In this document: positions 1 through 64,000 of the stretch, piece after piece
How the letters are laid out: each line of letters starts with the position of its first letter
Numbering within the stretch: the stretch's first letter is position 1
NCBI GenBank assembly: GCA_002840905.1
Contig: PHDD01000014.1
Location: forward strand, 1 to 64,000
Length of the DNA stretch: 64,000 nt
Reading direction: 5' to 3'
Source of the DNA: Bacteroidetes bacterium HGW-Bacteroidetes-4
Lineage (GTDB): Bacteria > Bacteroidota > Bacteroidia > Bacteroidales > SZUA-534
The notes under the pieces: generated by a model
Database searches by the model: none
Told to the model about the DNA's origin: nothing
The model's input: the letters and a program-made list of their open reading frames with translations, nothing else
Program-made: the position numbers and the translations under genes

Positions 1-1
1 C

Positions 2-3000
2 AAAGCCGAGAACCTGGGTGCAGGAACCAATTATATAGTTACCATCACCGATGACAACAATTGTCAGGTGGCTTCTGCCACGTTTACTTTAACACAACCC
101 GCAACAACATTGGCTGTACTAAGTTCAATGCAATCAAACTATAACAACCATGGGGTTTCTTGCTTTGGAAGCAACGATGGTTGGATAAAAGTTACTCCAA
201 CCGGTGGAATTAAACCCTACAGTTACTTGTGGAATGGAAATGCCAATAATCAAACCACACAAAAAGCTGAAGAATTAGCTGCTGGTTCCAATTATCAGGT
301 AAGTATTACCGATGCCAATAATTGTACTATAAGTTCACCCATTTATTCATTGAATGAGCCCAATGCATTAAGCATAACCGAAACCCTTACACATGTCACC
401 ACTTTTAATGGCAGCGATGGTCAAATAGAAATCTCAGTTCCAGATACATCGGGCACTACCAGCCTTTTCTGGAGCGGATACAACACCACCAACCACAGTG
501 GTTTGCAAACCGGGCTTAAAGCCGGAAGCTATTCTGTTACCGTTGTTGATGGTAATAATTGTTCCGTAAATGAATCATTTACCATTAATCAGCCTGCCAG
601 TGCTTTAACCGGGGGTGAAATCAGCTCGTTAGGACAAAAACTGGTTTATGCCTGTTATGATTTAACTGCTGTTAATATCGACAATATTACAGGTTATTCT
701 GGTGGTAATATGGATTCATCTTACACCTACCATTGGCAGTATTCTACAAATGGTATTAGTTATGTAGATATTACCGAAACCGATAGCGTTGGTTATGTGT
801 GGCCATCGGCTTTGACTCAGGATATATATATCCGTAGAGCCGTTACCAATGCCGGAGTTACAGCTTATTCCGATACCATTTTCCTCGATTTTATTGCCCA
901 GCCTACCTTAACGTTTGGAACACTTAAATCGGAATACTGCTTTAATGCCGATACGGTAACCTTAATAGGTTCACCTACCAATTCCCTGGGGGTTTTTGAA
1001 GGACAAGGTATTTTGTCGAGTGTAGATGGTGTTGCTCAGTTTTTACCGGTTAAAGCCGATACTACAGTAAACCCCATTACCATAAGCTATAAATATACCG
1101 AACACGGTTGTGTAACCACTTTTAATAAAACAACAAGAATACGGCCGGTACCTGAGCCCAGTTTTACTTTACCTATTAAAATTGACACTCTCACAACATC
1201 GTATGTAATAAATGATGAATGGCCCGAAAATGGAGTCTTTTCAGGTTCTGGAGTTACACCCGACGGAACCTTATACACAGCAAACTTACCTTTGGGTCTC
1301 GACACTGTATATTATAAAGTTACCAATAAATACAATTGCAGCAGTATAGATACCCAAACAACCACCATAATTGCCGGTACCGGACAGTTTTACACCGATG
1401 CGGCCCATACCCAGATACTGGGAGAACAATTCTGTTTCGATGGAAGCCCAATTACCATTTATGCCGATCCTACTAACGATAATGATGTTGGGTCTTTTGA
1501 GAGTCCCATCAGCAATTCCGGCTTTGAACACGGTATTTTAGACCCATCCGATTTCTCAGGAAGTCCCGACAACAGGTATACCATACGTTATAATTATAAA
1601 GGAACTGATGGTATTTTCACTATCGAAAAAGAAATTAAAGTATTCAATGTTACCAAAGAAGCGGTCATTAATAATCTCGATGCAGCTTATTGTAATTATG
1701 GACAAAGCATAACCATAAATGCCAATCCTCTTGAAAACGGCGATTTGGGAATTTTTTCAGGAATAGGAATAATTAGTCAAACCGGAAACATAGCCGTTTT
1801 TGATGTTGATTCGGCCAGCAATTACTCACCCAGTCTGATAAAATACATATACACTCACAACATAAGCGGCTGTAAAGACACTGCAGAAATAGCGGTTACC
1901 ATAAACCCCTTACCAACGGTAAGTTTTGATACCAAAACCTTATTTAATCGATTGGGCGATGTTTATTTGTTCCAAAACATAATTCCTGATTCTGAGGATG
2001 CCATTTTTGAAGGTGAGGGCGTATCCCGCATCGACAAATCCTTCAATCCTGCTGCAGCAAAGATGGGTCCTAACCCGGTGACATACAGATACACAGATGC
2101 CAATGGTTGCAAAGATACCGCCAAGGTTACCTTAACAGTTGAAAATGCCCAGGGCACAATTGACGGATTACCAAACAACAAAATTTATTGCATCTATGGT
2201 GCCGAAGATACCGTTTATTATACGCCGGCTATTGGCGACACCTTTACTCCCGTGAGTATTGAAATAGATGGAAACGTGGTCTCCAACACCGATACTGTAA
2301 TTATCAACCCCTCGGTTTTAGGCGCTGGAACCCATACACTAAAAATAAATTATTTAGGACGTGATGGTATTACCCTGTTTTGGGTTACCAATACATTTCT
2401 TATTGACGATATCGGTCAACTGGCTATTCAGGTTCCAAAACAGGATTATTGCAATTACGACGGTGATGTTATCCTGACAGGATTATTAAATAATAATACG
2501 GCCAATTGGGGTTATTTTTCAGGTAATGGGGTTATTCCCGATGCCACCAACGACGGAAAAGCCGTGTTTAAACCCTCAACCGATGTGAATGGCGCAAACG
2601 AAGTTTACTATGAATACGCGTCAAAAACCAGCTACCTTTCGCAACTCAGCAATTGTAAGATTTACGACACCCTATTAATTACCGTTCATCCACGTCCAAC
2701 TTTAAGCTTTAGTTTAAAGCCTTTATATAATTTCGATGGACAGAACGACACATTACAGGCTTTCCCTGAAAATGGATATTTTACTCCCTCGTCGTTTTTT
2801 GTTAACGACAGCATTTTTAATCCTTCACTTTCAGTGGTTGGTGAAAATATTCTGACTTATAACTATACCGATGAATTTGGCTGTTACAACTCCTTAAACG
2901 ATACTACCCTTGTTGAAGCTGCCAAAGGAACTATAGCCGGTCTTCCCGCTTTTAATATTTATTGCATCGATGGTTTGAACGATACCATTTATTATATGGC

Positions 3001-6000
3001 TCCCGATGCCGACTATTACGCTCCGGTAATGTTTGTTTTGGATAGCGACACCCTGTCATTGGCATCCGACACTGCAATACTAATTCCGTCGTCCCTATCG
3101 CCCGGAACGCACCAGTTAAGTTATTATTACATTGGTAGCGACAGTACCACTCAATTTATGATTCAAACAAATATAACAAATGATCAAATTGGGATATTAA
3201 CTGCACAATTGCCTGACGATGAATTCTGTGAATACGAGACACCTGTTACCATTACCGGATATATTGACGGAATAATAGCAAACAGAGGCTTGTTTACCGG
3301 ATTGGGAATTTTCCCTATCGATAATTCAAACGATGGAGTAGCAACTTTTTCACCCACTCAAGCTGTACCGGGAACAAGCAGTATATTGTTTACCTATCCA
3401 TCGACACGGGTTAATAGTTCCTGTTTTTCTACTACAGAAGTGCCTATTACCATTCATCCAAAACCTGCAATGAGTTTTACACTACCCACAGTTTACAATA
3501 AAAACGGGGCCAAAGACACTTTGCCGGGAATGCCCCGTGGAGGTTATTATAATCCGACAATGTACATTCTTCAGGACACTTTGTTCGACCCATCACTGGC
3601 CAATGTGGGCTCATTAACCCTTTCGTACATTTATGAAAATGCAGTGGGCTGTCGTGATACCGTTGAAAGTAACACACAAATTCAACAAGCTACCGGTGTA
3701 TTTTTAGATGTACTTCCTGTTTATTGTTATAAGGGTGCTTCCGGCATTGTTTCGGTAACAGGAATAACTAATCCGACAAACCCGACCGGTTATTTTAGCG
3801 GACCTGGCATAACCGACCTTGGAAACTACACCGCAAGCTTTAACCCAACTGCTGCCTGGGATGCCACTGTAAACCCGCAAAACGACACAGTAATTACCGT
3901 AACCATTAGTTATACCTATAAAGGAATCGATGACTCAACCTTGTTCACCATTCAAAAAACTACCCTAATCAGAAACAATGGAATAGCAACAATTGGTAAT
4001 TTGAATGATACCAAAGCTTATTGTGCCAACAACGATCCCATTTCATTAACCGGATGGCCATTATTTGGAAGGTTTTCGGGCAATGGAATGACAGCCAATA
4101 GTTTTGATCCTTCAACCGTATCAGGTAGTTCAACCATTATAACCTATACATACACCGATAAGCAGGCTAACTGTCAGATTTCACGACAAGATACCATAAG
4201 CATTTTACCACTGCCTGAACTTACCATGGCCTTTAAGCCACAAATTTGTATGAATGATCCGGCCGATGTTATTGTTGGTTATCCAAGGGGCGGACAGATT
4301 ACATCTTCCGGACTGCTGCTTAATCCGCTTGCAGGCTTTGCCGATAGTGTTCGTTATTCGCCTTCGGCTGATTTGGTGGGTTTAAAAACCATTACCTACC
4401 AATACACCAATCCATTAAACAATTGCTCCAATACACTTTCTAAAACAATCACCATCGATACCGTACCTGTTGTAGGTATCGATATTTCAATGCCTGTAAA
4501 TGGATTCTGTTTAATTGATGATGAAATTGCCATTCAGGGATTACTGGAAAACAATGCATTGGCCAAATCGGGGTATTTTACCGGCGAAGGAATTGTAAAT
4601 ACCGCTTTGAATACCGGACAAAATAACTTCAATCCCATACTTGCCGGCGAAGGACTAAAAAACCTGACCTTTCAATATACTGATAGTAAAGGTTGTACCA
4701 ATTCATCGTCCATTGCAGTAACAGTTAATACTTTGCCTAATGTTTCGTTTAGTAACCTGCCCGATGCGGTATGTGCCGACAACGGTAATTTGCTGATTAG
4801 CTGTTTTCCCAATAATGGCTTAGGTTCCATCGAGATTAATGGTACCACTTTCCCATCGGGATATACACAAACCATTTCAATTGCTGATTACAGTTCAAAA
4901 TTTAAGAACGATACCATTTGGGTAAAATATACCAATACCGATTCCAAACAATGCGTTAACAGCATTAGTGATACCATTGTAGTTAAATATACTCCTGATA
5001 TTACATTTGATCTTGCTGACCCTTGTATTGCCAATGCCATCCAGTTCAATTATTTGGGACAAAACGATATTAATGATATTGATTCGGTACGGTGGAGTTT
5101 TGGAGATGGCACCTTTGCCTACAATACTTTGGAACCTGTTCACAATTATACCGCTGTTGGTAATACCAATGTAGGTTTATATATGGCTTTATTAAATGGT
5201 TGTGATTCTGATACCACTATCAGCAGGCAACTTGAAAGCAATCCGGTAGCTGACTTTAGCTGGGAAAAAGAGTGTATTGGCGACGATTTAACTTCGTTCA
5301 AACCCCTTATCAACATCGACAACATAAATTATTATAACTTTAAATGGGAGTTTGGTGATGGTCAGGAAACCAATGAACTTGAAACGAGCCATAAATATCA
5401 GAATACCGGATCGTATAAGGTAAATTTCATCATAAATGCATCGGCATCAAACTGTACTGACACCGCAACCAAAACCATCCACATCAGACCAACTTACAAA
5501 CTTTCCGAAATTGGAAACTACCTACAATCATTTGAAACCGAAACCGATGGCTGGATTCCTGAAACACTTGTTGCTGACACCATTGGATATTCATGGCAAT
5601 GGGGTGTTCCCAACGGAAGCATAATCAATAAATCACCCAAAGCTGGTGAAAAAATTTATGCAACCAATTTGAATGGAAATTATTCCGATTATGAGAATTC
5701 GGCTGTTACCAGTCCCTGTTTTGACTTTACCGATTACTCACGACCAATGATTAATTTTGATTTGATTAAACAAATGGAAAATGATAAAGACGGAGCGGTG
5801 CTTGAATATACCACCAATTACGGCAAGACCTGGCAACGTTTGGGGAATGTTGACCAAGGAATAAACTGGTACAACAGTTACAATGTTACCTCGAAACCCG
5901 GAGCACAAGAATTGCAAGGCTGGACTGATACCTTAAGCACCTGGTTCGAAGCACGTCACGATTTGGATAATCTGGTTGATGAGGAAAATGCTAGGTTCCG

Positions 6001-7042
6001 CATTGCCTTTAAAGCCGACAATACCCTTAACTACGAAGGTTTCGCTTTCGATAATATATATATCGGGCAGCGTACGCGTACTGTTTTAATTGAACATTTT
6101 ACCAATTACGAAACTGCAAAATCATTGCAGAGTGATAAAACCATTAATAGTTTAACTACCAACCTGATAAACGATGCTATCGATATTCAGTACCAGTCGA
6201 GTTTTTCAAACAACAACAGTATTTACAAAACCTATCAAATGGGTGTAAGTACCCGGGAATCGTATTATTACCTGAATGCTGTTCCTTACAGTATTTTCGA
6301 TGGGATTCAGGGATTCAGCTTTGCCACTTCGGCTACCACGCCAACCGCTCAGTTGCTTATGAGCCGTGCATTGACCGATCCTCTATTTAAAATCGATATG
6401 CAAAGCACCAACAACAACAACCAGGTTACTATCAATACATCAATTGAAGCATTGGAATCACTGCAAAACAGACAAATACAACTATTTACCGCGGTGTTGG
6501 AAAAAGAACTCTCGTTTAATCCGGGAACTGGTACGTTAATTTTAGAAAATGTACTGCGCCGATTCCTTCCCGGACCTGGTGGCGAATACCTTAGCAAGAA
6601 CTGGACTGCCGGACAAACCGAAAACTTTGTTTATGAATTTGAACTGCCTTCATATTTTGAAACCAGCGATTCGGCCATATTCGTCAGTTTTATTCAGGAC
6701 GAAAACACCAAAGAAGTTTTACAGGCCTCAACCAGCGGAGCCTCAGGAAAAAGTTCACAGGAAACATCAATCGAAGATTGGTTTGCCAATACAGACAAAC
6801 TCGATTTCTTAATCTTCCCCAATCCGGCATCTGAATTTATCTATATTACTTTTAGTAAGATTCCTGACGCAAAATCGAGTGTGAGCATTTTAAACCAACA
6901 GGGAAAAGTTGTCCGCCAGTTTAACCCTCAGGGCGAATGGTTCGACACCTATCAAACTAATGACCTGCAAGCCGGTGTATATTTTGTACGCTGGATAAAT
7001 AAACAGGAACAGGTAGTTAAAAAACTACTAATTACTGACTAA
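2..7042 (+). CDS. Giant multidomain cell-surface protein: SprB-like repeats, tandem Ig/PKD-like domains, Omp28-like region, T9SS type A C-terminal sorting domain (5' end outside the window)
   Basis: The frame is open to the left edge (bases 2-67 read KAENLGAGTNYIVTITDDNNCQV, another SprB-type repeat), so the listed start at 68 is internal. PKD-like motifs 'VRWSFGDGTF' and 'FKWEFGDGQET'. C-terminus 'FLIFPNPASEFIYITF...GVYFVRWINKQEQVVKKLLITD' is a typical T9SS sorting domain. Confidence 0.88.
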   Translation, partial: KAENLGAGTNYIVTITDDNNCQVASATFTLTQPATTLAVLSSMQSNYNNHGVSCFGSNDGWIKVTPTGGIKPYSYLWNGNANNQTTQKAEELAAGSNYQVSITDANNCTISSPIYSLNEPNALSITETLTHVTTFNGSDGQIEISVPDTSGTTSLFWSGYNTTNHSGLQTGLKAGSYSVTVVDGNNCSVNESFTINQPASALTGGEISSLGQKLVYACYDLTAVNIDNITGYSGGNMDSSYTYHWQYSTNGISYVDITETDSVGYVWPSALTQDIYIRRAVTNAGVTAYSDTIFLDFIAQPTLTFGTLKSEYCFNADTVTLIGSPTNSLGVFEGQGILSSVDGVAQFLPVKADTTVNPITISYKYTEHGCVTTFNKTTRIRPVPEPSFTLPIKIDTLTTSYVINDEWPENGVFSGSGVTPDGTLYTANLPLGLDTVYYKVTNKYNCSSIDTQTTTIIAGTGQFYTDAAHTQILGEQFCFDGSPITIYADPTNDNDVGSFESPISNSGFEHGILDPSDFSGSPDNRYTIRYNYKGTDGIFTIEKEIKVFNVTKEAVINNLDAAYCNYGQSITINANPLENGDLGIFSGIGIISQTGNIAVFDVDSASNYSPSLIKYIYTHNISGCKDTAEIAVTINPLPTVSFDTKTLFNRLGDVYLFQNIIPDSEDAIFEGEGVSRIDKSFNPAAAKMGPNPVTYRYTDANGCKDTAKVTLTVENAQGTIDGLPNNKIYCIYGAEDTVYYTPAIGDTFTPVSIEIDGNVVSNTDTVIINPSVLGAGTHTLKINYLGRDGITLFWVTNTFLIDDIGQLAIQVPKQDYCNYDGDVILTGLLNNNTANWGYFSGNGVIPDATNDGKAVFKPSTDVNGANEVYYEYASKTSYLSQLSNCKIYDTLLITVHPRPTLSFSLKPLYNFDGQNDTLQAFPENGYFTPSSFFVNDSIFNPSLSVVGENILTYNYTDEFGCYNSLNDTTLVEAAKGTIAGLPAFNIYCIDGLNDTIYYMAPDADYYAPVMFVLDSDTLSLASDTAILIPSSLSPGTHQLSYYYIGSDSTTQFMIQTNITNDQIGILTAQLPDDEFCEYETPVTITGYIDGIIANRGLFTGLGIFPIDNSNDGVATFSPTQAVPGTSSILFTYPSTRVNSSCFSTTEVPITIHPKPAMSFTLPTVYNKNGAKDTLPGMPRGGYYNPTMYILQDTLFDPSLANVGSLTLSYIYENAVGCRDTVESNTQIQQATGVFLDVLPVYCYKGASGIVSVTGITNPTNPTGYFSGPGITDLGNYTASFNPTAAWDATVNPQNDTVITVTISYTYKGIDDSTLFTIQKTTLIRNNGIATIGNLNDTKAYCANNDPISLTGWPLFGRFSGNGMTANSFDPSTVSGSSTIITYTYTDKQANCQISRQDTISILPLPELTMAFKPQICMNDPADVIVGYPRGGQITSSGLLLNPLAGFADSVRYSPSADLVGLKTITYQYTNPLNNCSNTLSKTITIDTVPVVGIDISMPVNGFCLIDDEIAIQGLLENNALAKSGYFTGEGIVNTALNTGQNNFNPILAGEGLKNLTFQYTDSKGCTNSSSIAVTVNTLPNVSFSNLPDAVCADNGNLLISCFPNNGLGSIEINGTTFPSGYTQTISIADYSSKFKNDTIWVKYTNTDSKQCVNSISDTIVVKYTPDITFDLADPCIANAIQFNYLGQNDINDIDSVRWSFGDGTFAYNTLEPVHNYTAVGNTNVGLYMALLNGCDSDTTISRQLESNPVADFSWEKECIGDDLTSFKPLINIDNINYYNFKWEFGDGQETNELETSHKYQNTGSYKVNFIINASASNCTDTATKTIHIRPTYKLSEIGNYLQSFETETDGWIPETLVADTIGYSWQWGVPNGSIINKSPKAGEKIYATNLNGNYSDYENSAVTSPCFDFTDYSRPMINFDLIKQMENDKDGAVLEYTTNYGKTWQRLGNVDQGINWYNSYNVTSKPGAQELQGWTDTLSTWFEARHDLDNLVDEENARFRIAFKADNTLNYEGFAFDNIYIGQRTRTVLIEHFTNYETAKSLQSDKTINSLTTNLINDAIDIQYQSSFSNNNSIYKTYQMGVSTRESYYYLNAVPYSIFDGIQGFSFATSATTPTAQLLMSRALTDPLFKIDMQSTNNNNQVTINTSIEALESLQNRQIQLFTAVLEKELSFNPGTGTLILENVLRRFLPGPGGEYLSKNWTAGQTENFVYEFELPSYFETSDSAIFVSFIQDENTKEVLQASTSGASGKSSQETSIEDWFANTDKLDFLIFPNPASEFIYITFSKIPDAKSSVSILNQQGKVVRQFNPQGEWFDTYQTNDLQAGVYFVRWINKQEQVVKKLLITD

Positions 7043-7085
7043 AAAAATAACCGGATGCTCAAACAAACATCTGGTTATTTTTTAT
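7043..7085. terminator. Bidirectional rho-independent terminator between convergent genes
   Basis: AAAATAACCGGATG - loop - CATCTGGTTATTTT hairpin flanked by A and T runs. Confidence 0.8.
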
Positions 7086-7099
7086 TATTGCAGTCTGTT

Positions 7100-8029
7100 T
7101 CAATTGCTCGAAACCTTTTCGCCAAGCGATTTAAATCCCTCTCCTAAAATTTCTTTTGCATCAACCACCGTAAGAAATGCATCGGGATCAATTTTATGAA
7201 TAAAATCTTCGAGAATAGCCATTTCGCGACGGTTAACAACGGTGTAAATCATTTTTTTGGGTTTATAATTATACATGCCCTCGCCAATTAAATAAGTACC
7301 TCCCCGCTCCAAATCGTTTATAATTTTATCGCGAATTTGTTCGTGTTTATCTGAAATTATCAGTAAAAGTTTAGCATAGTTGGCTCCTTCAATAACCATG
7401 TCGATAACTTTTCCGGTAATGTAAATAACCAGCCACGAATACAAGGGAATTTTCCAGTCTTTAAATACCACCAAACCCAGCAATACAATAGCCGAATCAA
7501 CATAAATCAACAATTGACCAACAGGTAGTTTGGTGTATTTGGCTAATATCATGGCAATTATGTCGGAACCGCCCGATGTTGCCTTCGATTTAAAAATCAA
7601 TCCCAAACCAATACCAATCAATACCGCACCAAAAATACACGACAATAAAAGTTCATCCTGCAAACCCAACGGATCGTTCTCACCTACAAAAATGGTTAAA
7701 ACATCCATAAATACCGAGGTAAGAACAAAACCAATCACGGTTTTCACTCCAAACCGCGGCCCCAGAATTTTAATTCCAAGAAAAGTAAGCGGAATATTGA
7801 GCACCAGACCAAACAAACCAATGGGAATTCCTTCGGGCCAAAACGAAATCATATCTTTAGTTAGGTAGTGAACAACAATAGAGATACCATATACACCACC
7901 CGGAACAATATTATATGGATTAATAAACAACACAAACCCGGCCGCCAGTATAAATGCACCGAGCGTTATTAAACTCCACGATTTGAACCACTTTTTTGAG
8001 AATGCTTTCTCGCTTTGTAAAAATGCCAT
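7100..8029 (-). CDS. YitT family membrane protein (DUF161 + DUF2179)
   Basis: Multiple TM helices, 'NPYNIVPGGVYGISIVVHYLT' and C-terminal soluble domain 'YTVVNRREMAILEDFIHKIDPDAFLTVVDAKEILGEGF'. Confidence 0.87.
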   Translation of the reverse strand: MAFLQSEKAFSKKWFKSWSLITLGAFILAAGFVLFINPYNIVPGGVYGISIVVHYLTKDMISFWPEGIPIGLFGLVLNIPLTFLGIKILGPRFGVKTVIGFVLTSVFMDVLTIFVGENDPLGLQDELLLSCIFGAVLIGIGLGLIFKSKATSGGSDIIAMILAKYTKLPVGQLLIYVDSAIVLLGLVVFKDWKIPLYSWLVIYITGKVIDMVIEGANYAKLLLIISDKHEQIRDKIINDLERGGTYLIGEGMYNYKPKKMIYTVVNRREMAILEDFIHKIDPDAFLTVVDAKEILGEGFKSLGEKVSSN

Positions 8030-8175
8030 CTTTTTAAATTTTAAAATCGTCGCAAATTTATAATAATGAATCAGCTCTTGAATTGTTACAAAGCATGACT
8101 TCGATCATCAATTCTGTTTTATTTTAATTTTCAGACACTTAAAAACTAAAATATTATGCTCCGTTTTAATGTTTT

Positions 8176-9525
8176 ATGACATCAGTAAGTTCAGAATTCA
8201 AAACAGATAACGTATTTTCGCATCCTGAAAAAGATACAATGAATTTATTTTCGTTAAAAACAGCCAATAAAAGAGAATTAAAAACATTTAAACTGCATAG
8301 CCTCCACATGGCTCTTGAGGGAGTTATTGACGGGGCGCTGCTTTTAAATGAGTTTGTATTGTTAAAAAGCCTTCACGGAACAAATTACCAAATCAGCTAC
8401 CTTTTTCAGTACAGTGTGGTTATCTTTCTGTTTTCTGTGCTGTTTAACAAAATTGTTAAACGGAGCCGAAACAAAAAACGGTTGCTGATATGGGTGGGTG
8501 TTATAACCCGGTTACCCCTTGCGGTGATGGCTTTTTTCCCAAACGATGCCGATATTATTAAAAACAACCCGCATTTTACCACCTTTTTCCTGCTGGTGTT
8601 TTTGGTTTACTACTTGTACAAACCCGTTATTTTGCCCACCATAAACCTCCTGTTGCGTCACAATTACTCCACGCAAAATTTTGGAAAATTTTACAGTTAT
8701 GCCACTACGCTCAATAAAGTTATTATTATAGTGGTTACCTATAGCTTTGGTCGCTTGCTCGACTACGACCATTTTGCTTTTACCTATATTTATCCGGCAC
8801 TTTCGGTACTTGGAATTCTTTCCATTGCATTATTAACCCGAATCGATTACACCGATGTCCAAATCGAAATCAATTACCTGAGAATTAGTCAGTCCATAAA
8901 GAAATCGCTTCAGCGCATGGCCGAAATTGTTATCCGAAATAAACCCTACCGCGATTTTGAACTGGGTTTTATGTTTTACGGATTAGCCTGGATGGCTACC
9001 ATTGCAGTGGTTACCCTATTTATGGAAAAACAACTCCACTTAAATTACGCATCGATAGCCTTTTATAAAAACACCTTTAATGTGGTCGCTATTATCTGTC
9101 TTCCATTTTTAGGTAAACTTATCGGAAATGTTGATCCCCGAAAGTTCGGAGCGTTTGCTTTTTTGAGTTTACTTTTACACTTGCTTTTAATTATACTAAC
9201 CCAGGCCTTTCCGTATAATTTTATTTTCTGGGGACTTCAGATTTATCCGGTATTGGTTCTGTCGTTTATTGCCAACGGAGTATTTACAGCAGCCATGGCC
9301 TTATTGTGGGGAATTGGTTCAAGCTATTTTTGTGAAAAAGAAGAAGCCTCCGATTACCAAAGTGTGCATCTATCGCTGGTAGGATTCCGTGGCCTTTTTG
9401 CCCCCATTATGGGCGTGTTTATCTTTGAATCCATAGGGTTTACCGGAGCATTTATTACCGGTATCACTTTATTACTATTGGCCATTTTTATAATGCTTTT
9501 TTCAATAAGAAAACGTATATTGTAA
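8176..9525 (+). CDS. MFS-like polytopic membrane transporter (start could be the internal ATG at 8239)
   Basis: About 12 hydrophobic segments; MFS-like organisation. Confidence 0.65.
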   Translation: MTSVSSEFKTDNVFSHPEKDTMNLFSLKTANKRELKTFKLHSLHMALEGVIDGALLLNEFVLLKSLHGTNYQISYLFQYSVVIFLFSVLFNKIVKRSRNKKRLLIWVGVITRLPLAVMAFFPNDADIIKNNPHFTTFFLLVFLVYYLYKPVILPTINLLLRHNYSTQNFGKFYSYATTLNKVIIIVVTYSFGRLLDYDHFAFTYIYPALSVLGILSIALLTRIDYTDVQIEINYLRISQSIKKSLQRMAEIVIRNKPYRDFELGFMFYGLAWMATIAVVTLFMEKQLHLNYASIAFYKNTFNVVAIICLPFLGKLIGNVDPRKFGAFAFLSLLLHLLLIILTQAFPYNFIFWGLQIYPVLVLSFIANGVFTAAMALLWGIGSSYFCEKEEASDYQSVHLSLVGFRGLFAPIMGVFIFESIGFTGAFITGITLLLLAIFIMLFSIRKRIL

Positions 9526-9583
9526 CCTAATCGGCTCGCCTGAGCAAAAAGGTTGTATTTGTTTAATTAAACTCAATTTTAAA

Positions 9584-10813
9584 ATGACAAAGACCAGACT
9601 CTTAATTGCATTTCTTTTAATTTCAATTTCTTTAGTGGCTCAGGAAGTAAATCCCGAAAAAGTAAAAACCGTCGAATTTTCGGGACTAATAAGGTACGAT
9701 GCCTATTTTGATACCTACCAATCATTTACCTTACGCGATGGTGATGTTTACTTATATCCCTTAAAACAACAATTAAATGCAGACAACAGGGATATAAATG
9801 ACTACAATCAACTAAATATGTTTGCCTACGAAACCCGCTTACGAGCAAAAGTAAACGGACCGGATGCTTTTGGAGCCAAGATGAGCGGATTAATCGAAAT
9901 CGATTTTGAAGGTAGAGCCAACGGCCATGAGAATGCACCCCGGGCACGACATTTATTCATGAATCTCGATTGGGGAAAAACCAGCCTGTTATTTGGACAG
10001 TACTGGCATCCTTTGTTTGTTACCGAGTGTTTTCCTGAGGTACTTGTAGCCGGCGGCGGAGCTCCTTTTAATCCGTTTAACCGATCCACCCAGGTTTTGT
10101 TAAAACATAAACTATCAACCAATTTTGAAATTGGAGGAGCCGCTTTATCACATTTCGACATGTCGAGTATAGCCGGTCCCACAGCCCAAAACAATGCCGC
10201 CATTCCCGATTTTCATGCCCATCTGAAATACATTTCGGGAAACATAGCTACCGGACTGGTTGGGGGTTACCGTTTTTTGAAACCTAGAACCATGCTTGCC
10301 GATAGCACATTAACCACTCAAAAATTAGGCAGTTTTGATGTGGCCGCCTTTTTAAAAATTAAGCACAACAATCATACGATTAAATTTTATGGCGTTTACG
10401 GACAGGAAATGACACCATTTATCATGATTGGGGGAGCTGCCCCTGCCCAGGACCCACTTACCGTTGCCGATTATAGCTATGGGAACATCAATACCTTTGC
10501 CGTATGGTCGGAATATATCTATAAATGGAACGCTTTTGATTTTGGTCTGTTTGTTGCTTATACCGCTAACACAGGGAGCGACACCGAAAATCTTTATGTT
10601 GCCCAGGGGTTTACCCGAAATGCCGATATACATAATATTTTTCGCCTGTCACCAAGAGCCATCTATACTTCGGGGAAACTTTCGTTTACTTTAGAATACA
10701 TGCTTACCGGAGCTACCTATACCGACTTGCAAATCAACACTTACAAAGCACTCAAAACCTACGATTCGGTTTATAACCACCGAATGGCTTTTGCAGCTGC
10801 CTACACATTTTAA
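9584..10813 (+). CDS. Outer-membrane porin-like beta-barrel protein
   Basis: Signal peptide 'MTKTRLLIAFLLISISLVAQ'; alternating amphipathic strands; C-terminal aromatic 'AAAYTF'. Confidence 0.6.
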   Translation: MTKTRLLIAFLLISISLVAQEVNPEKVKTVEFSGLIRYDAYFDTYQSFTLRDGDVYLYPLKQQLNADNRDINDYNQLNMFAYETRLRAKVNGPDAFGAKMSGLIEIDFEGRANGHENAPRARHLFMNLDWGKTSLLFGQYWHPLFVTECFPEVLVAGGGAPFNPFNRSTQVLLKHKLSTNFEIGGAALSHFDMSSIAGPTAQNNAAIPDFHAHLKYISGNIATGLVGGYRFLKPRTMLADSTLTTQKLGSFDVAAFLKIKHNNHTIKFYGVYGQEMTPFIMIGGAAPAQDPLTVADYSYGNINTFAVWSEYIYKWNAFDFGLFVAYTANTGSDTENLYVAQGFTRNADIHNIFRLSPRAIYTSGKLSFTLEYMLTGATYTDLQINTYKALKTYDSVYNHRMAFAAAYTF

Positions 10814-10879
10814 AAATTTTAATTGCTGATTGCTTTTTAACGTTTCATTATAGATGTGTAAAACTAAAAAAACCTGATT

Positions 10880-12433
10880 ATGAATAAAATTACAACAAAA
10901 ATCATTCTACTGGCTTTTGGCATGAGTCTCTTTGTAGGAATCGTTTCAGGCCTTGTACTGCTATACTCGTTAAAGCAAACCAACAACACCAACCTGGAAT
11001 TACTGGAACAAAACCTGCGATCCAATTTTGATTTAACAGCAAAAGAACAGGTAGAAACCACCATCAGCCTGATAAAGGCAATTAACGACATGCCTGAAAA
11101 CGACAGTTTTGGCGTTGAAGAAAAAAAGAAACTGGCTGCCGACCTTACCCGGGAATTGCGCTATGGCAAAGATGGTTACTTTTGGATTGATAACGAAAAC
11201 GGGGTAAATGTAGCCCTGCTAGGCCAGGATATAGAAGGAAAAAGCCGTTACGATATGCAGGACAGCCGGGGTTCCTATTTTATTCGTGAAATAATAAAAA
11301 ATGGTATGCAACCTGGCGGGGGTTATACCAACTACTTTTTTCCAAAAAAAGGAAGCGACGTATCCTTGCCAAAACGAAGCTATTCGCTGGCTTACAAAAA
11401 CTTCAACTGGGTGATAGGAACAGGAAATTATGTAGATGACATTGACAATCTGGTAGATTCGTATCACCAGCAAGCCAACAAGGCACTTAACCGAACCCTA
11501 ATAATTATGAGTCTGATTATTCTCGGTCTATTGCTTTTAAGCTTTGTTTTGGCCACTGTTTTGGGAAAACGAATGAGTGCCCCCATTGTCAGCATATCCG
11601 GTAAGATGAAGGAAATTAGTCAGGGAAACTTAATGATTGATATTGATAGTACTCAAAACGATGAAATAGGCGAACTGGCCAAAGCCACCCGCAATATGAT
11701 TGATAAACTCCGCAACATGATTGGACACATCTCAAAAGGCAGCGATGAAATACTCAACGCCAGCGATCAGATGAGTGAAAGCTCGCAGCAATTGAGTCAG
11801 GGTGCTTCAGAACAAGCAGCTTCAACGGAAGAAGTTTCAGCCAGTATGGAACAAATGGTTTCTAATATCCAACAAAATGCCTTAAATTCTCAGGAAACTG
11901 AAAAAATTAGTCAATCGGCCTCCGAAGGAATTAAAAAAGTAACCCAACGCTCTAACGAAAGCTTGATGGCTATTCGGAGTATAACCGATAAAATTAGTGT
12001 GATTAACGATATAGCCGGCCAAACCAATATTTTAGCACTGAATGCAGCTGTGGAAGCAGCCCGTGCCGGAGAACACGGAAAAGGTTTTGCTGTTGTTGCC
12101 GCCGAAGTACGAAAATTAGCCGAAATGAGTGCTAATGCAGCTGTCGAAATCGTTAAGCTTTCGAATAACAGCTTAACCCTTGCTGAAGAAGCCGTTAATA
12201 TACTTGAAACTGTTTTGCCCGAAATTGACAAAACCAACCAATTGGTTCTGGAAATTGCCGCAGCCAGTAATGAGCAAAACGATGGAGCCGATCAAATAAA
12301 TTCAGCCATTCAGCAGCTAAATTCTGTTACCCAGCAAAATGCAGCAGCATCGGAACAATTGGCATCGAGTTCTGAAGAACTTTCGGCTCAGGCTGAAAAC
12401 CTGAAAGAAATTATTTCTTTTTTCAAAGCATAA
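10880..12433 (+). CDS. Methyl-accepting chemotaxis protein with single Cache sensor, HAMP and MCP signalling domain
   Basis: Cache-like '[32 protein letters not shown]...[26 protein letters not shown]'; MCP hairpin '[41 protein letters not shown]'. Confidence 0.92.
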
Positions 12434-12445
12434 TAACCAATTAAG

Positions 12446-12485
12446 CCCTAAGATAAAATCCTGATTTGTGTATTTTATCTTAGGG
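12446..12485. terminator. Perfect 14-bp inverted repeat between convergent MCP and sixA genes, probable bidirectional terminator
   Basis: CCCTAAGATAAAAT-12 nt-ATTTTATCTTAGGG; overlaps the sixA stop codon. Confidence 0.7.
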
Positions 12486-12959
12486 ACTAAAAAACCGTTG
12501 CACAACGCCGGTTCCACATTCAATCTGGCTCCAGGAATCCTTTTCAAATGCCAGCACAGCCACAGCAGCCGGTTCAAAAACCACTGAAAATGCCGGAGCA
12601 AGTCGGTGTGCTACGAAAGATAGGGTTGGATTGTGTCCTACAACCATCACTGTTTTATTATTATCATGAATATTATTGAGGAAAGAAAGGAACATAGCCG
12701 TAGTATATTCCTCGTATAAAAAATCCTCAATTTTATGACTTGAAATAGCTAAAACACCGGCAAACAATTTAGCTGTTTGCAAAGCCCTTGTAGCCGAACT
12801 ACTGATAAGCACATCGGGAACAAACCCGGCTTGCTTTAAAACCCCGGCTTGTTTAACAGCACTCGCCTCACCCAGAATGGTTAATTTACGCTCAAAATCG
12901 GGAACTGAAAATGAACTGTTTTGTGCAAGGGAATGTCGGATCAAGACTAAGAATTTCAT
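12480..12959 (-). CDS. sixA: SixA-type phosphohistidine phosphatase (histidine phosphatase family)
   Basis: N-terminal 'LVLIRHSLAQ' RHG-type motif; 'VLISSSATRALQTAKLFAG'; 'VMVVGHNPTLSFVAHRL'. Confidence 0.82.
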   Translation of the reverse strand: MKFLVLIRHSLAQNSSFSVPDFERKLTILGEASAVKQAGVLKQAGFVPDVLISSSATRALQTAKLFAGVLAISSHKIEDFLYEEYTTAMFLSFLNNIHDNNKTVMVVGHNPTLSFVAHRLAPAFSVVFEPAAVAVLAFEKDSWSQIECGTGVVQRFFSP

Positions 12960-13128
12960 ACTCTTTAAATGAATTATTCACCACCAAAATTTGATTCTTT
13001 CAATTTAATCTTAATTTATTAAATCGCTATCAAATCAAACCATTGAAGTAACAAATTAAAAATGGGTCAGTCATTGATTCGAAGTTCATAAAATAATTGA
13101 AATTAATTTAACATTTTTGCCAAAGTTA

Positions 13129-13749
13129 ATGTTGCAATTAAAAAAAGAAGTCGTCATTCAAACAGAAAAACCATACAGAGTGGCACAGAAGTATAAAAAT
13201 ATTCATCAGGAATTAATCGATGCGTGCAAAAATGGGAATTCCAAAGCGCAATTCGAGATTTACAAACTGTACTACAAAGCAATGTACAATACCAGTTTGC
13301 GCCTGTTGAACGATAGCCTGGAAGCCGAGGATGTAATGCAGGAAGCCTTTTTATCGGCCTTTAAAAACCTGCATTCTTATAAAGAAGAGGTGAGTTTTGG
13401 TGCCTGGCTTAAAAAGATTGTGGTAAATCGTTCTTTGGATGTGTTAAAAAAAAGAAGAATCGATCAGGAACCGATTGATGAAAAGCGGCTTGCGGTGGCA
13501 GAGGAAACCGACAGCGAAGTATGGGACGAAACCGAGCAAAAAGTAGCCGAAGTAAAACAAGTTATTGCCCAGCTTCCTGAGAACTATCGCGTGTTAATTA
13601 CCCTTCACTTGCTCGAGGGTTTCGACCACGACGAAATAAGCGAGATTTTGGGAATGACCAATGCCAATGTGCGTACCACTTATTCAAGAGCAAGAAAAAG
13701 ATTACAGGAAATGTTAACAGATAAAAAAAAGAGCATATGGATGAATTAA
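13129..13749 (+). CDS. RNA polymerase ECF-type sigma-70 factor
   Basis: Sigma region 2 'ALRLLNDSLEAEDVMQEAFLSAFKNLHSYKEEVSFGAWLKKIVVNRSLD' and region 4 'LPENYRVLITLHLLEGFDHDEISEILGMTNANVRTTYSRARKRL'. The ORF-track start at 13117 is TTG; ATG at 13129 is more likely. Confidence 0.9.
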   Translation: MLQLKKEVVIQTEKPYRVAQKYKNIHQELIDACKNGNSKAQFEIYKLYYKAMYNTSLRLLNDSLEAEDVMQEAFLSAFKNLHSYKEEVSFGAWLKKIVVNRSLDVLKKRRIDQEPIDEKRLAVAEETDSEVWDETEQKVAEVKQVIAQLPENYRVLITLHLLEGFDHDEISEILGMTNANVRTTYSRARKRLQEMLTDKKKSIWMN

Positions 13750-14282
13750 AAAAACTAATCGATGAAAACCGGACCTTGTTCGATTCTGCAGAACCTTCGA
13801 CCGGGCATTTCGATAGGTTTGAGAAAATGCTCAGGGATCAGCAGGAAACAAAAAGCCGGACCGTTATTTGGCCTACGCTATTAAAAGTTGCGTCAATTGC
13901 CATCTTGGTTGTTTTGTCGGGTTTATACCTTACCGAACACTTTGTGCTCAATAAACAACCCCTGGTAAAAACAAATACGGAGTTTAACGAAGCCCAGCAA
14001 TACTACCTGCAGCAGGTAAACCAGCGGATTGACCAGATAGAGTCGATGGAAAAAGCTTTAACTCCCGAGCAAAAACAAATGCTTATCGACGAAATGACCG
14101 AAATGGACAACCTGTATAAAAAGCTTCAGGCCGACTATAAAGACATGCCCAATGACCCCCGGATTATCCAGGCCATGTTGCAGCATTACCAAATGAAAGT
14201 TGCTGTATTAAACAATATTATAAATAATTTAGACAAAGTTAACCAACTAAACTATACCCACCATGAGAGCGTTGAATTATAA
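13737..14282 (+). CDS. Probable single-TM anti-sigma factor
   Basis: Overlaps the sigma gene by 13 nt; short N-terminal cytosolic part, one TM 'LLKVASIAILVVLSGLYLTEHFVL', coiled-coil C-terminal region. Confidence 0.62.
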   Translation: MDELKKLIDENRTLFDSAEPSTGHFDRFEKMLRDQQETKSRTVIWPTLLKVASIAILVVLSGLYLTEHFVLNKQPLVKTNTEFNEAQQYYLQQVNQRIDQIESMEKALTPEQKQMLIDEMTEMDNLYKKLQADYKDMPNDPRIIQAMLQHYQMKVAVLNNIINNLDKVNQLNYTHHESVEL

Positions 14283-15312
14283 AATGTTAGCCTTTGTACT
14301 GTTGTTAACCACAAGCTTCGGCTTTACTCAGGACACGTACAACAAAAAGTTTCATCAGAGTTTTGATGTGAACAAAGAATCTGTTTTCGATATTACCAAT
14401 AAGTTTGGAAATATTCGCATCGAAAATACCGATGCAGATAACATTACCATCGATGCCGAGATAGTGGTAAAAACCCGCTCGAAGGAAAAAGCCGATAAAA
14501 TAATGGAGCGTATTACCATTACCATCGAAAAAAATGGCAATACCATTACGGCCCTTACCGAGCTCGATGACATTAAAACCAATAATGCCAGTTTTGAAAT
14601 AAACTATACTGTTTTAATGCCTGCATACCTGAACATTAACTTAATTAACAAATACGGCCATGTTACCATTAATGAACTGCATGGCAAAAGCAAATTAGCA
14701 GTTAAATACGGTTCACTGCATGTAAATAAAATTCTGGATGGAAACACCAAACCCTTAAGCAGTGTGGAATTGGGTTATTGCGACCAATCATCGATTAAGG
14801 AATTCAACTGGGGTACGCTCATAATTAAATACTCAAAAATTGAAGTAGAGAAAGGTACTGCCCTGGTAATATCAAGCAAGTATTCACAGTTACAATTAGG
14901 CGAACTATCATCGGTTATTGCCGAAGTGGGATACGACGATTACAAATTTGGAACCATTAACAACCTGGTAATGGAAGCAAAATACTCCAATATCGAAATA
15001 AGGGAGCTAACCAAAAAACTGAAAATCGACAACAAATATGGAGATATTGAAGTAAGTACCATTCCCAAAGGTTTTGAAAGTATTGAAGTAGTTAGTAAAT
15101 ACGCATCCATTGAATTAGGACTTGCACCCGATGCCAGTTATCAGTTAGATGCCAGCACGAGCTATGCCGACATTAAATACCCTGACATTCAGATTAGCGA
15201 ACGAATTAAAGGCGATTTTGGAACACAAATTAAAGGTATGGTTGGTAATAAAACAAGCAAAGCAACAGTGATAGTAAGAAGCGAATACGGCGATATTGAT
15301 TTGACCCCTTAA
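14263..15312 (+). CDS. DUF4097-like (beta-helical, putative adhesin) exported protein
   Basis: Signal peptide; repeated short motif 'NKFGNIRIENTDADNITIDAEI', 'NKYGHVTINELHGKSKLAVKYGSLHV', 'NKYGDIEVSTI', 'SEYGDIDLTP'. Overlaps the upstream gene by 20 nt. Confidence 0.65.
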   Translation: MRALNYKMLAFVLLLTTSFGFTQDTYNKKFHQSFDVNKESVFDITNKFGNIRIENTDADNITIDAEIVVKTRSKEKADKIMERITITIEKNGNTITALTELDDIKTNNASFEINYTVLMPAYLNINLINKYGHVTINELHGKSKLAVKYGSLHVNKILDGNTKPLSSVELGYCDQSSIKEFNWGTLIIKYSKIEVEKGTALVISSKYSQLQLGELSSVIAEVGYDDYKFGTINNLVMEAKYSNIEIRELTKKLKIDNKYGDIEVSTIPKGFESIEVVSKYASIELGLAPDASYQLDASTSYADIKYPDIQISERIKGDFGTQIKGMVGNKTSKATVIVRSEYGDIDLTP

Positions 15313-15334
15313 AACTCACGTTATATACACTGAT

Positions 15335-15368
15335 AAAAAACCTCCGGTATGGTTCCGGAGGTTTTTTT
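15335..15368. terminator. Bidirectional rho-independent terminator
   Basis: AAAAAACCTCCGG-TATGGTT-CCGGAGGTTTTTTT. Confidence 0.88.
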
Positions 15369-15383
15369 ATAGCTGATTACAAA

Positions 15384-16964
15384 CTAACAAAACAAGTCAG
15401 AAACCATTTCCTGCGAAAAAATATCTTTTTCGTATAAATGTTCAGCCCTTAGCAAATCGTTTAGCTCTTTTACCGGATTAAAAGTACCTATGGGCACCTC
15501 AACAAAAATGGTATTCCAGTTAGCCATGGCCCCATTCCACAATCCGGGCAGTTCCAGAGCTTTAATGGCTTTCCCATCTACACTTTTTTCACTAATAAAA
15601 CCGGTCTGATTATCAACAAAAAGGCTTAGGTCGTACTTTTTCCCTTTAAAATTACGGGTATAACAAACCAAATCAACGGGATTAAAATGGGTTGCCCGTC
15701 CCATAATTTCTTTTTGATAATCGACAAATTGTGAACCTTCAATTATCTGTAAGGAACGGGAACCATCGGCATTGGCTACCCAAAACGGTCCCCCACCCGG
15801 CTCTCCTTCGTTACGCACCATACCGCAAACCCGGTAAGGCCGGTCAAGCACTTTCAACAAATATTCCTGTTTTTCTTTAGGCCCAAATTCGGTATATTGT
15901 TCCGGAAGCTTAAAGTAAAGCCGCTTTTCAATAAATTCTTCGGTCTTTTGCAGGCGTTCGGTATTGGTCTTTTTCTTAAGTTTGCTGTAAAGCGATTCTG
16001 CCTGAAGGTAGGTTTCGAGCAATACCCCGCCCAGCACTTTTTTGTAATTGTAAGTTTCTTCTTTAAGCCGATCCTGTACAATATTGTCGATGTTTTTAAT
16101 AAAAATCAAATCGGCTTTTATTTCATTCAAATTATGGATTAAAGCCCCATGTCCTCCAGGCCTGAATATGAGGTTTCCACTCTCATCCCGCACCGGTTGA
16201 TTGTCCATATCAACTGCAATAGTATCGGTTGCCGGTTTTTGTACGCTAAAATCAATTTGGTATTTTACTTTGAATCGATTTTGATATACCGGAACAACAG
16301 CTGCCAAATGCTCTCTAAACAATTCCAAATGGTCGGGTGAAACAGTGAAATGCAAATAAACCTTTTTACCTGAATTGGCATAAGCGGCACCTTCTATCAA
16401 ATGTTCTTCAACCGGTGTACGATCGCCAGTTTCGGTGCGGTGAAATTTTATTAAGCCCTTGGGTAAATTTCCATAATTCAGCCCTTTTTCGCTCAAGAGT
16501 AAACCAAGTAAAAAAACAATATCTTTTTGCTTCGAAATCTCATCCCAGTTTTTCCCACTTTTCAGCATTGTTTCGTCCAAATCATTAAAAAAAGCAAACT
16601 TTTTGAGGTTTTTACACAGGTAATTGAAGGAATAAAAATCTTTTTCAGCCATCAATTTAAGGTATTCTTCTTCGGACCCACTGTATGTGTTTAAAATTTC
16701 ATAAAGCTTTTTAAACATGCGTGTTGCAGCCCCCGATGCCGGCACAAATTTCAGTTTTTTCAGGCGCTTCGACTTTTTCTCATACAAAGTAATCAGTTCG
16801 TCCATTCGTTTATCAGTAAACTGACGAATACCGTCTTTTACCAGAGCCGGTTTTATAATTTCGAGTGGAGGAAACCCTTTTTCAAATTGTTGTATTTGTT
16901 TTTCAACCTGTTTGGTCGTAATTCCTTTTTTATCCAACAGATTAGCATCGTTTGCTGTTAACAT
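15384..16964 (-). CDS. DUF4301 family protein
   Basis: Length and motifs of the Bacteroidota DUF4301 family ('KFVPASGAATRMFKKLYEIL', 'FRPGGHGALIHNLNEI'). Confidence 0.82.
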   Translation of the reverse strand: MLTANDANLLDKKGITTKQVEKQIQQFEKGFPPLEIIKPALVKDGIRQFTDKRMDELITLYEKKSKRLKKLKFVPASGAATRMFKKLYEILNTYSGSEEEYLKLMAEKDFYSFNYLCKNLKKFAFFNDLDETMLKSGKNWDEISKQKDIVFLLGLLLSEKGLNYGNLPKGLIKFHRTETGDRTPVEEHLIEGAAYANSGKKVYLHFTVSPDHLELFREHLAAVVPVYQNRFKVKYQIDFSVQKPATDTIAVDMDNQPVRDESGNLIFRPGGHGALIHNLNEIKADLIFIKNIDNIVQDRLKEETYNYKKVLGGVLLETYLQAESLYSKLKKKTNTERLQKTEEFIEKRLYFKLPEQYTEFGPKEKQEYLLKVLDRPYRVCGMVRNEGEPGGGPFWVANADGSRSLQIIEGSQFVDYQKEIMGRATHFNPVDLVCYTRNFKGKKYDLSLFVDNQTGFISEKSVDGKAIKALELPGLWNGAMANWNTIFVEVPIGTFNPVKELNDLLRAEHLYEKDIFSQEMVSDLFC

Positions 16965-17218
16965 AACATTACATTTTAAGATAGAAACCCCCTAAAGGTT
17001 TATGATAATACGGCTATCAAATTTACAATATATAAATAACAATAAGCCAAATTCTTTTAGTTTATTCCTTTTTCAGCCAGGTAAAACCAAACAGGAATCA
17101 GCTAAAACAAATCAAACACCAGGTAGTAAAAAAATATTTATGTTGAAATATACTGGATTTATAAAATATTTTTATAGCTTTATGATATTATTTTAATATT
17201 ATTTTAAATTTTATTGCC

Positions 17219-18073
17219 ATGAAAAATGAAAAAGAATTTAAAGCAGTAAATGGCTACCTGGCCTTTTTTGTGATGCTATTGATTGTTGCCGCTTCGTTAC
17301 TGGCAATTATCTTCTTAAAGTTACTATTAATGCTTATTGTTCTGGTTGTTACCCTGGTTTGTTTTGCCGGACTGGTTACTGTAAACCCAAACGAATCGGC
17401 TGTATTGGTGCTTTTTGGAAAATACATGGGTACCATTAAGGACAATGGATTTTTTTGGACAAACCCACTGTATATCAGGAAAAAAATCTCATTGCGTGCC
17501 CGAAATTTTGACATGGAACCTATTAAAGTGAACGACAAAGTCGGTAATCCGATTATGATTGGGATTGTATTAGTTTGGAAAGTAGAGGATACCTTTAAAG
17601 CTTCTTTTGAAGTAGATGAATACGAGCATTTTGTGCGGGTACAAAGTGAAGCAGCGCTCCGAAAACTTGCCGGTCATTATCCGTATGATAACTTTGAAGA
17701 CGAAAATGCTGACATTACTTTGCGGGCAGGTGGTGAAGAAATTAATGAAAAACTGGAACTTGAACTAAAGGAACGCCTTGATATCGCAGGTATTTATGTG
17801 ATTGAAGCGCGTATTAATTACATTGCCTATGCCCAGGAAATTGCCGGAGCCATGCTTAAACGTCAGCAGGCTACTGCTGTGGTCGCCGCCCGTTCAAAGA
17901 TTGTTGAAGGAGCCGTGGGCATGGTACAAATGGCATTGGAACAACTCAAAGAAAAAGAAATAATTGATATGGATGATGAGAAAAAAGCGGCCATGGTGAG
18001 CAATTTAATGGTAGTACTTTGCAGTGAAGAATCGGCCCGGCCTATAGTAAACGCAGGCACCTTACATCATTAA
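17219..18073 (+). CDS. SPFH-domain (stomatin/prohibitin-like) membrane protein
   Basis: N-terminal TM pair then 'VTVNPNESAVLVLFGKYMGTIKDNGFFWTNPLYIRKKISLRARNFD' and 'RLDIAGIYVIEARINYIAYAQEIAGAMLKRQQATAVVAAR'. Confidence 0.88.
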   Translation: MKNEKEFKAVNGYLAFFVMLLIVAASLLAIIFLKLLLMLIVLVVTLVCFAGLVTVNPNESAVLVLFGKYMGTIKDNGFFWTNPLYIRKKISLRARNFDMEPIKVNDKVGNPIMIGIVLVWKVEDTFKASFEVDEYEHFVRVQSEAALRKLAGHYPYDNFEDENADITLRAGGEEINEKLELELKERLDIAGIYVIEARINYIAYAQEIAGAMLKRQQATAVVAARSKIVEGAVGMVQMALEQLKEKEIIDMDDEKKAAMVSNLMVVLCSEESARPIVNAGTLHH

Positions 18074-18133
18074 AAAAGTTCCGCTTACCTTTGGAAACAG
18101 CTTATTTTATTAAAATACCTGGAGAATACAATT

Positions 18134-18319
18134 ATGAGCAAAAAGAAACAGTTTGTATTACGTATCGATTCGGAAAAATACGAGGCATTGGAAAAGTGGG
18201 CGGCTGATGAATTCCGGAGTGTAAACGGACAACTGGAATGGCTCATCGACAAAGCACTGAAGCAAGCCGGTCGACTCAGAAAAACAGGCAACGAAAACAG
18301 TGAGCAGGAGAGCATTTAA
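18134..18319 (+). CDS. Small ribbon-helix-helix (Arc-like) protein
   Basis: 61 aa, 'KKQFVLRIDSEKYEALEKWAADEFRSVNGQLEWLIDKALKQAG'; Arc-type beta-helix-helix pattern. Confidence 0.78.
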   Translation: MSKKKQFVLRIDSEKYEALEKWAADEFRSVNGQLEWLIDKALKQAGRLRKTGNENSEQESI

Positions 18320-18352
18320 TAAACACACCCTTATATACACAGTTTCTGTCAG

Positions 18353-18396
18353 ATAAATAACAGGCTTTATCGTAAAGGTAAAGCCTGATTTATTTA
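18353..18396. terminator. Rho-independent terminator
   Basis: AATAACAGGCTTTA-loop-TAAAGCCTGATTTATT. Confidence 0.75.
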
Positions 18397-19286
18397 ATCG
18401 CCTTTTTATTTACCCAGCGGTTTAAAAATATCGAAGAAATAATCAGTACCAAACCAATTAAAGTGGTCAGGTAAATATGCTCTTTTAATACCATCCTTAT
18501 AAAAAACAAAGAAATAAAAGGCGACAAAAATACGTAATTGCTTATTTTATCAGTGCGTTCGGTAAGCTTCATAGCGGTTAGCCAAATAACAAAGGTTATT
18601 CCCATTTCAAAAAAACCGCTGTACAAAACCGCTGCCCAGGCAATCATTGGAACGTGGTAATCCCAGGGAATTATCAGGGCCAGAGGAATGGAAAGTAAAA
18701 ATCCTGTGGAAAAATTCAAAAACAGGTTTACTACCGGATCAACTGCCGATTTGGTATTAATAATCCAGAAACCAGCCCAAATTACCGAGGTGCTTATTGC
18801 CAGTATAACACCAAAAGGTTCCGCAGGTTGTAAGGGCCAGGGTTGCCCTTGCGCAGCAATCAGGTAAACACCTGCAAAGCCTACCAAAAGGGTGGATAAA
18901 CCTTTCAAATTAAGCTTTTGTCCCAAAAAGGGAACCGACATTAATACCAGCACAATGGGCCAGGTATAATTCAGTGCCTGGGCTATCTGTGCCGGTAAAA
19001 TGGAGTAGGCTTTAAAAAGCATCAGGTAATAAAGAAAGGGGTTAAGCATACCTCCAAAAACCCCAATCATCAAATCACTTTTACTTAGGCCGCTCAGTAA
19101 CTTTAACTTTTGCTGAAAAACTAAGGTGAAAAATGCCACCAACACCGAAATGACAATACTAATAAACAAAAAATGAATGTAATGAAAGGTTTTTAATCCG
19201 GTTTTAAAAGCCACTGCTACGGTTGACCAAAACAAAACTGCCAGCAAGGCAAATAGTAAAGCTTTATTTTGTTTGCTCATATCCAA
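18390..19286 (-). CDS. EamA/DMT-family transporter
   Basis: Ten hydrophobic segments, 'ALLAVLFWSTVAVAFKTGLK', duplicated EamA layout. Confidence 0.85.
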   Translation of the reverse strand: MDMSKQNKALLFALLAVLFWSTVAVAFKTGLKTFHYIHFLFISIVISVLVAFFTLVFQQKLKLLSGLSKSDLMIGVFGGMLNPFLYYLMLFKAYSILPAQIAQALNYTWPIVLVLMSVPFLGQKLNLKGLSTLLVGFAGVYLIAAQGQPWPLQPAEPFGVILAISTSVIWAGFWIINTKSAVDPVVNLFLNFSTGFLLSIPLALIIPWDYHVPMIAWAAVLYSGFFEMGITFVIWLTAMKLTERTDKISNYVFLSPFISLFFIRMVLKEHIYLTTLIGLVLIISSIFLNRWVNKKAIK

Positions 19287-19289
19287 GGT

Positions 19290-19892
19290 TTAAAACGACA
19301 AAATAAAAGTTACTAAAACAGGAACCAAAATGGTTAGTACCACCCCACTAAAAACGGCCATCAGTCCGTACTTGTTTCCCGAAACCCGGGTAATTATTGG
19401 TAAAGTAGTGTCCATGGCTGTAGCTCCTCCGCTCACAACCGGTGCCAATTTGCCAAAAGTCAATGCCAATGCCGGGGCAAACAACAAGGTAAAAATCTCG
19501 CGAATAACATTAGCCAGTAAGGCTATGGTGCCCAGGGTTTCGCTGTGCATTTCACTAATTAAAATACTCGATAAACTGTAATAGCCAAAACCGGCACCTA
19601 CTGCTGCCGATTCAGCTACCGATAAATCGTCAACAAGCAGGGCAAAAAGGGCTGTGGAACCTATGCTTCCAACAATAACGGTAAGTGGAACCAACAGAAT
19701 TTTCAGGTTAACCTTACGCAATACATCCAGGGCTTCTTTATCACCACCGAGCCCCACGCCTACCACGAACATAAGCAAATACAAAATATAAGTACTAAAT
19801 TCCTGATGCAATAAAAATTCGGGAATCCATTGCGAATAGCTGGCTAACAAACCTGCAATAAAAAAAAGGACAATAAATAAACTATCTTTCAT
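19290..19892 (-). CDS. LysO-family (lysine exporter) C-terminal membrane protein
   Basis: 'FVVGVGLGGDKEALDVLRKVNLKILLVPLTVIVGSIGSTALFALL...AVGAGFGYYSLSSILISE'. Confidence 0.82.
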   Translation of the reverse strand: MKDSLFIVLFFIAGLLASYSQWIPEFLLHQEFSTYILYLLMFVVGVGLGGDKEALDVLRKVNLKILLVPLTVIVGSIGSTALFALLVDDLSVAESAAVGAGFGYYSLSSILISEMHSETLGTIALLANVIREIFTLLFAPALALTFGKLAPVVSGGATAMDTTLPIITRVSGNKYGLMAVFSGVVLTILVPVLVTFILSF

Positions 19893-20166
19893 CGTCAGCC
19901 GATTTAAAAAACAAGCGATATACTACCCACGATAAAACTACACTACCCAATATGGCCACCAGAGCCAGTTGAAGGCCACGAAAACCAATGGTGTCGAGGT
20001 TTTCCATGATTTGCGGGTTGTTTCCCACACCAATTCCCATAAAAAACAACAATAGAAATATAATCCAAAGCGTAGCTTTGTTTGTATATTGAAGCCAGGT
20101 TTTGCGCGAACGCATCAAATAACCAACCCCAATACCTACTGCCATTATAATCAGAACTGTATGCAT
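19882..20166 (-). CDS. LysO-family N-terminal membrane protein
   Basis: 'GVGYLMRSRKTWLQYTNKATLWIIFLLLFFMGIGVGNNPQIMENLDTIG'; overlaps the next ORF by 11 nt. Confidence 0.75.
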   Translation of the reverse strand: MHTVLIIMAVGIGVGYLMRSRKTWLQYTNKATLWIIFLLLFFMGIGVGNNPQIMENLDTIGFRGLQLALVAILGSVVLSWVVYRLFFKSADDER

Positions 20167-20176
20167 GTGAATTCAT

Positions 20177-22021
20177 TTAGTTTACCAGGTCGTCGCCACG
20201 TAAACGGCGAAAACGGGTGCGTGCTTCCATTCTATAAATACTATCGGCAAAATCGAGCATAATTTGTTTATAGAGTTCCATGGCCTTTTCATTATTTTTC
20301 AGTTGATGTTCATAGATGTCGGCCATGGCAAACAAGGCATTATCGGCAAGCACATCGTTGTAAAAATTTTTGGCAATGTATTGATAACATATCAGTGCAT
20401 CGGTAAAGCGCATCAGGCGCTGGTTTATCCGGGCTTTTAAAAACCAGGCGTCATCAATTAATTCGTGCGACGAAAAATTTTGAATTACTGAATCGATGGT
20501 TAACAAAGCCAGAGAATCTTTGCTCTGGTAGAAAAGCAGGTCGGCCCGTGCGTAAGTTTCCAGAGCTGTTTCAACGGTGTCCCAGCCCGAGTTTTCATAA
20601 ATAAAAAATGCCAGGTTGGCAGCATCGTTGGCAATCAATTTTGAGGTGCTTGCTTTAAGCACATCGAGCTGTGCCTGAGCCCACTGAAAGTTACCGATAA
20701 AATAAGCCAGCCGTCCTTTTCGGAATTTGGCCTCGGAGCCTACCGGATTATTCTTATTGTCGTCCTCAACCCTTGCATAAGCTAAAGTAGCTTCCCAAAC
20801 ATCGTTATCGAGCAGGTAAATATCGGCCAACTCCAGTTCAATTTCTCCTTTTTGCCTTGGATTTAAGCCTTTCAGGGTAATGGCATCTTCAAGTAAAAAA
20901 CGGGCCTCTACGGTTTTTCCCAGATAAAAAGCCTGCAAGTGCGCCAGGTTGGTGAGCAAATCGATGGTTTGCAGATTGGGACCCATCTCGTGCAATGCAG
21001 TAATAAACGATTCTTCCATCCTTACATAATCGGAATAACGATTATCAATTCCCAAAACAATTCGTTTATACATCACTTCAAGCAATTCGTTTCGGGCAGC
21101 AAAATAATATTCCAGAAATTTTCCCTTGGCAATTACATATTCATAAGCCTGAATGGCCACATCAAAATCGTTGTTTTCGGCAGCAGCACGTGCCAGCGAA
21201 AGTAGCCGCTGTCCATTTTCGTTCAGGCGCATATCGAGGGCTTTAGCCTGAATAAAAGCCATTTCAAAATCGTTGTCCTGAATAAACAACCAAACCAGCA
21301 TCTCACTATAAACCAACACATCGGGGTGCTTATTCACCTGTTCAAACAGGGCTTGCTTTAGTTTTTCGGTCAGGCTGTTGTCAATATCATTATACACTGC
21401 ATTTTGAAGCCTGGCCTGTACCGTATTTAAATACATATCGCTGATGCGAAGTAAATCGAGGTATTGCGCAATCATTTTGTCGTAATCGCGCATGTAATAA
21501 TACAACTGTGCCAAATCCATCTGAAATCCATAGGCTCCCTTCATCAGCTTTTTGCCTTCGAAATAACAGGCTTCAGCATAGGCATACAGGCGGTTCATCA
21601 TAAAGGCATTGGCCAGCCGGATAACCTGATGCTGATTGGGCTGTAATTTACCGATGGCCGACTCGTAGCTTGCCTTGGCTTTCGTCTCGTTGCCCGTTAA
21701 AGAATAAAGGTTTCCCAAATCGACATAGTAGCTTAACTCAAACTTATCGAAACGTATTTGACTTTTTACCAGATTTTCAGCTTTGTCGTAGGCTTCAATC
21801 TGAATCAGGCTGTTAAGATAGTAGCTGTAATACGCGTTGGATCGATTTGAATTATAAAGCTGTTCAAAAACTTCGGCTGCTTTTTGGTACTCCTTATTGC
21901 GGTAATATTGCAAGCCCAGCTGATGGTTGGTGGCCGATTCGCTGCCTTGCTGGGCATAAAGGGGCAAGCTCAGGATTCCAAGCAGTAAAAAAAGAAGGGT
22001 ATGTAACTTTAGTCGATTCAA
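20177..22021 (-). CDS. Tetratricopeptide-repeat exported protein
   Basis: Signal peptide ending 'LPLYAQ'; many TPR motifs (e.g. 'ALICYQYIAKNFYNDVLADNALFAMADIYEHQLKNNEKAMELYKQIM'). Confidence 0.83.
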   Translation of the reverse strand: MNRLKLHTLLFLLLGILSLPLYAQQGSESATNHQLGLQYYRNKEYQKAAEVFEQLYNSNRSNAYYSYYLNSLIQIEAYDKAENLVKSQIRFDKFELSYYVDLGNLYSLTGNETKAKASYESAIGKLQPNQHQVIRLANAFMMNRLYAYAEACYFEGKKLMKGAYGFQMDLAQLYYYMRDYDKMIAQYLDLLRISDMYLNTVQARLQNAVYNDIDNSLTEKLKQALFEQVNKHPDVLVYSEMLVWLFIQDNDFEMAFIQAKALDMRLNENGQRLLSLARAAAENNDFDVAIQAYEYVIAKGKFLEYYFAARNELLEVMYKRIVLGIDNRYSDYVRMEESFITALHEMGPNLQTIDLLTNLAHLQAFYLGKTVEARFLLEDAITLKGLNPRQKGEIELELADIYLLDNDVWEATLAYARVEDDNKNNPVGSEAKFRKGRLAYFIGNFQWAQAQLDVLKASTSKLIANDAANLAFFIYENSGWDTVETALETYARADLLFYQSKDSLALLTIDSVIQNFSSHELIDDAWFLKARINQRLMRFTDALICYQYIAKNFYNDVLADNALFAMADIYEHQLKNNEKAMELYKQIMLDFADSIYRMEARTRFRRLRGDDLVN

Positions 22022-22104
22022 TCGGTTCAGTTTTATTTAATTCAAATACACAGTTTGCCTTACATTAACAGTAAAGTTTACAGCTTGTTCCGGCTATTGA
22101 AAAA

Positions 22105-22560
22105 CTACCGGATTCGATCGGCTGAGCGAACCAGCTTTTCGTCTTTTTTGATGTTTCGATGGGCTAAAAATTCAAGCAATAAAGCTATAAAAGGAAAAAT
22201 TGCACCAAAAGCCCACTGTCCGCTGGTATTCAGCATTGGCCCTATGCGGAAAAAGTAAATGGCTTCAACAAGCAAAGCGGTTGCTAAAACCAGCATCACC
22301 AGCTTACATAAACGCATCTGTAAAACCCGGTTTTTGTATTTAAAAACGATGATAAGGCTTAGGATAGCACTTAAGCAGGGTAAAACGGCCAGCGGAAGTG
22401 TTGCTATTAAGGCAATTCCGGTTTCGGGATGTTGAAAACGGCAGGCAAACAGCTTATAAATTACATCGTTTGCTGTAAAGCTTGCTAGTGGAAACCAATA
22501 CATGGCCACCAATAAAGCAGCGGCCAACACTAAAAATAAGGTTTGAATTCGTTGTATCAT
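22105..22560 (-). CDS. DUF4293 family membrane protein
   Basis: 'MIQRIQTLFLVLAAALLVAMYWFPLASF', four TM helices and charged C-terminus. Confidence 0.75.
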   Translation of the reverse strand: MIQRIQTLFLVLAAALLVAMYWFPLASFTANDVIYKLFACRFQHPETGIALIATLPLAVLPCLSAILSLIIVFKYKNRVLQMRLCKLVMLVLATALLVEAIYFFRIGPMLNTSGQWAFGAIFPFIALLLEFLAHRNIKKDEKLVRSADRIR

Positions 22561-22687
22561 ATCAATTTAAAATTTAACACAGGCGAAATTAATATTTTAG
22601 AGCGAACCGGACTATACAAATATAAAAATGTTGAATAAAATCGCACCAGTCGGGCATCTTTTCAGCGGGTAACTTTTTATGTAAGAT

Positions 22688-23260
22688 TTAGTCAATTTCA
22701 ATTTGATATTTTGCCAGTAAACCCAAAACAGCAGGATTTAAAAATTTGGCCCCTTTGATGCGGTTTTCATCGGGATCGAAGCTGTAATTATAGGCAGTTC
22801 GGAAATCGGTTTTCTCAAGATTTGTTTTATAAAACAAGGCCCTATTTAAATTAGAATGGGCAAAAACACTTTTACTTAAATCGGTTTCGGTAAAATCGAC
22901 CTCCTCCATTTCACAATGTTCAAACTGCGTTTCTTTCAACTTTAATTGATTAAACGAAGCATAATTCAACTGGCAATGCGTAAAACCCAGGTCGAGCAAA
23001 AAAGGGTGAACGTGCGAAAAATCGGCACCGGTTAATTTGCAATTTAAAAACCGTACCTCACGCAACGCTGTATTGTTAAAAGTTACCAGACTAAAATTGC
23101 ATTGTTCAAAACTACATTGCATAAATATGAAATCGCTGAGTTTCAATTCCGAAAAATTACAGCCCACAAAGCGACAATGTTCGTATTCGGCCAGGTCCAA
23201 TGGCTCGTTTATGAAATCGATGCCTTCGTATTTTTGGTTTTCGATAAGGGGACTACTCAT
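22688..23260 (-). CDS. Pentapeptide-repeat protein (likely start MSSPLIENQKYEG)
   Basis: A(D/N)LXX-type repeats: 'YEHCRFVGCNFSELKLSDFIFMQCSFEQCNFSLVTFNNTALREVRFLNCKLTGADFS'. The ATG at 23260 is more plausible than the ORF-track start at 23350. Confidence 0.85.
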   Translation of the reverse strand: MSSPLIENQKYEGIDFINEPLDLAEYEHCRFVGCNFSELKLSDFIFMQCSFEQCNFSLVTFNNTALREVRFLNCKLTGADFSHVHPFLLDLGFTHCQLNYASFNQLKLKETQFEHCEMEEVDFTETDLSKSVFAHSNLNRALFYKTNLEKTDFRTAYNYSFDPDENRIKGAKFLNPAVLGLLAKYQIEID

Positions 23261-23587
23261 GACTACCATAAAAATTGAAATCCAAAGGTATAAAAACTTT
23301 GATGGCTGTTTTGCTCCAATGATGTAAAAAGCTGTAAAAAAACAGGGCAAAAATCATCTTAGTCGCTCTGTCAGGCATTTTTTGGACAGGTACGTAATTG
23401 TATTTTGTGTGGAAAAGGCTTTTTATCAGATTTTTTATTAGTGATTGGTTCATTCATTATCCTCAATCCTTAATTTGAGAATCAAAAAACCAGCAACAAG
23501 ATTCCAGAAAACGAATGCTGCCTGACAATACCTGCTTCCATAAGAAATCTTTCTATTTTTGAACATCTGAAACTAAAAACTTAAGCT

Positions 23588-23950
23588 ATGATACAACTTA
23601 TTAAAAGTCCATCGCTGGTTGAAGCGGCTGGTAACAAACCAAAACGGATTGAAGAGTTTTTTGGCCGGGTAAACAGCCAAAGCCACGAAGTAAGCATCGC
23701 CAAAATGACCAGCCCCAAGGGATGGATTGAACCCGGACAAACACCAGAATTTGATGAATACACGGTGGTTTTAAACGGTTGCCTGAGGGTGAAAACCCGG
23801 GAATCGGAGTTCGATGTAAAAGCCGGACAAGCCATTCTGATTGGCAAAGGGGAATGGGTACAATATACCAGTCCTTACGAAGGAGGTGCTGAATATGTAG
23901 CCGTTTGTTTGCCTGCTTTTGCTATGGAAACGGTTCATCGCGACGATTAA
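23588..23950 (+). CDS. Cupin-domain protein
   Basis: 'PEFDEYTVVLNGCLRVKTRESEFDVKAGQAILIGKGEWVQYTSP'. Confidence 0.82.
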   Translation: MIQLIKSPSLVEAAGNKPKRIEEFFGRVNSQSHEVSIAKMTSPKGWIEPGQTPEFDEYTVVLNGCLRVKTRESEFDVKAGQAILIGKGEWVQYTSPYEGGAEYVAVCLPAFAMETVHRDD

Positions 23951-23993
23951 ACACCATTTAAAACCGACTGCGGTTTTGATGTAACATAGTTAC

Positions 23994-24030
23994 AAAAAAA
24001 GGATGCCGATTTTTTTGAGCATCCTTTTTT
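23994..24030. terminator. Bidirectional rho-independent terminator
   Basis: AAAAAAAGGATGC-loop-GCATCCTTTTTT between convergent genes. Confidence 0.85.
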
Positions 24031-24046
24031 GCAGTATCATGAAAAT

Positions 24047-26665
24047 TTATTTTATAAATGTTTTTGCCTTTTCAATAGCAGCATCAATTCCTTCGGGATT
24101 TTTTCCACCGGCAGTGGCAAAAAACGCCTGTCCGCCTCCACCGCCCTGAATCTCTTTCGATATTTCGCGGATAATGTTTCCGGCGTTTAAATTCCGCTGA
24201 TTGACCAGATTATCTGAAATCATAACGGCCAGATTGGCTTTACCATCGACCTCGGCCCCCAGAACCAGGAACAGGTTATCCAACTCGCCCTTTAACTGGA
24301 AGGCAATGTCTTTTAAATCGGCAGCCGAGACTACTTCAACTTTTGCAAAAATGGTATTGAAACCGTTGATTTCTTTTACCGAATCTTTTAACGCGGCTTT
24401 CACAATTTTGGCCGCATCTTTACTAAACTGATCCACCTTTTTGGCCAGGTGCTGATTATCGGCAATAAGCTTCTCGATATCGGCCAGCAGGTTTTTGTTG
24501 CTTTTTACCAATTCGGTAATTCCCTGAAGGGTATTTAAACGGGAATTTACGTATTTCTCAGCTTCGTAAGCGCTAACCGCTTCAATCCGGCGGATACCAG
24601 CAGCAATAGAACTTTCGGAAGTTATTTTAAACAAACCGATTTGACCGGTTGCATTCACATGAGTTCCGGCACAAAGTTCCACCGAGTCGCCAAACTTAAT
24701 TACCCTGACCACATCGCCGTATTTTTCGCCAAAAAGGGCCATAGCTCCCATTTCGCGGGCTTTCTCGATAGGAATCTCGCGTTTTTCTTCCAACGAAAGG
24801 TTCTCACGAATTTTTTGATTGACCCGTTTTTCCACCTCGGCCAGTTCTTCGGGCGTAAGTTTTTGAAAATGGCTAAAGTCGAAGCGCAGGTATTCGGGAG
24901 TAACCAGCGAACCTTTTTGCTCCACATGTTTTCCGAGCACCTGGCGCAAAGCTTGATGCAACAAGTGCGTTGCCGAATGGTTGCATTGGGTAGCCAGCCG
25001 TTTGTTACCGCTAACCACTGCTTTAAAAGCAAAACCTGTATCCTCGGGCAATTCTTTTACCAGATGAATGATTTGATTGTGTTCCTTTTTAACATCAATA
25101 ATGCTGTATTTTTTTCCATCGGCTTCAATATAGCCGGTATCGCCAACCTGGCCACCACCTTCGGCATAAAAAGGCGTAATGTTAAAAACCAACTGGTACA
25201 AATCGCCGGTTTTAGCCGACACTTTACGGTATTTGGTAATATGAACATCGGCTTCGGTATAATCGTAACCAATAAACTCGGCTTTATCGTCCATAGCCAC
25301 TTCCACCCAATCGTCGGTTTCCAGGGTAGCTGCTGAGCGTGAACGTTCTTTTTGCTCGTTCATGGCTTCGTCGAACTCCTTGCGGTTAACAATCAATCCG
25401 TTTTCTTTCAGAATAAGCTGGGTTAAATCGAGTGGGAAGCCGTAGGTGTCGTATAATTCAAAAGCTACTTTACCGCTGACTACCTTGTAATCGTCGGCAA
25501 TGGTTTTTTCAATAAGCTGATCCAATAATTTTATTCCCGTAGCTAAGGTTCGCAGAAAAGAGTTTTCTTCTTCCTGAATCACTTTTCCGATGATGTTTTG
25601 CTGAGCTTTTAGTTCTGGATAAGCTTCGCCCATGGTGTCGATAAGTACAGGAATTAAGCGGTACATAAAAGGTTCTTTTCGGTCGAGGAAGGTAAAACCA
25701 TAACGCACAGCCCTTCGCAGAATTCGCCGGATAACATATCCGGCTTTGTTGTTCGACGGAAGTTGTCCGTCGGTAATAGCAAAAGCAATGGTACGGATGT
25801 GATCGGCAATAACCCGCATGGCCACATCGCTCTGCTTTTGGGCACCATATTTTACTCCGGATAAATCAGCAATTTCTTGAATAAGGGGTTGAAACACGTC
25901 GGTGTCGTAGTTCGATTGCTTTCCCTGTAAAGCCATGCACAAGCGCTCGAACCCCATTCCGGTATCCACGTGTTTGCTCGGCAGCGATTCCAATTTACCA
26001 TCGGCTTTACGGTTGTATTGGATAAAAACCAGGTTCCATATTTCAATTACCTGAGGATGATCGTTATTAACCAGGGTTTTTCCATCGACTTTAGCCCGTT
26101 CTTCGTCGGAACGTAAATCGACGTGAATTTCAGAACAGGGCCCACAAGGCCCGGTATTACCCATTTCCCAAAAGTTGTCTTTTTTATTTCCGGTCAGAAT
26201 TCTATCCTGGGGCAGGAACTTGCTCCAATGTTTTTTGGCTTCTTCATCCAACAACACGTTATCTTCGGCATCGCCTTCAAAAATTGTGGCGTAAAGCCGG
26301 TCGGGCGACAAACCAAACTCAGCAACCAAAAGTTCCCAGGCCCAGTTAATGGCCTCTTCTTTAAAATAATCGCCAAACGACCAGTTACCCAACATCTCGA
26401 ACATGGTATGGTGATAAGTGTCGTGACCCACTTCTTCCAAATCGTTGTGTTTACCCGAAACCCGCAAGCATTTTTGTGCATTGGCAATTCTTGGATATTT
26501 AACCGGCGAGTTGCCTAAAAAAATATCTTTAAACTGGTTCATGCCAGCGTTGGTAAACATTAAGGTTGGATCGTCCTTAATTACCATGGGTGCACTGGCA
26601 ACTACCTGATGCTGCTTTGAAGCAAAAAAATCTTTGAACTTTTGTCTTATCTCCCTAGAATTCAT
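24047..26665 (-). CDS. alaS: Alanyl-tRNA synthetase
   Basis: '[51 protein letters not shown]', '[12 protein letters not shown]', '[16 protein letters not shown]', '[13 protein letters not shown]', C-terminal '[17 protein letters not shown]'. Confidence 0.98.
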
Positions 26666-26772
26666 ACAACTATATTTAACTTGAATGTGAGTACCCTTTT
26701 TAAAAAGGTTGTAAAATTAATTTATTTCATTTAGATTTGTAGCGCTATATATAAAAAAGATGCGGATATAAC

Positions 26773-27744
26773 ATGCCAAAATCGAAATATAAATTTGATC
26801 CGGAACGCTTAAGCTACGAAAAGATAGTACTAAGCCATGGACAAAGATTTCTGAAATTTCTAAAGCAAGTGGCTGCAATAGCCGTGGTAGCTGCTATCAT
26901 GCTGTTTATATTATCCATATTTTTTGATACTCCCGGCGAACGCCAGCAAAAAAGAGAAAACAAGCAATTGGTGGCTCAGTACGAATTCCTGAATAAGAAA
27001 CTGGAATTGATGGAGCAAACCATGGAACAAATAAAAGAACGCGATGATAATATTTATCGCTTAATTTTTGGTGCAGAGCCTATTTCAAAAGCCCAGCGCG
27101 AAGCAGGATTTGGCGGGGTTAATCGTTACAAAGAGCTTGAGGGTTACAACAATTCAGAACTGGTGATTGAAACATCCAAAAAACTGGACCAGTTATTAAA
27201 ACAACTCGATGTACAATGGAAATCGTACGAAGAAGTAGTGGAACTGGCCAAAGAAAAAGAAGTTTTTCTTGCCTCGATTCCTGCAATTTCGCCCATTGCT
27301 GATAAAGATTTAACCCGTTTTGCTTCGGGATACGGATACCGGATTCATCCCATTTACCGCACACGGAAAATGCACACCGGGATTGATCTTACCGCACCAG
27401 CCGGTACCGAAGTTTATGCTACGGGCGACGGCAAAATAATTAAAATCGGTTACACTCCGGGAGGTTATGGTAAACGAATTATTATTGACCACGGTTTTGG
27501 ATACAAAACCTTATATGCCCACCTGAATGACATTTATGTTAGGGAAGGCCAAAAAGTTAAACGGGGCGAATTAATTGGAGCAGTTGGTAACACTGGTCGT
27601 TCTACAGCACCTCATCTGCACTACGAAGTGCGAAAAAATAATAATACCGAAAATCCGGTTAACTACTATTACAACGACTTAACACCGGAACAATACGACG
27701 AGGTAATCACGGTGTCGTCGCGTATGAATATGAGTTTCGACTAA
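26773..27744 (+). CDS. M23-family metallopeptidase (LytM) with N-terminal TM and coiled coil
   Basis: 'GYGYRIHPIYRTRKMHTGIDLTAPAGTEVYATGDGKI...IDHGFGYKTLYAHLNDI...GNTGRSTAPHLHYEV'. Confidence 0.93.
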   Translation: MPKSKYKFDPERLSYEKIVLSHGQRFLKFLKQVAAIAVVAAIMLFILSIFFDTPGERQQKRENKQLVAQYEFLNKKLELMEQTMEQIKERDDNIYRLIFGAEPISKAQREAGFGGVNRYKELEGYNNSELVIETSKKLDQLLKQLDVQWKSYEEVVELAKEKEVFLASIPAISPIADKDLTRFASGYGYRIHPIYRTRKMHTGIDLTAPAGTEVYATGDGKIIKIGYTPGGYGKRIIIDHGFGYKTLYAHLNDIYVREGQKVKRGELIGAVGNTGRSTAPHLHYEVRKNNNTENPVNYYYNDLTPEQYDEVITVSSRMNMSFD

Positions 27745-27749
27745 AAATC

Positions 27750-28841
27750 ATGAGTAAAATCCTTACTTTTTCTATTCTCTTTTGGGGAGTTTTGTGCCTT
27801 AATTTTACTTTAGCCGGACAAGAGCAACAAATTGTTCCCGATTCGCTTTGTAATGATACCCTTACCATTATTGGTGTGGGCGACATTATGCCGGGAACCA
27901 ACTTTCCGTCGCCAAATTTACTGCCTCCAAATAACGATTGTATGGCGCTATTTAGCGATGTCCTCCCTTGGTTAAAACAGGCTGATTTAACAGTCGGAAA
28001 CCTGGAAGGCTGTCTTTCAGATGATGCTCCATTGGAAAAACGTTGTAAAGACACCACCATATGCTATGCTTTCCGAATGCCCGAATCGTATGGCGGCTGC
28101 TTAAAAGAAGTCGGATTCGATGTTCTTACGCTGGCCAACAATCACTCGGGTGATTTTGGAGATGCCGGAAGACAAACTACCGTAAGTATTTTAGATAGCC
28201 TGCAAATTTATCATGCCGGATGGGTTCAGCATCCCGTAAGTCGATTTACAAAAAACAACATTACCTATGGCGTGGCAGCCTTTGCTCCAAATAAAGGAAC
28301 CGTTGGAATTAATAATTATGCCTACGCCCAATACCTGGTCGATAGTTTGAATAAAATTTGCGATATAGTTATTGTTACCTTTCACGGAGGAGCCGAAGGA
28401 AGTAAATACCAGCACGTAACGCGTGAGTACGAAACCTTTTATGGCGAAAACCGGGGTAATGTATATGAATTTGCCCGTATGGTAATTGATGCCGGAGCCG
28501 ATGTGGTTTTTGGACACGGCCCTCATGTTCCACGAGCCGTTGATTTATATAAAGACCGATTTATTGCCTATAGCCTGGGGAATTTTTGTACTTACGGAAG
28601 GTTTAATCTTACAGGTCCCAATGGAGCTGCTCCCTTAATTGAACTAAAAACCGACAGTCAGGGTAAATTCCTCGAAGGACAGATATACTCAGCGCATCAA
28701 CCGGGAAATAGCGGGGTAAAGATTGATTCCAGTAGAAAAGCTGTGAAGCTTATAAAGTTTTTAACCGAAACTGATTTTCCCGAATCGCCACTAATTATTA
28801 ATGATGAAGGAACAATTAAAAAACGGCTTGAAAAGTTATAG
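27750..28841 (+). CDS. CapA/PgsA-family (metallophosphatase-like) exported protein
   Basis: 'TLTIIGVGDIMPGTNFP', 'DLTVGNLEGCLS', 'FDVLTLANNHSGDFG', 'VFGHGPHVPRAVDLYKDRFIAYSLGNF'. Confidence 0.87.
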   Translation: MSKILTFSILFWGVLCLNFTLAGQEQQIVPDSLCNDTLTIIGVGDIMPGTNFPSPNLLPPNNDCMALFSDVLPWLKQADLTVGNLEGCLSDDAPLEKRCKDTTICYAFRMPESYGGCLKEVGFDVLTLANNHSGDFGDAGRQTTVSILDSLQIYHAGWVQHPVSRFTKNNITYGVAAFAPNKGTVGINNYAYAQYLVDSLNKICDIVIVTFHGGAEGSKYQHVTREYETFYGENRGNVYEFARMVIDAGADVVFGHGPHVPRAVDLYKDRFIAYSLGNFCTYGRFNLTGPNGAAPLIELKTDSQGKFLEGQIYSAHQPGNSGVKIDSSRKAVKLIKFLTETDFPESPLIINDEGTIKKRLEKL

Positions 28842-28877
28842 TTTTTTTAATACCTTTCCCTATCAATTAAATAAGCT

Positions 28878-29219
28878 ATGCCTTACAAAGAACAAAAAAT
28901 TGAAAAGCTTTTTTACACCATCGGTGAAGTAGCAGCCATGTTTGATGTAAACACTTCGTTAATAAGGTTCTGGGAAAAAGAATTCGATATAATTAAGCCC
29001 AAAAGAAACAAGAAAGGCAACCGCTTATTTACCAAACAAGATGTTGAGAATTTTTACATTATTTTTCATCTGGTAAAGGAACGTGGCATGACTTTAGATG
29101 GCGCCCGAAAAAAAATGAAAGAAAACCGCGAAGATACCATCAACAATTTTGAGGTGGTAAAATCGCTTGAGAACATAAAGCAAATGCTGCTTGATGTTAA
29201 AAATTCGCTTGGCGATTAA
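28878..29219 (+). CDS. MerR-family transcriptional regulator
   Basis: 'FYTIGEVAAMFDVNTSLIRFWEKEFDIIKPKRNKKGNRLFTKQDVENFYIIFHLVKERGMTLDGARKKMKE'. Confidence 0.9.
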   Translation: MPYKEQKIEKLFYTIGEVAAMFDVNTSLIRFWEKEFDIIKPKRNKKGNRLFTKQDVENFYIIFHLVKERGMTLDGARKKMKENREDTINNFEVVKSLENIKQMLLDVKNSLGD

Positions 29220-30343
29220 GCCATTTTCCCCTTAATAAATGTTTTAATTTTACTGATGGCCATACTAATTTCGTAAGGATGACGGGCTATGTTAAAACGA
29301 ACAAAGTTTTTGCCTTGTTCACTAAAATGAATTCCGGGAATGGTGGCTACTTTTTGTTCGTCGTACAATGCCATGGCAAAATCGAAACCATCGGTAAAAG
29401 CGGGCGGAAGCATAGCCCAAACGAAATATCCACCTTGAGCAGGAACAACTGAAAACCCCAGCTCGTTTAGCGCATCTTTTAATTGATTGTAGTTTCCTTT
29501 TAGTTTATCGCGTAAGTCTTCGGTATAATCACGGCCAAAACTGTATTTATCGAGATAAGCAGCCAGGGCTGTTTGCAAGAGTGAAGGGGCACACAATCCG
29601 GTGTAGTCATGCACATGGGCAAGGGCATCCATATGCGATGCATCGGCAATAAGATAACCCAGACGCCATCCGGTAATTGAAAACTGCTTTGAAAAAGCGT
29701 TTACATAAAACAAATACGGGTTTATTTTATCGGTGGGCAAATAAGGTTTTACATCGAAATACAATTCAGAATACACAGCATCGAAAATCAGATAAACCTG
29801 ATGTTTAAGCGAGAGCTCTGTTAAAGATTCTATCTCGTGCCGGGAATAAACTTTACCCAAAGGGTTTCCAGGCGAAGCAAGTAAAATAATCCGGACATTT
29901 TTGGATTTTATATCTTCTTCAATCTTAGAAAAATCAATTACCGGTTCATTGGGATAAGCCACAAAGGGCAAATTGAATATACGCGCCAGATTATGATAAC
30001 TCTCATACACCGGATCGAAAGCCAGGACAGAAAATTTTTCTTTAATCAGGTTTTGCAGGTAGATGAACAACAATGAAATTGCTTCGGTTGCTCCATTAAC
30101 CATTATGAACTGCTGCTGTGGAAGTTTATAGTATTTTGCCAGTTGTTCAAGTAAAGCGTACACTCCACGGCCGGGTGCATATTGATGGATATTATCGTTG
30201 GCAACCAATCGTAAGATGTCAATCAGTTCCTTAGGCGGATCAAAAGCCGGAATGCCCTGAGCCAGGTTGATGCCTCCCTGTAACTTAACTTTATTCGACA
30301 TAAAACTGATTAATGAACCTTTAGGCAATTCTTTATTACTCAT
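29216..30343 (-). CDS. PLP-dependent class I/II aminotransferase (methionine aminotransferase-like)
   Basis: 'INLAQGIPAFDPPKELIDILR', 'LLASPGNPLGKVYSRHEI', 'YVNAFSKQFSITGWRLGYLIA'. Start at MSNKELPKG (30343) preferred because the ORF-track start at 30391 lies over a terminator hairpin. Confidence 0.88.
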   Translation of the reverse strand: MSNKELPKGSLISFMSNKVKLQGGINLAQGIPAFDPPKELIDILRLVANDNIHQYAPGRGVYALLEQLAKYYKLPQQQFIMVNGATEAISLLFIYLQNLIKEKFSVLAFDPVYESYHNLARIFNLPFVAYPNEPVIDFSKIEEDIKSKNVRIILLASPGNPLGKVYSRHEIESLTELSLKHQVYLIFDAVYSELYFDVKPYLPTDKINPYLFYVNAFSKQFSITGWRLGYLIADASHMDALAHVHDYTGLCAPSLLQTALAAYLDKYSFGRDYTEDLRDKLKGNYNQLKDALNELGFSVVPAQGGYFVWAMLPPAFTDGFDFAMALYDEQKVATIPGIHFSEQGKNFVRFNIARHPYEISMAISKIKTFIKGKMA

Positions 30344-30362
30344 AGTTGAAACTTTAAACAAA

Positions 30363-30387
30363 TAAAAAAAAGCCCCGTAAAGGGCTC
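30363..30387 (-). terminator. Rho-independent terminator of the DUF1987 gene
   Basis: On the minus strand: AGCCC-TTTACGG-GGCT-like hairpin followed by TTTTTTTT. Confidence 0.75.
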
Positions 30388-30410
30388 CCATCTTTTTAAA
30401 CTAAAAAATA

Positions 30411-30785
30411 TTAAAAAGAAATAAATTTAAAAGGAATATCCACCAAATCGCGAAAGTATTCGCCGGCATCCAACATGTCTTCGTCGTCTTCCTGATAATA
30501 CCATTCAATTTCCACGTCGGCTCCTCCTTTATAAAGCAGGTTTAGTTTTTTAATTATAGAAAAAAACATTTTTGATGATGCCGTATTGTAATACTTTAAT
30601 TTAAACGACAGAACGGTTTGTGCTACCGGAGTTTTGCAATATTGCTCAAGCCATTCCAATACCGGTTGATAAAGCATGGTCGCATTTTCGGGCAACGATT
30701 GCCCGGCAATTTTCAGTTCTCCTGTAGTAGCTGAGAACAACAAATCGGGACGCTGTTTATCTCCCTTAATTAACAAATCGTTCAT
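30411..30785 (-). CDS. DUF1987 (SiaC-like regulatory phosphoprotein) family protein
   Basis: 'FSATTGELKIAGQSLPENATMLYQPVLEWLEQY...LSFKLKYYNTASSKMFFSIIKKLN...EWYYQEDDEDMLDAGEYF'. Confidence 0.83.
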   Translation of the reverse strand: MNDLLIKGDKQRPDLLFSATTGELKIAGQSLPENATMLYQPVLEWLEQYCKTPVAQTVLSFKLKYYNTASSKMFFSIIKKLNLLYKGGADVEIEWYYQEDDEDMLDAGEYFRDLVDIPFKFISF

Positions 30786-30883
30786 ATGGTTTATTTTTCA
30801 TTGCTAAACTATAATACAACTCTTTCTTTGAATTTTAAGAATTATAAAAATAATAACTCTAACATTACAAAACAAGATTAGTT

Positions 30884-31609
30884 CTAATTAAAATGTTCCA
30901 AAAACTTTTCGATGCTATTAATTTTCTCAACTGTTCCGGCATCGAACCAATAGTCAGCATCGTGCACATACGCTTTAATCCGGTTCGATTTAGCCGCATC
31001 GAGGTACCATTCAACCAGCCCAAAAACGTTTTTTTGGGGAGCATAATCAAAAAACCCGGGCGAAAGAATTTGAATTCCGCTAAAGGCCAATGCCGTCAAT
31101 TCATCTTTTTCACACATCATCACTTTTTGATTGGTACGGGCATTTTTCCATCCGCTTAGGAGCAGTTCCTGATCGAACAAAAAATAACGACCCGATTTTC
31201 GGTTACGAACAGCCAGTGTTGCCAGTGCATCGTTTTCTCTGTGGTAACTTAACATTTTTATATAATCGATATTACTTACCACATCAACATTCAATGCCAA
31301 AATGGTATCGTCGGGCTTAAAAAAACGTCTTGCCTTTATTAGTCCTCCTCCGGTATCGAGAAGGCAATCAGTCTCGTCGGAGATGTGGATATTTGCTCCA
31401 AAATTATGGTTGGTTGTAAGATAGTTCTTTATCAAATGCGAGAAGTGATGTACATTGACTACCATCTCGTTAATTCCATAGTACAATAACGATTCAACCG
31501 CCCGCTGAAGCAGCGTTTTTCCACCCACCTCCACCAGCGCCTTGGGTAAAGAATCGGTCAGAGGTTTTAAGCGGGAACCTACTCCCGCTGAAAAGATTAT
31601 GGCTTTCAT
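30884..31609 (-). CDS. Sugar-1-phosphate nucleotidyltransferase (MurU / mannose-1-P guanylyltransferase-like)
   Basis: 'MKAIIFSAGVGSRLKPLTDSLPKALVEVGGKTLLQRAVESLL', 'DDTILALNVDVVSNID', 'DADYWFDAGTVEKINSIEKFL'. Confidence 0.85.
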   Translation of the reverse strand: MKAIIFSAGVGSRLKPLTDSLPKALVEVGGKTLLQRAVESLLYYGINEMVVNVHHFSHLIKNYLTTNHNFGANIHISDETDCLLDTGGGLIKARRFFKPDDTILALNVDVVSNIDYIKMLSYHRENDALATLAVRNRKSGRYFLFDQELLLSGWKNARTNQKVMMCEKDELTALAFSGIQILSPGFFDYAPQKNVFGLVEWYLDAAKSNRIKAYVHDADYWFDAGTVEKINSIEKFLEHFN

Positions 31610-31638
31610 TTACTTATTCGTTTTGGGAACAATCATAG

Positions 31639-31758
31639 CTATAGTTTTTCAGGTTTGCAAAGCTTGTGCTCCTTTTTTGCTTTGCGTTCGCACTTACTAC
31701 AAATAAAGTTTGGCGATTTGGGTTGTTCGTAGGATTCCTTTTTACACTTCTTAGCCAT
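31639..31758 (-). CDS. 39-aa Cys-containing small protein (not in the supplied ORF track)
   Basis: Manual minus-strand translation: MAKKCKKESYEQPKSPNFICSKCERKAKKEHKLCKPEKL*. CxxC plus flanking Cys; 29 nt upstream of the nucleotidyltransferase on the same strand. Confidence 0.6.
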   Translation of the reverse strand: MAKKCKKESYEQPKSPNFICSKCERKAKKEHKLCKPEKL

Positions 31759-31810
31759 GAATAAAACGTTTATCTGCTTAAACAGTAAAAAACCATAAAT
31801 GTTTGTAATA

Positions 31811-31843
31811 AAAAGCCGCTCTGGCTATAAGCTGAAGCGGCGT
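31811..31843 (-). terminator. Rho-independent terminator of the SusC-SusD-GHL10 operon
   Basis: Minus strand: GCCGCT-loop-AGCGGC followed by TTTTTATT, just after the stop at 31868. Confidence 0.72.
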
Positions 31844-31867
31844 TAAGAATCTAAACCTATTATTTAT

Positions 31868-34800
31868 TTAGTATACCAACAGGCGTTTTACCTGAATGGC
31901 ATTATCGATGGAAACTTGAACGTAATAAACCCCTTTGGCATTAAAACTTGCTGCATCGATAAAATAGTTTTCGGTACCTGCAGGTTTTATTTTCGGTTTC
32001 TGAACCCAGGTTACGGTCTGGCCCAAGAGATTTATGACTTTAACAGAAACCTGCGATTGTTTGGGAATAGACATACGCAACTCCGAGATTCCCTGATTTA
32101 TTACATTGGGAAACAACTCGATACGAACTAAATCTTTATCAATTACTGCGGTTCCTGAACCGGTTTTAAAGTATTTATTTGAACTGTAGATACCGGTTCC
32201 AAACTCGTTTTGCGCTTTAATACGCAAATAAAACCAGGTTTTGGGTTTCAGATTTTGGTTTAACTGACCCTGACCGGGGGTTGATTCGAGCATACCCGTT
32301 GCAACCAATGGATTAAAGGAACTGGCTTCAGAAAACTCAATAATTATTGAATCGGCATTTTCAGCTGCACTCCATACAACCCATGGGTTTATATCGACAT
32401 TCTCTGAAAGGTGAACTGGTTGTGAAATAGCTGGTCGGGCAGGATAACCCGCTAAATAATTCCGTATTTCGGAATATTCTCCTTCGCCAAATTCGTTTTT
32501 AGCTTTAACCCGCCAGTAATAAAGTCGATCACCCTCAAGCCCCATTTGATCAACTACCATCGCTGTTTCAGAAATCCATCCGGAATTATAAATTATGGAA
32601 CTAAAAGCCGCATCGACAGCAACCTCCAGCTGAAAGGTAATGGTTCCTTCAGTTGTGGGAGTTTCCCAAACCAAATCGTCGAACGAAGCTATGGTGGTTC
32701 CATCAGCCGGAGATACCAGATTAACCGTAGGTTTTTCGCCCGCAGCTATCTTAAACACAATAACGTCAGAAAAACCACTTTCTCCAAAAGTATTTGTGGC
32801 TTGTATTTTAAGGTTATACCAGGTGCTTTTTTCAAGTGTTGCAGACAGCGTTCCATGAAGTGATACCGCATCAAAAGTTTCGGAAGTGGTAATAACAGAA
32901 AACTCGTAATCTTCTGAAATTAGTACCTCAACCTGATCAGCCAGCAGCGAAGCATTCCACTCGATTACCGGTTGCTGGGGTAAATCCTGTTGCAAATGGT
33001 AGGGTTTAATAATTTCAGGAACAGCCGGGAAACCGGTTACTATGCTCTGATATTCGGAATAAGTCCCTTCATTTGCTGCATCTTTAGCTTTAACCCGCCA
33101 ATAATAAATAGTTTCCCCTTTAAGGGGCAGACTTTCAATTTTCACAATTGAATCGGTTATCCATCCTGAATTATAAACAATGTTACCAAAACTTTCGTTG
33201 GTAGAAATCTGCAGATAAAAAGAGGCTGCTGCAATATTCGACTTCCAGCTAAGTTCATCGGCAAAAGCAACCACGGTTCCTTCTGAGGGTCCAATTAGTG
33301 TAACTTCGGGTAAAGATAAATCGGGCTGGTAAATCAAACTGGGAGCACTTTCTTCTCCGGTTAGCGAAACGGCGGTTACTACAATTCTGGAATTACTTGC
33401 GATGCCCAAATCGGAAAATAAAACCTGGTTTTGACTAACCAGTTTAACCAAATTGACCGGATTGTCAACTATTGACTGTGCATCGAGAGGGTTGTTTGAA
33501 AGATACATAGCAAAGCGGTCGCTTTCACTTCCGCTGTAATCCCAGGTTAAGGCTAACCCTTCAGGTAAATTTACCCATGAAAGATTAGACGGAACTTGCG
33601 GTGCTGTAATTGTCTTCCAGGTCATTTCGGGCCAAAGGGTTTTGTGTGTATATTTATTTTCGAGCATGTATTGGGCTAAGCCGCTAACCCGATCAAAATC
33701 TTTTGAGCTGTAAAAAACACTACCCAGGGCATTTTTTGCATGATTTGAGCGCATGATATCAATCTGTTTTCCAACTTCGCTTAAAGTCCAGGCAGAAACC
33801 GGATCGCTGGTTCCCTTAATACCCATTTCGAGCGTTGAATAATTGTTATCTGCTTCAACAATTCGCGAATTAAATGTGGGAGTAATAATTGTTGATTTTG
33901 TTACAGCCGGATTATCGGCCAGACGATAAGTTCCGTGACCGGGATAAAAATGCCGGCTCTTAGCTAATACCTGATCGGACCACCAATTAGCCAGGGTTTC
34001 AAAATCCTGAGAACCACCGGTAGGCCAGTAAAGTTGAGGGGTTAAATAATCGACTGAACCATTTTGCAGCCAGGCCAGGGGATCGCAATAAATAACACTG
34101 TAGGCATCCATACCTGAAATTCCTGAAGGAACTCCGCTTTTATATATACCAAATGGACTAACACCAAAACGAATGGACGGGTTCACCTCCTGAATAACTT
34201 TATATACGGTATCAATCATCCGGTTAACATTATGACGACGCCAGTCGTTCAAATCCAACCCTCCACCGTAGGCTGCATATTGCACTGCATCTAATTCGGC
34301 AGGTGTTCCATCGTACGAATAAAAATAATCGTCGAAGTGAACACCATCTACGGCATATTTTGAAACCAAATCGCGAATTACTGCCCCAATGTACGACATA
34401 ACCTCAGGCCGCCCCGGATTTAGGATTTTTTTACCGGAAGCATATTCCAAAGCCCATTCCGGATGTTCTTTGTAAATGTGTGTTTCATCGTAATAGGTTC
34501 CACCGTCGCTGGCTGAATAATTGATGCGATAGGGATTAATCCACGCATGCAGTTCAATGCCTCGTTTGTGAGCCTCATCAATAGCAAATTGAAGCGGATC
34601 GTATCCCGGATAATCGCCCTGGTTCCATGTCAAAAACCTTGACCAGGGTTCGTAGGCCGAATTATAAAAGGCATCGCACTCGGTGCGAACCTGAAGCAAA
34701 ACAGCATTCAAATTTATTGACTCATATAAATCAAGCATACGGATTAGCTCTGCCTTTTGCGCCGCCGGATTGTTGCGGGTAGCACTTTTGGGCCAATCAA

Positions 34801-34915
34801 TATTGCCAACGGTAGCAATCCAGGTAGCCCGGAATTCGCTCTTATATTCCTCCTGTGCAAAACCTGATTGCATGATAAGCATTATGCCCAGAAAAAGTGA
34901 GATAAGGTTTTTCAT
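31868..34915 (-). CDS. T9SS-secreted GHL10/YngK-DigH-like glycoside hydrolase with FN3-like domains
   Basis: 'YKSEFRATWIATVGNIDWPKS...NLNAVLLQVRTECDAFYNSAYEPWSRFLT...RGIELHAWINPYRINY...VDGVHFDDYFY'; two or more FN3-like modules; C-terminal 'LFPNVINQGISELRMSI...GVYYVQVSIDNAIQVKRLLVY'. Likely start MKNLISLF (34915). Confidence 0.9.
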   Translation of the reverse strand: MKNLISLFLGIMLIMQSGFAQEEYKSEFRATWIATVGNIDWPKSATRNNPAAQKAELIRMLDLYESINLNAVLLQVRTECDAFYNSAYEPWSRFLTWNQGDYPGYDPLQFAIDEAHKRGIELHAWINPYRINYSASDGGTYYDETHIYKEHPEWALEYASGKKILNPGRPEVMSYIGAVIRDLVSKYAVDGVHFDDYFYSYDGTPAELDAVQYAAYGGGLDLNDWRRHNVNRMIDTVYKVIQEVNPSIRFGVSPFGIYKSGVPSGISGMDAYSVIYCDPLAWLQNGSVDYLTPQLYWPTGGSQDFETLANWWSDQVLAKSRHFYPGHGTYRLADNPAVTKSTIITPTFNSRIVEADNNYSTLEMGIKGTSDPVSAWTLSEVGKQIDIMRSNHAKNALGSVFYSSKDFDRVSGLAQYMLENKYTHKTLWPEMTWKTITAPQVPSNLSWVNLPEGLALTWDYSGSESDRFAMYLSNNPLDAQSIVDNPVNLVKLVSQNQVLFSDLGIASNSRIVVTAVSLTGEESAPSLIYQPDLSLPEVTLIGPSEGTVVAFADELSWKSNIAAASFYLQISTNESFGNIVYNSGWITDSIVKIESLPLKGETIYYWRVKAKDAANEGTYSEYQSIVTGFPAVPEIIKPYHLQQDLPQQPVIEWNASLLADQVEVLISEDYEFSVITTSETFDAVSLHGTLSATLEKSTWYNLKIQATNTFGESGFSDVIVFKIAAGEKPTVNLVSPADGTTIASFDDLVWETPTTEGTITFQLEVAVDAAFSSIIYNSGWISETAMVVDQMGLEGDRLYYWRVKAKNEFGEGEYSEIRNYLAGYPARPAISQPVHLSENVDINPWVVWSAAENADSIIIEFSEASSFNPLVATGMLESTPGQGQLNQNLKPKTWFYLRIKAQNEFGTGIYSSNKYFKTGSGTAVIDKDLVRIELFPNVINQGISELRMSIPKQSQVSVKVINLLGQTVTWVQKPKIKPAGTENYFIDAASFNAKGVYYVQVSIDNAIQVKRLLVY

Positions 34916-34965
34916 TCTATAAACACCCATTTTTAATATTATTAATTTAATCTGTAGTTATCCAA

Positions 34966-36477
34966 CTACTCGCCGTAATTAACCGTTCCAAACTGTTCGG
35001 CCCACCAAACCTGCTGATAGTATGAATCGCCTCCCATTTGCTCCACAGCCTGCTGGTAATTGGTATTATTGAGTTCCATTTCATTCTCGGGATAACGTAA
35101 TCGGCCCGGAACATATTCGCGCGGTACATCGACCCAATTGGCCTGAAGAATTTTAATTCCTTCGAGAGTAAGATCCCATTTTTTAAGTTGCGGATAGCCG
35201 GTTCGGCGGTAATCGTTATAAGCTTCCCATCCATCCAAAAACAAAGCAATCCATTTTTGTTCCATAATTTGCTCCAGGGTATTATTAAAAGGATTGCCAT
35301 TGGATAAAAACTCATCAATGTTGGCAGTTTCAACACCATAAAAACTCATCGATGCCCGAACACCTTCTTCGTACCAGGTTTGGGCCGATTCACCGGTCCA
35401 TTCTCTTTGAGCAGCTTCGGCACGAATAAAACATACTTCAGCATACGACAACAAGGGTTTTTTCCGTTGGGGATTGTTTACAAAAGTAGTACCGATGTAT
35501 GAAGTGCTAAAAACACCCATACCCATGGCCTGGTTTTCCTTTTTATTGGCATCCATTAAATTGGGAACCCCTTGATAAGTTACCCCATCGAACTCGGCCG
35601 GTTGGGCATAAATGGGCAAACGCGGATCGTCGGTTGCATCGAACTTTTCTTTTAGTAACCAACTGATTTTAGGTGTCGATTCTTTACTGCTCAGCCAGGT
35701 TTCGTAATAGGGATTCCACCAGCTTTGCGATTCTATATAAGTAAATATAGCACTTTCCTCTTCGCTCGAAATTAGATTATTCTCTGTAATCAATTCATTA
35801 ATCACCGCTTGATTTCCACTACGCATAGCCAGACGTAAGCGTAAGGAATTTGCAAATTTTACCCATAGATTTAACTTTCCGTTAAACAATAAGTCGCTTG
35901 AATAGAAAGGTTTTGATGGATCCATCTTAGCTGCAGCATCCTTTAATTCATTCAACATGCCGGTATAAATATCCTCCTGCCTGTCGTATTTGGGTTTAAA
36001 TGCCTCTTCGCTATACTCGTTTAGCATACGCCAGGCATCGGAATAAGGTACATCGCCCCACAAATCGGTAACTTTATGCATGTTATATACCTTCCAGATA
36101 CGGGCCACCTGATGCCGGTTAACATCCAGCGTATCTTCGGCCGTCATTTCTTCCAATACCACACAATTTAATAAAACATTGGCGTAATAATGTTCCCAAA
36201 GCAATTGAATACGGTACTGATCGAATAAAGTGTAGGGCGGCATGGTTGAGTTACCCCAGACAGCAGCCGTTTGCATGACCCAACGTTGGATATAAGTGTA
36301 ATTGTAACTGGTAACAATACCAAATTCACCCGCACCCTCTTTTAACACATAATTAAATACATATACTGGTTCAGTGGTTGCAGGGTTATTTGGATTCTTA
36401 TTAATCTCCTCAAAATCGGCAGTACAGGCACTGATAAGCAGACCAAAAAAGAGGGCTATTGTATATTTTGATTTCAT
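34966..36477 (-). CDS. SusD/RagB-like outer-membrane lipoprotein (SusD-like_2 type)
   Basis: Lipobox 'LLISACTADFEEINKNPNNP'; 'YSYAEVCFIRAEAAQREWTGESAQTWYEEGVRAS'-type region; directly downstream of a SusC gene. Confidence 0.92.
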   Translation of the reverse strand: MKSKYTIALFFGLLISACTADFEEINKNPNNPATTEPVYVFNYVLKEGAGEFGIVTSYNYTYIQRWVMQTAAVWGNSTMPPYTLFDQYRIQLLWEHYYANVLLNCVVLEEMTAEDTLDVNRHQVARIWKVYNMHKVTDLWGDVPYSDAWRMLNEYSEEAFKPKYDRQEDIYTGMLNELKDAAAKMDPSKPFYSSDLLFNGKLNLWVKFANSLRLRLAMRSGNQAVINELITENNLISSEEESAIFTYIESQSWWNPYYETWLSSKESTPKISWLLKEKFDATDDPRLPIYAQPAEFDGVTYQGVPNLMDANKKENQAMGMGVFSTSYIGTTFVNNPQRKKPLLSYAEVCFIRAEAAQREWTGESAQTWYEEGVRASMSFYGVETANIDEFLSNGNPFNNTLEQIMEQKWIALFLDGWEAYNDYRRTGYPQLKKWDLTLEGIKILQANWVDVPREYVPGRLRYPENEMELNNTNYQQAVEQMGGDSYYQQVWWAEQFGTVNYGE

Positions 36478-36494
36478 GTTTTTTATTTTTTCAA

Positions 36495-39400
36495 TTAAAA
36501 TACTACTCTCAGATTAAAACCAAAGGAGCGGGCATGCGGCATGGCTGCATATTCCTGACCCAAACCATTGTTATTTGAAGTAAACGATGATTCGGGATCG
36601 ATGTTTGGAACCCCGCTGTAAATTAACCAAAGATTTTTTGCCACAAAGGACAACGAAGCCTGCTTAACAAAGAAATTCTCGAACCAATACTCCGGAAAAT
36701 CATAATTCAGGGTTAGATCACGTAGTTTAACATATGAAGCATCGTATACATCCAACTCGGCAATTCCGCCCCATTTTCGTTGATGAAAATAGACCTGCGG
36801 ATCGATTCCCCTGGTGTTTTCGGTACCGTCGGCAAGTACTCCGTCGGCCACATAACCTGCTGTTCCTGCCTGTCGTTCAGCATTGGTTGCAGCATACCAA
36901 GACTCTCTTCCTTCGAGGGTTTCTTCAAATTGACCGTTATCTAATCCGTACTTATTGGTTTTTGAAAAAATATCGCCACCAATTTGTATCCCAATAGAAA
37001 ACATTAAACTCAGGTTTTTATATTTCAGGCTGTTGGTAATACCCCCTGTCCAATCGGGCATTACGTTTCCAATTACTTTACGGTCGGACATTACATACAT
37101 GCCTTGTTCATCAACCAAAGGGCGTCCGTTATTGGGATCGTCCACAATATTGCCATTGACATCGGTTTTGTAATACCTGGTTAATCCGGTACCAATAATG
37201 TCACCATAGGGTTGTCCGGGTAAAGCTACAATATCAACCTGACTCTCAACAGTAACCGTAATAAAAGGCAAACCATCGGCCAGGGAAAGTACTTCGTTTT
37301 TGTTTTTTGCATAATTAAATAAAAAATTCCATTTAAAATCTGGAGTTTCAATGGGCGTAGCATTAAACTGCAATTCTATCCCCCGGTTGGCAACTTTACC
37401 CCCATTAGTCAACACCGTAGCCAAACCACTGGAGCGGGAAAGTTCTGCGCTTACAATCTGGTTGTGATTGATTTCGTTATAGTACGAAAAGTCAACACTA
37501 ACCCGGTTTTGGAAAAAACGCAAATCGGTTCCCACTTCCCACGAACCGGTTTCTTCAGGTTTCAGATTATTGTTTGTAAGGCTTGGTCTAAGATAGATGG
37601 CTGGTAAATCGCCATACTGCTGATTGATATAGGAGCGGGATAATTGATGTGGATCCGGGTCGTTTCCAACATAAGCAAACGAACCCCGAATCTTACCAAA
37701 ACTAAGTATATTATTTTCTATTCCCAGCGCATCGGTAAATACAATACTACTGTTTACTGAAGGATAAATATAACTGTTGTTATTTAATGGTAATGTTGAT
37801 GACCAGTCGTTTCGTCCGGTAAATTCAAGAAACCACCAGTTTTTATACTCCATCTGTACCGAACCAAACAAAGAGTGAATTTGCTTATTCTTTACCGTGC
37901 TACCTACCGAGGTTTCGTCGGGGTTTTTTGCATTGTTTAACGAAAAGAAATTGGGTACTGCCAAACCGTAAATGGTTGTGGATTGCATATCGACATGATA
38001 ATCGTACCAATTACCTCCCAGATTACCTGAAAGCTTAAACTCGTCGTTCAAATCTCTTTTCGCGCTCAGCAAAAATTCGTGATTCATCGATTTATAGTTG
38101 ATCCATTGTTCGGTATATTGCCCCTGCCCTATAGCCCGAACCGCATTATTAGCAATACGATTGTAACGTTTGCTAAGGTAAGTGTCCATGCTACTTCGAA
38201 CATAAGCACTTAACCATGAGTTAATATTAAAATCGAGTTTTACATATCCAGTAAACTGATCTTTAAAATCGTTATTATAGTTTTCATAAGCTTCCCAATA
38301 CGGATTGGTATGCCAGGGATCGTCGGGATACCAGTTTTGTTCAAAACCGTTTTCATCTTTGTAATAATCGCGTAAGGTACTCATGTTAATGCTTCGCGGC
38401 ATCCAAATGAAAGTACGGGCACCGGTGCGAGAATCGCCCTGCCCTACCCGGTTAAAAGCGTCTTCGCGAATGTAATTGGCTTTAAAACTGGCGGTAACAT
38501 AGTCGTTCATTTTTGACGACATGATGTAATTTATAGAAGTACGATCGTAATGACTATTGGGCTTTAAGCCTTTATTTTGCAAGTCGGTAAGCGACATGCG
38601 CCAGTTGAATGCTTCGGTTCCCTTTTCGAGTGAAATGGAATTTGTAAAGGTATAACCTGTATTAAAATAGTTTTTTACGTTATCGGGCTGAGCCACATAA
38701 GGCGCAAACTTATTGTTCCAGTCCAGAATTTCGAAACTGCCATCCATTTTGGGGCCCCAACTACCGGTTCCATAATTATAGTAAGCCGAATAAACCGGTA
38801 AGCCGGTAATGCTGTCCGTTTCAACAATTACTTTTTGTTGATCTTCGGGTGCTAAGCTTTCGTAAGTTTCGGGTGAAAGTTTATTTTTTTGTATTACCCC
38901 TCCAAAACCAGCTCCGTATTCATTCTGATATTTTGCTACAATGTAGGGTTTATCAATCATAAAATTGGAGTTAAAGGTAACTTTCATTTGATCGCGTTTG
39001 GTTCCCTTTTTCGTAGTAATCATAATTACCCCTGTTGCTGCTCGTGAGCCGTATAATGCTGCGGCATTGGGTCCTTTTAGCACCGACATGGTTTCAATAT
39101 CGTCGGGCGAAATGGATGATAGACTATTGCCATAATCCAAACCGCCCAACCAGCTTGCACCATCGCTGCTGTTATCCATTGGTACTCCGTCAACCACAAT
39201 TAACGGTTGGCTGTTGCCACTTATCGATTTAATACCCCGAATGATTATTCGCGACGAAGTTCCGGCTCCACCTGCCGTTTGGGTAATATTTACCCCGGGT
39301 ATTTTGTTGCTGATGGAATTAATGAAATTCACATCTCGGTTGGTGGTGAGTTCATCCCCCGACACATCGGCAAAAGCATAACCCAAAGCCTTTTTTTCTT

Positions 39401-39734
39401 TTTTAATTCCCAATGCTGTAACTACTACAGCATCCAATTCATGAACCGACGGGCTTAAAGCAACCCGAATACTATTTTTTCCGGAAATGTTAACCTCAAC
39501 CGTTTCGTAACCAATAAAAGAAACAACGAGGGTGTTAGCTCCAGCCGGAATGCTGAGTGCAAACTTCCCGTCCAAATCGGTAATTGTGCCTTGCGATGTG
39601 TTTTTAACAACTACCGTAGCTCCGATGAGTTCCAGTCCATCGTTATCTACAACGGTTCCCACCACAGTTCGCTCCTGGGCAAAAACTGTGATAAAAGTAA
39701 TGAACAGCCATAGTGTTATTAGTGTTTTTTTCAT
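36495..39734 (-). CDS. SusC/RagA-family TonB-linked outer-membrane protein
   Basis: Carboxypeptidase-like domain 'VVGTVVDNDGLELIGATVVVKNTSQGTITDLDGKFALSIP', plug 'VVTALGIKKEKKALGYA', 'SISPDDIETMSVLKGPNAAALYGSRAATGVIMITTKKG', C-terminal beta-barrel ending in F. Confidence 0.96.
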   Translation of the reverse strand: MKKTLITLWLFITFITVFAQERTVVGTVVDNDGLELIGATVVVKNTSQGTITDLDGKFALSIPAGANTLVVSFIGYETVEVNISGKNSIRVALSPSVHELDAVVVTALGIKKEKKALGYAFADVSGDELTTNRDVNFINSISNKIPGVNITQTAGGAGTSSRIIIRGIKSISGNSQPLIVVDGVPMDNSSDGASWLGGLDYGNSLSSISPDDIETMSVLKGPNAAALYGSRAATGVIMITTKKGTKRDQMKVTFNSNFMIDKPYIVAKYQNEYGAGFGGVIQKNKLSPETYESLAPEDQQKVIVETDSITGLPVYSAYYNYGTGSWGPKMDGSFEILDWNNKFAPYVAQPDNVKNYFNTGYTFTNSISLEKGTEAFNWRMSLTDLQNKGLKPNSHYDRTSINYIMSSKMNDYVTASFKANYIREDAFNRVGQGDSRTGARTFIWMPRSINMSTLRDYYKDENGFEQNWYPDDPWHTNPYWEAYENYNNDFKDQFTGYVKLDFNINSWLSAYVRSSMDTYLSKRYNRIANNAVRAIGQGQYTEQWINYKSMNHEFLLSAKRDLNDEFKLSGNLGGNWYDYHVDMQSTTIYGLAVPNFFSLNNAKNPDETSVGSTVKNKQIHSLFGSVQMEYKNWWFLEFTGRNDWSSTLPLNNNSYIYPSVNSSIVFTDALGIENNILSFGKIRGSFAYVGNDPDPHQLSRSYINQQYGDLPAIYLRPSLTNNNLKPEETGSWEVGTDLRFFQNRVSVDFSYYNEINHNQIVSAELSRSSGLATVLTNGGKVANRGIELQFNATPIETPDFKWNFLFNYAKNKNEVLSLADGLPFITVTVESQVDIVALPGQPYGDIIGTGLTRYYKTDVNGNIVDDPNNGRPLVDEQGMYVMSDRKVIGNVMPDWTGGITNSLKYKNLSLMFSIGIQIGGDIFSKTNKYGLDNGQFEETLEGRESWYAATNAERQAGTAGYVADGVLADGTENTRGIDPQVYFHQRKWGGIAELDVYDASYVKLRDLTLNYDFPEYWFENFFVKQASLSFVAKNLWLIYSGVPNIDPESSFTSNNNGLGQEYAAMPHARSFGFNLRVVF

Positions 39735-39790
39735 TGTTATAAATAGTTATGTATGTTTCTAATTTGCTTTTAAATTGTTCTAAGCTTTTG

Positions 39791-39843
39791 AAAAAAGTAG
39801 CCGGGCCGATGAAAAGATTACATTGAAAAGGTGCCCGGACTAC
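39791..39843 (-). terminator. Rho-independent terminator between the amidase operon and susC
   Basis: Minus strand: GTAGTCCGGGC-loop-GCCCGGCTAC followed by TTTTTT (one bulged T). Confidence 0.68.
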
Positions 39844-39897
39844 TCATTCACTACTACTAAACTAAAACTCTATTATTTCGAGAAAAATTAATCCTAT

Positions 39898-42238
39898 TTA
39901 GTGATTCAATAATTTGGTAAAGCGGTATTGCATATAACTAATGGTAAGCAGTGATACCGAATTTCCAGGGTTCGAATCTATTTTTATAATTGCCGATCCT
40001 GTTTGGTCGGTCTGTATATTGCCCTGTTGCAGAATACGGCCAGCCAAATCCGAAAGAGTAAAAGTAATCGGCTCTTCTGCTGGCAAACCATCAACCATTA
40101 CGCGGCCATCGATAACCGGATTTGGATACACCTTAATCTTTGAGCCCGGGATATTACTAACAGAAACCGGAGTCATTTGACTAAGCGCATCCAGATAAAT
40201 TTCACCGCTGTTATACGATTCGCTGCTGCGAACCATTTCAATACCCATAACTGCAGTTGCTCCCTGCGGCACTTCGGCATAACAATACTTCCAACCGGCA
40301 AAATCAATATTACCCAGCGGAAGAACTGTTTCGTTATCGAATTTCAGGTAAAGCTGTTGCAAGCTTAAATCGCCCCATACCCAAAGGCCAATGTACTTCA
40401 TTCCGTCGGTCAAAGAAACCGCATTAGCAGGTTTTATATGTATTTTTCCCTCGGGGGAAGTAAACCAATACCTAAGAATTAAGGAGCCTGTTCCCAAACG
40501 GTATTCTTTGATCCACTTTAATAAAAATGAACTGGCGTCAACCCCCGTGCTATTGGCAAAATCAATACTCCAAGTTTCCTGACTTTCCATTTCGTCCAAC
40601 ACATTCAAATTATCCAAGGGTTGCATGGTTGAAAAATGAATAGAAAGGCTTTCGACCAAAGGAATGTTATCAATATCTTTTATACTGCCTTCAAGTTTCA
40701 AGGTATAATCGGTAGTAAAATTTAAATCTTCGCTCGGACGGAAATAATAGTGCCCTTTATTGTTGATGGTCGTAATATTGGCGCTTTTTGTTCCTATTAT
40801 AGTTCCATCATTAGCTTCGATGCTAACTGCTCCAATGAGCGAACTGTTATTTAACGGAGCGTCAAATTCCAAACGAAACTGAAGGTAAGGACTTACTTCA
40901 GTTTGTTGGTCAAGAGGAAAGGTTTTCTCAAGCGTGTAGCGGTTTCGATCGCCAGTAAAAAATTCAAATGTAAAATCTTCGTCCAGACCAACTCCCCATT
41001 GATGCTGAGCTGTATTATCTAACAAGACTGTATAGCTTGTTTGGGTAGTATAAGGTTCTAAAGGTTGAAAACTAACCGTCATCTGAGCATCATCCCAGGT
41101 AAAAGTTCCATCTGTTGCTGGCTCTAACGAAAACGCATTAGTAACCGATGCCGTATCCATATTCATGCTAAAAGTGAGCGAAATAGGATCGTTACAATTA
41201 ACTGTACTGTTTGCCACCGGTGAAGTATACAACACTTTAGGTGGCATGGTTTTATCGGCTTCAAGCCAATGATTATGGTAGGTAAATTTATGCGTCTCAA
41301 CAGTTAAGGGTACGGTATCATTAAAATACTTGTCGGCCGAAAACACCAAATGATAGGTTCCCGGAGCAAGACTATCGAAATAATAGAATCCGGTGTTATA
41401 AGCATCAACCTGATACATCTCGCCTGTTTCTATAATTTTTACCTGTGCATTGTTTACTACCTCGAATTTATCAGCTGAATTGGGTAAGGTATAGGTAGGT
41501 TTTGCCAGCAGTGTATCACGAATAATTCCGGTAATCTGACCAAAACTTTCGCTCCCGCTTAATTCAAAATAGGTAAGCATGGCATAATAGATATTCCAGG
41601 CTTCCTGTTTGCGGTATTCCAGATTTAATAAGCGATCCATTTCGGGTAGGTAGTCGTGGAAACTGCCTTCGGAAATTATTCCGGGCACTTCTAAAGGGTA
41701 TAATACCCCATAGCCACTGGTAAAAGTAGGATTCAAGGTTAAATCACCAATAAAATGGGGGGCTGTATTGGTCCAATGGGTGGCCTTGTTGGTAATTAAC
41801 TGCTCCCAAAGAATTTGCGCCCATACTTTTGCCTCAGGAATTGCAGGCGTCTCACTTTTCCCGTTAAAAATGGTTAAGGGAAAATTTGAAACCTGATTGG
41901 CGGCATTGGAATGGATGGAAATAAACAAATCGACTGCATTTTCATTGGCCATGGCAGCAATCTGCGAAAGCGGCAAATCGTCTTCGGTGCGGTTCAATAC
42001 CCGCGACATAACCACCTCGCACCCTCTGGCTTCCAATAAATCGCGCAGCCAAAGTCCTTTGGTCAGGTTGCCTTCCGATTCCCAAAATCCATTGGGCTGG
42101 CCCCGATCATCGGAATCATGGCCTCCATGACCCGGATTAATCATTACTTTAATTCCTGTAAAATCGGGTGTTTGAGCGCTGGTATACCCAAAGGCACTCA
42201 AAAATATGGTGAATATAATTAGGTATCTGTAATTCATA
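39898..42238 (-). CDS. T9SS-secreted N-acetylmuramoyl-L-alanine amidase (Amidase_3) with carboxypeptidase-regulatory-like and Ig-like domains
   Basis: 'KVMINPGHGGHDSDDRG...WESEGNLTKGLWLRDLLEARGCEVVMSRV', 'LFISIHSNAANQ', 'PGIISEGSFHD' (Zn ligands and catalytic Glu); Big_5-like domains; C-terminal 'KVYPNPVIDGRVMVDGL...SYMQYRFTKLLNH'. Confidence 0.9.
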
Positions 42239-42273
42239 GCCATATGCTTTATAATTATGAGCTAAGATTTTTA

Positions 42274-43086
42274 TTAGTCGTGAATTGAAACATCGAGCAA
42301 ATAGATTTCACCCTTTTGCGATTGAAAAACGATTCTATTTCCATCGGGTGATGCTTCGGGATACAATGCAATCAGCGAAGCATTAGTTTCAGTAAGATCT
42401 ATTCGCTTGCCCGAAGGTACATGAGTTGCCACAACATTCGATGAAATAATCTGATGCCCATCATCAGTGTCATTCATCCCAATTATCCAATGGTTAGTTA
42501 ACCATTTGGGAGCATTTAAGTACCCCAAATTGCTTATCAGTTTTCCGTTTATATCAATTACATAAGTTCCACGACCGGCAGCTGTAAAAACAATTTTAGT
42601 TTTGTCGGGTGATAATGACGCCCACAAATAATAAACTTCACCTAATGGATTCAGTATTTTTTCATCGAAATCGCCACCCAATACTTTAATTATTTTTCCA
42701 TCGGTAGAAACCCTTATTTCGTTTGCTATTTTAGATTTATGACTAATTACTTTTCCATTAATAAATTTCTTTTCCTCTGTTTGTTTTCGTCCCAGGTTAA
42801 AGGTAGTAGTCCGATACAAAACCGAACCATCGGCTTGCATTGAAGCTTTAACACCTGCGCCGGCTTCCCGTGTTATTTGTAGTTCTTTTTGAGTGGCCAG
42901 ATAATAAATTGACAGGCCTTTATATTGTTCACCTGAAAACAGCAGTACTTCAGCACTATTTCCAAACTTTGGAAAGTAGGCCGGATGCTCCAATTCAAGT
43001 TTCTCTATTTTCGTTACTTTAATTTCCTGAGCATTTAATACCAAACTCAGAAAAATGATAAATAAAAAAGGAATTAAACCTTTCAT
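42274..43086 (-). CDS. WD40-like/PD40 (TolB-type) beta-propeller exported protein
   Basis: Signal peptide; 'YYLWASLSPDKTKIVFTAAGRGTYVID', 'LYPEASPDGNRIVFQSQKGEIYLLD'. Confidence 0.75.
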   Translation of the reverse strand: MKGLIPFLFIIFLSLVLNAQEIKVTKIEKLELEHPAYFPKFGNSAEVLLFSGEQYKGLSIYYLATQKELQITREAGAGVKASMQADGSVLYRTTTFNLGRKQTEEKKFINGKVISHKSKIANEIRVSTDGKIIKVLGGDFDEKILNPLGEVYYLWASLSPDKTKIVFTAAGRGTYVIDINGKLISNLGYLNAPKWLTNHWIIGMNDTDDGHQIISSNVVATHVPSGKRIDLTETNASLIALYPEASPDGNRIVFQSQKGEIYLLDVSIHD

Positions 43087-43215
43087 AGCATTAGGTTTTA
43101 AATCGGGTTAAAACTTCAGTAGGTAAAAATTACACTTAGTTAAACGCTCAAAACACGTTACAATTTGTATTCAAAATAACTCCTGTGAGTTTTTAATAAT
43201 TTAAGAAAAAAGAAT

Positions 43216-43246
43216 AAAAGAGCAGGCTATTTAAACCTGCTCTTTT
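43216..43246 (-). terminator. Rho-independent terminator after the 1367-aa gene
   Basis: AAAAGAGCAGG-CTATTTAAA-CCTGCTCTTTT. Confidence 0.85.
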
Positions 43247-43256
43247 AATATCTGGA

Positions 43257-46200
43257 TTAATTTTTAACAATCCGTTTCACAGCCGATTGGCCATTTGAAT
43301 CAACAGCTTGAATCATGTAAACACCAGCTTTAAATGAACTCATATTTAATCTCATTTCGCTTAATCCGGCATTTTCCTGAGTCATAATTATGCGACCGGT
43401 AAAGTCAACTACCTGTATCCTGGTTACATTATCAGTTCCTTTAATGGTTAACTGATTGTTAACCGGGTTTGGATACATTGAAATAGCAGCTGCCAGGTTA
43501 TCGGCAACACCAACAGGCTTAACAAGCACAAACGCTGATAATACAGGTTCACCAACCAGGAAGTCGAGACCGCCTGATACAGCAACCGGAGTTACTTCAA
43601 AGGCAACAAATTTGTCTGTCATCTCGGCATCAACCACCCATGAATCGGTAGTTGCACCCAGTATTTTCAGTTTATCTGTTCCTTCAGCATCGGTTGCATA
43701 CCACCATTGGTATTTGCTTCCACCTTCCAGGTCACCATCAGCATCAGTATAAGTGTATGAGCCCTCAAGTGTTATTCCCACAACCGGATTACCAACAATA
43801 GCAACATCGGTAGCCGTAGGAGCCGCAACTCCTACAATATTTACTACTTCTTCAGCTTCGAAAGCACTTAATGGCATAGCATCAAAAGCAGCAGTTGTAC
43901 CGGTACCATCGTAAGCAATGGTAACAGCCTGGCCATTGGTAATTGCTGTGGCCAATTCAAAGGTTACCACATTTGCATCGGTTCCTGTTCCGTAAAGGGT
44001 ATCTATGGCAATCTCAACATCATCAGCCATCACGGTCCATCCGGTAGAAATACCTAAAGAATCGGGCATGTTTTTGCTAAACCATACAAATATCTTATCT
44101 CCCGCATCATTGGTTTCAGCGTACTCAAACATTGGTAATTCAAGCAGGCCTTTAAAGCGGGCAATACCTTGGTTGGCACTTAACATATAAATGTGGAAGA
44201 ATTCTTCATCGGCTTCAACATGTACCCCACCTAATTCCTGATTTGCAGTTGACATGGTTTCGGATACACCAACTGTTACATAAGGAGCAGTAGTAATATC
44301 TTTAACTATGGTGTTCCATACGCCCGCGTCGTTCTTTTGATAGAATGCGGCCAACGTACGTCCTTTGTATGTAAAGACATTGGGTGAGTTCGACTGGTTA
44401 TTAGTCATTCCAACACCTTCAATAGCACCCAGGTACATGCCGTCTTTATCAAAAATCTGCGGTTGCATACCCCGTCCGTCAACCAGGAATTTGGAATCGG
44501 CACTCGCCTCGAATGGAGCAACAGCTGCGGTAGAACCAATTGAAGTGGTATTCTGAAGTTCGATTACTGTAGGATCTCCAACAATACCTCCGGTTACCAC
44601 CCAACGAATTACATATTTATTGGCTGATGCAGCAGCAAATATTACCGCATTGCCTGAAACATCGCCTTTAACGGTAAACTTATCGCCCAAACGCATGGGT
44701 ACTGTACTTGTAAACTCAATCCACTTAACAGGGGCTGCCAATTCATCGGTCCATTTGTAAATTACAAAAGGAGCTCCACTGGCATCGGTTACTAATGGAC
44801 AAGCTAAAATCTGACCATCATCGGATACTTCAACATCGCTAATTTTGAACAAACCTGCATCCATTCCCTCGGTATTCATCTGAGCAACTTCAGAACCACT
44901 GGTTTTGTCGAGCACAACCAGCTTGGTACCACCCAAACGGCTGGCCAGATAAATATGATCAGTTCCTAAAGCAAATCCTCGTTCGGTGCTTCCTGTTCCA
45001 ATATATGAAGGAACAGCAGCCATCTTTGCTCCACGCATCCATACGCGTTCAAAGTCGCCATCATTAGTTGATTCAATGGTTGCGGCACTTGAAACAGCAT
45101 CAACAGCTTCACCGGTTAATAAACCTCCTGAAACAGCTACCGGAGTAACTTCAAAAATCAGGAATTTACCAATCTGGGCATCAGTAACCAGGAAATCTTT
45201 ATGGTTTGCACCATCGATGACGGTTTTATTGGTTCCGGCTGCATCGTCGGCAACATACCATTTAAATAATGATGCGCCTTCAGGATCGTCGGTATAATCG
45301 AAATAGGTATATTTTCCATAAACCACGGCACCCACTTCAGGATTACCCACAAATGCTACATTTTGAGCTTCAGGAGCACCTTCTGGTGGAGCAGGAGCAA
45401 TAATACCTGTGGTATCGAAAGCTTCAACACCGTTTTCATCAGCTACTGTAACAGGTAATACACCAAAGAAAATGTATTTATCCTGATCGGCAGCTACCAA
45501 TTGATACCTGTTGGTGTCGTTCGCAACGGCAGTTTTAATTCCATCCACTGCATCGGCACGATACCAGGTTAATACAGTATTTCCCTCTTCGTCTTCATTC
45601 AAGTCAGAATAAGTGTATGACCCGGTTAAGATACGTCCAACTTCCTGAATACCTGAAATAGCTACATTTTTAGCTTCAGGCACATAAGCCGGGAAAACCA
45701 CAGCAGTAGCCGTTGCCACTGCAACAGAATCGCCCGTTGAGAAGTTTGGAGAACTTGAAACAGGAATTACGCTAAATAAGATAAACTTACCTTCGTCGGC
45801 AGGAAGCGGCATGTATTTCAATGTATCTTCAGCCACTTTAACTGCATTTGTTCCGGCTGCATCATCAGCACGCCACCATTTCAGAATTGATTCTGCTTCG
45901 GTATCGCCATCAGCATCGGTAAAGGTATAAGATCCGGTTAACAAGCCGTAAACATTAGGATCTCCTGCTATTACCAAATCAGAAGCCACCGGTTTAACTG
46001 CGGTTGAAGTTACCGGACCATAATAACCCGATTCAACCCAGTTGGTTTCGGCAGATAGAGTTCCAGTTTTAGCCACAGCCAATACACTAAACGACAGGTA
46101 TTTATTCAGATGCTCATAAGCAACGGTTATTTCAGCATCGGTAGCAAATTCTGTTTTATTGGTTCCCTGATTGTCATCAGAAACATACCATTTATAGAGT

Positions 46201-47360
46201 GAAGTATCTTCTTCATCACCATTCACATCAATATAGGTATAACTCACCTGAGCGTTTGACCCCACCATGGCAAAACCAGTCATCATTAGGTTGGTTGCCA
46301 AAGGAGCCGCTTCAGGCGCCAGAGCTTTGATGTAATTTCCACCTGATAATGAATAAATAATATAGGTGTCAGTAAAAGGATAAGATACTACCACTTGTTC
46401 TTGTCCATTACCATAAACATGAGGCCATACACTTTCCAACACTGGGGCAGTGCCTTCAATTTCAACCACATCGGCAACAGTAACGTCTGATAAATCGGCG
46501 GCTTTCCCGGTAATATCAATTAAAAGAATTTTTCCAACGTTTGAAACAACTAAATAGTTTTTATCTCCCGAAGCAAATTCCTTTACATCCTGATTTACAC
46601 CAGTAATAACGCCTGCAGGAATTTGAGCTACAATATTACCGGTTCCGTTAAACTTAACAGGTCCGGTAAGTTCTACGTTATTATACCAAAAACCATCGGT
46701 AATTTTAGTTCCCAGCGCCTGAACAGTAGGGGTTCTGACAGCTCCAAGACCAGTTAAATCCAAAGTATTAACAGCTCCCAAAACTCCATTAACCACTTCA
46801 AAATAGTATACCTTGGGAACATTTACAAAAGGTATAATTATCAAAGCTTCAGTTTGAAAATCCCCAAAAACACTAAAAGAACCGCCAAAATCATCGGCTG
46901 TACCTGAAGCATCTTTCCACAATAATTCTGGAACTGCATCTTCGTCCGCCCAATAATACAATTGAACAGGATTAAATTGATTGCTTGTACCGGTAGTAGC
47001 AAATAATGCTCCGCCATCGTCAACTTCCACGTCCCGAATACCATAACCCCAAGCGGGATCCAGCACTGTAGAAGGACTGATTGTCTTAATCAACTCTCCA
47101 GTAGATCCATCCAGGATGCGAATCATATTATCTTCAGCAACTGTTGAGCCATCGCCAGTATAAGCTCCTTCTGTCCCGGCCACATACAAATGATTGTTCT
47201 CGGGATTAAAATCCATTCCACGGTAATACCGATCGGCATTCCATGTATAATCTGTATTTGTTTTCTTCCACAGCTCGGAAGGCTGCGCATGGGCTATCAG
47301 GTTCCCAAAGAGGAACATGATAAGCAACAAACTTGTAAAAAATGTAGTTTTTCTTTTCAT
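43257..47360 (-). CDS. T9SS-secreted DUF4623-like beta-propeller protein with five tandem Ig-like repeats and a SwmB-like domain
   Basis: Signal peptide; five copies of 'P.A.NV.I.G.P.VG..L.GSYTYTDADGD.EG.S.YKWY.ADDA.GTNK....' ; 'FEYAETNDAGDKIFVWFSKNM' SwmB-like; C-terminal 'MYPNPVNNQLTIKG...GVYMIQAVDSNGQSAVKRIVKN'. Confidence 0.75.
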   Translation of the reverse strand: MKRKTTFFTSLLLIMFLFGNLIAHAQPSELWKKTNTDYTWNADRYYRGMDFNPENNHLYVAGTEGAYTGDGSTVAEDNMIRILDGSTGELIKTISPSTVLDPAWGYGIRDVEVDDGGALFATTGTSNQFNPVQLYYWADEDAVPELLWKDASGTADDFGGSFSVFGDFQTEALIIIPFVNVPKVYYFEVVNGVLGAVNTLDLTGLGAVRTPTVQALGTKITDGFWYNNVELTGPVKFNGTGNIVAQIPAGVITGVNQDVKEFASGDKNYLVVSNVGKILLIDITGKAADLSDVTVADVVEIEGTAPVLESVWPHVYGNGQEQVVVSYPFTDTYIIYSLSGGNYIKALAPEAAPLATNLMMTGFAMVGSNAQVSYTYIDVNGDEEDTSLYKWYVSDDNQGTNKTEFATDAEITVAYEHLNKYLSFSVLAVAKTGTLSAETNWVESGYYGPVTSTAVKPVASDLVIAGDPNVYGLLTGSYTFTDADGDTEAESILKWWRADDAAGTNAVKVAEDTLKYMPLPADEGKFILFSVIPVSSSPNFSTGDSVAVATATAVVFPAYVPEAKNVAISGIQEVGRILTGSYTYSDLNEDEEGNTVLTWYRADAVDGIKTAVANDTNRYQLVAADQDKYIFFGVLPVTVADENGVEAFDTTGIIAPAPPEGAPEAQNVAFVGNPEVGAVVYGKYTYFDYTDDPEGASLFKWYVADDAAGTNKTVIDGANHKDFLVTDAQIGKFLIFEVTPVAVSGGLLTGEAVDAVSSAATIESTNDGDFERVWMRGAKMAAVPSYIGTGSTERGFALGTDHIYLASRLGGTKLVVLDKTSGSEVAQMNTEGMDAGLFKISDVEVSDDGQILACPLVTDASGAPFVIYKWTDELAAPVKWIEFTSTVPMRLGDKFTVKGDVSGNAVIFAAASANKYVIRWVVTGGIVGDPTVIELQNTTSIGSTAAVAPFEASADSKFLVDGRGMQPQIFDKDGMYLGAIEGVGMTNNQSNSPNVFTYKGRTLAAFYQKNDAGVWNTIVKDITTAPYVTVGVSETMSTANQELGGVHVEADEEFFHIYMLSANQGIARFKGLLELPMFEYAETNDAGDKIFVWFSKNMPDSLGISTGWTVMADDVEIAIDTLYGTGTDANVVTFELATAITNGQAVTIAYDGTGTTAAFDAMPLSAFEAEEVVNIVGVAAPTATDVAIVGNPVVGITLEGSYTYTDADGDLEGGSKYQWWYATDAEGTDKLKILGATTDSWVVDAEMTDKFVAFEVTPVAVSGGLDFLVGEPVLSAFVLVKPVGVADNLAAAISMYPNPVNNQLTIKGTDNVTRIQVVDFTGRIIMTQENAGLSEMRLNMSSFKAGVYMIQAVDSNGQSAVKRIVKN

Positions 47361-47394
47361 GTTGTTTTGTTTTAGGTAAAATAATATGCTCTTC

Positions 47395-48819
47395 TTATTC
47401 TATTATTAGTTTTTCGACACCTATTTTATTACCGTAAACCACCTGATACACATAAGTACCTGGTGCCAACCCGGCTGTATTTATTTCCATTTCCTGTGAA
47501 CCACCCATTGCCCTGTCGGCTGTTATTCCCATAAAACGCCCGCTTAAATCGAACACTTTTACAGAAACTACCCCACTTGCATTTTGTGGCAACTCAAAAC
47601 GAACTTTTGTGTAATCGTTTGCAGGATTTGGGAAAGCAGAAAGTTTGAAAGCTGAAGTTTGTTCCCGTTTAATTGAATTTGCCTGAATTCCGTCAATTCG
47701 ATAGGCTGCAATACCATTTGAAGGGGCACAAACAAAAATATGCAATTGATTATCTAACACACCAAAATCAACAGCTCCTTCGCCATAAGCATTATCGAAT
47801 TTTGTTCCAAAAGTGGGCGTGAATCCTATTACATCAGCATCGGTAACATTCTCGCCGTGTTTTGAGATATTAAAAACAAAAGCGCTTTGGTCGCCACTAA
47901 ACATTCCCATATACAATGAGCCTCCAAATTCAAAAGTACGTCCAGCCAAAACCGATGAGGGAAATAATCCGGGTGAAAAAGCAACCTGAGTTAGATTGAC
48001 ACCACTGGTGGTAAACAAAGTGGGCAAAAAGCCTTTTCCACTCACATACATCCAGTCATTTTTTCCCGGAACACCGGCCACTGTAGGCGAGGTTCCTGCG
48101 TTAGTGATATCAGCCAGAGTAATAATTTGGGGTGCGGCATCAACAATACCTGCAGTTACTTTCCAGCGCATTACCTTGTTGCTTTCACCTGGAGCGGCAT
48201 AAATATAAGCTTCGGTATCCCAGTTACCAATAACACTGAATTTATCTCCCATACGGTATCCTCCTTCAGTATAATTAATAATCATGGTTGGTATATCCTG
48301 TTCCCAACTCCATCGGTAAACCCGAAATGCTTTAACAGTTACTGAGCCATTTTCATTAGGAATATCAGGACCTGTAGCTAAGGTCATATTGCAGGCAAAA
48401 ATACTTCCATCTTCAGTACAAACTATATTATTTAAGGGGTATCCTCCCCCATAATTCTGATCAGATGAAGTTATTCCTGCAGTTAAAAGTTTTGAAACAC
48501 TAAATGCAGGAGCTTGCCCTGTTAAAGGATCCAAAACGTAAACATGTGGTTCACCGGTATCTAAAACCCCATTATCATCCGTATCCTCGGCATGGCGACT
48601 CGAAACGTATAAATGACCTGAGTATTCGCTGTAGGCAATACCACGTTCTACGGCAGCATAAGCAGGACTACCATCGTCAACTTCAGAGCCATCGGTAAAC
48701 CATACCGGGGCATTTTCTCCGTAATGCGCCCAAATTTCAACAAAAGCCGTATCCTGAGCGGATAGTTTTGTGAAAATTGCAGCGATTACAATAAAAACAA
48801 AGAGTACAAGTTTTTTCAT
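47395..48819 (-). CDS. T9SS-secreted DUF4623-like beta-propeller protein, paralogous to the 1367-aa product
   Basis: Shared motifs ('YRMGDKFSVIGNWDTEAYIYAAPGESNKVMRWKVTAGIV' versus 'MRLGDKFTVKGDVSGNAVIFAAASANKYVIRWVVTGGIV'); C-terminal 'AFPNPANDYTKVRFELP...GTYVYQVVYGNKIGVEKLIIE'. Confidence 0.75.
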   Translation of the reverse strand: MKKLVLFVFIVIAAIFTKLSAQDTAFVEIWAHYGENAPVWFTDGSEVDDGSPAYAAVERGIAYSEYSGHLYVSSRHAEDTDDNGVLDTGEPHVYVLDPLTGQAPAFSVSKLLTAGITSSDQNYGGGYPLNNIVCTEDGSIFACNMTLATGPDIPNENGSVTVKAFRVYRWSWEQDIPTMIINYTEGGYRMGDKFSVIGNWDTEAYIYAAPGESNKVMRWKVTAGIVDAAPQIITLADITNAGTSPTVAGVPGKNDWMYVSGKGFLPTLFTTSGVNLTQVAFSPGLFPSSVLAGRTFEFGGSLYMGMFSGDQSAFVFNISKHGENVTDADVIGFTPTFGTKFDNAYGEGAVDFGVLDNQLHIFVCAPSNGIAAYRIDGIQANSIKREQTSAFKLSAFPNPANDYTKVRFELPQNASGVVSVKVFDLSGRFMGITADRAMGGSQEMEINTAGLAPGTYVYQVVYGNKIGVEKLIIE

Positions 48820-48969
48820 AAATCATTTTGTTTTATTGATTAGTAATTAGCTTGTTTGTAAAACCAGCAACCAAAAACATTGTTGCTGCCTCAATAATTT
48901 GAGCTATTGGGATAAACTTTTTAGCGTTTATTGCAACTTTTTTAGAGTCCATTAGCTTTGTTTTGTATT

Positions 48970-48983
48970 TTTGTATTACAAAT
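48970..48983. promoter_or_regulatory. Candidate FadR/GntR-type operator: TTTGTATTACAAAT
   Basis: Core TTGTATTACAA fits the FadR-subfamily consensus TNGTNNNACNA; lies upstream of the minus-strand operon starting at 48819. Confidence 0.5.
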
Positions 48984-49132
48984 TTACATTTTTTTGTGAA
49001 GCACCTAACATTTTTTCATTTTTTTTATCATACATCCTACTCTTTGATAAAAATAATGTCGCAAAATGGTCTTCTGTTTAAAAAACAATCAATTACAATT
49101 GGCTGATACACAAAAATTAAGGTTATTATTGC

Positions 49133-49146
49133 ATTTGTATGACAAA
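49133..49146. promoter_or_regulatory. Candidate FadR/GntR-type operator: TTTGTATGACAAAT
   Basis: Differs from the 48970 site at one central base; TTGTATGACAA fits TNGTNNNACNA; lies upstream of the 49291 GHL10 gene. Confidence 0.5.
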
Positions 49147-49290
49147 TACAAGGTGTTTTTTCACCTGCTGTGCAACACACTATTATACTATGAATGATGT
49201 ATGACCTATTGTTTATATTGTTATAATTTTGTTGGAATCAAGCCTCTTTTTATTACAAAAAATGAATTATTACTCAAAAAAATATGCTTT

Positions 49291-50784
49291 ATGAAACGAT
49301 TGTTTATAATCCCTTTACTCTTTTATTCCTTTTCTCTTTTGGCTCAAAGTCCTAAATATGAATTTAGGGCCGTATGGGTTTCAACAGTAGCAAACATTGA
49401 CTGGCCATCGAAAACTGGACTTACCAATGAACAACTCAAATCAGAAGTTATCAGAATCCTTGACAAGCAAAAAACCCTGGGAACCAATGCCATCATTCTG
49501 CAGGTTCGTCCTACCAGCGATGCTATTTACCCTTCAGAACTGGAGCCCTGGAGTCGTTATTTATCCGGCAAACAAGGCCAGGCTCCTGAATATAGTTTTG
49601 ATCCGTTGCAATTTTGGATTGAAGAGGCACACAAGCGCGCCATGGAACTTCACGCCTGGTTTAATCCTTATCGAATTCAACAAAACATTAACGATGAGCT
49701 GGTAGAAAATCATATTTTTAAACAGCATCCTGATTGGGGATGGGTTTATGGCAATCGCAGCTATTTTGAACCTGGCAATCCGAATGTCTGGGATTTTATT
49801 AGCAAAGTGGTTACTGATGTGGTTTCCCGATACGATGTTGATGCCATTCATTTTGATGATTATTTTTATCCCTATCAGGTAAACAAAGAAGAATTTCCCG
49901 ACTCATTAGCTTTTAAAAAGTTTGGCGGCAATTTTTATCCTGACAATTTGCACGCCTGGCGTCGCCATAATGTTGATACCATCATTCAAATTCTTAGTTC
50001 AGCTATAAAAAATGAAAAGCCCTGGGTAAAATTTGGAATAAGCCCATTTGGTGTTTGGCGCAATCGCTCGCAAGATATATTTGGTTCGGAAACTTCTGCA
50101 GGAACTACAAACTACGACGCCCTTTATGCTAATATTATTAAATGGCAACAAAACGGTTGGGTAGATTATACCATGCCGCAATTGTATTGGCGTGACGATC
50201 ATCCTGCAGCAAATTTTACCACCTTAGCCTATTGGTGGAGCGACTTTACATTTGGACGGGCGATGTATCTGGGATTAGCCCCTTACCGGATCGATAAAAA
50301 ATCGGATCACAAACTATGGCGAAAACCTAAATACTTTATAAAGCAAATTGAATTACTTCGTCAAATTGAAGGTATCGACGGATTTGGATATTTTAGCAGC
50401 AAACATTTTTTTAGAGAAGATTTTAAGCGCCTCAATAAAAAACTGCAAACCAAACTTTGCGTAACCCCAGCTATTGTGCCTCCCATGCCGTGGATTGACA
50501 ATCAGGCGCCATTGCCACCGGTTAACCTCACTTTGAATGGAACCACATTGTACTGGACCGCAAGCGAAGCTTCCAACGAATTTGATAAAGCCCGGTTTTA
50601 TGTGGTTTACTATTTCCCAACAAAACAGATAAAGCAGGTTAAAGATGACAGGTATATTATTTATAGTACCGGTGAATTAAAATACACTTTTGACAAGCTT
50701 CCTTCTGGTGGAGTAATTCGTGTAACATCGCTCGACCGGCTGAATAACGAAAGCCCGCTAAGCGATCCTATTGTTTTTCCTTAG
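49291..50784 (+). CDS. GHL10/YngK-DigH-like glycoside hydrolase with signal peptide and no T9SS tag
   Basis: 'MKRLFIIPLLFYSFSLLAQSPKYEFRAVWVSTVANIDWPSKTGL...ILQVRPTSDAIYPSELEPWSRYLSG...RAMELHAWFNPYRIQ...VDAIHFDDYFYPY'. Start moved from 49201 to the ATG preceding the signal peptide. Confidence 0.9.
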   Translation: MKRLFIIPLLFYSFSLLAQSPKYEFRAVWVSTVANIDWPSKTGLTNEQLKSEVIRILDKQKTLGTNAIILQVRPTSDAIYPSELEPWSRYLSGKQGQAPEYSFDPLQFWIEEAHKRAMELHAWFNPYRIQQNINDELVENHIFKQHPDWGWVYGNRSYFEPGNPNVWDFISKVVTDVVSRYDVDAIHFDDYFYPYQVNKEEFPDSLAFKKFGGNFYPDNLHAWRRHNVDTIIQILSSAIKNEKPWVKFGISPFGVWRNRSQDIFGSETSAGTTNYDALYANIIKWQQNGWVDYTMPQLYWRDDHPAANFTTLAYWWSDFTFGRAMYLGLAPYRIDKKSDHKLWRKPKYFIKQIELLRQIEGIDGFGYFSSKHFFREDFKRLNKKLQTKLCVTPAIVPPMPWIDNQAPLPPVNLTLNGTTLYWTASEASNEFDKARFYVVYYFPTKQIKQVKDDRYIIYSTGELKYTFDKLPSGGVIRVTSLDRLNNESPLSDPIVFP

Positions 50785-51008
50785 CAAAAAACCAACTTTA
50801 AACAGTTAAAATTTTATAATAAAAGGTAAAGGCGTATATTTATATGATGTAATACCTAAGTATAAGACCTGATAAATAGTTCCTAAGCAAACAATTAAAA
50901 ACTAATAGATTATTTTTCAACAATTTGTAAAAATCAGAACCCTTAGATAATTATAAAAGATTATTTCTATTTTTGCATCACGAACAATTAACCTAACTGT
51001 AAAATTAA

Positions 51009-51731
51009 ATGGACGATATATTTCAGAATCTGGGCAACAGACAAACCTTAAGCCAAAAAATTGAAAGGACCATCGAAAATGCCATCCGCGAGAAAAAGCT
51101 TTTGGTAGGCTCAAAACTCCCTACTGAGCGTGAAATGTGTGCGGCTTTTGGGGTAAGTCGTACAGCTTTGCGTGAGGCCTTACGTCGATTAAGTGCCCGG
51201 GGGCTTATCAATATTCAAAAAGGAAGTGGCATGTATGTTTCTGAAATACGTATTGAGGATGCCATAAATACCCTGAACTTGTATTACGATCTCAAATTCG
51301 ACAACAATTTGTTATCACAAATTATTGAAGTTCGCCGTTTATTTGAACCTGAAATTGCTAAGCTGGCTGCTAAAAACCGTTCTGAGGAGAACATTAAAGA
51401 ACTCGATAAAAACCTTGTTGATTTTAAAAAATGCAACCACGACAATACGCAATTAGAAGCCGATTTAGATAATAAGTTTCACCTGATAATTGCCAAATCG
51501 TCGGGCAATCCCATTATGCAAATTACCATGGAACCCATTTATTCGCTGCTTCCGCGGATGCGTAATTATATTTACGGAAACATTGAAGGAGAAAAAGAGA
51601 ACACCTTAAAATTACATGCCCTAATTATTGAAGCCATCCGTAAAAAAGATGTGAATGAAACCTACAATCTTATGAAACAACACCTGGATCGAACACAGGA
51701 AATTTACGATAAACACTTAAAATTCTTTTAA
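51009..51731 (+). CDS. FadR-subfamily GntR transcriptional regulator (wHTH + FCD)
   Basis: 'IREKKLLVGSKLPTEREMCAAFGVSRTALREALRRLSARGLINIQKGSGMYV' followed by FCD 'EVRRLFEPEIAKLAAKN...FHLIIAKSSGNPIM...HALIIEAIRKKDVNETYNLMKQHLDRT'. Confidence 0.93.
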   Translation: MDDIFQNLGNRQTLSQKIERTIENAIREKKLLVGSKLPTEREMCAAFGVSRTALREALRRLSARGLINIQKGSGMYVSEIRIEDAINTLNLYYDLKFDNNLLSQIIEVRRLFEPEIAKLAAKNRSEENIKELDKNLVDFKKCNHDNTQLEADLDNKFHLIIAKSSGNPIMQITMEPIYSLLPRMRNYIYGNIEGEKENTLKLHALIIEAIRKKDVNETYNLMKQHLDRTQEIYDKHLKFF

Positions 51732-51734
51732 GAA

Positions 51735-51758
51735 AAAGGCTCCAAATTGGAGCCTTTA
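51735..51758. terminator. Bidirectional terminator between gntR and murQ
   Basis: AAAGGCTCC-AAATT-GGAGCCTTT with flanking A and T. Confidence 0.82.
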
Positions 51759-51789
51759 TTGTTTATAGGTATACCCAAAGGAACAACAT

Positions 51790-52608
51790 TTACACAGTTT
51801 TTATATTCTGATAATTCTCAATAGCATTGCGAACAGAACCATGCAATAAGAGCAAACGTTTTGATTCATCAATACTCAAACCCAATTCATCCATTATCAT
51901 TCGGGAACCTCTTTCAATCAGTTTTTTATTGGTTAACTGCATGTCAATCATTTTATTTCCTTTAACCCGGCCCAGTTTAATCATAACCGAAGTGGTTATC
52001 ATATTCAATACCAGTTTTTGAGCAGTTCCGGCTTTCATGCGGGTACTACCGGTTACAAACTCAGGACCAACAATGGCTTCTAAAGCAATATCCACTTCTT
52101 TTGCCAATTGGGTTTCAGGATTACAGGTAATGCAAGCGGTAAAAAGCCCCGATTTTCGGGCTTCACGAACTGCACCAATAACATAAGGAGTTCGTCCCGA
52201 TGCGGCAATGCCAATAACCGAATCGTTAGCATGGGGTTCGTATTGCGCCATATCGCGCCAGGCTCCCTGTTCATCATCCTCGGCCGACTCTACTGCTTTG
52301 CGAATGGCCTGATCACCACCTGCAATCAAACCAATAACAATATCGTAAGGAACGCCAAAAGTAGGCGGAATTTCTGAAGCGTCAACAATGCCTAAACGGC
52401 CGCTGGTTCCCGCTCCCACATAAAACAATCGCCCCCCTTTTTTAATTCGAGGTATAATTTGATCAACTACTCGCTCAATTTCGGGAATAATTTTATTCAC
52501 GGCCATATGCACAGTACTATCCTCCCGGTTAATATTCTCAAGCAATTCCTTAACCGTCATTTTTTCCAGATTGTCGTAGCGCGACGATGATTCTGTAATA
52601 TTTATCAT
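51790..52608 (-). CDS. murQ: N-acetylmuramic acid 6-phosphate etherase
   Basis: 'GGRLFYVGAGTSGRLGIVDASEIPPTFGVP', 'VIGIAASGRTPYVIGA', 'GPEFVTGSTRMKAGTAQKLVLNMITTSVMIKLGRV'. Confidence 0.96.
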   Translation of the reverse strand: MINITESSSRYDNLEKMTVKELLENINREDSTVHMAVNKIIPEIERVVDQIIPRIKKGGRLFYVGAGTSGRLGIVDASEIPPTFGVPYDIVIGLIAGGDQAIRKAVESAEDDEQGAWRDMAQYEPHANDSVIGIAASGRTPYVIGAVREARKSGLFTACITCNPETQLAKEVDIALEAIVGPEFVTGSTRMKAGTAQKLVLNMITTSVMIKLGRVKGNKMIDMQLTNKKLIERGSRMIMDELGLSIDESKRLLLLHGSVRNAIENYQNIKTV

Positions 52609-52614
52609 AATTTA

Positions 52615-53466
52615 CTAATTCTTGCTTTTTATGGTTTTATGATAGGCCACTAAATCGTCAATGGGTGATTGCACAACTCTGGGTGTTTCAAATCCTTTAG
52701 CTATCATAACCTGATTTAGAACTGCGTTAAAATGAAAAGCTATGGAACCGGCAAAAACAACCGGTAGTTCCTTGCTATGTGGTAGCTTTAGAATATTTTT
52801 AACTACAAAATCTTCCAGTGAATCATAAACTAGCTTATATATCTCCGGCTCATTAAGTTCCGCTTTTAACAAGCGCGTTAAAGATGCCAGGTAACGATTG
52901 GGTAAGGGTTTTTTATACACACTTTCAATTATGGTGTTTAAATCAAATTCACCCAATTTAATAAGTTTCTGAGACAGTTCCGGAGAAAAATCGCGTTTTA
53001 GTAAGGCATTGATAAAACGCTTCCCCATATAGGCTCCGCTTCCCTCGTCACCCAAAATATAACCCAAAGCAGGTATTTTATCAACAAGCTGCATTCCATC
53101 GTACATGCAGGAATTGGAACCCGTACCTAAAATACAAGCGATACCCGGTTTAGTTCCCAGCAAAGCTCTTGCAGCAGCAAGCATATCGTCGTTGATAAAG
53201 ATTTGAGTATTTTCTCCAAAAAACTGAACAAATATTTTAAGCAAGCCCTCTTTAATCTGATTATTTGCCAAACCAGCACCATAAAAGAAAACTTTCTCGA
53301 TGGAGCTTCTATACATATTAATGTCTGACTCAGTTAAGACCCGAATAATTTGATCCTTTTCTGAAAACAAGGGATTTATACCAATGGTGGTTAACGACAG
53401 GGTTGAATCACCGTTTATCAATCGCCAATCGGTTTTGGTCGATCCTCCGTCTGCTACTAAAAACAT
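52615..53466 (-). CDS. BadF/BadG/BcrA/D-family amino-sugar kinase (MurK/GlcNAc-kinase-like)
   Basis: 'MFLVADGGSTKTDWRLI', 'GIACILGTGSNSCMYDG', 'LGYILGDEGSGAYMGK'; 6 nt from murQ. Confidence 0.85.
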   Translation of the reverse strand: MFLVADGGSTKTDWRLINGDSTLSLTTIGINPLFSEKDQIIRVLTESDINMYRSSIEKVFFYGAGLANNQIKEGLLKIFVQFFGENTQIFINDDMLAAARALLGTKPGIACILGTGSNSCMYDGMQLVDKIPALGYILGDEGSGAYMGKRFINALLKRDFSPELSQKLIKLGEFDLNTIIESVYKKPLPNRYLASLTRLLKAELNEPEIYKLVYDSLEDFVVKNILKLPHSKELPVVFAGSIAFHFNAVLNQVMIAKGFETPRVVQSPIDDLVAYHKTIKSKN

Positions 53467-53599
53467 ACGTACTATTTGATTTATATTCGTACTATCTCCG
53501 AAATTTAGTCCTAAATAAGCCTATCTTTCATGTTATAGTGTACAAAGTCCATTTATAAAATTTTTGTCGCTGCTAAATTACAAAAAATATTTTATAAGA

Positions 53600-53616
53600 T
53601 GTAATATGTATTACAC
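53600..53616. promoter_or_regulatory. Candidate operator in the divergent kinase/amidase promoter region: TGTAATATGTATTACAC
   Basis: Contains TGTATTACA, the same 9-nt core as the 48970 site, within the imperfect palindrome TGTAATATGTATTACA. Confidence 0.38.
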
Positions 53617-53678
53617 ATTTTGCATTTTTGAATAATATGCCTTACTTTTGGAGGGCAAAATTTGATAAAAATTCAGCA

Positions 53679-56600
53679 ATGAGATTACTAAAAACCCCTG
53701 TTTTTTTAAGTATCCTGATTATTTGCTCAGTCTTTTTAAACAAGGCGTTTGCTCAAATGCCGGCCTTACCGCACCGCAGCCCTGCCTATTCAATAATTGA
53801 ATCGCTTACCAACCAGCATATCAACAGTACATTGCTCAATTATAAAACCGGTTACTATAAAAAAGACTCCACAAAAATTGACACCATTATAATTGATGTA
53901 AAAAAGAAAACTATTGCGGTTTATTTTGATAAAAACCTTGCCAATGCTCCGTTCAGGCCTGAAACAATTAACTGGCTTGAAACGGAGGCAAAAAAAGCAC
54001 TGGGCGAGTTGTATGATAACTACAACATTGAATTCTTTACTAACAAAAAATCGTTTAAATCATACATTCCCAACTACTACAGAACTTCAAAAAAGGATAT
54101 CGATAAAACCAGAATTCCAAATAAGTTCAATCGCAATTCAAATCCATTGGTGCATAACAACTCAAAACCTGAGGAATATGAACCCATATTACAAGCTATA
54201 AATATTGCACTGTGGCACAGTCATGGTTGGTATTACGAACTCACGCTCGACAGGTGGGAATGGCAAAGGGCGCGCTTGTTTCAAACCGTTGAAGATTTAA
54301 GTACCATGGCCTATGTGCTTCAGGGAGTGGTTCCCATGCTCGAAAATGCTGGAGTTCAGGTATTCCTTCCCCGTGAACGTTCTTTTCAAACACACGAGGT
54401 TATTGTCGATAATAATGGAAGTACAGGAAATAGTATTTATCGCGAAAACATAAAATCAAAATCAGAAAATTCTGGTTTTGCCATAGGCAATCCACCTTAC
54501 ATTACTGAAAATCCATTTAAGCTGGGAACCTATACCCAATTTACCTCGCACAAACAATCGATGGAATTTATTGAATGGATTCCGGAGATACCTGAATCGG
54601 GCAAATACCCGGTTTACATTGCTTATCATCATCAAAAAGAGAATTCCGACAAAGCACAGTATAAGGTACATCACACCGGAGGAATTACTGAGTTTGATGT
54701 GAATCAGCAAATAGGTGGAGAAACCTGGATTTATCTGGGCACTTTTCATTTTAATCGGGGAATTCATGCCGACTCCGGTAAAGTAGTACTGACGGGAAAA
54801 ACAACTAAAAATAACCAAAACCTCACGGCCGATGCCGTTCGATTTGGTGGTGGAATGGGAAACATTAGCCGGAACGGAAAAACAAGCGGCCGACCGCGCT
54901 ACCAGGAAGCTGCCCGATACTACTTACAATATGCGGGCATGCCCGATTCGCTGGTTTGGTTATTGAACCGCGAAAAAGAAAACGATTACAGCGACGATGT
55001 TCAAAGTCGTGGTGAATGGTTGAATTACCTGATGGGAGCTCCGGCAGGTCCCACAAAAAACCGGAATATTCCCGGATTGCAAATACCGGTTGATTTGGCG
55101 CTTGCTTTTCATACCGATGCAGGAATTGCTGGTTCTGACAGTGTGATTGGTACGCTGGGAATTTACAGCACAACCCAGGGTAATCCCGCTTTCCCCAATG
55201 GGATTTCGAAAATGGCATCGCGCGATTTGACTGATTTGATTCAAACCCAATTGGTAACCGATATTCGACAAAAATACGACACCAGCTGGATTCGTCGTGG
55301 ATTGTGGGACAGGGCTTACAGTGAAGCGTTCCGTCCCAATGTACCCACCATGCTGCTCGAATTGCTTTCGCATCAAAACTTTTTAGATGCCCGCTTTGGC
55401 TGGGAACCCATGTTCCGCTTCGACGTTTCGCGGGCTATATACAAAGGAATTCACCGGTTTTTATCTGTTCAATACAATATTCCGTATGTAATTCAACCCT
55501 TACCTGTTTCCCATTTTAACTTACAGATAAAAAACAACAACCAACTCGAACTGAGCTGGAAACCCGTTAGCGATCCGCTGGAACACACCGCTGAACCGGA
55601 AGGTTACCTGGTTTACACCCGAAAAAACGGACAGGGCTTCGATAACGGACAATGGACCGATAAACCGTTCTTCCTGATTTCGAATCCTGAACCTGAAACC
55701 ATTTATTCTTTTAAAGTAACCGCTGTTAATAAAGGTGGTGAAAGCTTTCCATCGGAAATACTTTCAGCCGGAATTGCTGAAAATGCACCCGGAACCGTTC
55801 TTATTGTCAATGCTTTTGACCGCATAGCAGGTCCGGCAGCGTTGGATGAAACCCGAATGGCGGGATTCATTAACCGAATGGACGAAGGCGTTGGATACCA
55901 TGCAACTATTCATTATACGGGTTCGCAATACGATTATGACCGGAATTCTCCCTGGCTCGATGACGATTCACCGGGGTTTGGTGCTTCGGGAGCCGAAATG
56001 GAAGAAAAAATCATTCCCGGAAATACCTTCGATTATAGTTTTGTTCATGGACAATCGATTCTTAACGCGGGCTATAGTTTTGTTTCCATAAGCGACGAGG
56101 CGTTTACCGAATCGTTAACAGAACCTGAAACTTATTTTATGATAGATTTTTTGGCTGGCGAAGAAAAAACACATTACCTGCCCAAAAACGATTCTGTTGC
56201 CCATTTCACTCTTTTTTCCGATGAATTGCTGAAAAATTTACAAAGCTATCTGAATCAGGGAGGTAATTTACTAATCACCGGAGCGCACATTGGCAGCGAT
56301 GTAAAACTCAATCAACAGGATTCATTGATCGGGGCAGCCTTAAAATTTAAATGGCGAACCAATCACGCATCGCGCCTGGGTAAGACTTATTTTACCGACA
56401 CCTCGTTAGCCACACAACTTAACGGCTTACAGTTTAATACCTTTTATCATCCACTGATTTACAAGGTGGAATCGCCCGACGCTATTGAACCTTACAACAA
56501 TTCGTCGAAAACCATTATGCGCTATGCTGAAAATAACATGAGTGCAGGAGTTTTATACACGGGAAATTATAAAGTTGCTGCCTTTGGCTTTCCGTTTGAA

Positions 56601-56681
56601 ACCATTCTGCTAAAAAACGATAGGGATGCTTTTATAAAATTGATTATTAACACATTTACAAAAGAAACAAATAAACAATAA
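53679..56681 (+). CDS. Exported Amidase_3-like N-acetylmuramoyl-L-alanine amidase with inserted golvesin/Xly-type domain and C-terminal FN3-like domain (often annotated 'xanthan lyase')
   Basis: '[57 protein letters not shown]', '[13 protein letters not shown]', '[22 protein letters not shown]'; insertion '[23 protein letters not shown]...[16 protein letters not shown]'. Start set at [26 protein letters not shown]. Confidence 0.82.
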
Positions 56682-56701
56682 ACCTGAAAAACAAACTATT
56701 T

Positions 56702-58165
56702 ATGAAAACCATTACTTGTTTTATTCCCTACCAGACTCCCGAAATTTGGGAAAATTTTTTGAAGGATTTAGAGCAAAACGATCATATAAAAACCATTTAT
56801 TTATTAGGTAAGCCAGATGCAAAAACCCAATGGAATAAAGCAAAAGCGCTGAAAACTGAGAGCATTTCTAAAACAACTACTTTAAAAAAAACTGCCGATG
56901 TTGTAGATACCGATTACGTGCTTTTAATTACTAAAGAAACCGAAATAAAACTGGGCCAGTTTGCCCTGGAACGTTTTATCAGTATGGCTGATGATACCGG
57001 CGCCGGGATGGTTTACTCTGATTACCTGCAAGTTGCCGATGGCAAACAAAGCAATCATCCGGTAATTGATTACCAGGAGGGCAGTTTACGCGACGATTTC
57101 AATTTTGGCCCGCTTTGGTTTATCAACAATGACGTTTTTAAGAATGCTGTAAACAGTTTTAGCGAGTCCTATGATTTTGCCGGTTTGTATCAACTTCGTC
57201 TGGCCATTAGCCGAAATCAGGAATTATTTCACATTCCTGAACCGCTCTATTCACAAATTGAATGGGATACGCGTGCTTCAGGAAAAAAGATTTTCGATTA
57301 TGTTGACCCAAAAAACCGGCAGGTTCAAATTGAAATGGAAAAAGCCGCAACTACACATTTAAAAGCCATCGGCGGATACTTAAAGCCTGATTTTAAAGCC
57401 GTAAACCTTAACGAAGGTAATTTTCCGGTGGAAGCTTCGGTTATTATCCCGGTTCGTAACCGAGAAAAAACCATTGCCGACGCCATTGATTCGGTGATGA
57501 AACAAAAAACGCGTTTTGACTTCAACCTAATCATTGTTGATAATCATTCAAGCGATCGAACCACTGAAATTATTCAATCGTATGCAGCAAAATACAAAAA
57601 CCTGATTCATGTTATTCCCGAGCGCACCGATTTGGGTATTGGTGGCTGCTGGAACCTGGCTGTTCATCACGAACTTTGCGGAAAATTCGCCATTCAGCTT
57701 GACAGCGACGACCTTTACAAAGACGAAACCACCCTGCAACAAATTGTGGATACTTTTTACAAAGAAAAATGCGCTATGGTGATTGGCTCGTACCAAATGA
57801 CCAACTTTAAGTTGGAAGAAATTCCACCGGGATTAATTGACCACAAAGAATGGACTCCCGATAACGGACGAAACAATGCATTGCGCATTAATGGATTGGG
57901 TGCTCCACGAGCTTTTTATACTCCGGTTTTCCGAAGTATTAAAATACCCAATACCAGTTATGGCGAAGATTATGGTTTGGGACTGGCCATCAGCCGACAT
58001 TATCAAATTGGCCGAATATATAACTCCCTTTACCTGTGTCGCCGATGGGAGGACAATTCCGATGCTTCGCTCAGCATTGAAGCCATGAACAAACACAATT
58101 ATTACAAAGATAAACTGCGCACCGTGGAACTTAAAGCGCGCATACAACTAAATAAGAGCAAATAA
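56702..58165 (+). CDS. Glycosyltransferase family 2 protein with an extra N-terminal GT-A-like module
   Basis: '[48 protein letters not shown]...[20 protein letters not shown]'; no signal peptide or TM. Confidence 0.83.
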
Positions 58166-58220
58166 CCTAAGCATTGGAAAGAAACAATTATAAAAACTGC
58201 ATTTATCATTTTATCATTCA

Positions 58221-59168
58221 ATGAATTACCAAAGCAAATCAAAAAATTTATTTCTGGAACAAAAGACCAATTGGCCGCTACTGGCAGCCAATACAGAAGG
58301 TTTAAAAAATGTACAGCTCAAAACTTTTGTGTACGATGGTTTTCAGATAAACCTACAATTTAATCCTAAGCGGATTACCTCATCGGCAGCAAAAGTGGAT
58401 AAAGCATCGATTGAGGCGCGAAAATGTTTTTTATGTGCCGCAAATCGCCCCAATGAACAGTGTGGTGTTACATTTGAAAATAAATATGAAATACTTTGCA
58501 ATCCCTTTCCTATTTTTCCGGAGCATTACACCATAGCCCACAACGAACATATACCGCAGGAAATAAAGCATTCGTTTGCCGATATGTTAGCGCTGAGCAA
58601 AGCACTCCCCGATTTAGTGGTTTTTTACAACGCCCCAAATTGCGGGGCTTCGGCTCCCGACCATTTACATTTTCAGGCCGGAAACACGGGCTTTTTACCC
58701 ATTGAAAAAGAGATTGAAACACTTAAAACAACCTATGGTAAAACACGAATCAAAAAGTCAGGTCTTGAACTTACAGCCATTAACGATGGTTTGCGAAAAA
58801 TGCTTGTGCTGGAATCATCAGAAAAAGATTCGTTGATAAAAGCTTTCGAGCCTTGTTATGAATTTACCAGCAGACTGGTTCACAACCAAGACCCCATGCT
58901 TAACATACTGAGCTGGTACAGCAATGCCTGGCGTGTAATTATTTTTCCCCGCGAAAAACACCGCCCCTGGCAATATTTTGAAGAGGGCGAAAAAAACATC
59001 CTTTTAAGTCCGGCTTCGGTCGATTTTGGGGGAACCCTGATAACTCCACTGGAAAAAGATTTTACAAAAATCAGTCGTGACGATATAAGCAACATCATGC
59101 AACAATTGACCCTTAACGATAAGAATTTCGAAGAACTGACTGATTATTTAAAAAAAAACATTAAATAA
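58221..59168 (+). CDS. DUF4922 / HIT-like nucleotidyl phosphorylase (GDP-hexose or Ap4A phosphorylase-like)
   Basis: 'CFLCAANRPNEQCGVTFENKYEILCNPFPIFPEHYTIAHNEHIPQ' and histidine-triad-like 'NCGASAPDHLHFQAG'. Confidence 0.75.
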   Translation: MNYQSKSKNLFLEQKTNWPLLAANTEGLKNVQLKTFVYDGFQINLQFNPKRITSSAAKVDKASIEARKCFLCAANRPNEQCGVTFENKYEILCNPFPIFPEHYTIAHNEHIPQEIKHSFADMLALSKALPDLVVFYNAPNCGASAPDHLHFQAGNTGFLPIEKEIETLKTTYGKTRIKKSGLELTAINDGLRKMLVLESSEKDSLIKAFEPCYEFTSRLVHNQDPMLNILSWYSNAWRVIIFPREKHRPWQYFEEGEKNILLSPASVDFGGTLITPLEKDFTKISRDDISNIMQQLTLNDKNFEELTDYLKKNIK

Positions 59169-59173
59169 GCAAC

Positions 59174-60085
59174 ATGATTTCGGTGCAAAACTATACCGAC
59201 CCTTACTTTCAGCAAGTGTTGGATTTACTCAACCAAAGCAAGTCCTTCGACAGCTTTACCGAGCCCTTGCTTAAAGAAAAAATGTACGACGACCCAACCT
59301 GGAACCCGGAACACACCTGGATGGCTTTGCATAAAAGTAAAGTAATTGGCTTTATGCAAGGTGTTACCCGAAACATTCGCGGTTCAAAATTGGGTTATAT
59401 CAAGTTAATGGCTGTGCACCCCGAATTCCGGCGTCAGGGAATTGCATCAAGGCTTTTTGAACTTTTGGAAAAGCAACTCAGTGAATTACAAATGGAAGCC
59501 CTGCGGATTTACGATGTCCCCCTTAATTATTTTATGCCAGGTATCGATCCCCGGTACACCCCGGCTGTTTGCTTTGCCGAGAAAATGGGATTCAAAAAAA
59601 CGGGCGATGCCATTAATATGCAGGTTGATTTAATGGCTACAGATTGGGATGCATCAGAAAAAATAGCCGAATTAAAAAAAGCATCCATTGAAATTAAACG
59701 GGCAACATTAAACGACAAAGAAGAACTTTTCGATTTTATTTCAGAAGATTGGATGCTATGGCAAAATGAGTTGGAAATGGCTTACCGATTTGCTCAACCA
59801 GCTATTTTTATTGCCCGGCAAAATGGCAGACTTAAAGCCTTTGCAGCTTACGAAGGAAACAATCAGGGAACGGGTTGGTTTGGTCCCATGGGAACACATC
59901 GCGACTTACGCGGAAAAGGTGTTGGCAATGTTCTCCTTTATCTTTGCCTGTCCGACATGAAGCATCAAGGACATACAAGCGCCACCATTCCCTGGGTTGC
60001 CCCCATCGCTTTTTATTCACATTATGCAAATGCAGTTATCGACCGGGTTTTCTGGCGCTACGAAAAAAAACTAAAAAATGAATAA
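59174..60085 (+). CDS. Double-domain GNAT N-acetyltransferase
   Basis: 'LGYIKLMAVHPEFRRQGIASRLFELLEKQL' and second module 'GTGWFGPMGTHRDLRGKGVGNVLLYLCL'. Confidence 0.86.
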   Translation: MISVQNYTDPYFQQVLDLLNQSKSFDSFTEPLLKEKMYDDPTWNPEHTWMALHKSKVIGFMQGVTRNIRGSKLGYIKLMAVHPEFRRQGIASRLFELLEKQLSELQMEALRIYDVPLNYFMPGIDPRYTPAVCFAEKMGFKKTGDAINMQVDLMATDWDASEKIAELKKASIEIKRATLNDKEELFDFISEDWMLWQNELEMAYRFAQPAIFIARQNGRLKAFAAYEGNNQGTGWFGPMGTHRDLRGKGVGNVLLYLCLSDMKHQGHTSATIPWVAPIAFYSHYANAVIDRVFWRYEKKLKNE

Positions 60086-60611
60086 TCACATACTTTTTAT
60101 CGGCGATAGCCTTACGCAATGGGGTAACTGGAACGAATTATTTCCACAATTTACCATTGAAAACCTGGGTCTTGCCGGCGATAAAACCATCGACATTATA
60201 CAACGGATGCCGCTTTACCAAACAAAACAAGCCACAACCATTTTTTTGATGGTTGGAATTAATGATTTAGCCAATGGAATACCCGTTGCATCGATACTGA
60301 TGAATTATAATACGTTGCTTAACCAAATGCATCAATACTGGCCAACGGCAAAAATACATCTGTTGAGCTTGCTTCCTGTTGAATACGAATCGTTTACCCA
60401 TACAGCCATCTATCCTCAAAATGTAGAAAAACTAAATGCTGGAATTGCGACTTTGGCGAACGAAATAAATACTTTTTATGTTGATATAGCTCCTGCTTTT
60501 TCTAATGGAAATGGAAATTTAAACCCAATGTACACCTACGATGGCCTACATTTGAATAATGCGGGATATTTGGTATGGAAAAAGGAAATTGAGACTTACT
60601 TACAAAATTAA
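60078..60611 (+). CDS. SGNH/GDSL hydrolase, no signal peptide
   Basis: 'ILFIGDSLTQWGNWNELFPQFTIENLGLAGDKTIDI', 'FLMVGINDLANG', 'YTYDGLHLNNAGYLVW'; overlaps the GNAT gene by 8 nt. Confidence 0.86.
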   Translation: MNNHILFIGDSLTQWGNWNELFPQFTIENLGLAGDKTIDIIQRMPLYQTKQATTIFLMVGINDLANGIPVASILMNYNTLLNQMHQYWPTAKIHLLSLLPVEYESFTHTAIYPQNVEKLNAGIATLANEINTFYVDIAPAFSNGNGNLNPMYTYDGLHLNNAGYLVWKKEIETYLQN

Positions 60612-60620
60612 TTACAGCCT

Positions 60621-61946
60621 ATGGAATCGTCACCAAACATACAAATTGGCATAGTAAAACGCGATAAACTGAGTTTTAAACTGGCCGGAAAATTTAAAAT
60701 TTCAAATACCGGTAAGAATTGCTTCAATGTTTGCCAGGCCGGCATAAAAAACGGAGCTATTGAACTTACCACTGAAAACGGAACACAAACATTTACGAAA
60801 GAAGTAAGTTTTCTTCCCTGTAACCTTTCGGCCGATCATTTTGAAATAAAAGCGGTTACCATTGGAATCGATTTTCATTGGGAACAGGAAGAAGATCAAA
60901 GGTTTCAGGGTGCTTTAAAATTATTGGTTCTCGATGGCGCCATTCAGGCTATAAATGTTTTACCCATCGAAAACTATCTGGTCAGTGTAATTTCGTCGGA
61001 AATGAGTGCCAACAGTTCACTAAGTCTGTTAAAAGCTCACGCCATTATTTCGCGTAGCTGGTTGCTTGCACAAATTGAAAAACAAAAAAACCTAAGCAAA
61101 AAAGAAAAAGTTTATAAGCCCATCCAACAAACCGATACTGAATACATTCGTTGGTACGATCGCGAAGACCACAAGCATTTCCACGTATGTGCCGACGACC
61201 ACTGCCAGCGCTATCAGGGAATTACCCGGGCTCATAATCCACAGGTAATAAAAGCTGTACAGGAAACTATGGGAAAAGTGTTGAAATACAAGGGAGCAAT
61301 CTGTGACGCGCGCTTCTCAAAATCGTGCGGCGGGGTTGCCGAACTTTTTGAAAACTGCTGGGAACCAGTACCGCATGCCTACTTAAGCGCAGTTATTGAT
61401 TCACCTGAGCCCGACAAAATTTCTACATTGGATTTACGCATCGAAAAAAATACAGAGCAATTTATCAATTCCAATCCCAAGGCCTTTTGCAATACCAGCA
61501 ATGTGAAAATACTCAGCCAGGTTTTAAACGATTACGACCAATCGGCCAATGGCTTTTTCCGTTGGAAGCTTGATTATTCCCAGAAAGAACTCTCGGCACT
61601 GGTTCTGCAAAAATCGGGAATCGACTTTGGAACAATAACTGATTTAATTCCTGTGGAAAGGGGAACTTCGGGTCGCTTAATAAAACTCAAAATAATTGGA
61701 ACTAAAAAAGAACTGGTAGTAGGTAAAGAGCTGGAAATTCGCCGCTGGTTAAGCCCTACACATCTTTACAGTTCGGCCATTACCATCGAAAAAACCAATG
61801 CTGATTTTATAATCCGTGGAGCTGGTTGGGGCCATGGTGTGGGTTTGTGCCAAATTGGAGCCGCAGTTATGGGCGAAAAAGGATATTCTTCTGATGAAAT
61901 TCTAATGCACTACTACCCGGGAGCAAACATTGAAAAAACATATTAA
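60621..61946 (+). CDS. SpoIID/LytB-domain protein without an apparent signal peptide
   Basis: 'INVLPIENYLVSVISSEMSANSSLSLLKAHAIISRSWLLAQ', 'VCADDHCQRYQGITRA', 'ICDARFSKSCGGVAELFENCW', 'GAGWGHGVGLCQIGAAVMGEKGYSSDEILMHYYPGANI'; N-terminus polar. Confidence 0.88.
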   Translation: MESSPNIQIGIVKRDKLSFKLAGKFKISNTGKNCFNVCQAGIKNGAIELTTENGTQTFTKEVSFLPCNLSADHFEIKAVTIGIDFHWEQEEDQRFQGALKLLVLDGAIQAINVLPIENYLVSVISSEMSANSSLSLLKAHAIISRSWLLAQIEKQKNLSKKEKVYKPIQQTDTEYIRWYDREDHKHFHVCADDHCQRYQGITRAHNPQVIKAVQETMGKVLKYKGAICDARFSKSCGGVAELFENCWEPVPHAYLSAVIDSPEPDKISTLDLRIEKNTEQFINSNPKAFCNTSNVKILSQVLNDYDQSANGFFRWKLDYSQKELSALVLQKSGIDFGTITDLIPVERGTSGRLIKLKIIGTKKELVVGKELEIRRWLSPTHLYSSAITIEKTNADFIIRGAGWGHGVGLCQIGAAVMGEKGYSSDEILMHYYPGANIEKTY

Positions 61947-62005
61947 GATTATAGTTAATTAAAGTTGAACTTTACAAATAATTAAAACCGGAAACAGAAC
62001 TAAAC

Positions 62006-63874
62006 ATGCTGAAAACAAAAAAAACAGATAACAAAGGAGCCTGGTTCTGGGTTCCACCGCTTTATTTTGCCGAGGGAATTCCCTATATAATTGTGATGAC
62101 TCTTTCGGTAATTTTCTACAAACGGATGGGCATTTCAAACACCGAAATTGCACTATATACCAGTTGGTTGTACTTACCATGGGTAATTAAACCTTTATGG
62201 AGCCCCATGGTTGACATACTAAAAACCAAACGTTTCTGGATTATCGCCATGCAATTACTTATTGGTGCCGGACTGGCCGGAGTAGCTTTTACCATTCCGT
62301 TGCCAAACTTTTTCCAATATACCCTGGCTTTTTTCTGGCTACTGGCATTTAGTTCGGCCACACACGACATTGCTGCCGATGGTTTTTATATGTTGGGACT
62401 CTCAAAACACGACCAGGCATTTTTTGTGGGAATCCGCAGTACATTTTACCGCATGGCCATGCTTACCGGGCAAGGCTTGCTGGTTATTCTGGCCGGTCAC
62501 TTTGAAGCAAAAACCGGTCTCCCTCCGGTAAAAATACAGGTAAATGCTGTTTCCACCGCTGATTCGTTATACTTTAACCCTTTGGGTATCAATATACAAA
62601 GCGATTCATCAAAAACTTTCTTTTTTACTAAGGAACAGGTAGTAATCAGCCATCAGAAAATTGATAAAAAACAAGCTACGCAATTTTTAGATTCACTGGA
62701 GCAATGGAACCTGAAACACAATTTTTACCAGCCCGATACCGAAGTTAGCTTCGATAAAAACAAACAAAGCTGGTGGCAAAATAATGTTGCTTTACCTTTA
62801 AAAACGAGCCTGAGCAAACTCTTTAACACCCCAAATGCTGACCTTAACTTAAGTACAAGCGGAAATATAGGATACACTTATTTTTACCTGAGTCGGCAAC
62901 CTGCTGACAACGAAAAGGTAATTCTAAACTTTAGCCACGAACAAGGCGACAAAAGCTTATCGCTGGCAAAAAGTTACCGCTACGAGTTCACTTCTCAAAA
63001 CTGGAACATACCTGCCTTTGCCGCATTTGTTGTCGACCCCAAGCTTGAAAAAGAAGCATCGGCTTTATTTGTAGGCTTATCGGGTAATATTTCACTGGCC
63101 TGGACCATTGTATTTGCCATTATTGCCGTTGTTTTTGTCGGGTTTTTTATTTATCACCGCATGATATTACCCAAACCCCTTACCGATCAACCCAACTTAA
63201 ACGAAAACGGAAACCTGCTGAAAGAATTCGGACTCACCTTTCTGGAATTCTTTAAAAAGAAAAACATTGGAGTCATTCTTTTCTTTCTTTTAGTTTATCG
63301 ACTTGGTGAATCACAACTGGTAAAACTGGCTTCACCCTTTTTATTGGATGCCCGCGAACTAAACGGACTGGGCCTCACTACCGGCGATTTGGGGCTTATT
63401 TACGGAACCATTGGCATTGTAGCTTTAACACTGGGCGGTATAATTGGTGGAATAGCTGCATCGCGTAAAGGATTAAAATACTGGCTTTGGTGGATGGTAT
63501 TGGCCATGAACCTGCCCAACCTGATGTACGTTTACCTCTCGTTTACCTTGCCCTCGTCGCTTTGGATAGTGGGCGCATCGGTAGCCGTTGAACAATTTGG
63601 CTACGGTTTTGGATTTACCGCTTACATGCTTTACATGATTTATGTTAGCGACGGAAAATACAAAACAGCCCATTTTGCCATAACCACCGCATTTATGGCT
63701 TTAGGAATGATGATACCGGGAATGATTAGCGGTTGGCTTCAGGATATAATTGGTTATCAGAACTTTTTTGTTTGGGTAATGTTTTGCACCATCCCAAGTT
63801 TTATTATTATTCCTTTTTTAAATGTTGACCCCCAATTTGGGAAAAAAATAACAACACAAGACACTGCAAACTAA
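62006..63874 (+). CDS. AmpG-like MFS permease with about 195-aa non-TM insertion
   Basis: 'VPPLYFAEGIPYIIVMTLSVIFYKRMGISNTEIALYTSWLYLPWVIKPLWSPMVD', 'ATHDIAADGFYMLGL'; hydrophilic segment at about 62500-63090 between TM halves. Confidence 0.86.
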   Translation: MLKTKKTDNKGAWFWVPPLYFAEGIPYIIVMTLSVIFYKRMGISNTEIALYTSWLYLPWVIKPLWSPMVDILKTKRFWIIAMQLLIGAGLAGVAFTIPLPNFFQYTLAFFWLLAFSSATHDIAADGFYMLGLSKHDQAFFVGIRSTFYRMAMLTGQGLLVILAGHFEAKTGLPPVKIQVNAVSTADSLYFNPLGINIQSDSSKTFFFTKEQVVISHQKIDKKQATQFLDSLEQWNLKHNFYQPDTEVSFDKNKQSWWQNNVALPLKTSLSKLFNTPNADLNLSTSGNIGYTYFYLSRQPADNEKVILNFSHEQGDKSLSLAKSYRYEFTSQNWNIPAFAAFVVDPKLEKEASALFVGLSGNISLAWTIVFAIIAVVFVGFFIYHRMILPKPLTDQPNLNENGNLLKEFGLTFLEFFKKKNIGVILFFLLVYRLGESQLVKLASPFLLDARELNGLGLTTGDLGLIYGTIGIVALTLGGIIGGIAASRKGLKYWLWWMVLAMNLPNLMYVYLSFTLPSSLWIVGASVAVEQFGYGFGFTAYMLYMIYVSDGKYKTAHFAITTAFMALGMMIPGMISGWLQDIIGYQNFFVWVMFCTIPSFIIIPFLNVDPQFGKKITTQDTAN

Positions 63875-63950
63875 TATTTTATACCAACTACTAAACTAAC
63901 TAATTAATGAAGAACAGCATTTATTATCTCAAAACTTAAATAGTAGCGTT

Positions 63951-64000
63951 ATGAAATTTGAGTCAAGCGTTGAACAAAAGTTCTTTGAACTCAGTGGTCA
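63951..64000 (+). CDS. Start of a truncated ORF (MKFESSVEQKFFELSG...), product unknown
   Basis: ATG at 63951 open to the window end; too short to identify. Confidence 0.4.
   Translation, partial: MKFESSVEQKFFELSG

Follow-up and report, generated by a model that had tools for sequence, protein, structure and literature searches.

Five short GT-N3-AC sites (sites A–E) in a peptidoglycan-sugar gene cluster of Bacteroidetes bacterium HGW-Bacteroidetes-4 are probably operators of the FCD-type GntR regulator encoded in the same cluster (gntR, 51009), which would act as an autoregulated repressor of MurNAc salvage; we put the probability of this reading at about 0.8. The sites, their conservation, the predicted regulon, the sole candidate regulator and its conserved pocket residues were all established by computation. 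The window referred to below is the complete 64,000-nucleotide stretch of DNA that was analysed.

Gene cluster and candidate sites

The following genes of the window are relevant to the analysis:

43257..47360, minus strand: T9SS-sorted protein with repeats, second in the minus operon
47395..48819, minus strand: secreted protein with T9SS sorting, first in the minus operon (Pfam sorting domain)
49291..50784, plus strand: GHL10 glycosyl-hydrolase-like secreted protein (Pfam PF02638)
51009..51731, plus strand: gntR, regulator with GntR winged helix-turn-helix (HTH) and FCD domains, proposed binder of sites A–E
51790..52608, minus strand: murQ, MurNAc-6-P etherase (NCBIfam TIGR00274 and PRK05441, above cut-off)
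52615..53466, minus strand: BcrAD/BadFG-type sugar kinase, MurK/NagK-like (family match)
53628..63874, plus strand: closely spaced seven-gene run downstream of site E

For GHL10, the ATG that begins the signal peptide, 49291, was taken as the likelier start; the mechanical open reading frame start, 49201, falls inside site D. For the 47395..48819 gene, labelled DUF4623 in an earlier note on this DNA, Pfam shows a sorting domain only. An inverted repeat, AAAAGAGCAGG...CCTGCTCTTTT (43219-43247), lies just downstream of the 43257-47360 gene and is likely a terminator, which would make the minus unit a two-gene operon. The seven-gene run encodes a Golvesin_C/fn3 protein, a glycosyltransferase, DUF4922, GNAT, GDSL and SpoIID/LytB proteins and, as its last member, an AmpG-like MFS permease. 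The MurK-like kinase and MurQ, separate genes in the window, are fused in many relatives (murQ reading frames of about 550-570 aa in loci L050, L052, L056-L058, L066 and L067). In L050 (288-6598), genes that by eye look like those for AprA and Qmo subunits converge on murQ-kinase, and similar genes are present in L052, L056-L058 and L067; these are unusual neighbours for Bacteroidales. The window also holds a second peptidoglycan-flavoured cluster (29216-39734) with a MurU-like nucleotidyltransferase (30884), SiaC, an aminotransferase, a SusC/SusD pair and a second GHL10 protein at 31868, and no strong operator was found in it.

Candidate sites were scored with model R1, a sequence-only model built from 16 sites of other genomes and excluding the sites of the window:

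48970..48983, no strand assigned: site A, TTTGTATTACAAAT; 12.5-13.0 bits
49021..49040, minus strand: site B, GTAGGATGTATGATAAAAAA; 12.3-12.4 bits
49133..49147, no strand assigned: site C, ATTTGTATGACAAAT, a perfect palindrome; 12.5 bits
49190..49209, plus strand: site D, ATGAATGATGTATGACCTAT, the window copy of the operator GAATGATGTATGACAAATT; 17.0 bits
53599..53619, no strand assigned: site E, TGTAATATGTATTACACATTT; 14.7-14.8 bits
50846..50858, plus strand: site F (tentative), GATGTAATACCTA, upstream of gntR; 5.2 bits

The earlier note had described two palindromes between the T9SS-protein operon and GHL10 as FadR-type operators. The first is found exactly at the given position (site A), and the second, TTTGTATGACAAAT, is likewise present, albeit at 49134-49147 rather than 49133-49146, within the full palindrome at 49133-49147 (site C). 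Both match TNGTNNNACNA. That description of the divergent region was nevertheless incomplete, as two further GT-N3-AC sites, B and D, had been overlooked, and both are better conserved than site C. Alignment of the region with two same-genus genomes revealed three main conserved islands, corresponding to A, B and D: site A is kept in both relatives and site B is a 20-bp block fully conserved in three species, while no counterpart of site C was found by alignment in the same-genus loci L047 and L048. Apart from site D, no sequence in the genome comes within two mismatches of the operator. Site E separates the minus-strand kinase-murQ operon from the plus-strand run at 53628-63874; the segment TGTAATATGTATTAC within it is invariant in three species, and the element also occurs upstream of murQ in L049 in an intermediate form, ATGTAATATGTATGACATAT. 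A GTATGAC site precedes gntR in L047; the weakness of site F (5.2 bits) makes autoregulation in the present species tentative.

It should be noted that R1 includes the equivalents of A, B, D and E from the two same-genus relatives, so that its ranking of these four sites is partly circular. Independent tests were provided by a matrix built from out-of-genus sites and by a site at namZ, which is not represented in R1 (see below). With the out-of-genus matrix, the best matches in the 64-kb window were D, E, B and A, in that order. In 48820-49290 this matrix found four non-overlapping sites scoring at least 6 bits; across 1000 dinucleotide shuffles the average number was 0.32, and none had more than 3.

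The footprint accompanies gntR across the order

A single scan of genome contigs yielded 21 GntR orthologs (63-89% identity) from Bacteroidales/Marinilabiliales MAGs, many of them in GHL10-gntR-murQ/kinase neighbourhoods; a 22nd match, at 30% identity, was discarded as spurious. Footprinting across these orthologs gave the operator GAATGATGTATGACAAATT, a GT-N3-AC site with the core [AT]TGTATKAC. Exact copies of GATGTATGACAAAT are found in L049-L054, L056-L058 and L066, and a copy with one base changed in L067. All of them lie in promoter regions that adjoin murQ-kinase, GHL10 or gntR, even where the gap is only 28 bp long. In L056-L058, L066 and L067 the footprint is directly upstream of gntR. 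The GTATGAC/GTATTAC footprint conserved at the promoters of gntR and its predicted targets fits the FadR-subfamily operator rule, TKGT-N3-ACMA (PMC4494728). Among 394 genomes of the order, the footprint 19-mer occurs at up to one mismatch in four; in three of these the genome also carries gntR, no more than 2.5 kb from the site (Fisher p=2e-4).

More distant orthologs (about 63-66% identity), mostly in other genomic contexts, lack the footprint. In three of these loci, L060-L062, a SusC/SusD pair is preceded by GATGTAATACAACATACAAATTAAA; when a looser version of this sequence was compared between 10 gntR-positive and 12 control genomes, it was no more frequent in the former. A perfectly conserved AAAGATGTAATACAACATACAAATTAAA precedes a SusC homolog in L061 (near 10695), L062 (near 15795) and L060 (near 14054), and is possibly the operator of this distant clade.

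The 14-mer through which the two palindromes had originally been recognized behaves differently from the footprint. Exact copies of TTTGTATKACAAAT number two in the 4.32-Mb genome, both at the palindromes themselves, against 0.47 expected by chance under a first-order Markov model. In the genome-wide scan that the earlier note had called for, 15 copies were found at up to one mismatch, as against 15 for the reversed-pattern control. Consequently, the 14-mer string is not the regulon-wide motif. Occurrence at random frequency had been named as the outcome that would speak against the proposal, and for the 14-mer taken alone this is half borne out, there being no enrichment at one mismatch.

A distant match at namZ and a D-lactate dehydrogenase-like gene

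The R1 search of the whole genome scored 150 of 2799 first-look candidates, so that weaker members of the regulon may be missed. Within this set the six best matches were D, C18:82780, E, A, C and B; five of the six, in about 4.3 Mb, thus fall within the gntR cluster. The remaining one, C18:82780 (15.1 bits), falls outside the window by 18.8 kb and lies within a gap of 66 bp that separates namZ, assigned as an exo-muramidase gene on the basis of PF07075/PF20732, from a gene for a FAD/Fe-S oxidoreductase whose solved relatives include the lactate dehydrogenase LctD and D-lactate dehydrogenases (hence D-LDH-like; dld). The same divergent pair is present in four relatives, and the site is kept in all five genomes holding it. 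As MurQ releases D-lactate, a match at namZ/dld is what a MurNAc regulon predicts. Two further matches in the genome were not accepted: C2:195333, in coding sequence, and C25:75208, upstream of an lgt-like gene at 11.5 bits. Seven weaker matches in relatives (12.2-14.0 bits) were likewise regarded as background, six being in coding sequence and the seventh intergenic in genome G002 with no link to the pathway.

Putative operators are in this way predicted at a series of MurNAc-pathway genes: murQ (TIGR00274), namZ (PF07075/PF20732) and those for the BcrAD-type kinase, the AmpG-like permease and the D-LDH-like protein. The control of both divergent units by the nearby FadR-subfamily regulator, as proposed in the earlier note, is well supported by the conservation of the operator beside gntR orthologs, by the co-occurrence of footprint and gene across the 394 genomes, by the gene product being the only FCD-type GntR in the genome and by a best off-cluster match on the same pathway. 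What has changed is the extent of the proposal: the motif is broader than the 14-mer, the key site D had escaped attention, site C is unconserved in the genus, and the predicted regulon reaches beyond the two units to murK/murQ, the AmpG-like permease, namZ and the D-LDH-like gene.

Two readings would sever the sites from the regulator. In one, a different protein binds them and the presence of gntR nearby is coincidental. Other helix-turn-helix families use short palindromes too, and binding by GntR is itself deduced. We consider this very unlikely, given that GT-N3-AC is a FadR-subfamily signature (PMC4494728), that the footprint tracks gntR across genomes, to the point of directly preceding it in five ortholog loci, and that the genome offers no second FCD-type GntR, its other GntR-HTH match being partial (27.2 bits). 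In the other, the conserved blocks are sigma-factor promoter elements resembling TAnnTTTG, and the palindromes arose by chance in AT-rich promoters. Such boxes do abut site A and several of the sites in relatives, and the equal counts of the 14-mer and its reversed control point the same way. Against this, the conserved 19-mer reaches well past TAnnTTTG, occurs in either orientation (as at the namZ/dld sites of genomes G026 and G143) and clusters on one pathway rather than being found at promoters generally, leaving a promoter-element origin highly improbable. Operators of the GntR protein thus remain the preferred reading of sites A–E.

Promoter geometry and direction of control

The sites were compared with the position of the -7 box, which has the consensus TAnnTTTG (PMC9723704). 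On the murQ side, the box TAAATTTG abuts the operator core in L052, L057, L058 and L066, while the -7 box of GHL10/gntR begins exactly 19 bp after the start of the core in L050, L051, L053 and L056. With both arrangements placed around the core, one dimer could block both promoters. The core-abutting arrangement is seen in the window for the T9SS-protein operon, as site A adjoins, on the minus strand, the -7 box TAAATTTG (48979-48986). The core of site D begins 25 bp upstream of the -7 box of GHL10 (TAATTTTG, 49224-49231). The predicted promoter geometry hence favours repression.

The same operators and regulon could alternatively serve an activator, or a protein that represses some promoters and activates others. 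Some FadR-subfamily regulators are known to play dual roles; moreover, site E is upstream of the predicted -33 element of the 53628 run, and sites B and C are far from predicted -7 boxes. The overlap with -7 or -33 elements at A, at D and at the murQ and GHL10 promoters of relatives favours occlusion instead, and activation or dual control is accordingly regarded as unlikely, repression being preferred.

The regulator and its predicted effector

The product of gntR contains a GntR winged HTH (PF00392, 73.3 bits; cut-off 27) and a C-terminal domain matching both FCD (80.4 bits) and FadR_C (28.5 bits) above cut-off. It is the only FCD protein of the genome, which contains one other GntR-HTH match. 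Among curated NCBIfam models the best is NanR, at 146.4 bits and below its cut-off of 260, followed by LldR and GlcC. In NanR, the E. coli sialic-acid repressor of the GntR/FadR subfamily, Zn is bound by Asp172, His176, His222 and His244, and the Neu5Ac carboxylate is held by Arg128 and Arg203 (PMC8012715). The equivalent metal and carboxylate residues, taken via homology to NanR structures 6on4 and 6wfq, are D154, H158, H203, H225, R109 and R185; none of the six varies among the 22 sequences compared (one sequence is truncated), while most other ligand-contacting residues of NanR differ. The regulator thus shares with NanR the Zn ligands and both carboxylate arginines, and NanR likewise governs the catabolism of an N-acetylated sugar acid (PMC8012715). 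The two systems differ in that the NanR operator consists of (GGTATA)n direct repeats instead of a single GT-N3-AC dyad, and in that murQ/murK, not nan genes, adjoin the regulator here.

The effector is expected to be a carboxylate of the pathway, namely MurNAc, MurNAc-6-P, anhMurNAc or D-lactate. The list of candidates in the earlier note is thereby narrowed: GlcNAc-6-P is disfavoured, as it is without a carboxylate and both carboxylate-binding arginines are invariant. A reading in which the protein senses lactate released from the wall, with D-lactate and not a MurNAc compound as the effector, is considered rather unlikely. In its favour, the next-best models LldR and GlcC describe alpha-hydroxy-acid sensors, the regulon includes the D-LDH-like gene, and carboxylate and metal residues are kept in the pocket. 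All other targets, conversely, concern the muro-sugar, and the best-fitting model is that of NanR, which binds a nine-carbon sugar acid.

We infer binding, the direction of control and the effector from these comparisons, and the resulting model can be outlined as follows. A GntR dimer would repress divergent promoters by binding GT-N3-AC sites that overlap their -33 or -7 elements. Sites A, B, D and possibly C would control the T9SS-protein operon and GHL10, site E would control murK-murQ and the run ending in the AmpG-like permease, and the site outside the window namZ and the D-LDH-like gene; the regulator probably also controls its own gene. The regulon would comprise release (NamZ, GHL10), uptake (AmpG-like permease), phosphorylation (MurK), ether cleavage (MurQ) and D-lactate oxidation. 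Binding of a small pathway carboxylate (MurNAc, MurNAc-6-P or anhydroMurNAc, or D-lactate) in the metal-containing FCD pocket would relieve repression. More specifically, we lean slightly towards a dedicated FadR/NanR-like Bacteroidota sensor of the lactyl-ether part of peptidoglycan, perceived either as MurNAc species or as D-lactate that MurQ has released. Such a sensor would switch a single regulon extending from the secreted exo-muramidase and GHL10 hydrolase, by way of muropeptide uptake, kinase and etherase, to D-lactate oxidation.

Relation to known systems and implications

The operators of FadR, LldR, PdhR and GlcC have the same core and the same 3-nt spacing as those described here (PMC4494728). 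Statistically, G at the K base goes with an Arg at position 28 of the HTH (PMC4494728). Most half-sites here carry T at that base despite the Arg, which counts against the proposed reading; a different effector and regulon are expected. Control of murQ has a functional parallel in E. coli, where MurR, of the RpiR/SIS family, represses murQP. Its protein family and operator are unrelated, however, and the regulon here additionally includes namZ, the D-LDH-like gene, GHL10 and the AmpG-like permease. Within the same phylum and for the same pathway, the murTKQ/ampG operon of Tannerella forsythia is controlled by GppX (PMC5388701), which is not a GntR protein; it belongs to the hybrid two-component activators and carries an AraC-like HTH.

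The regulator is therefore of a known kind, and it is the regulon that is newly defined. A limited literature search brought up no publication in which murQ of a Bacteroidota member is controlled by a GntR protein, an absence that is not proof of novelty, and the survey of FadR-subfamily operators included no Bacteroidetes regulator (PMC4494728). The proposal would provide a testable cell-wall-sugar sensor for Bacteroidota, for which the literature searched shows only the two-component GppX acting on this pathway (PMC5388701). It would also tie D-lactate oxidation to the breakdown of MurNAc, and give GHL10 and T9SS-secreted proteins that so far have no assigned role a part in peptidoglycan scavenging.
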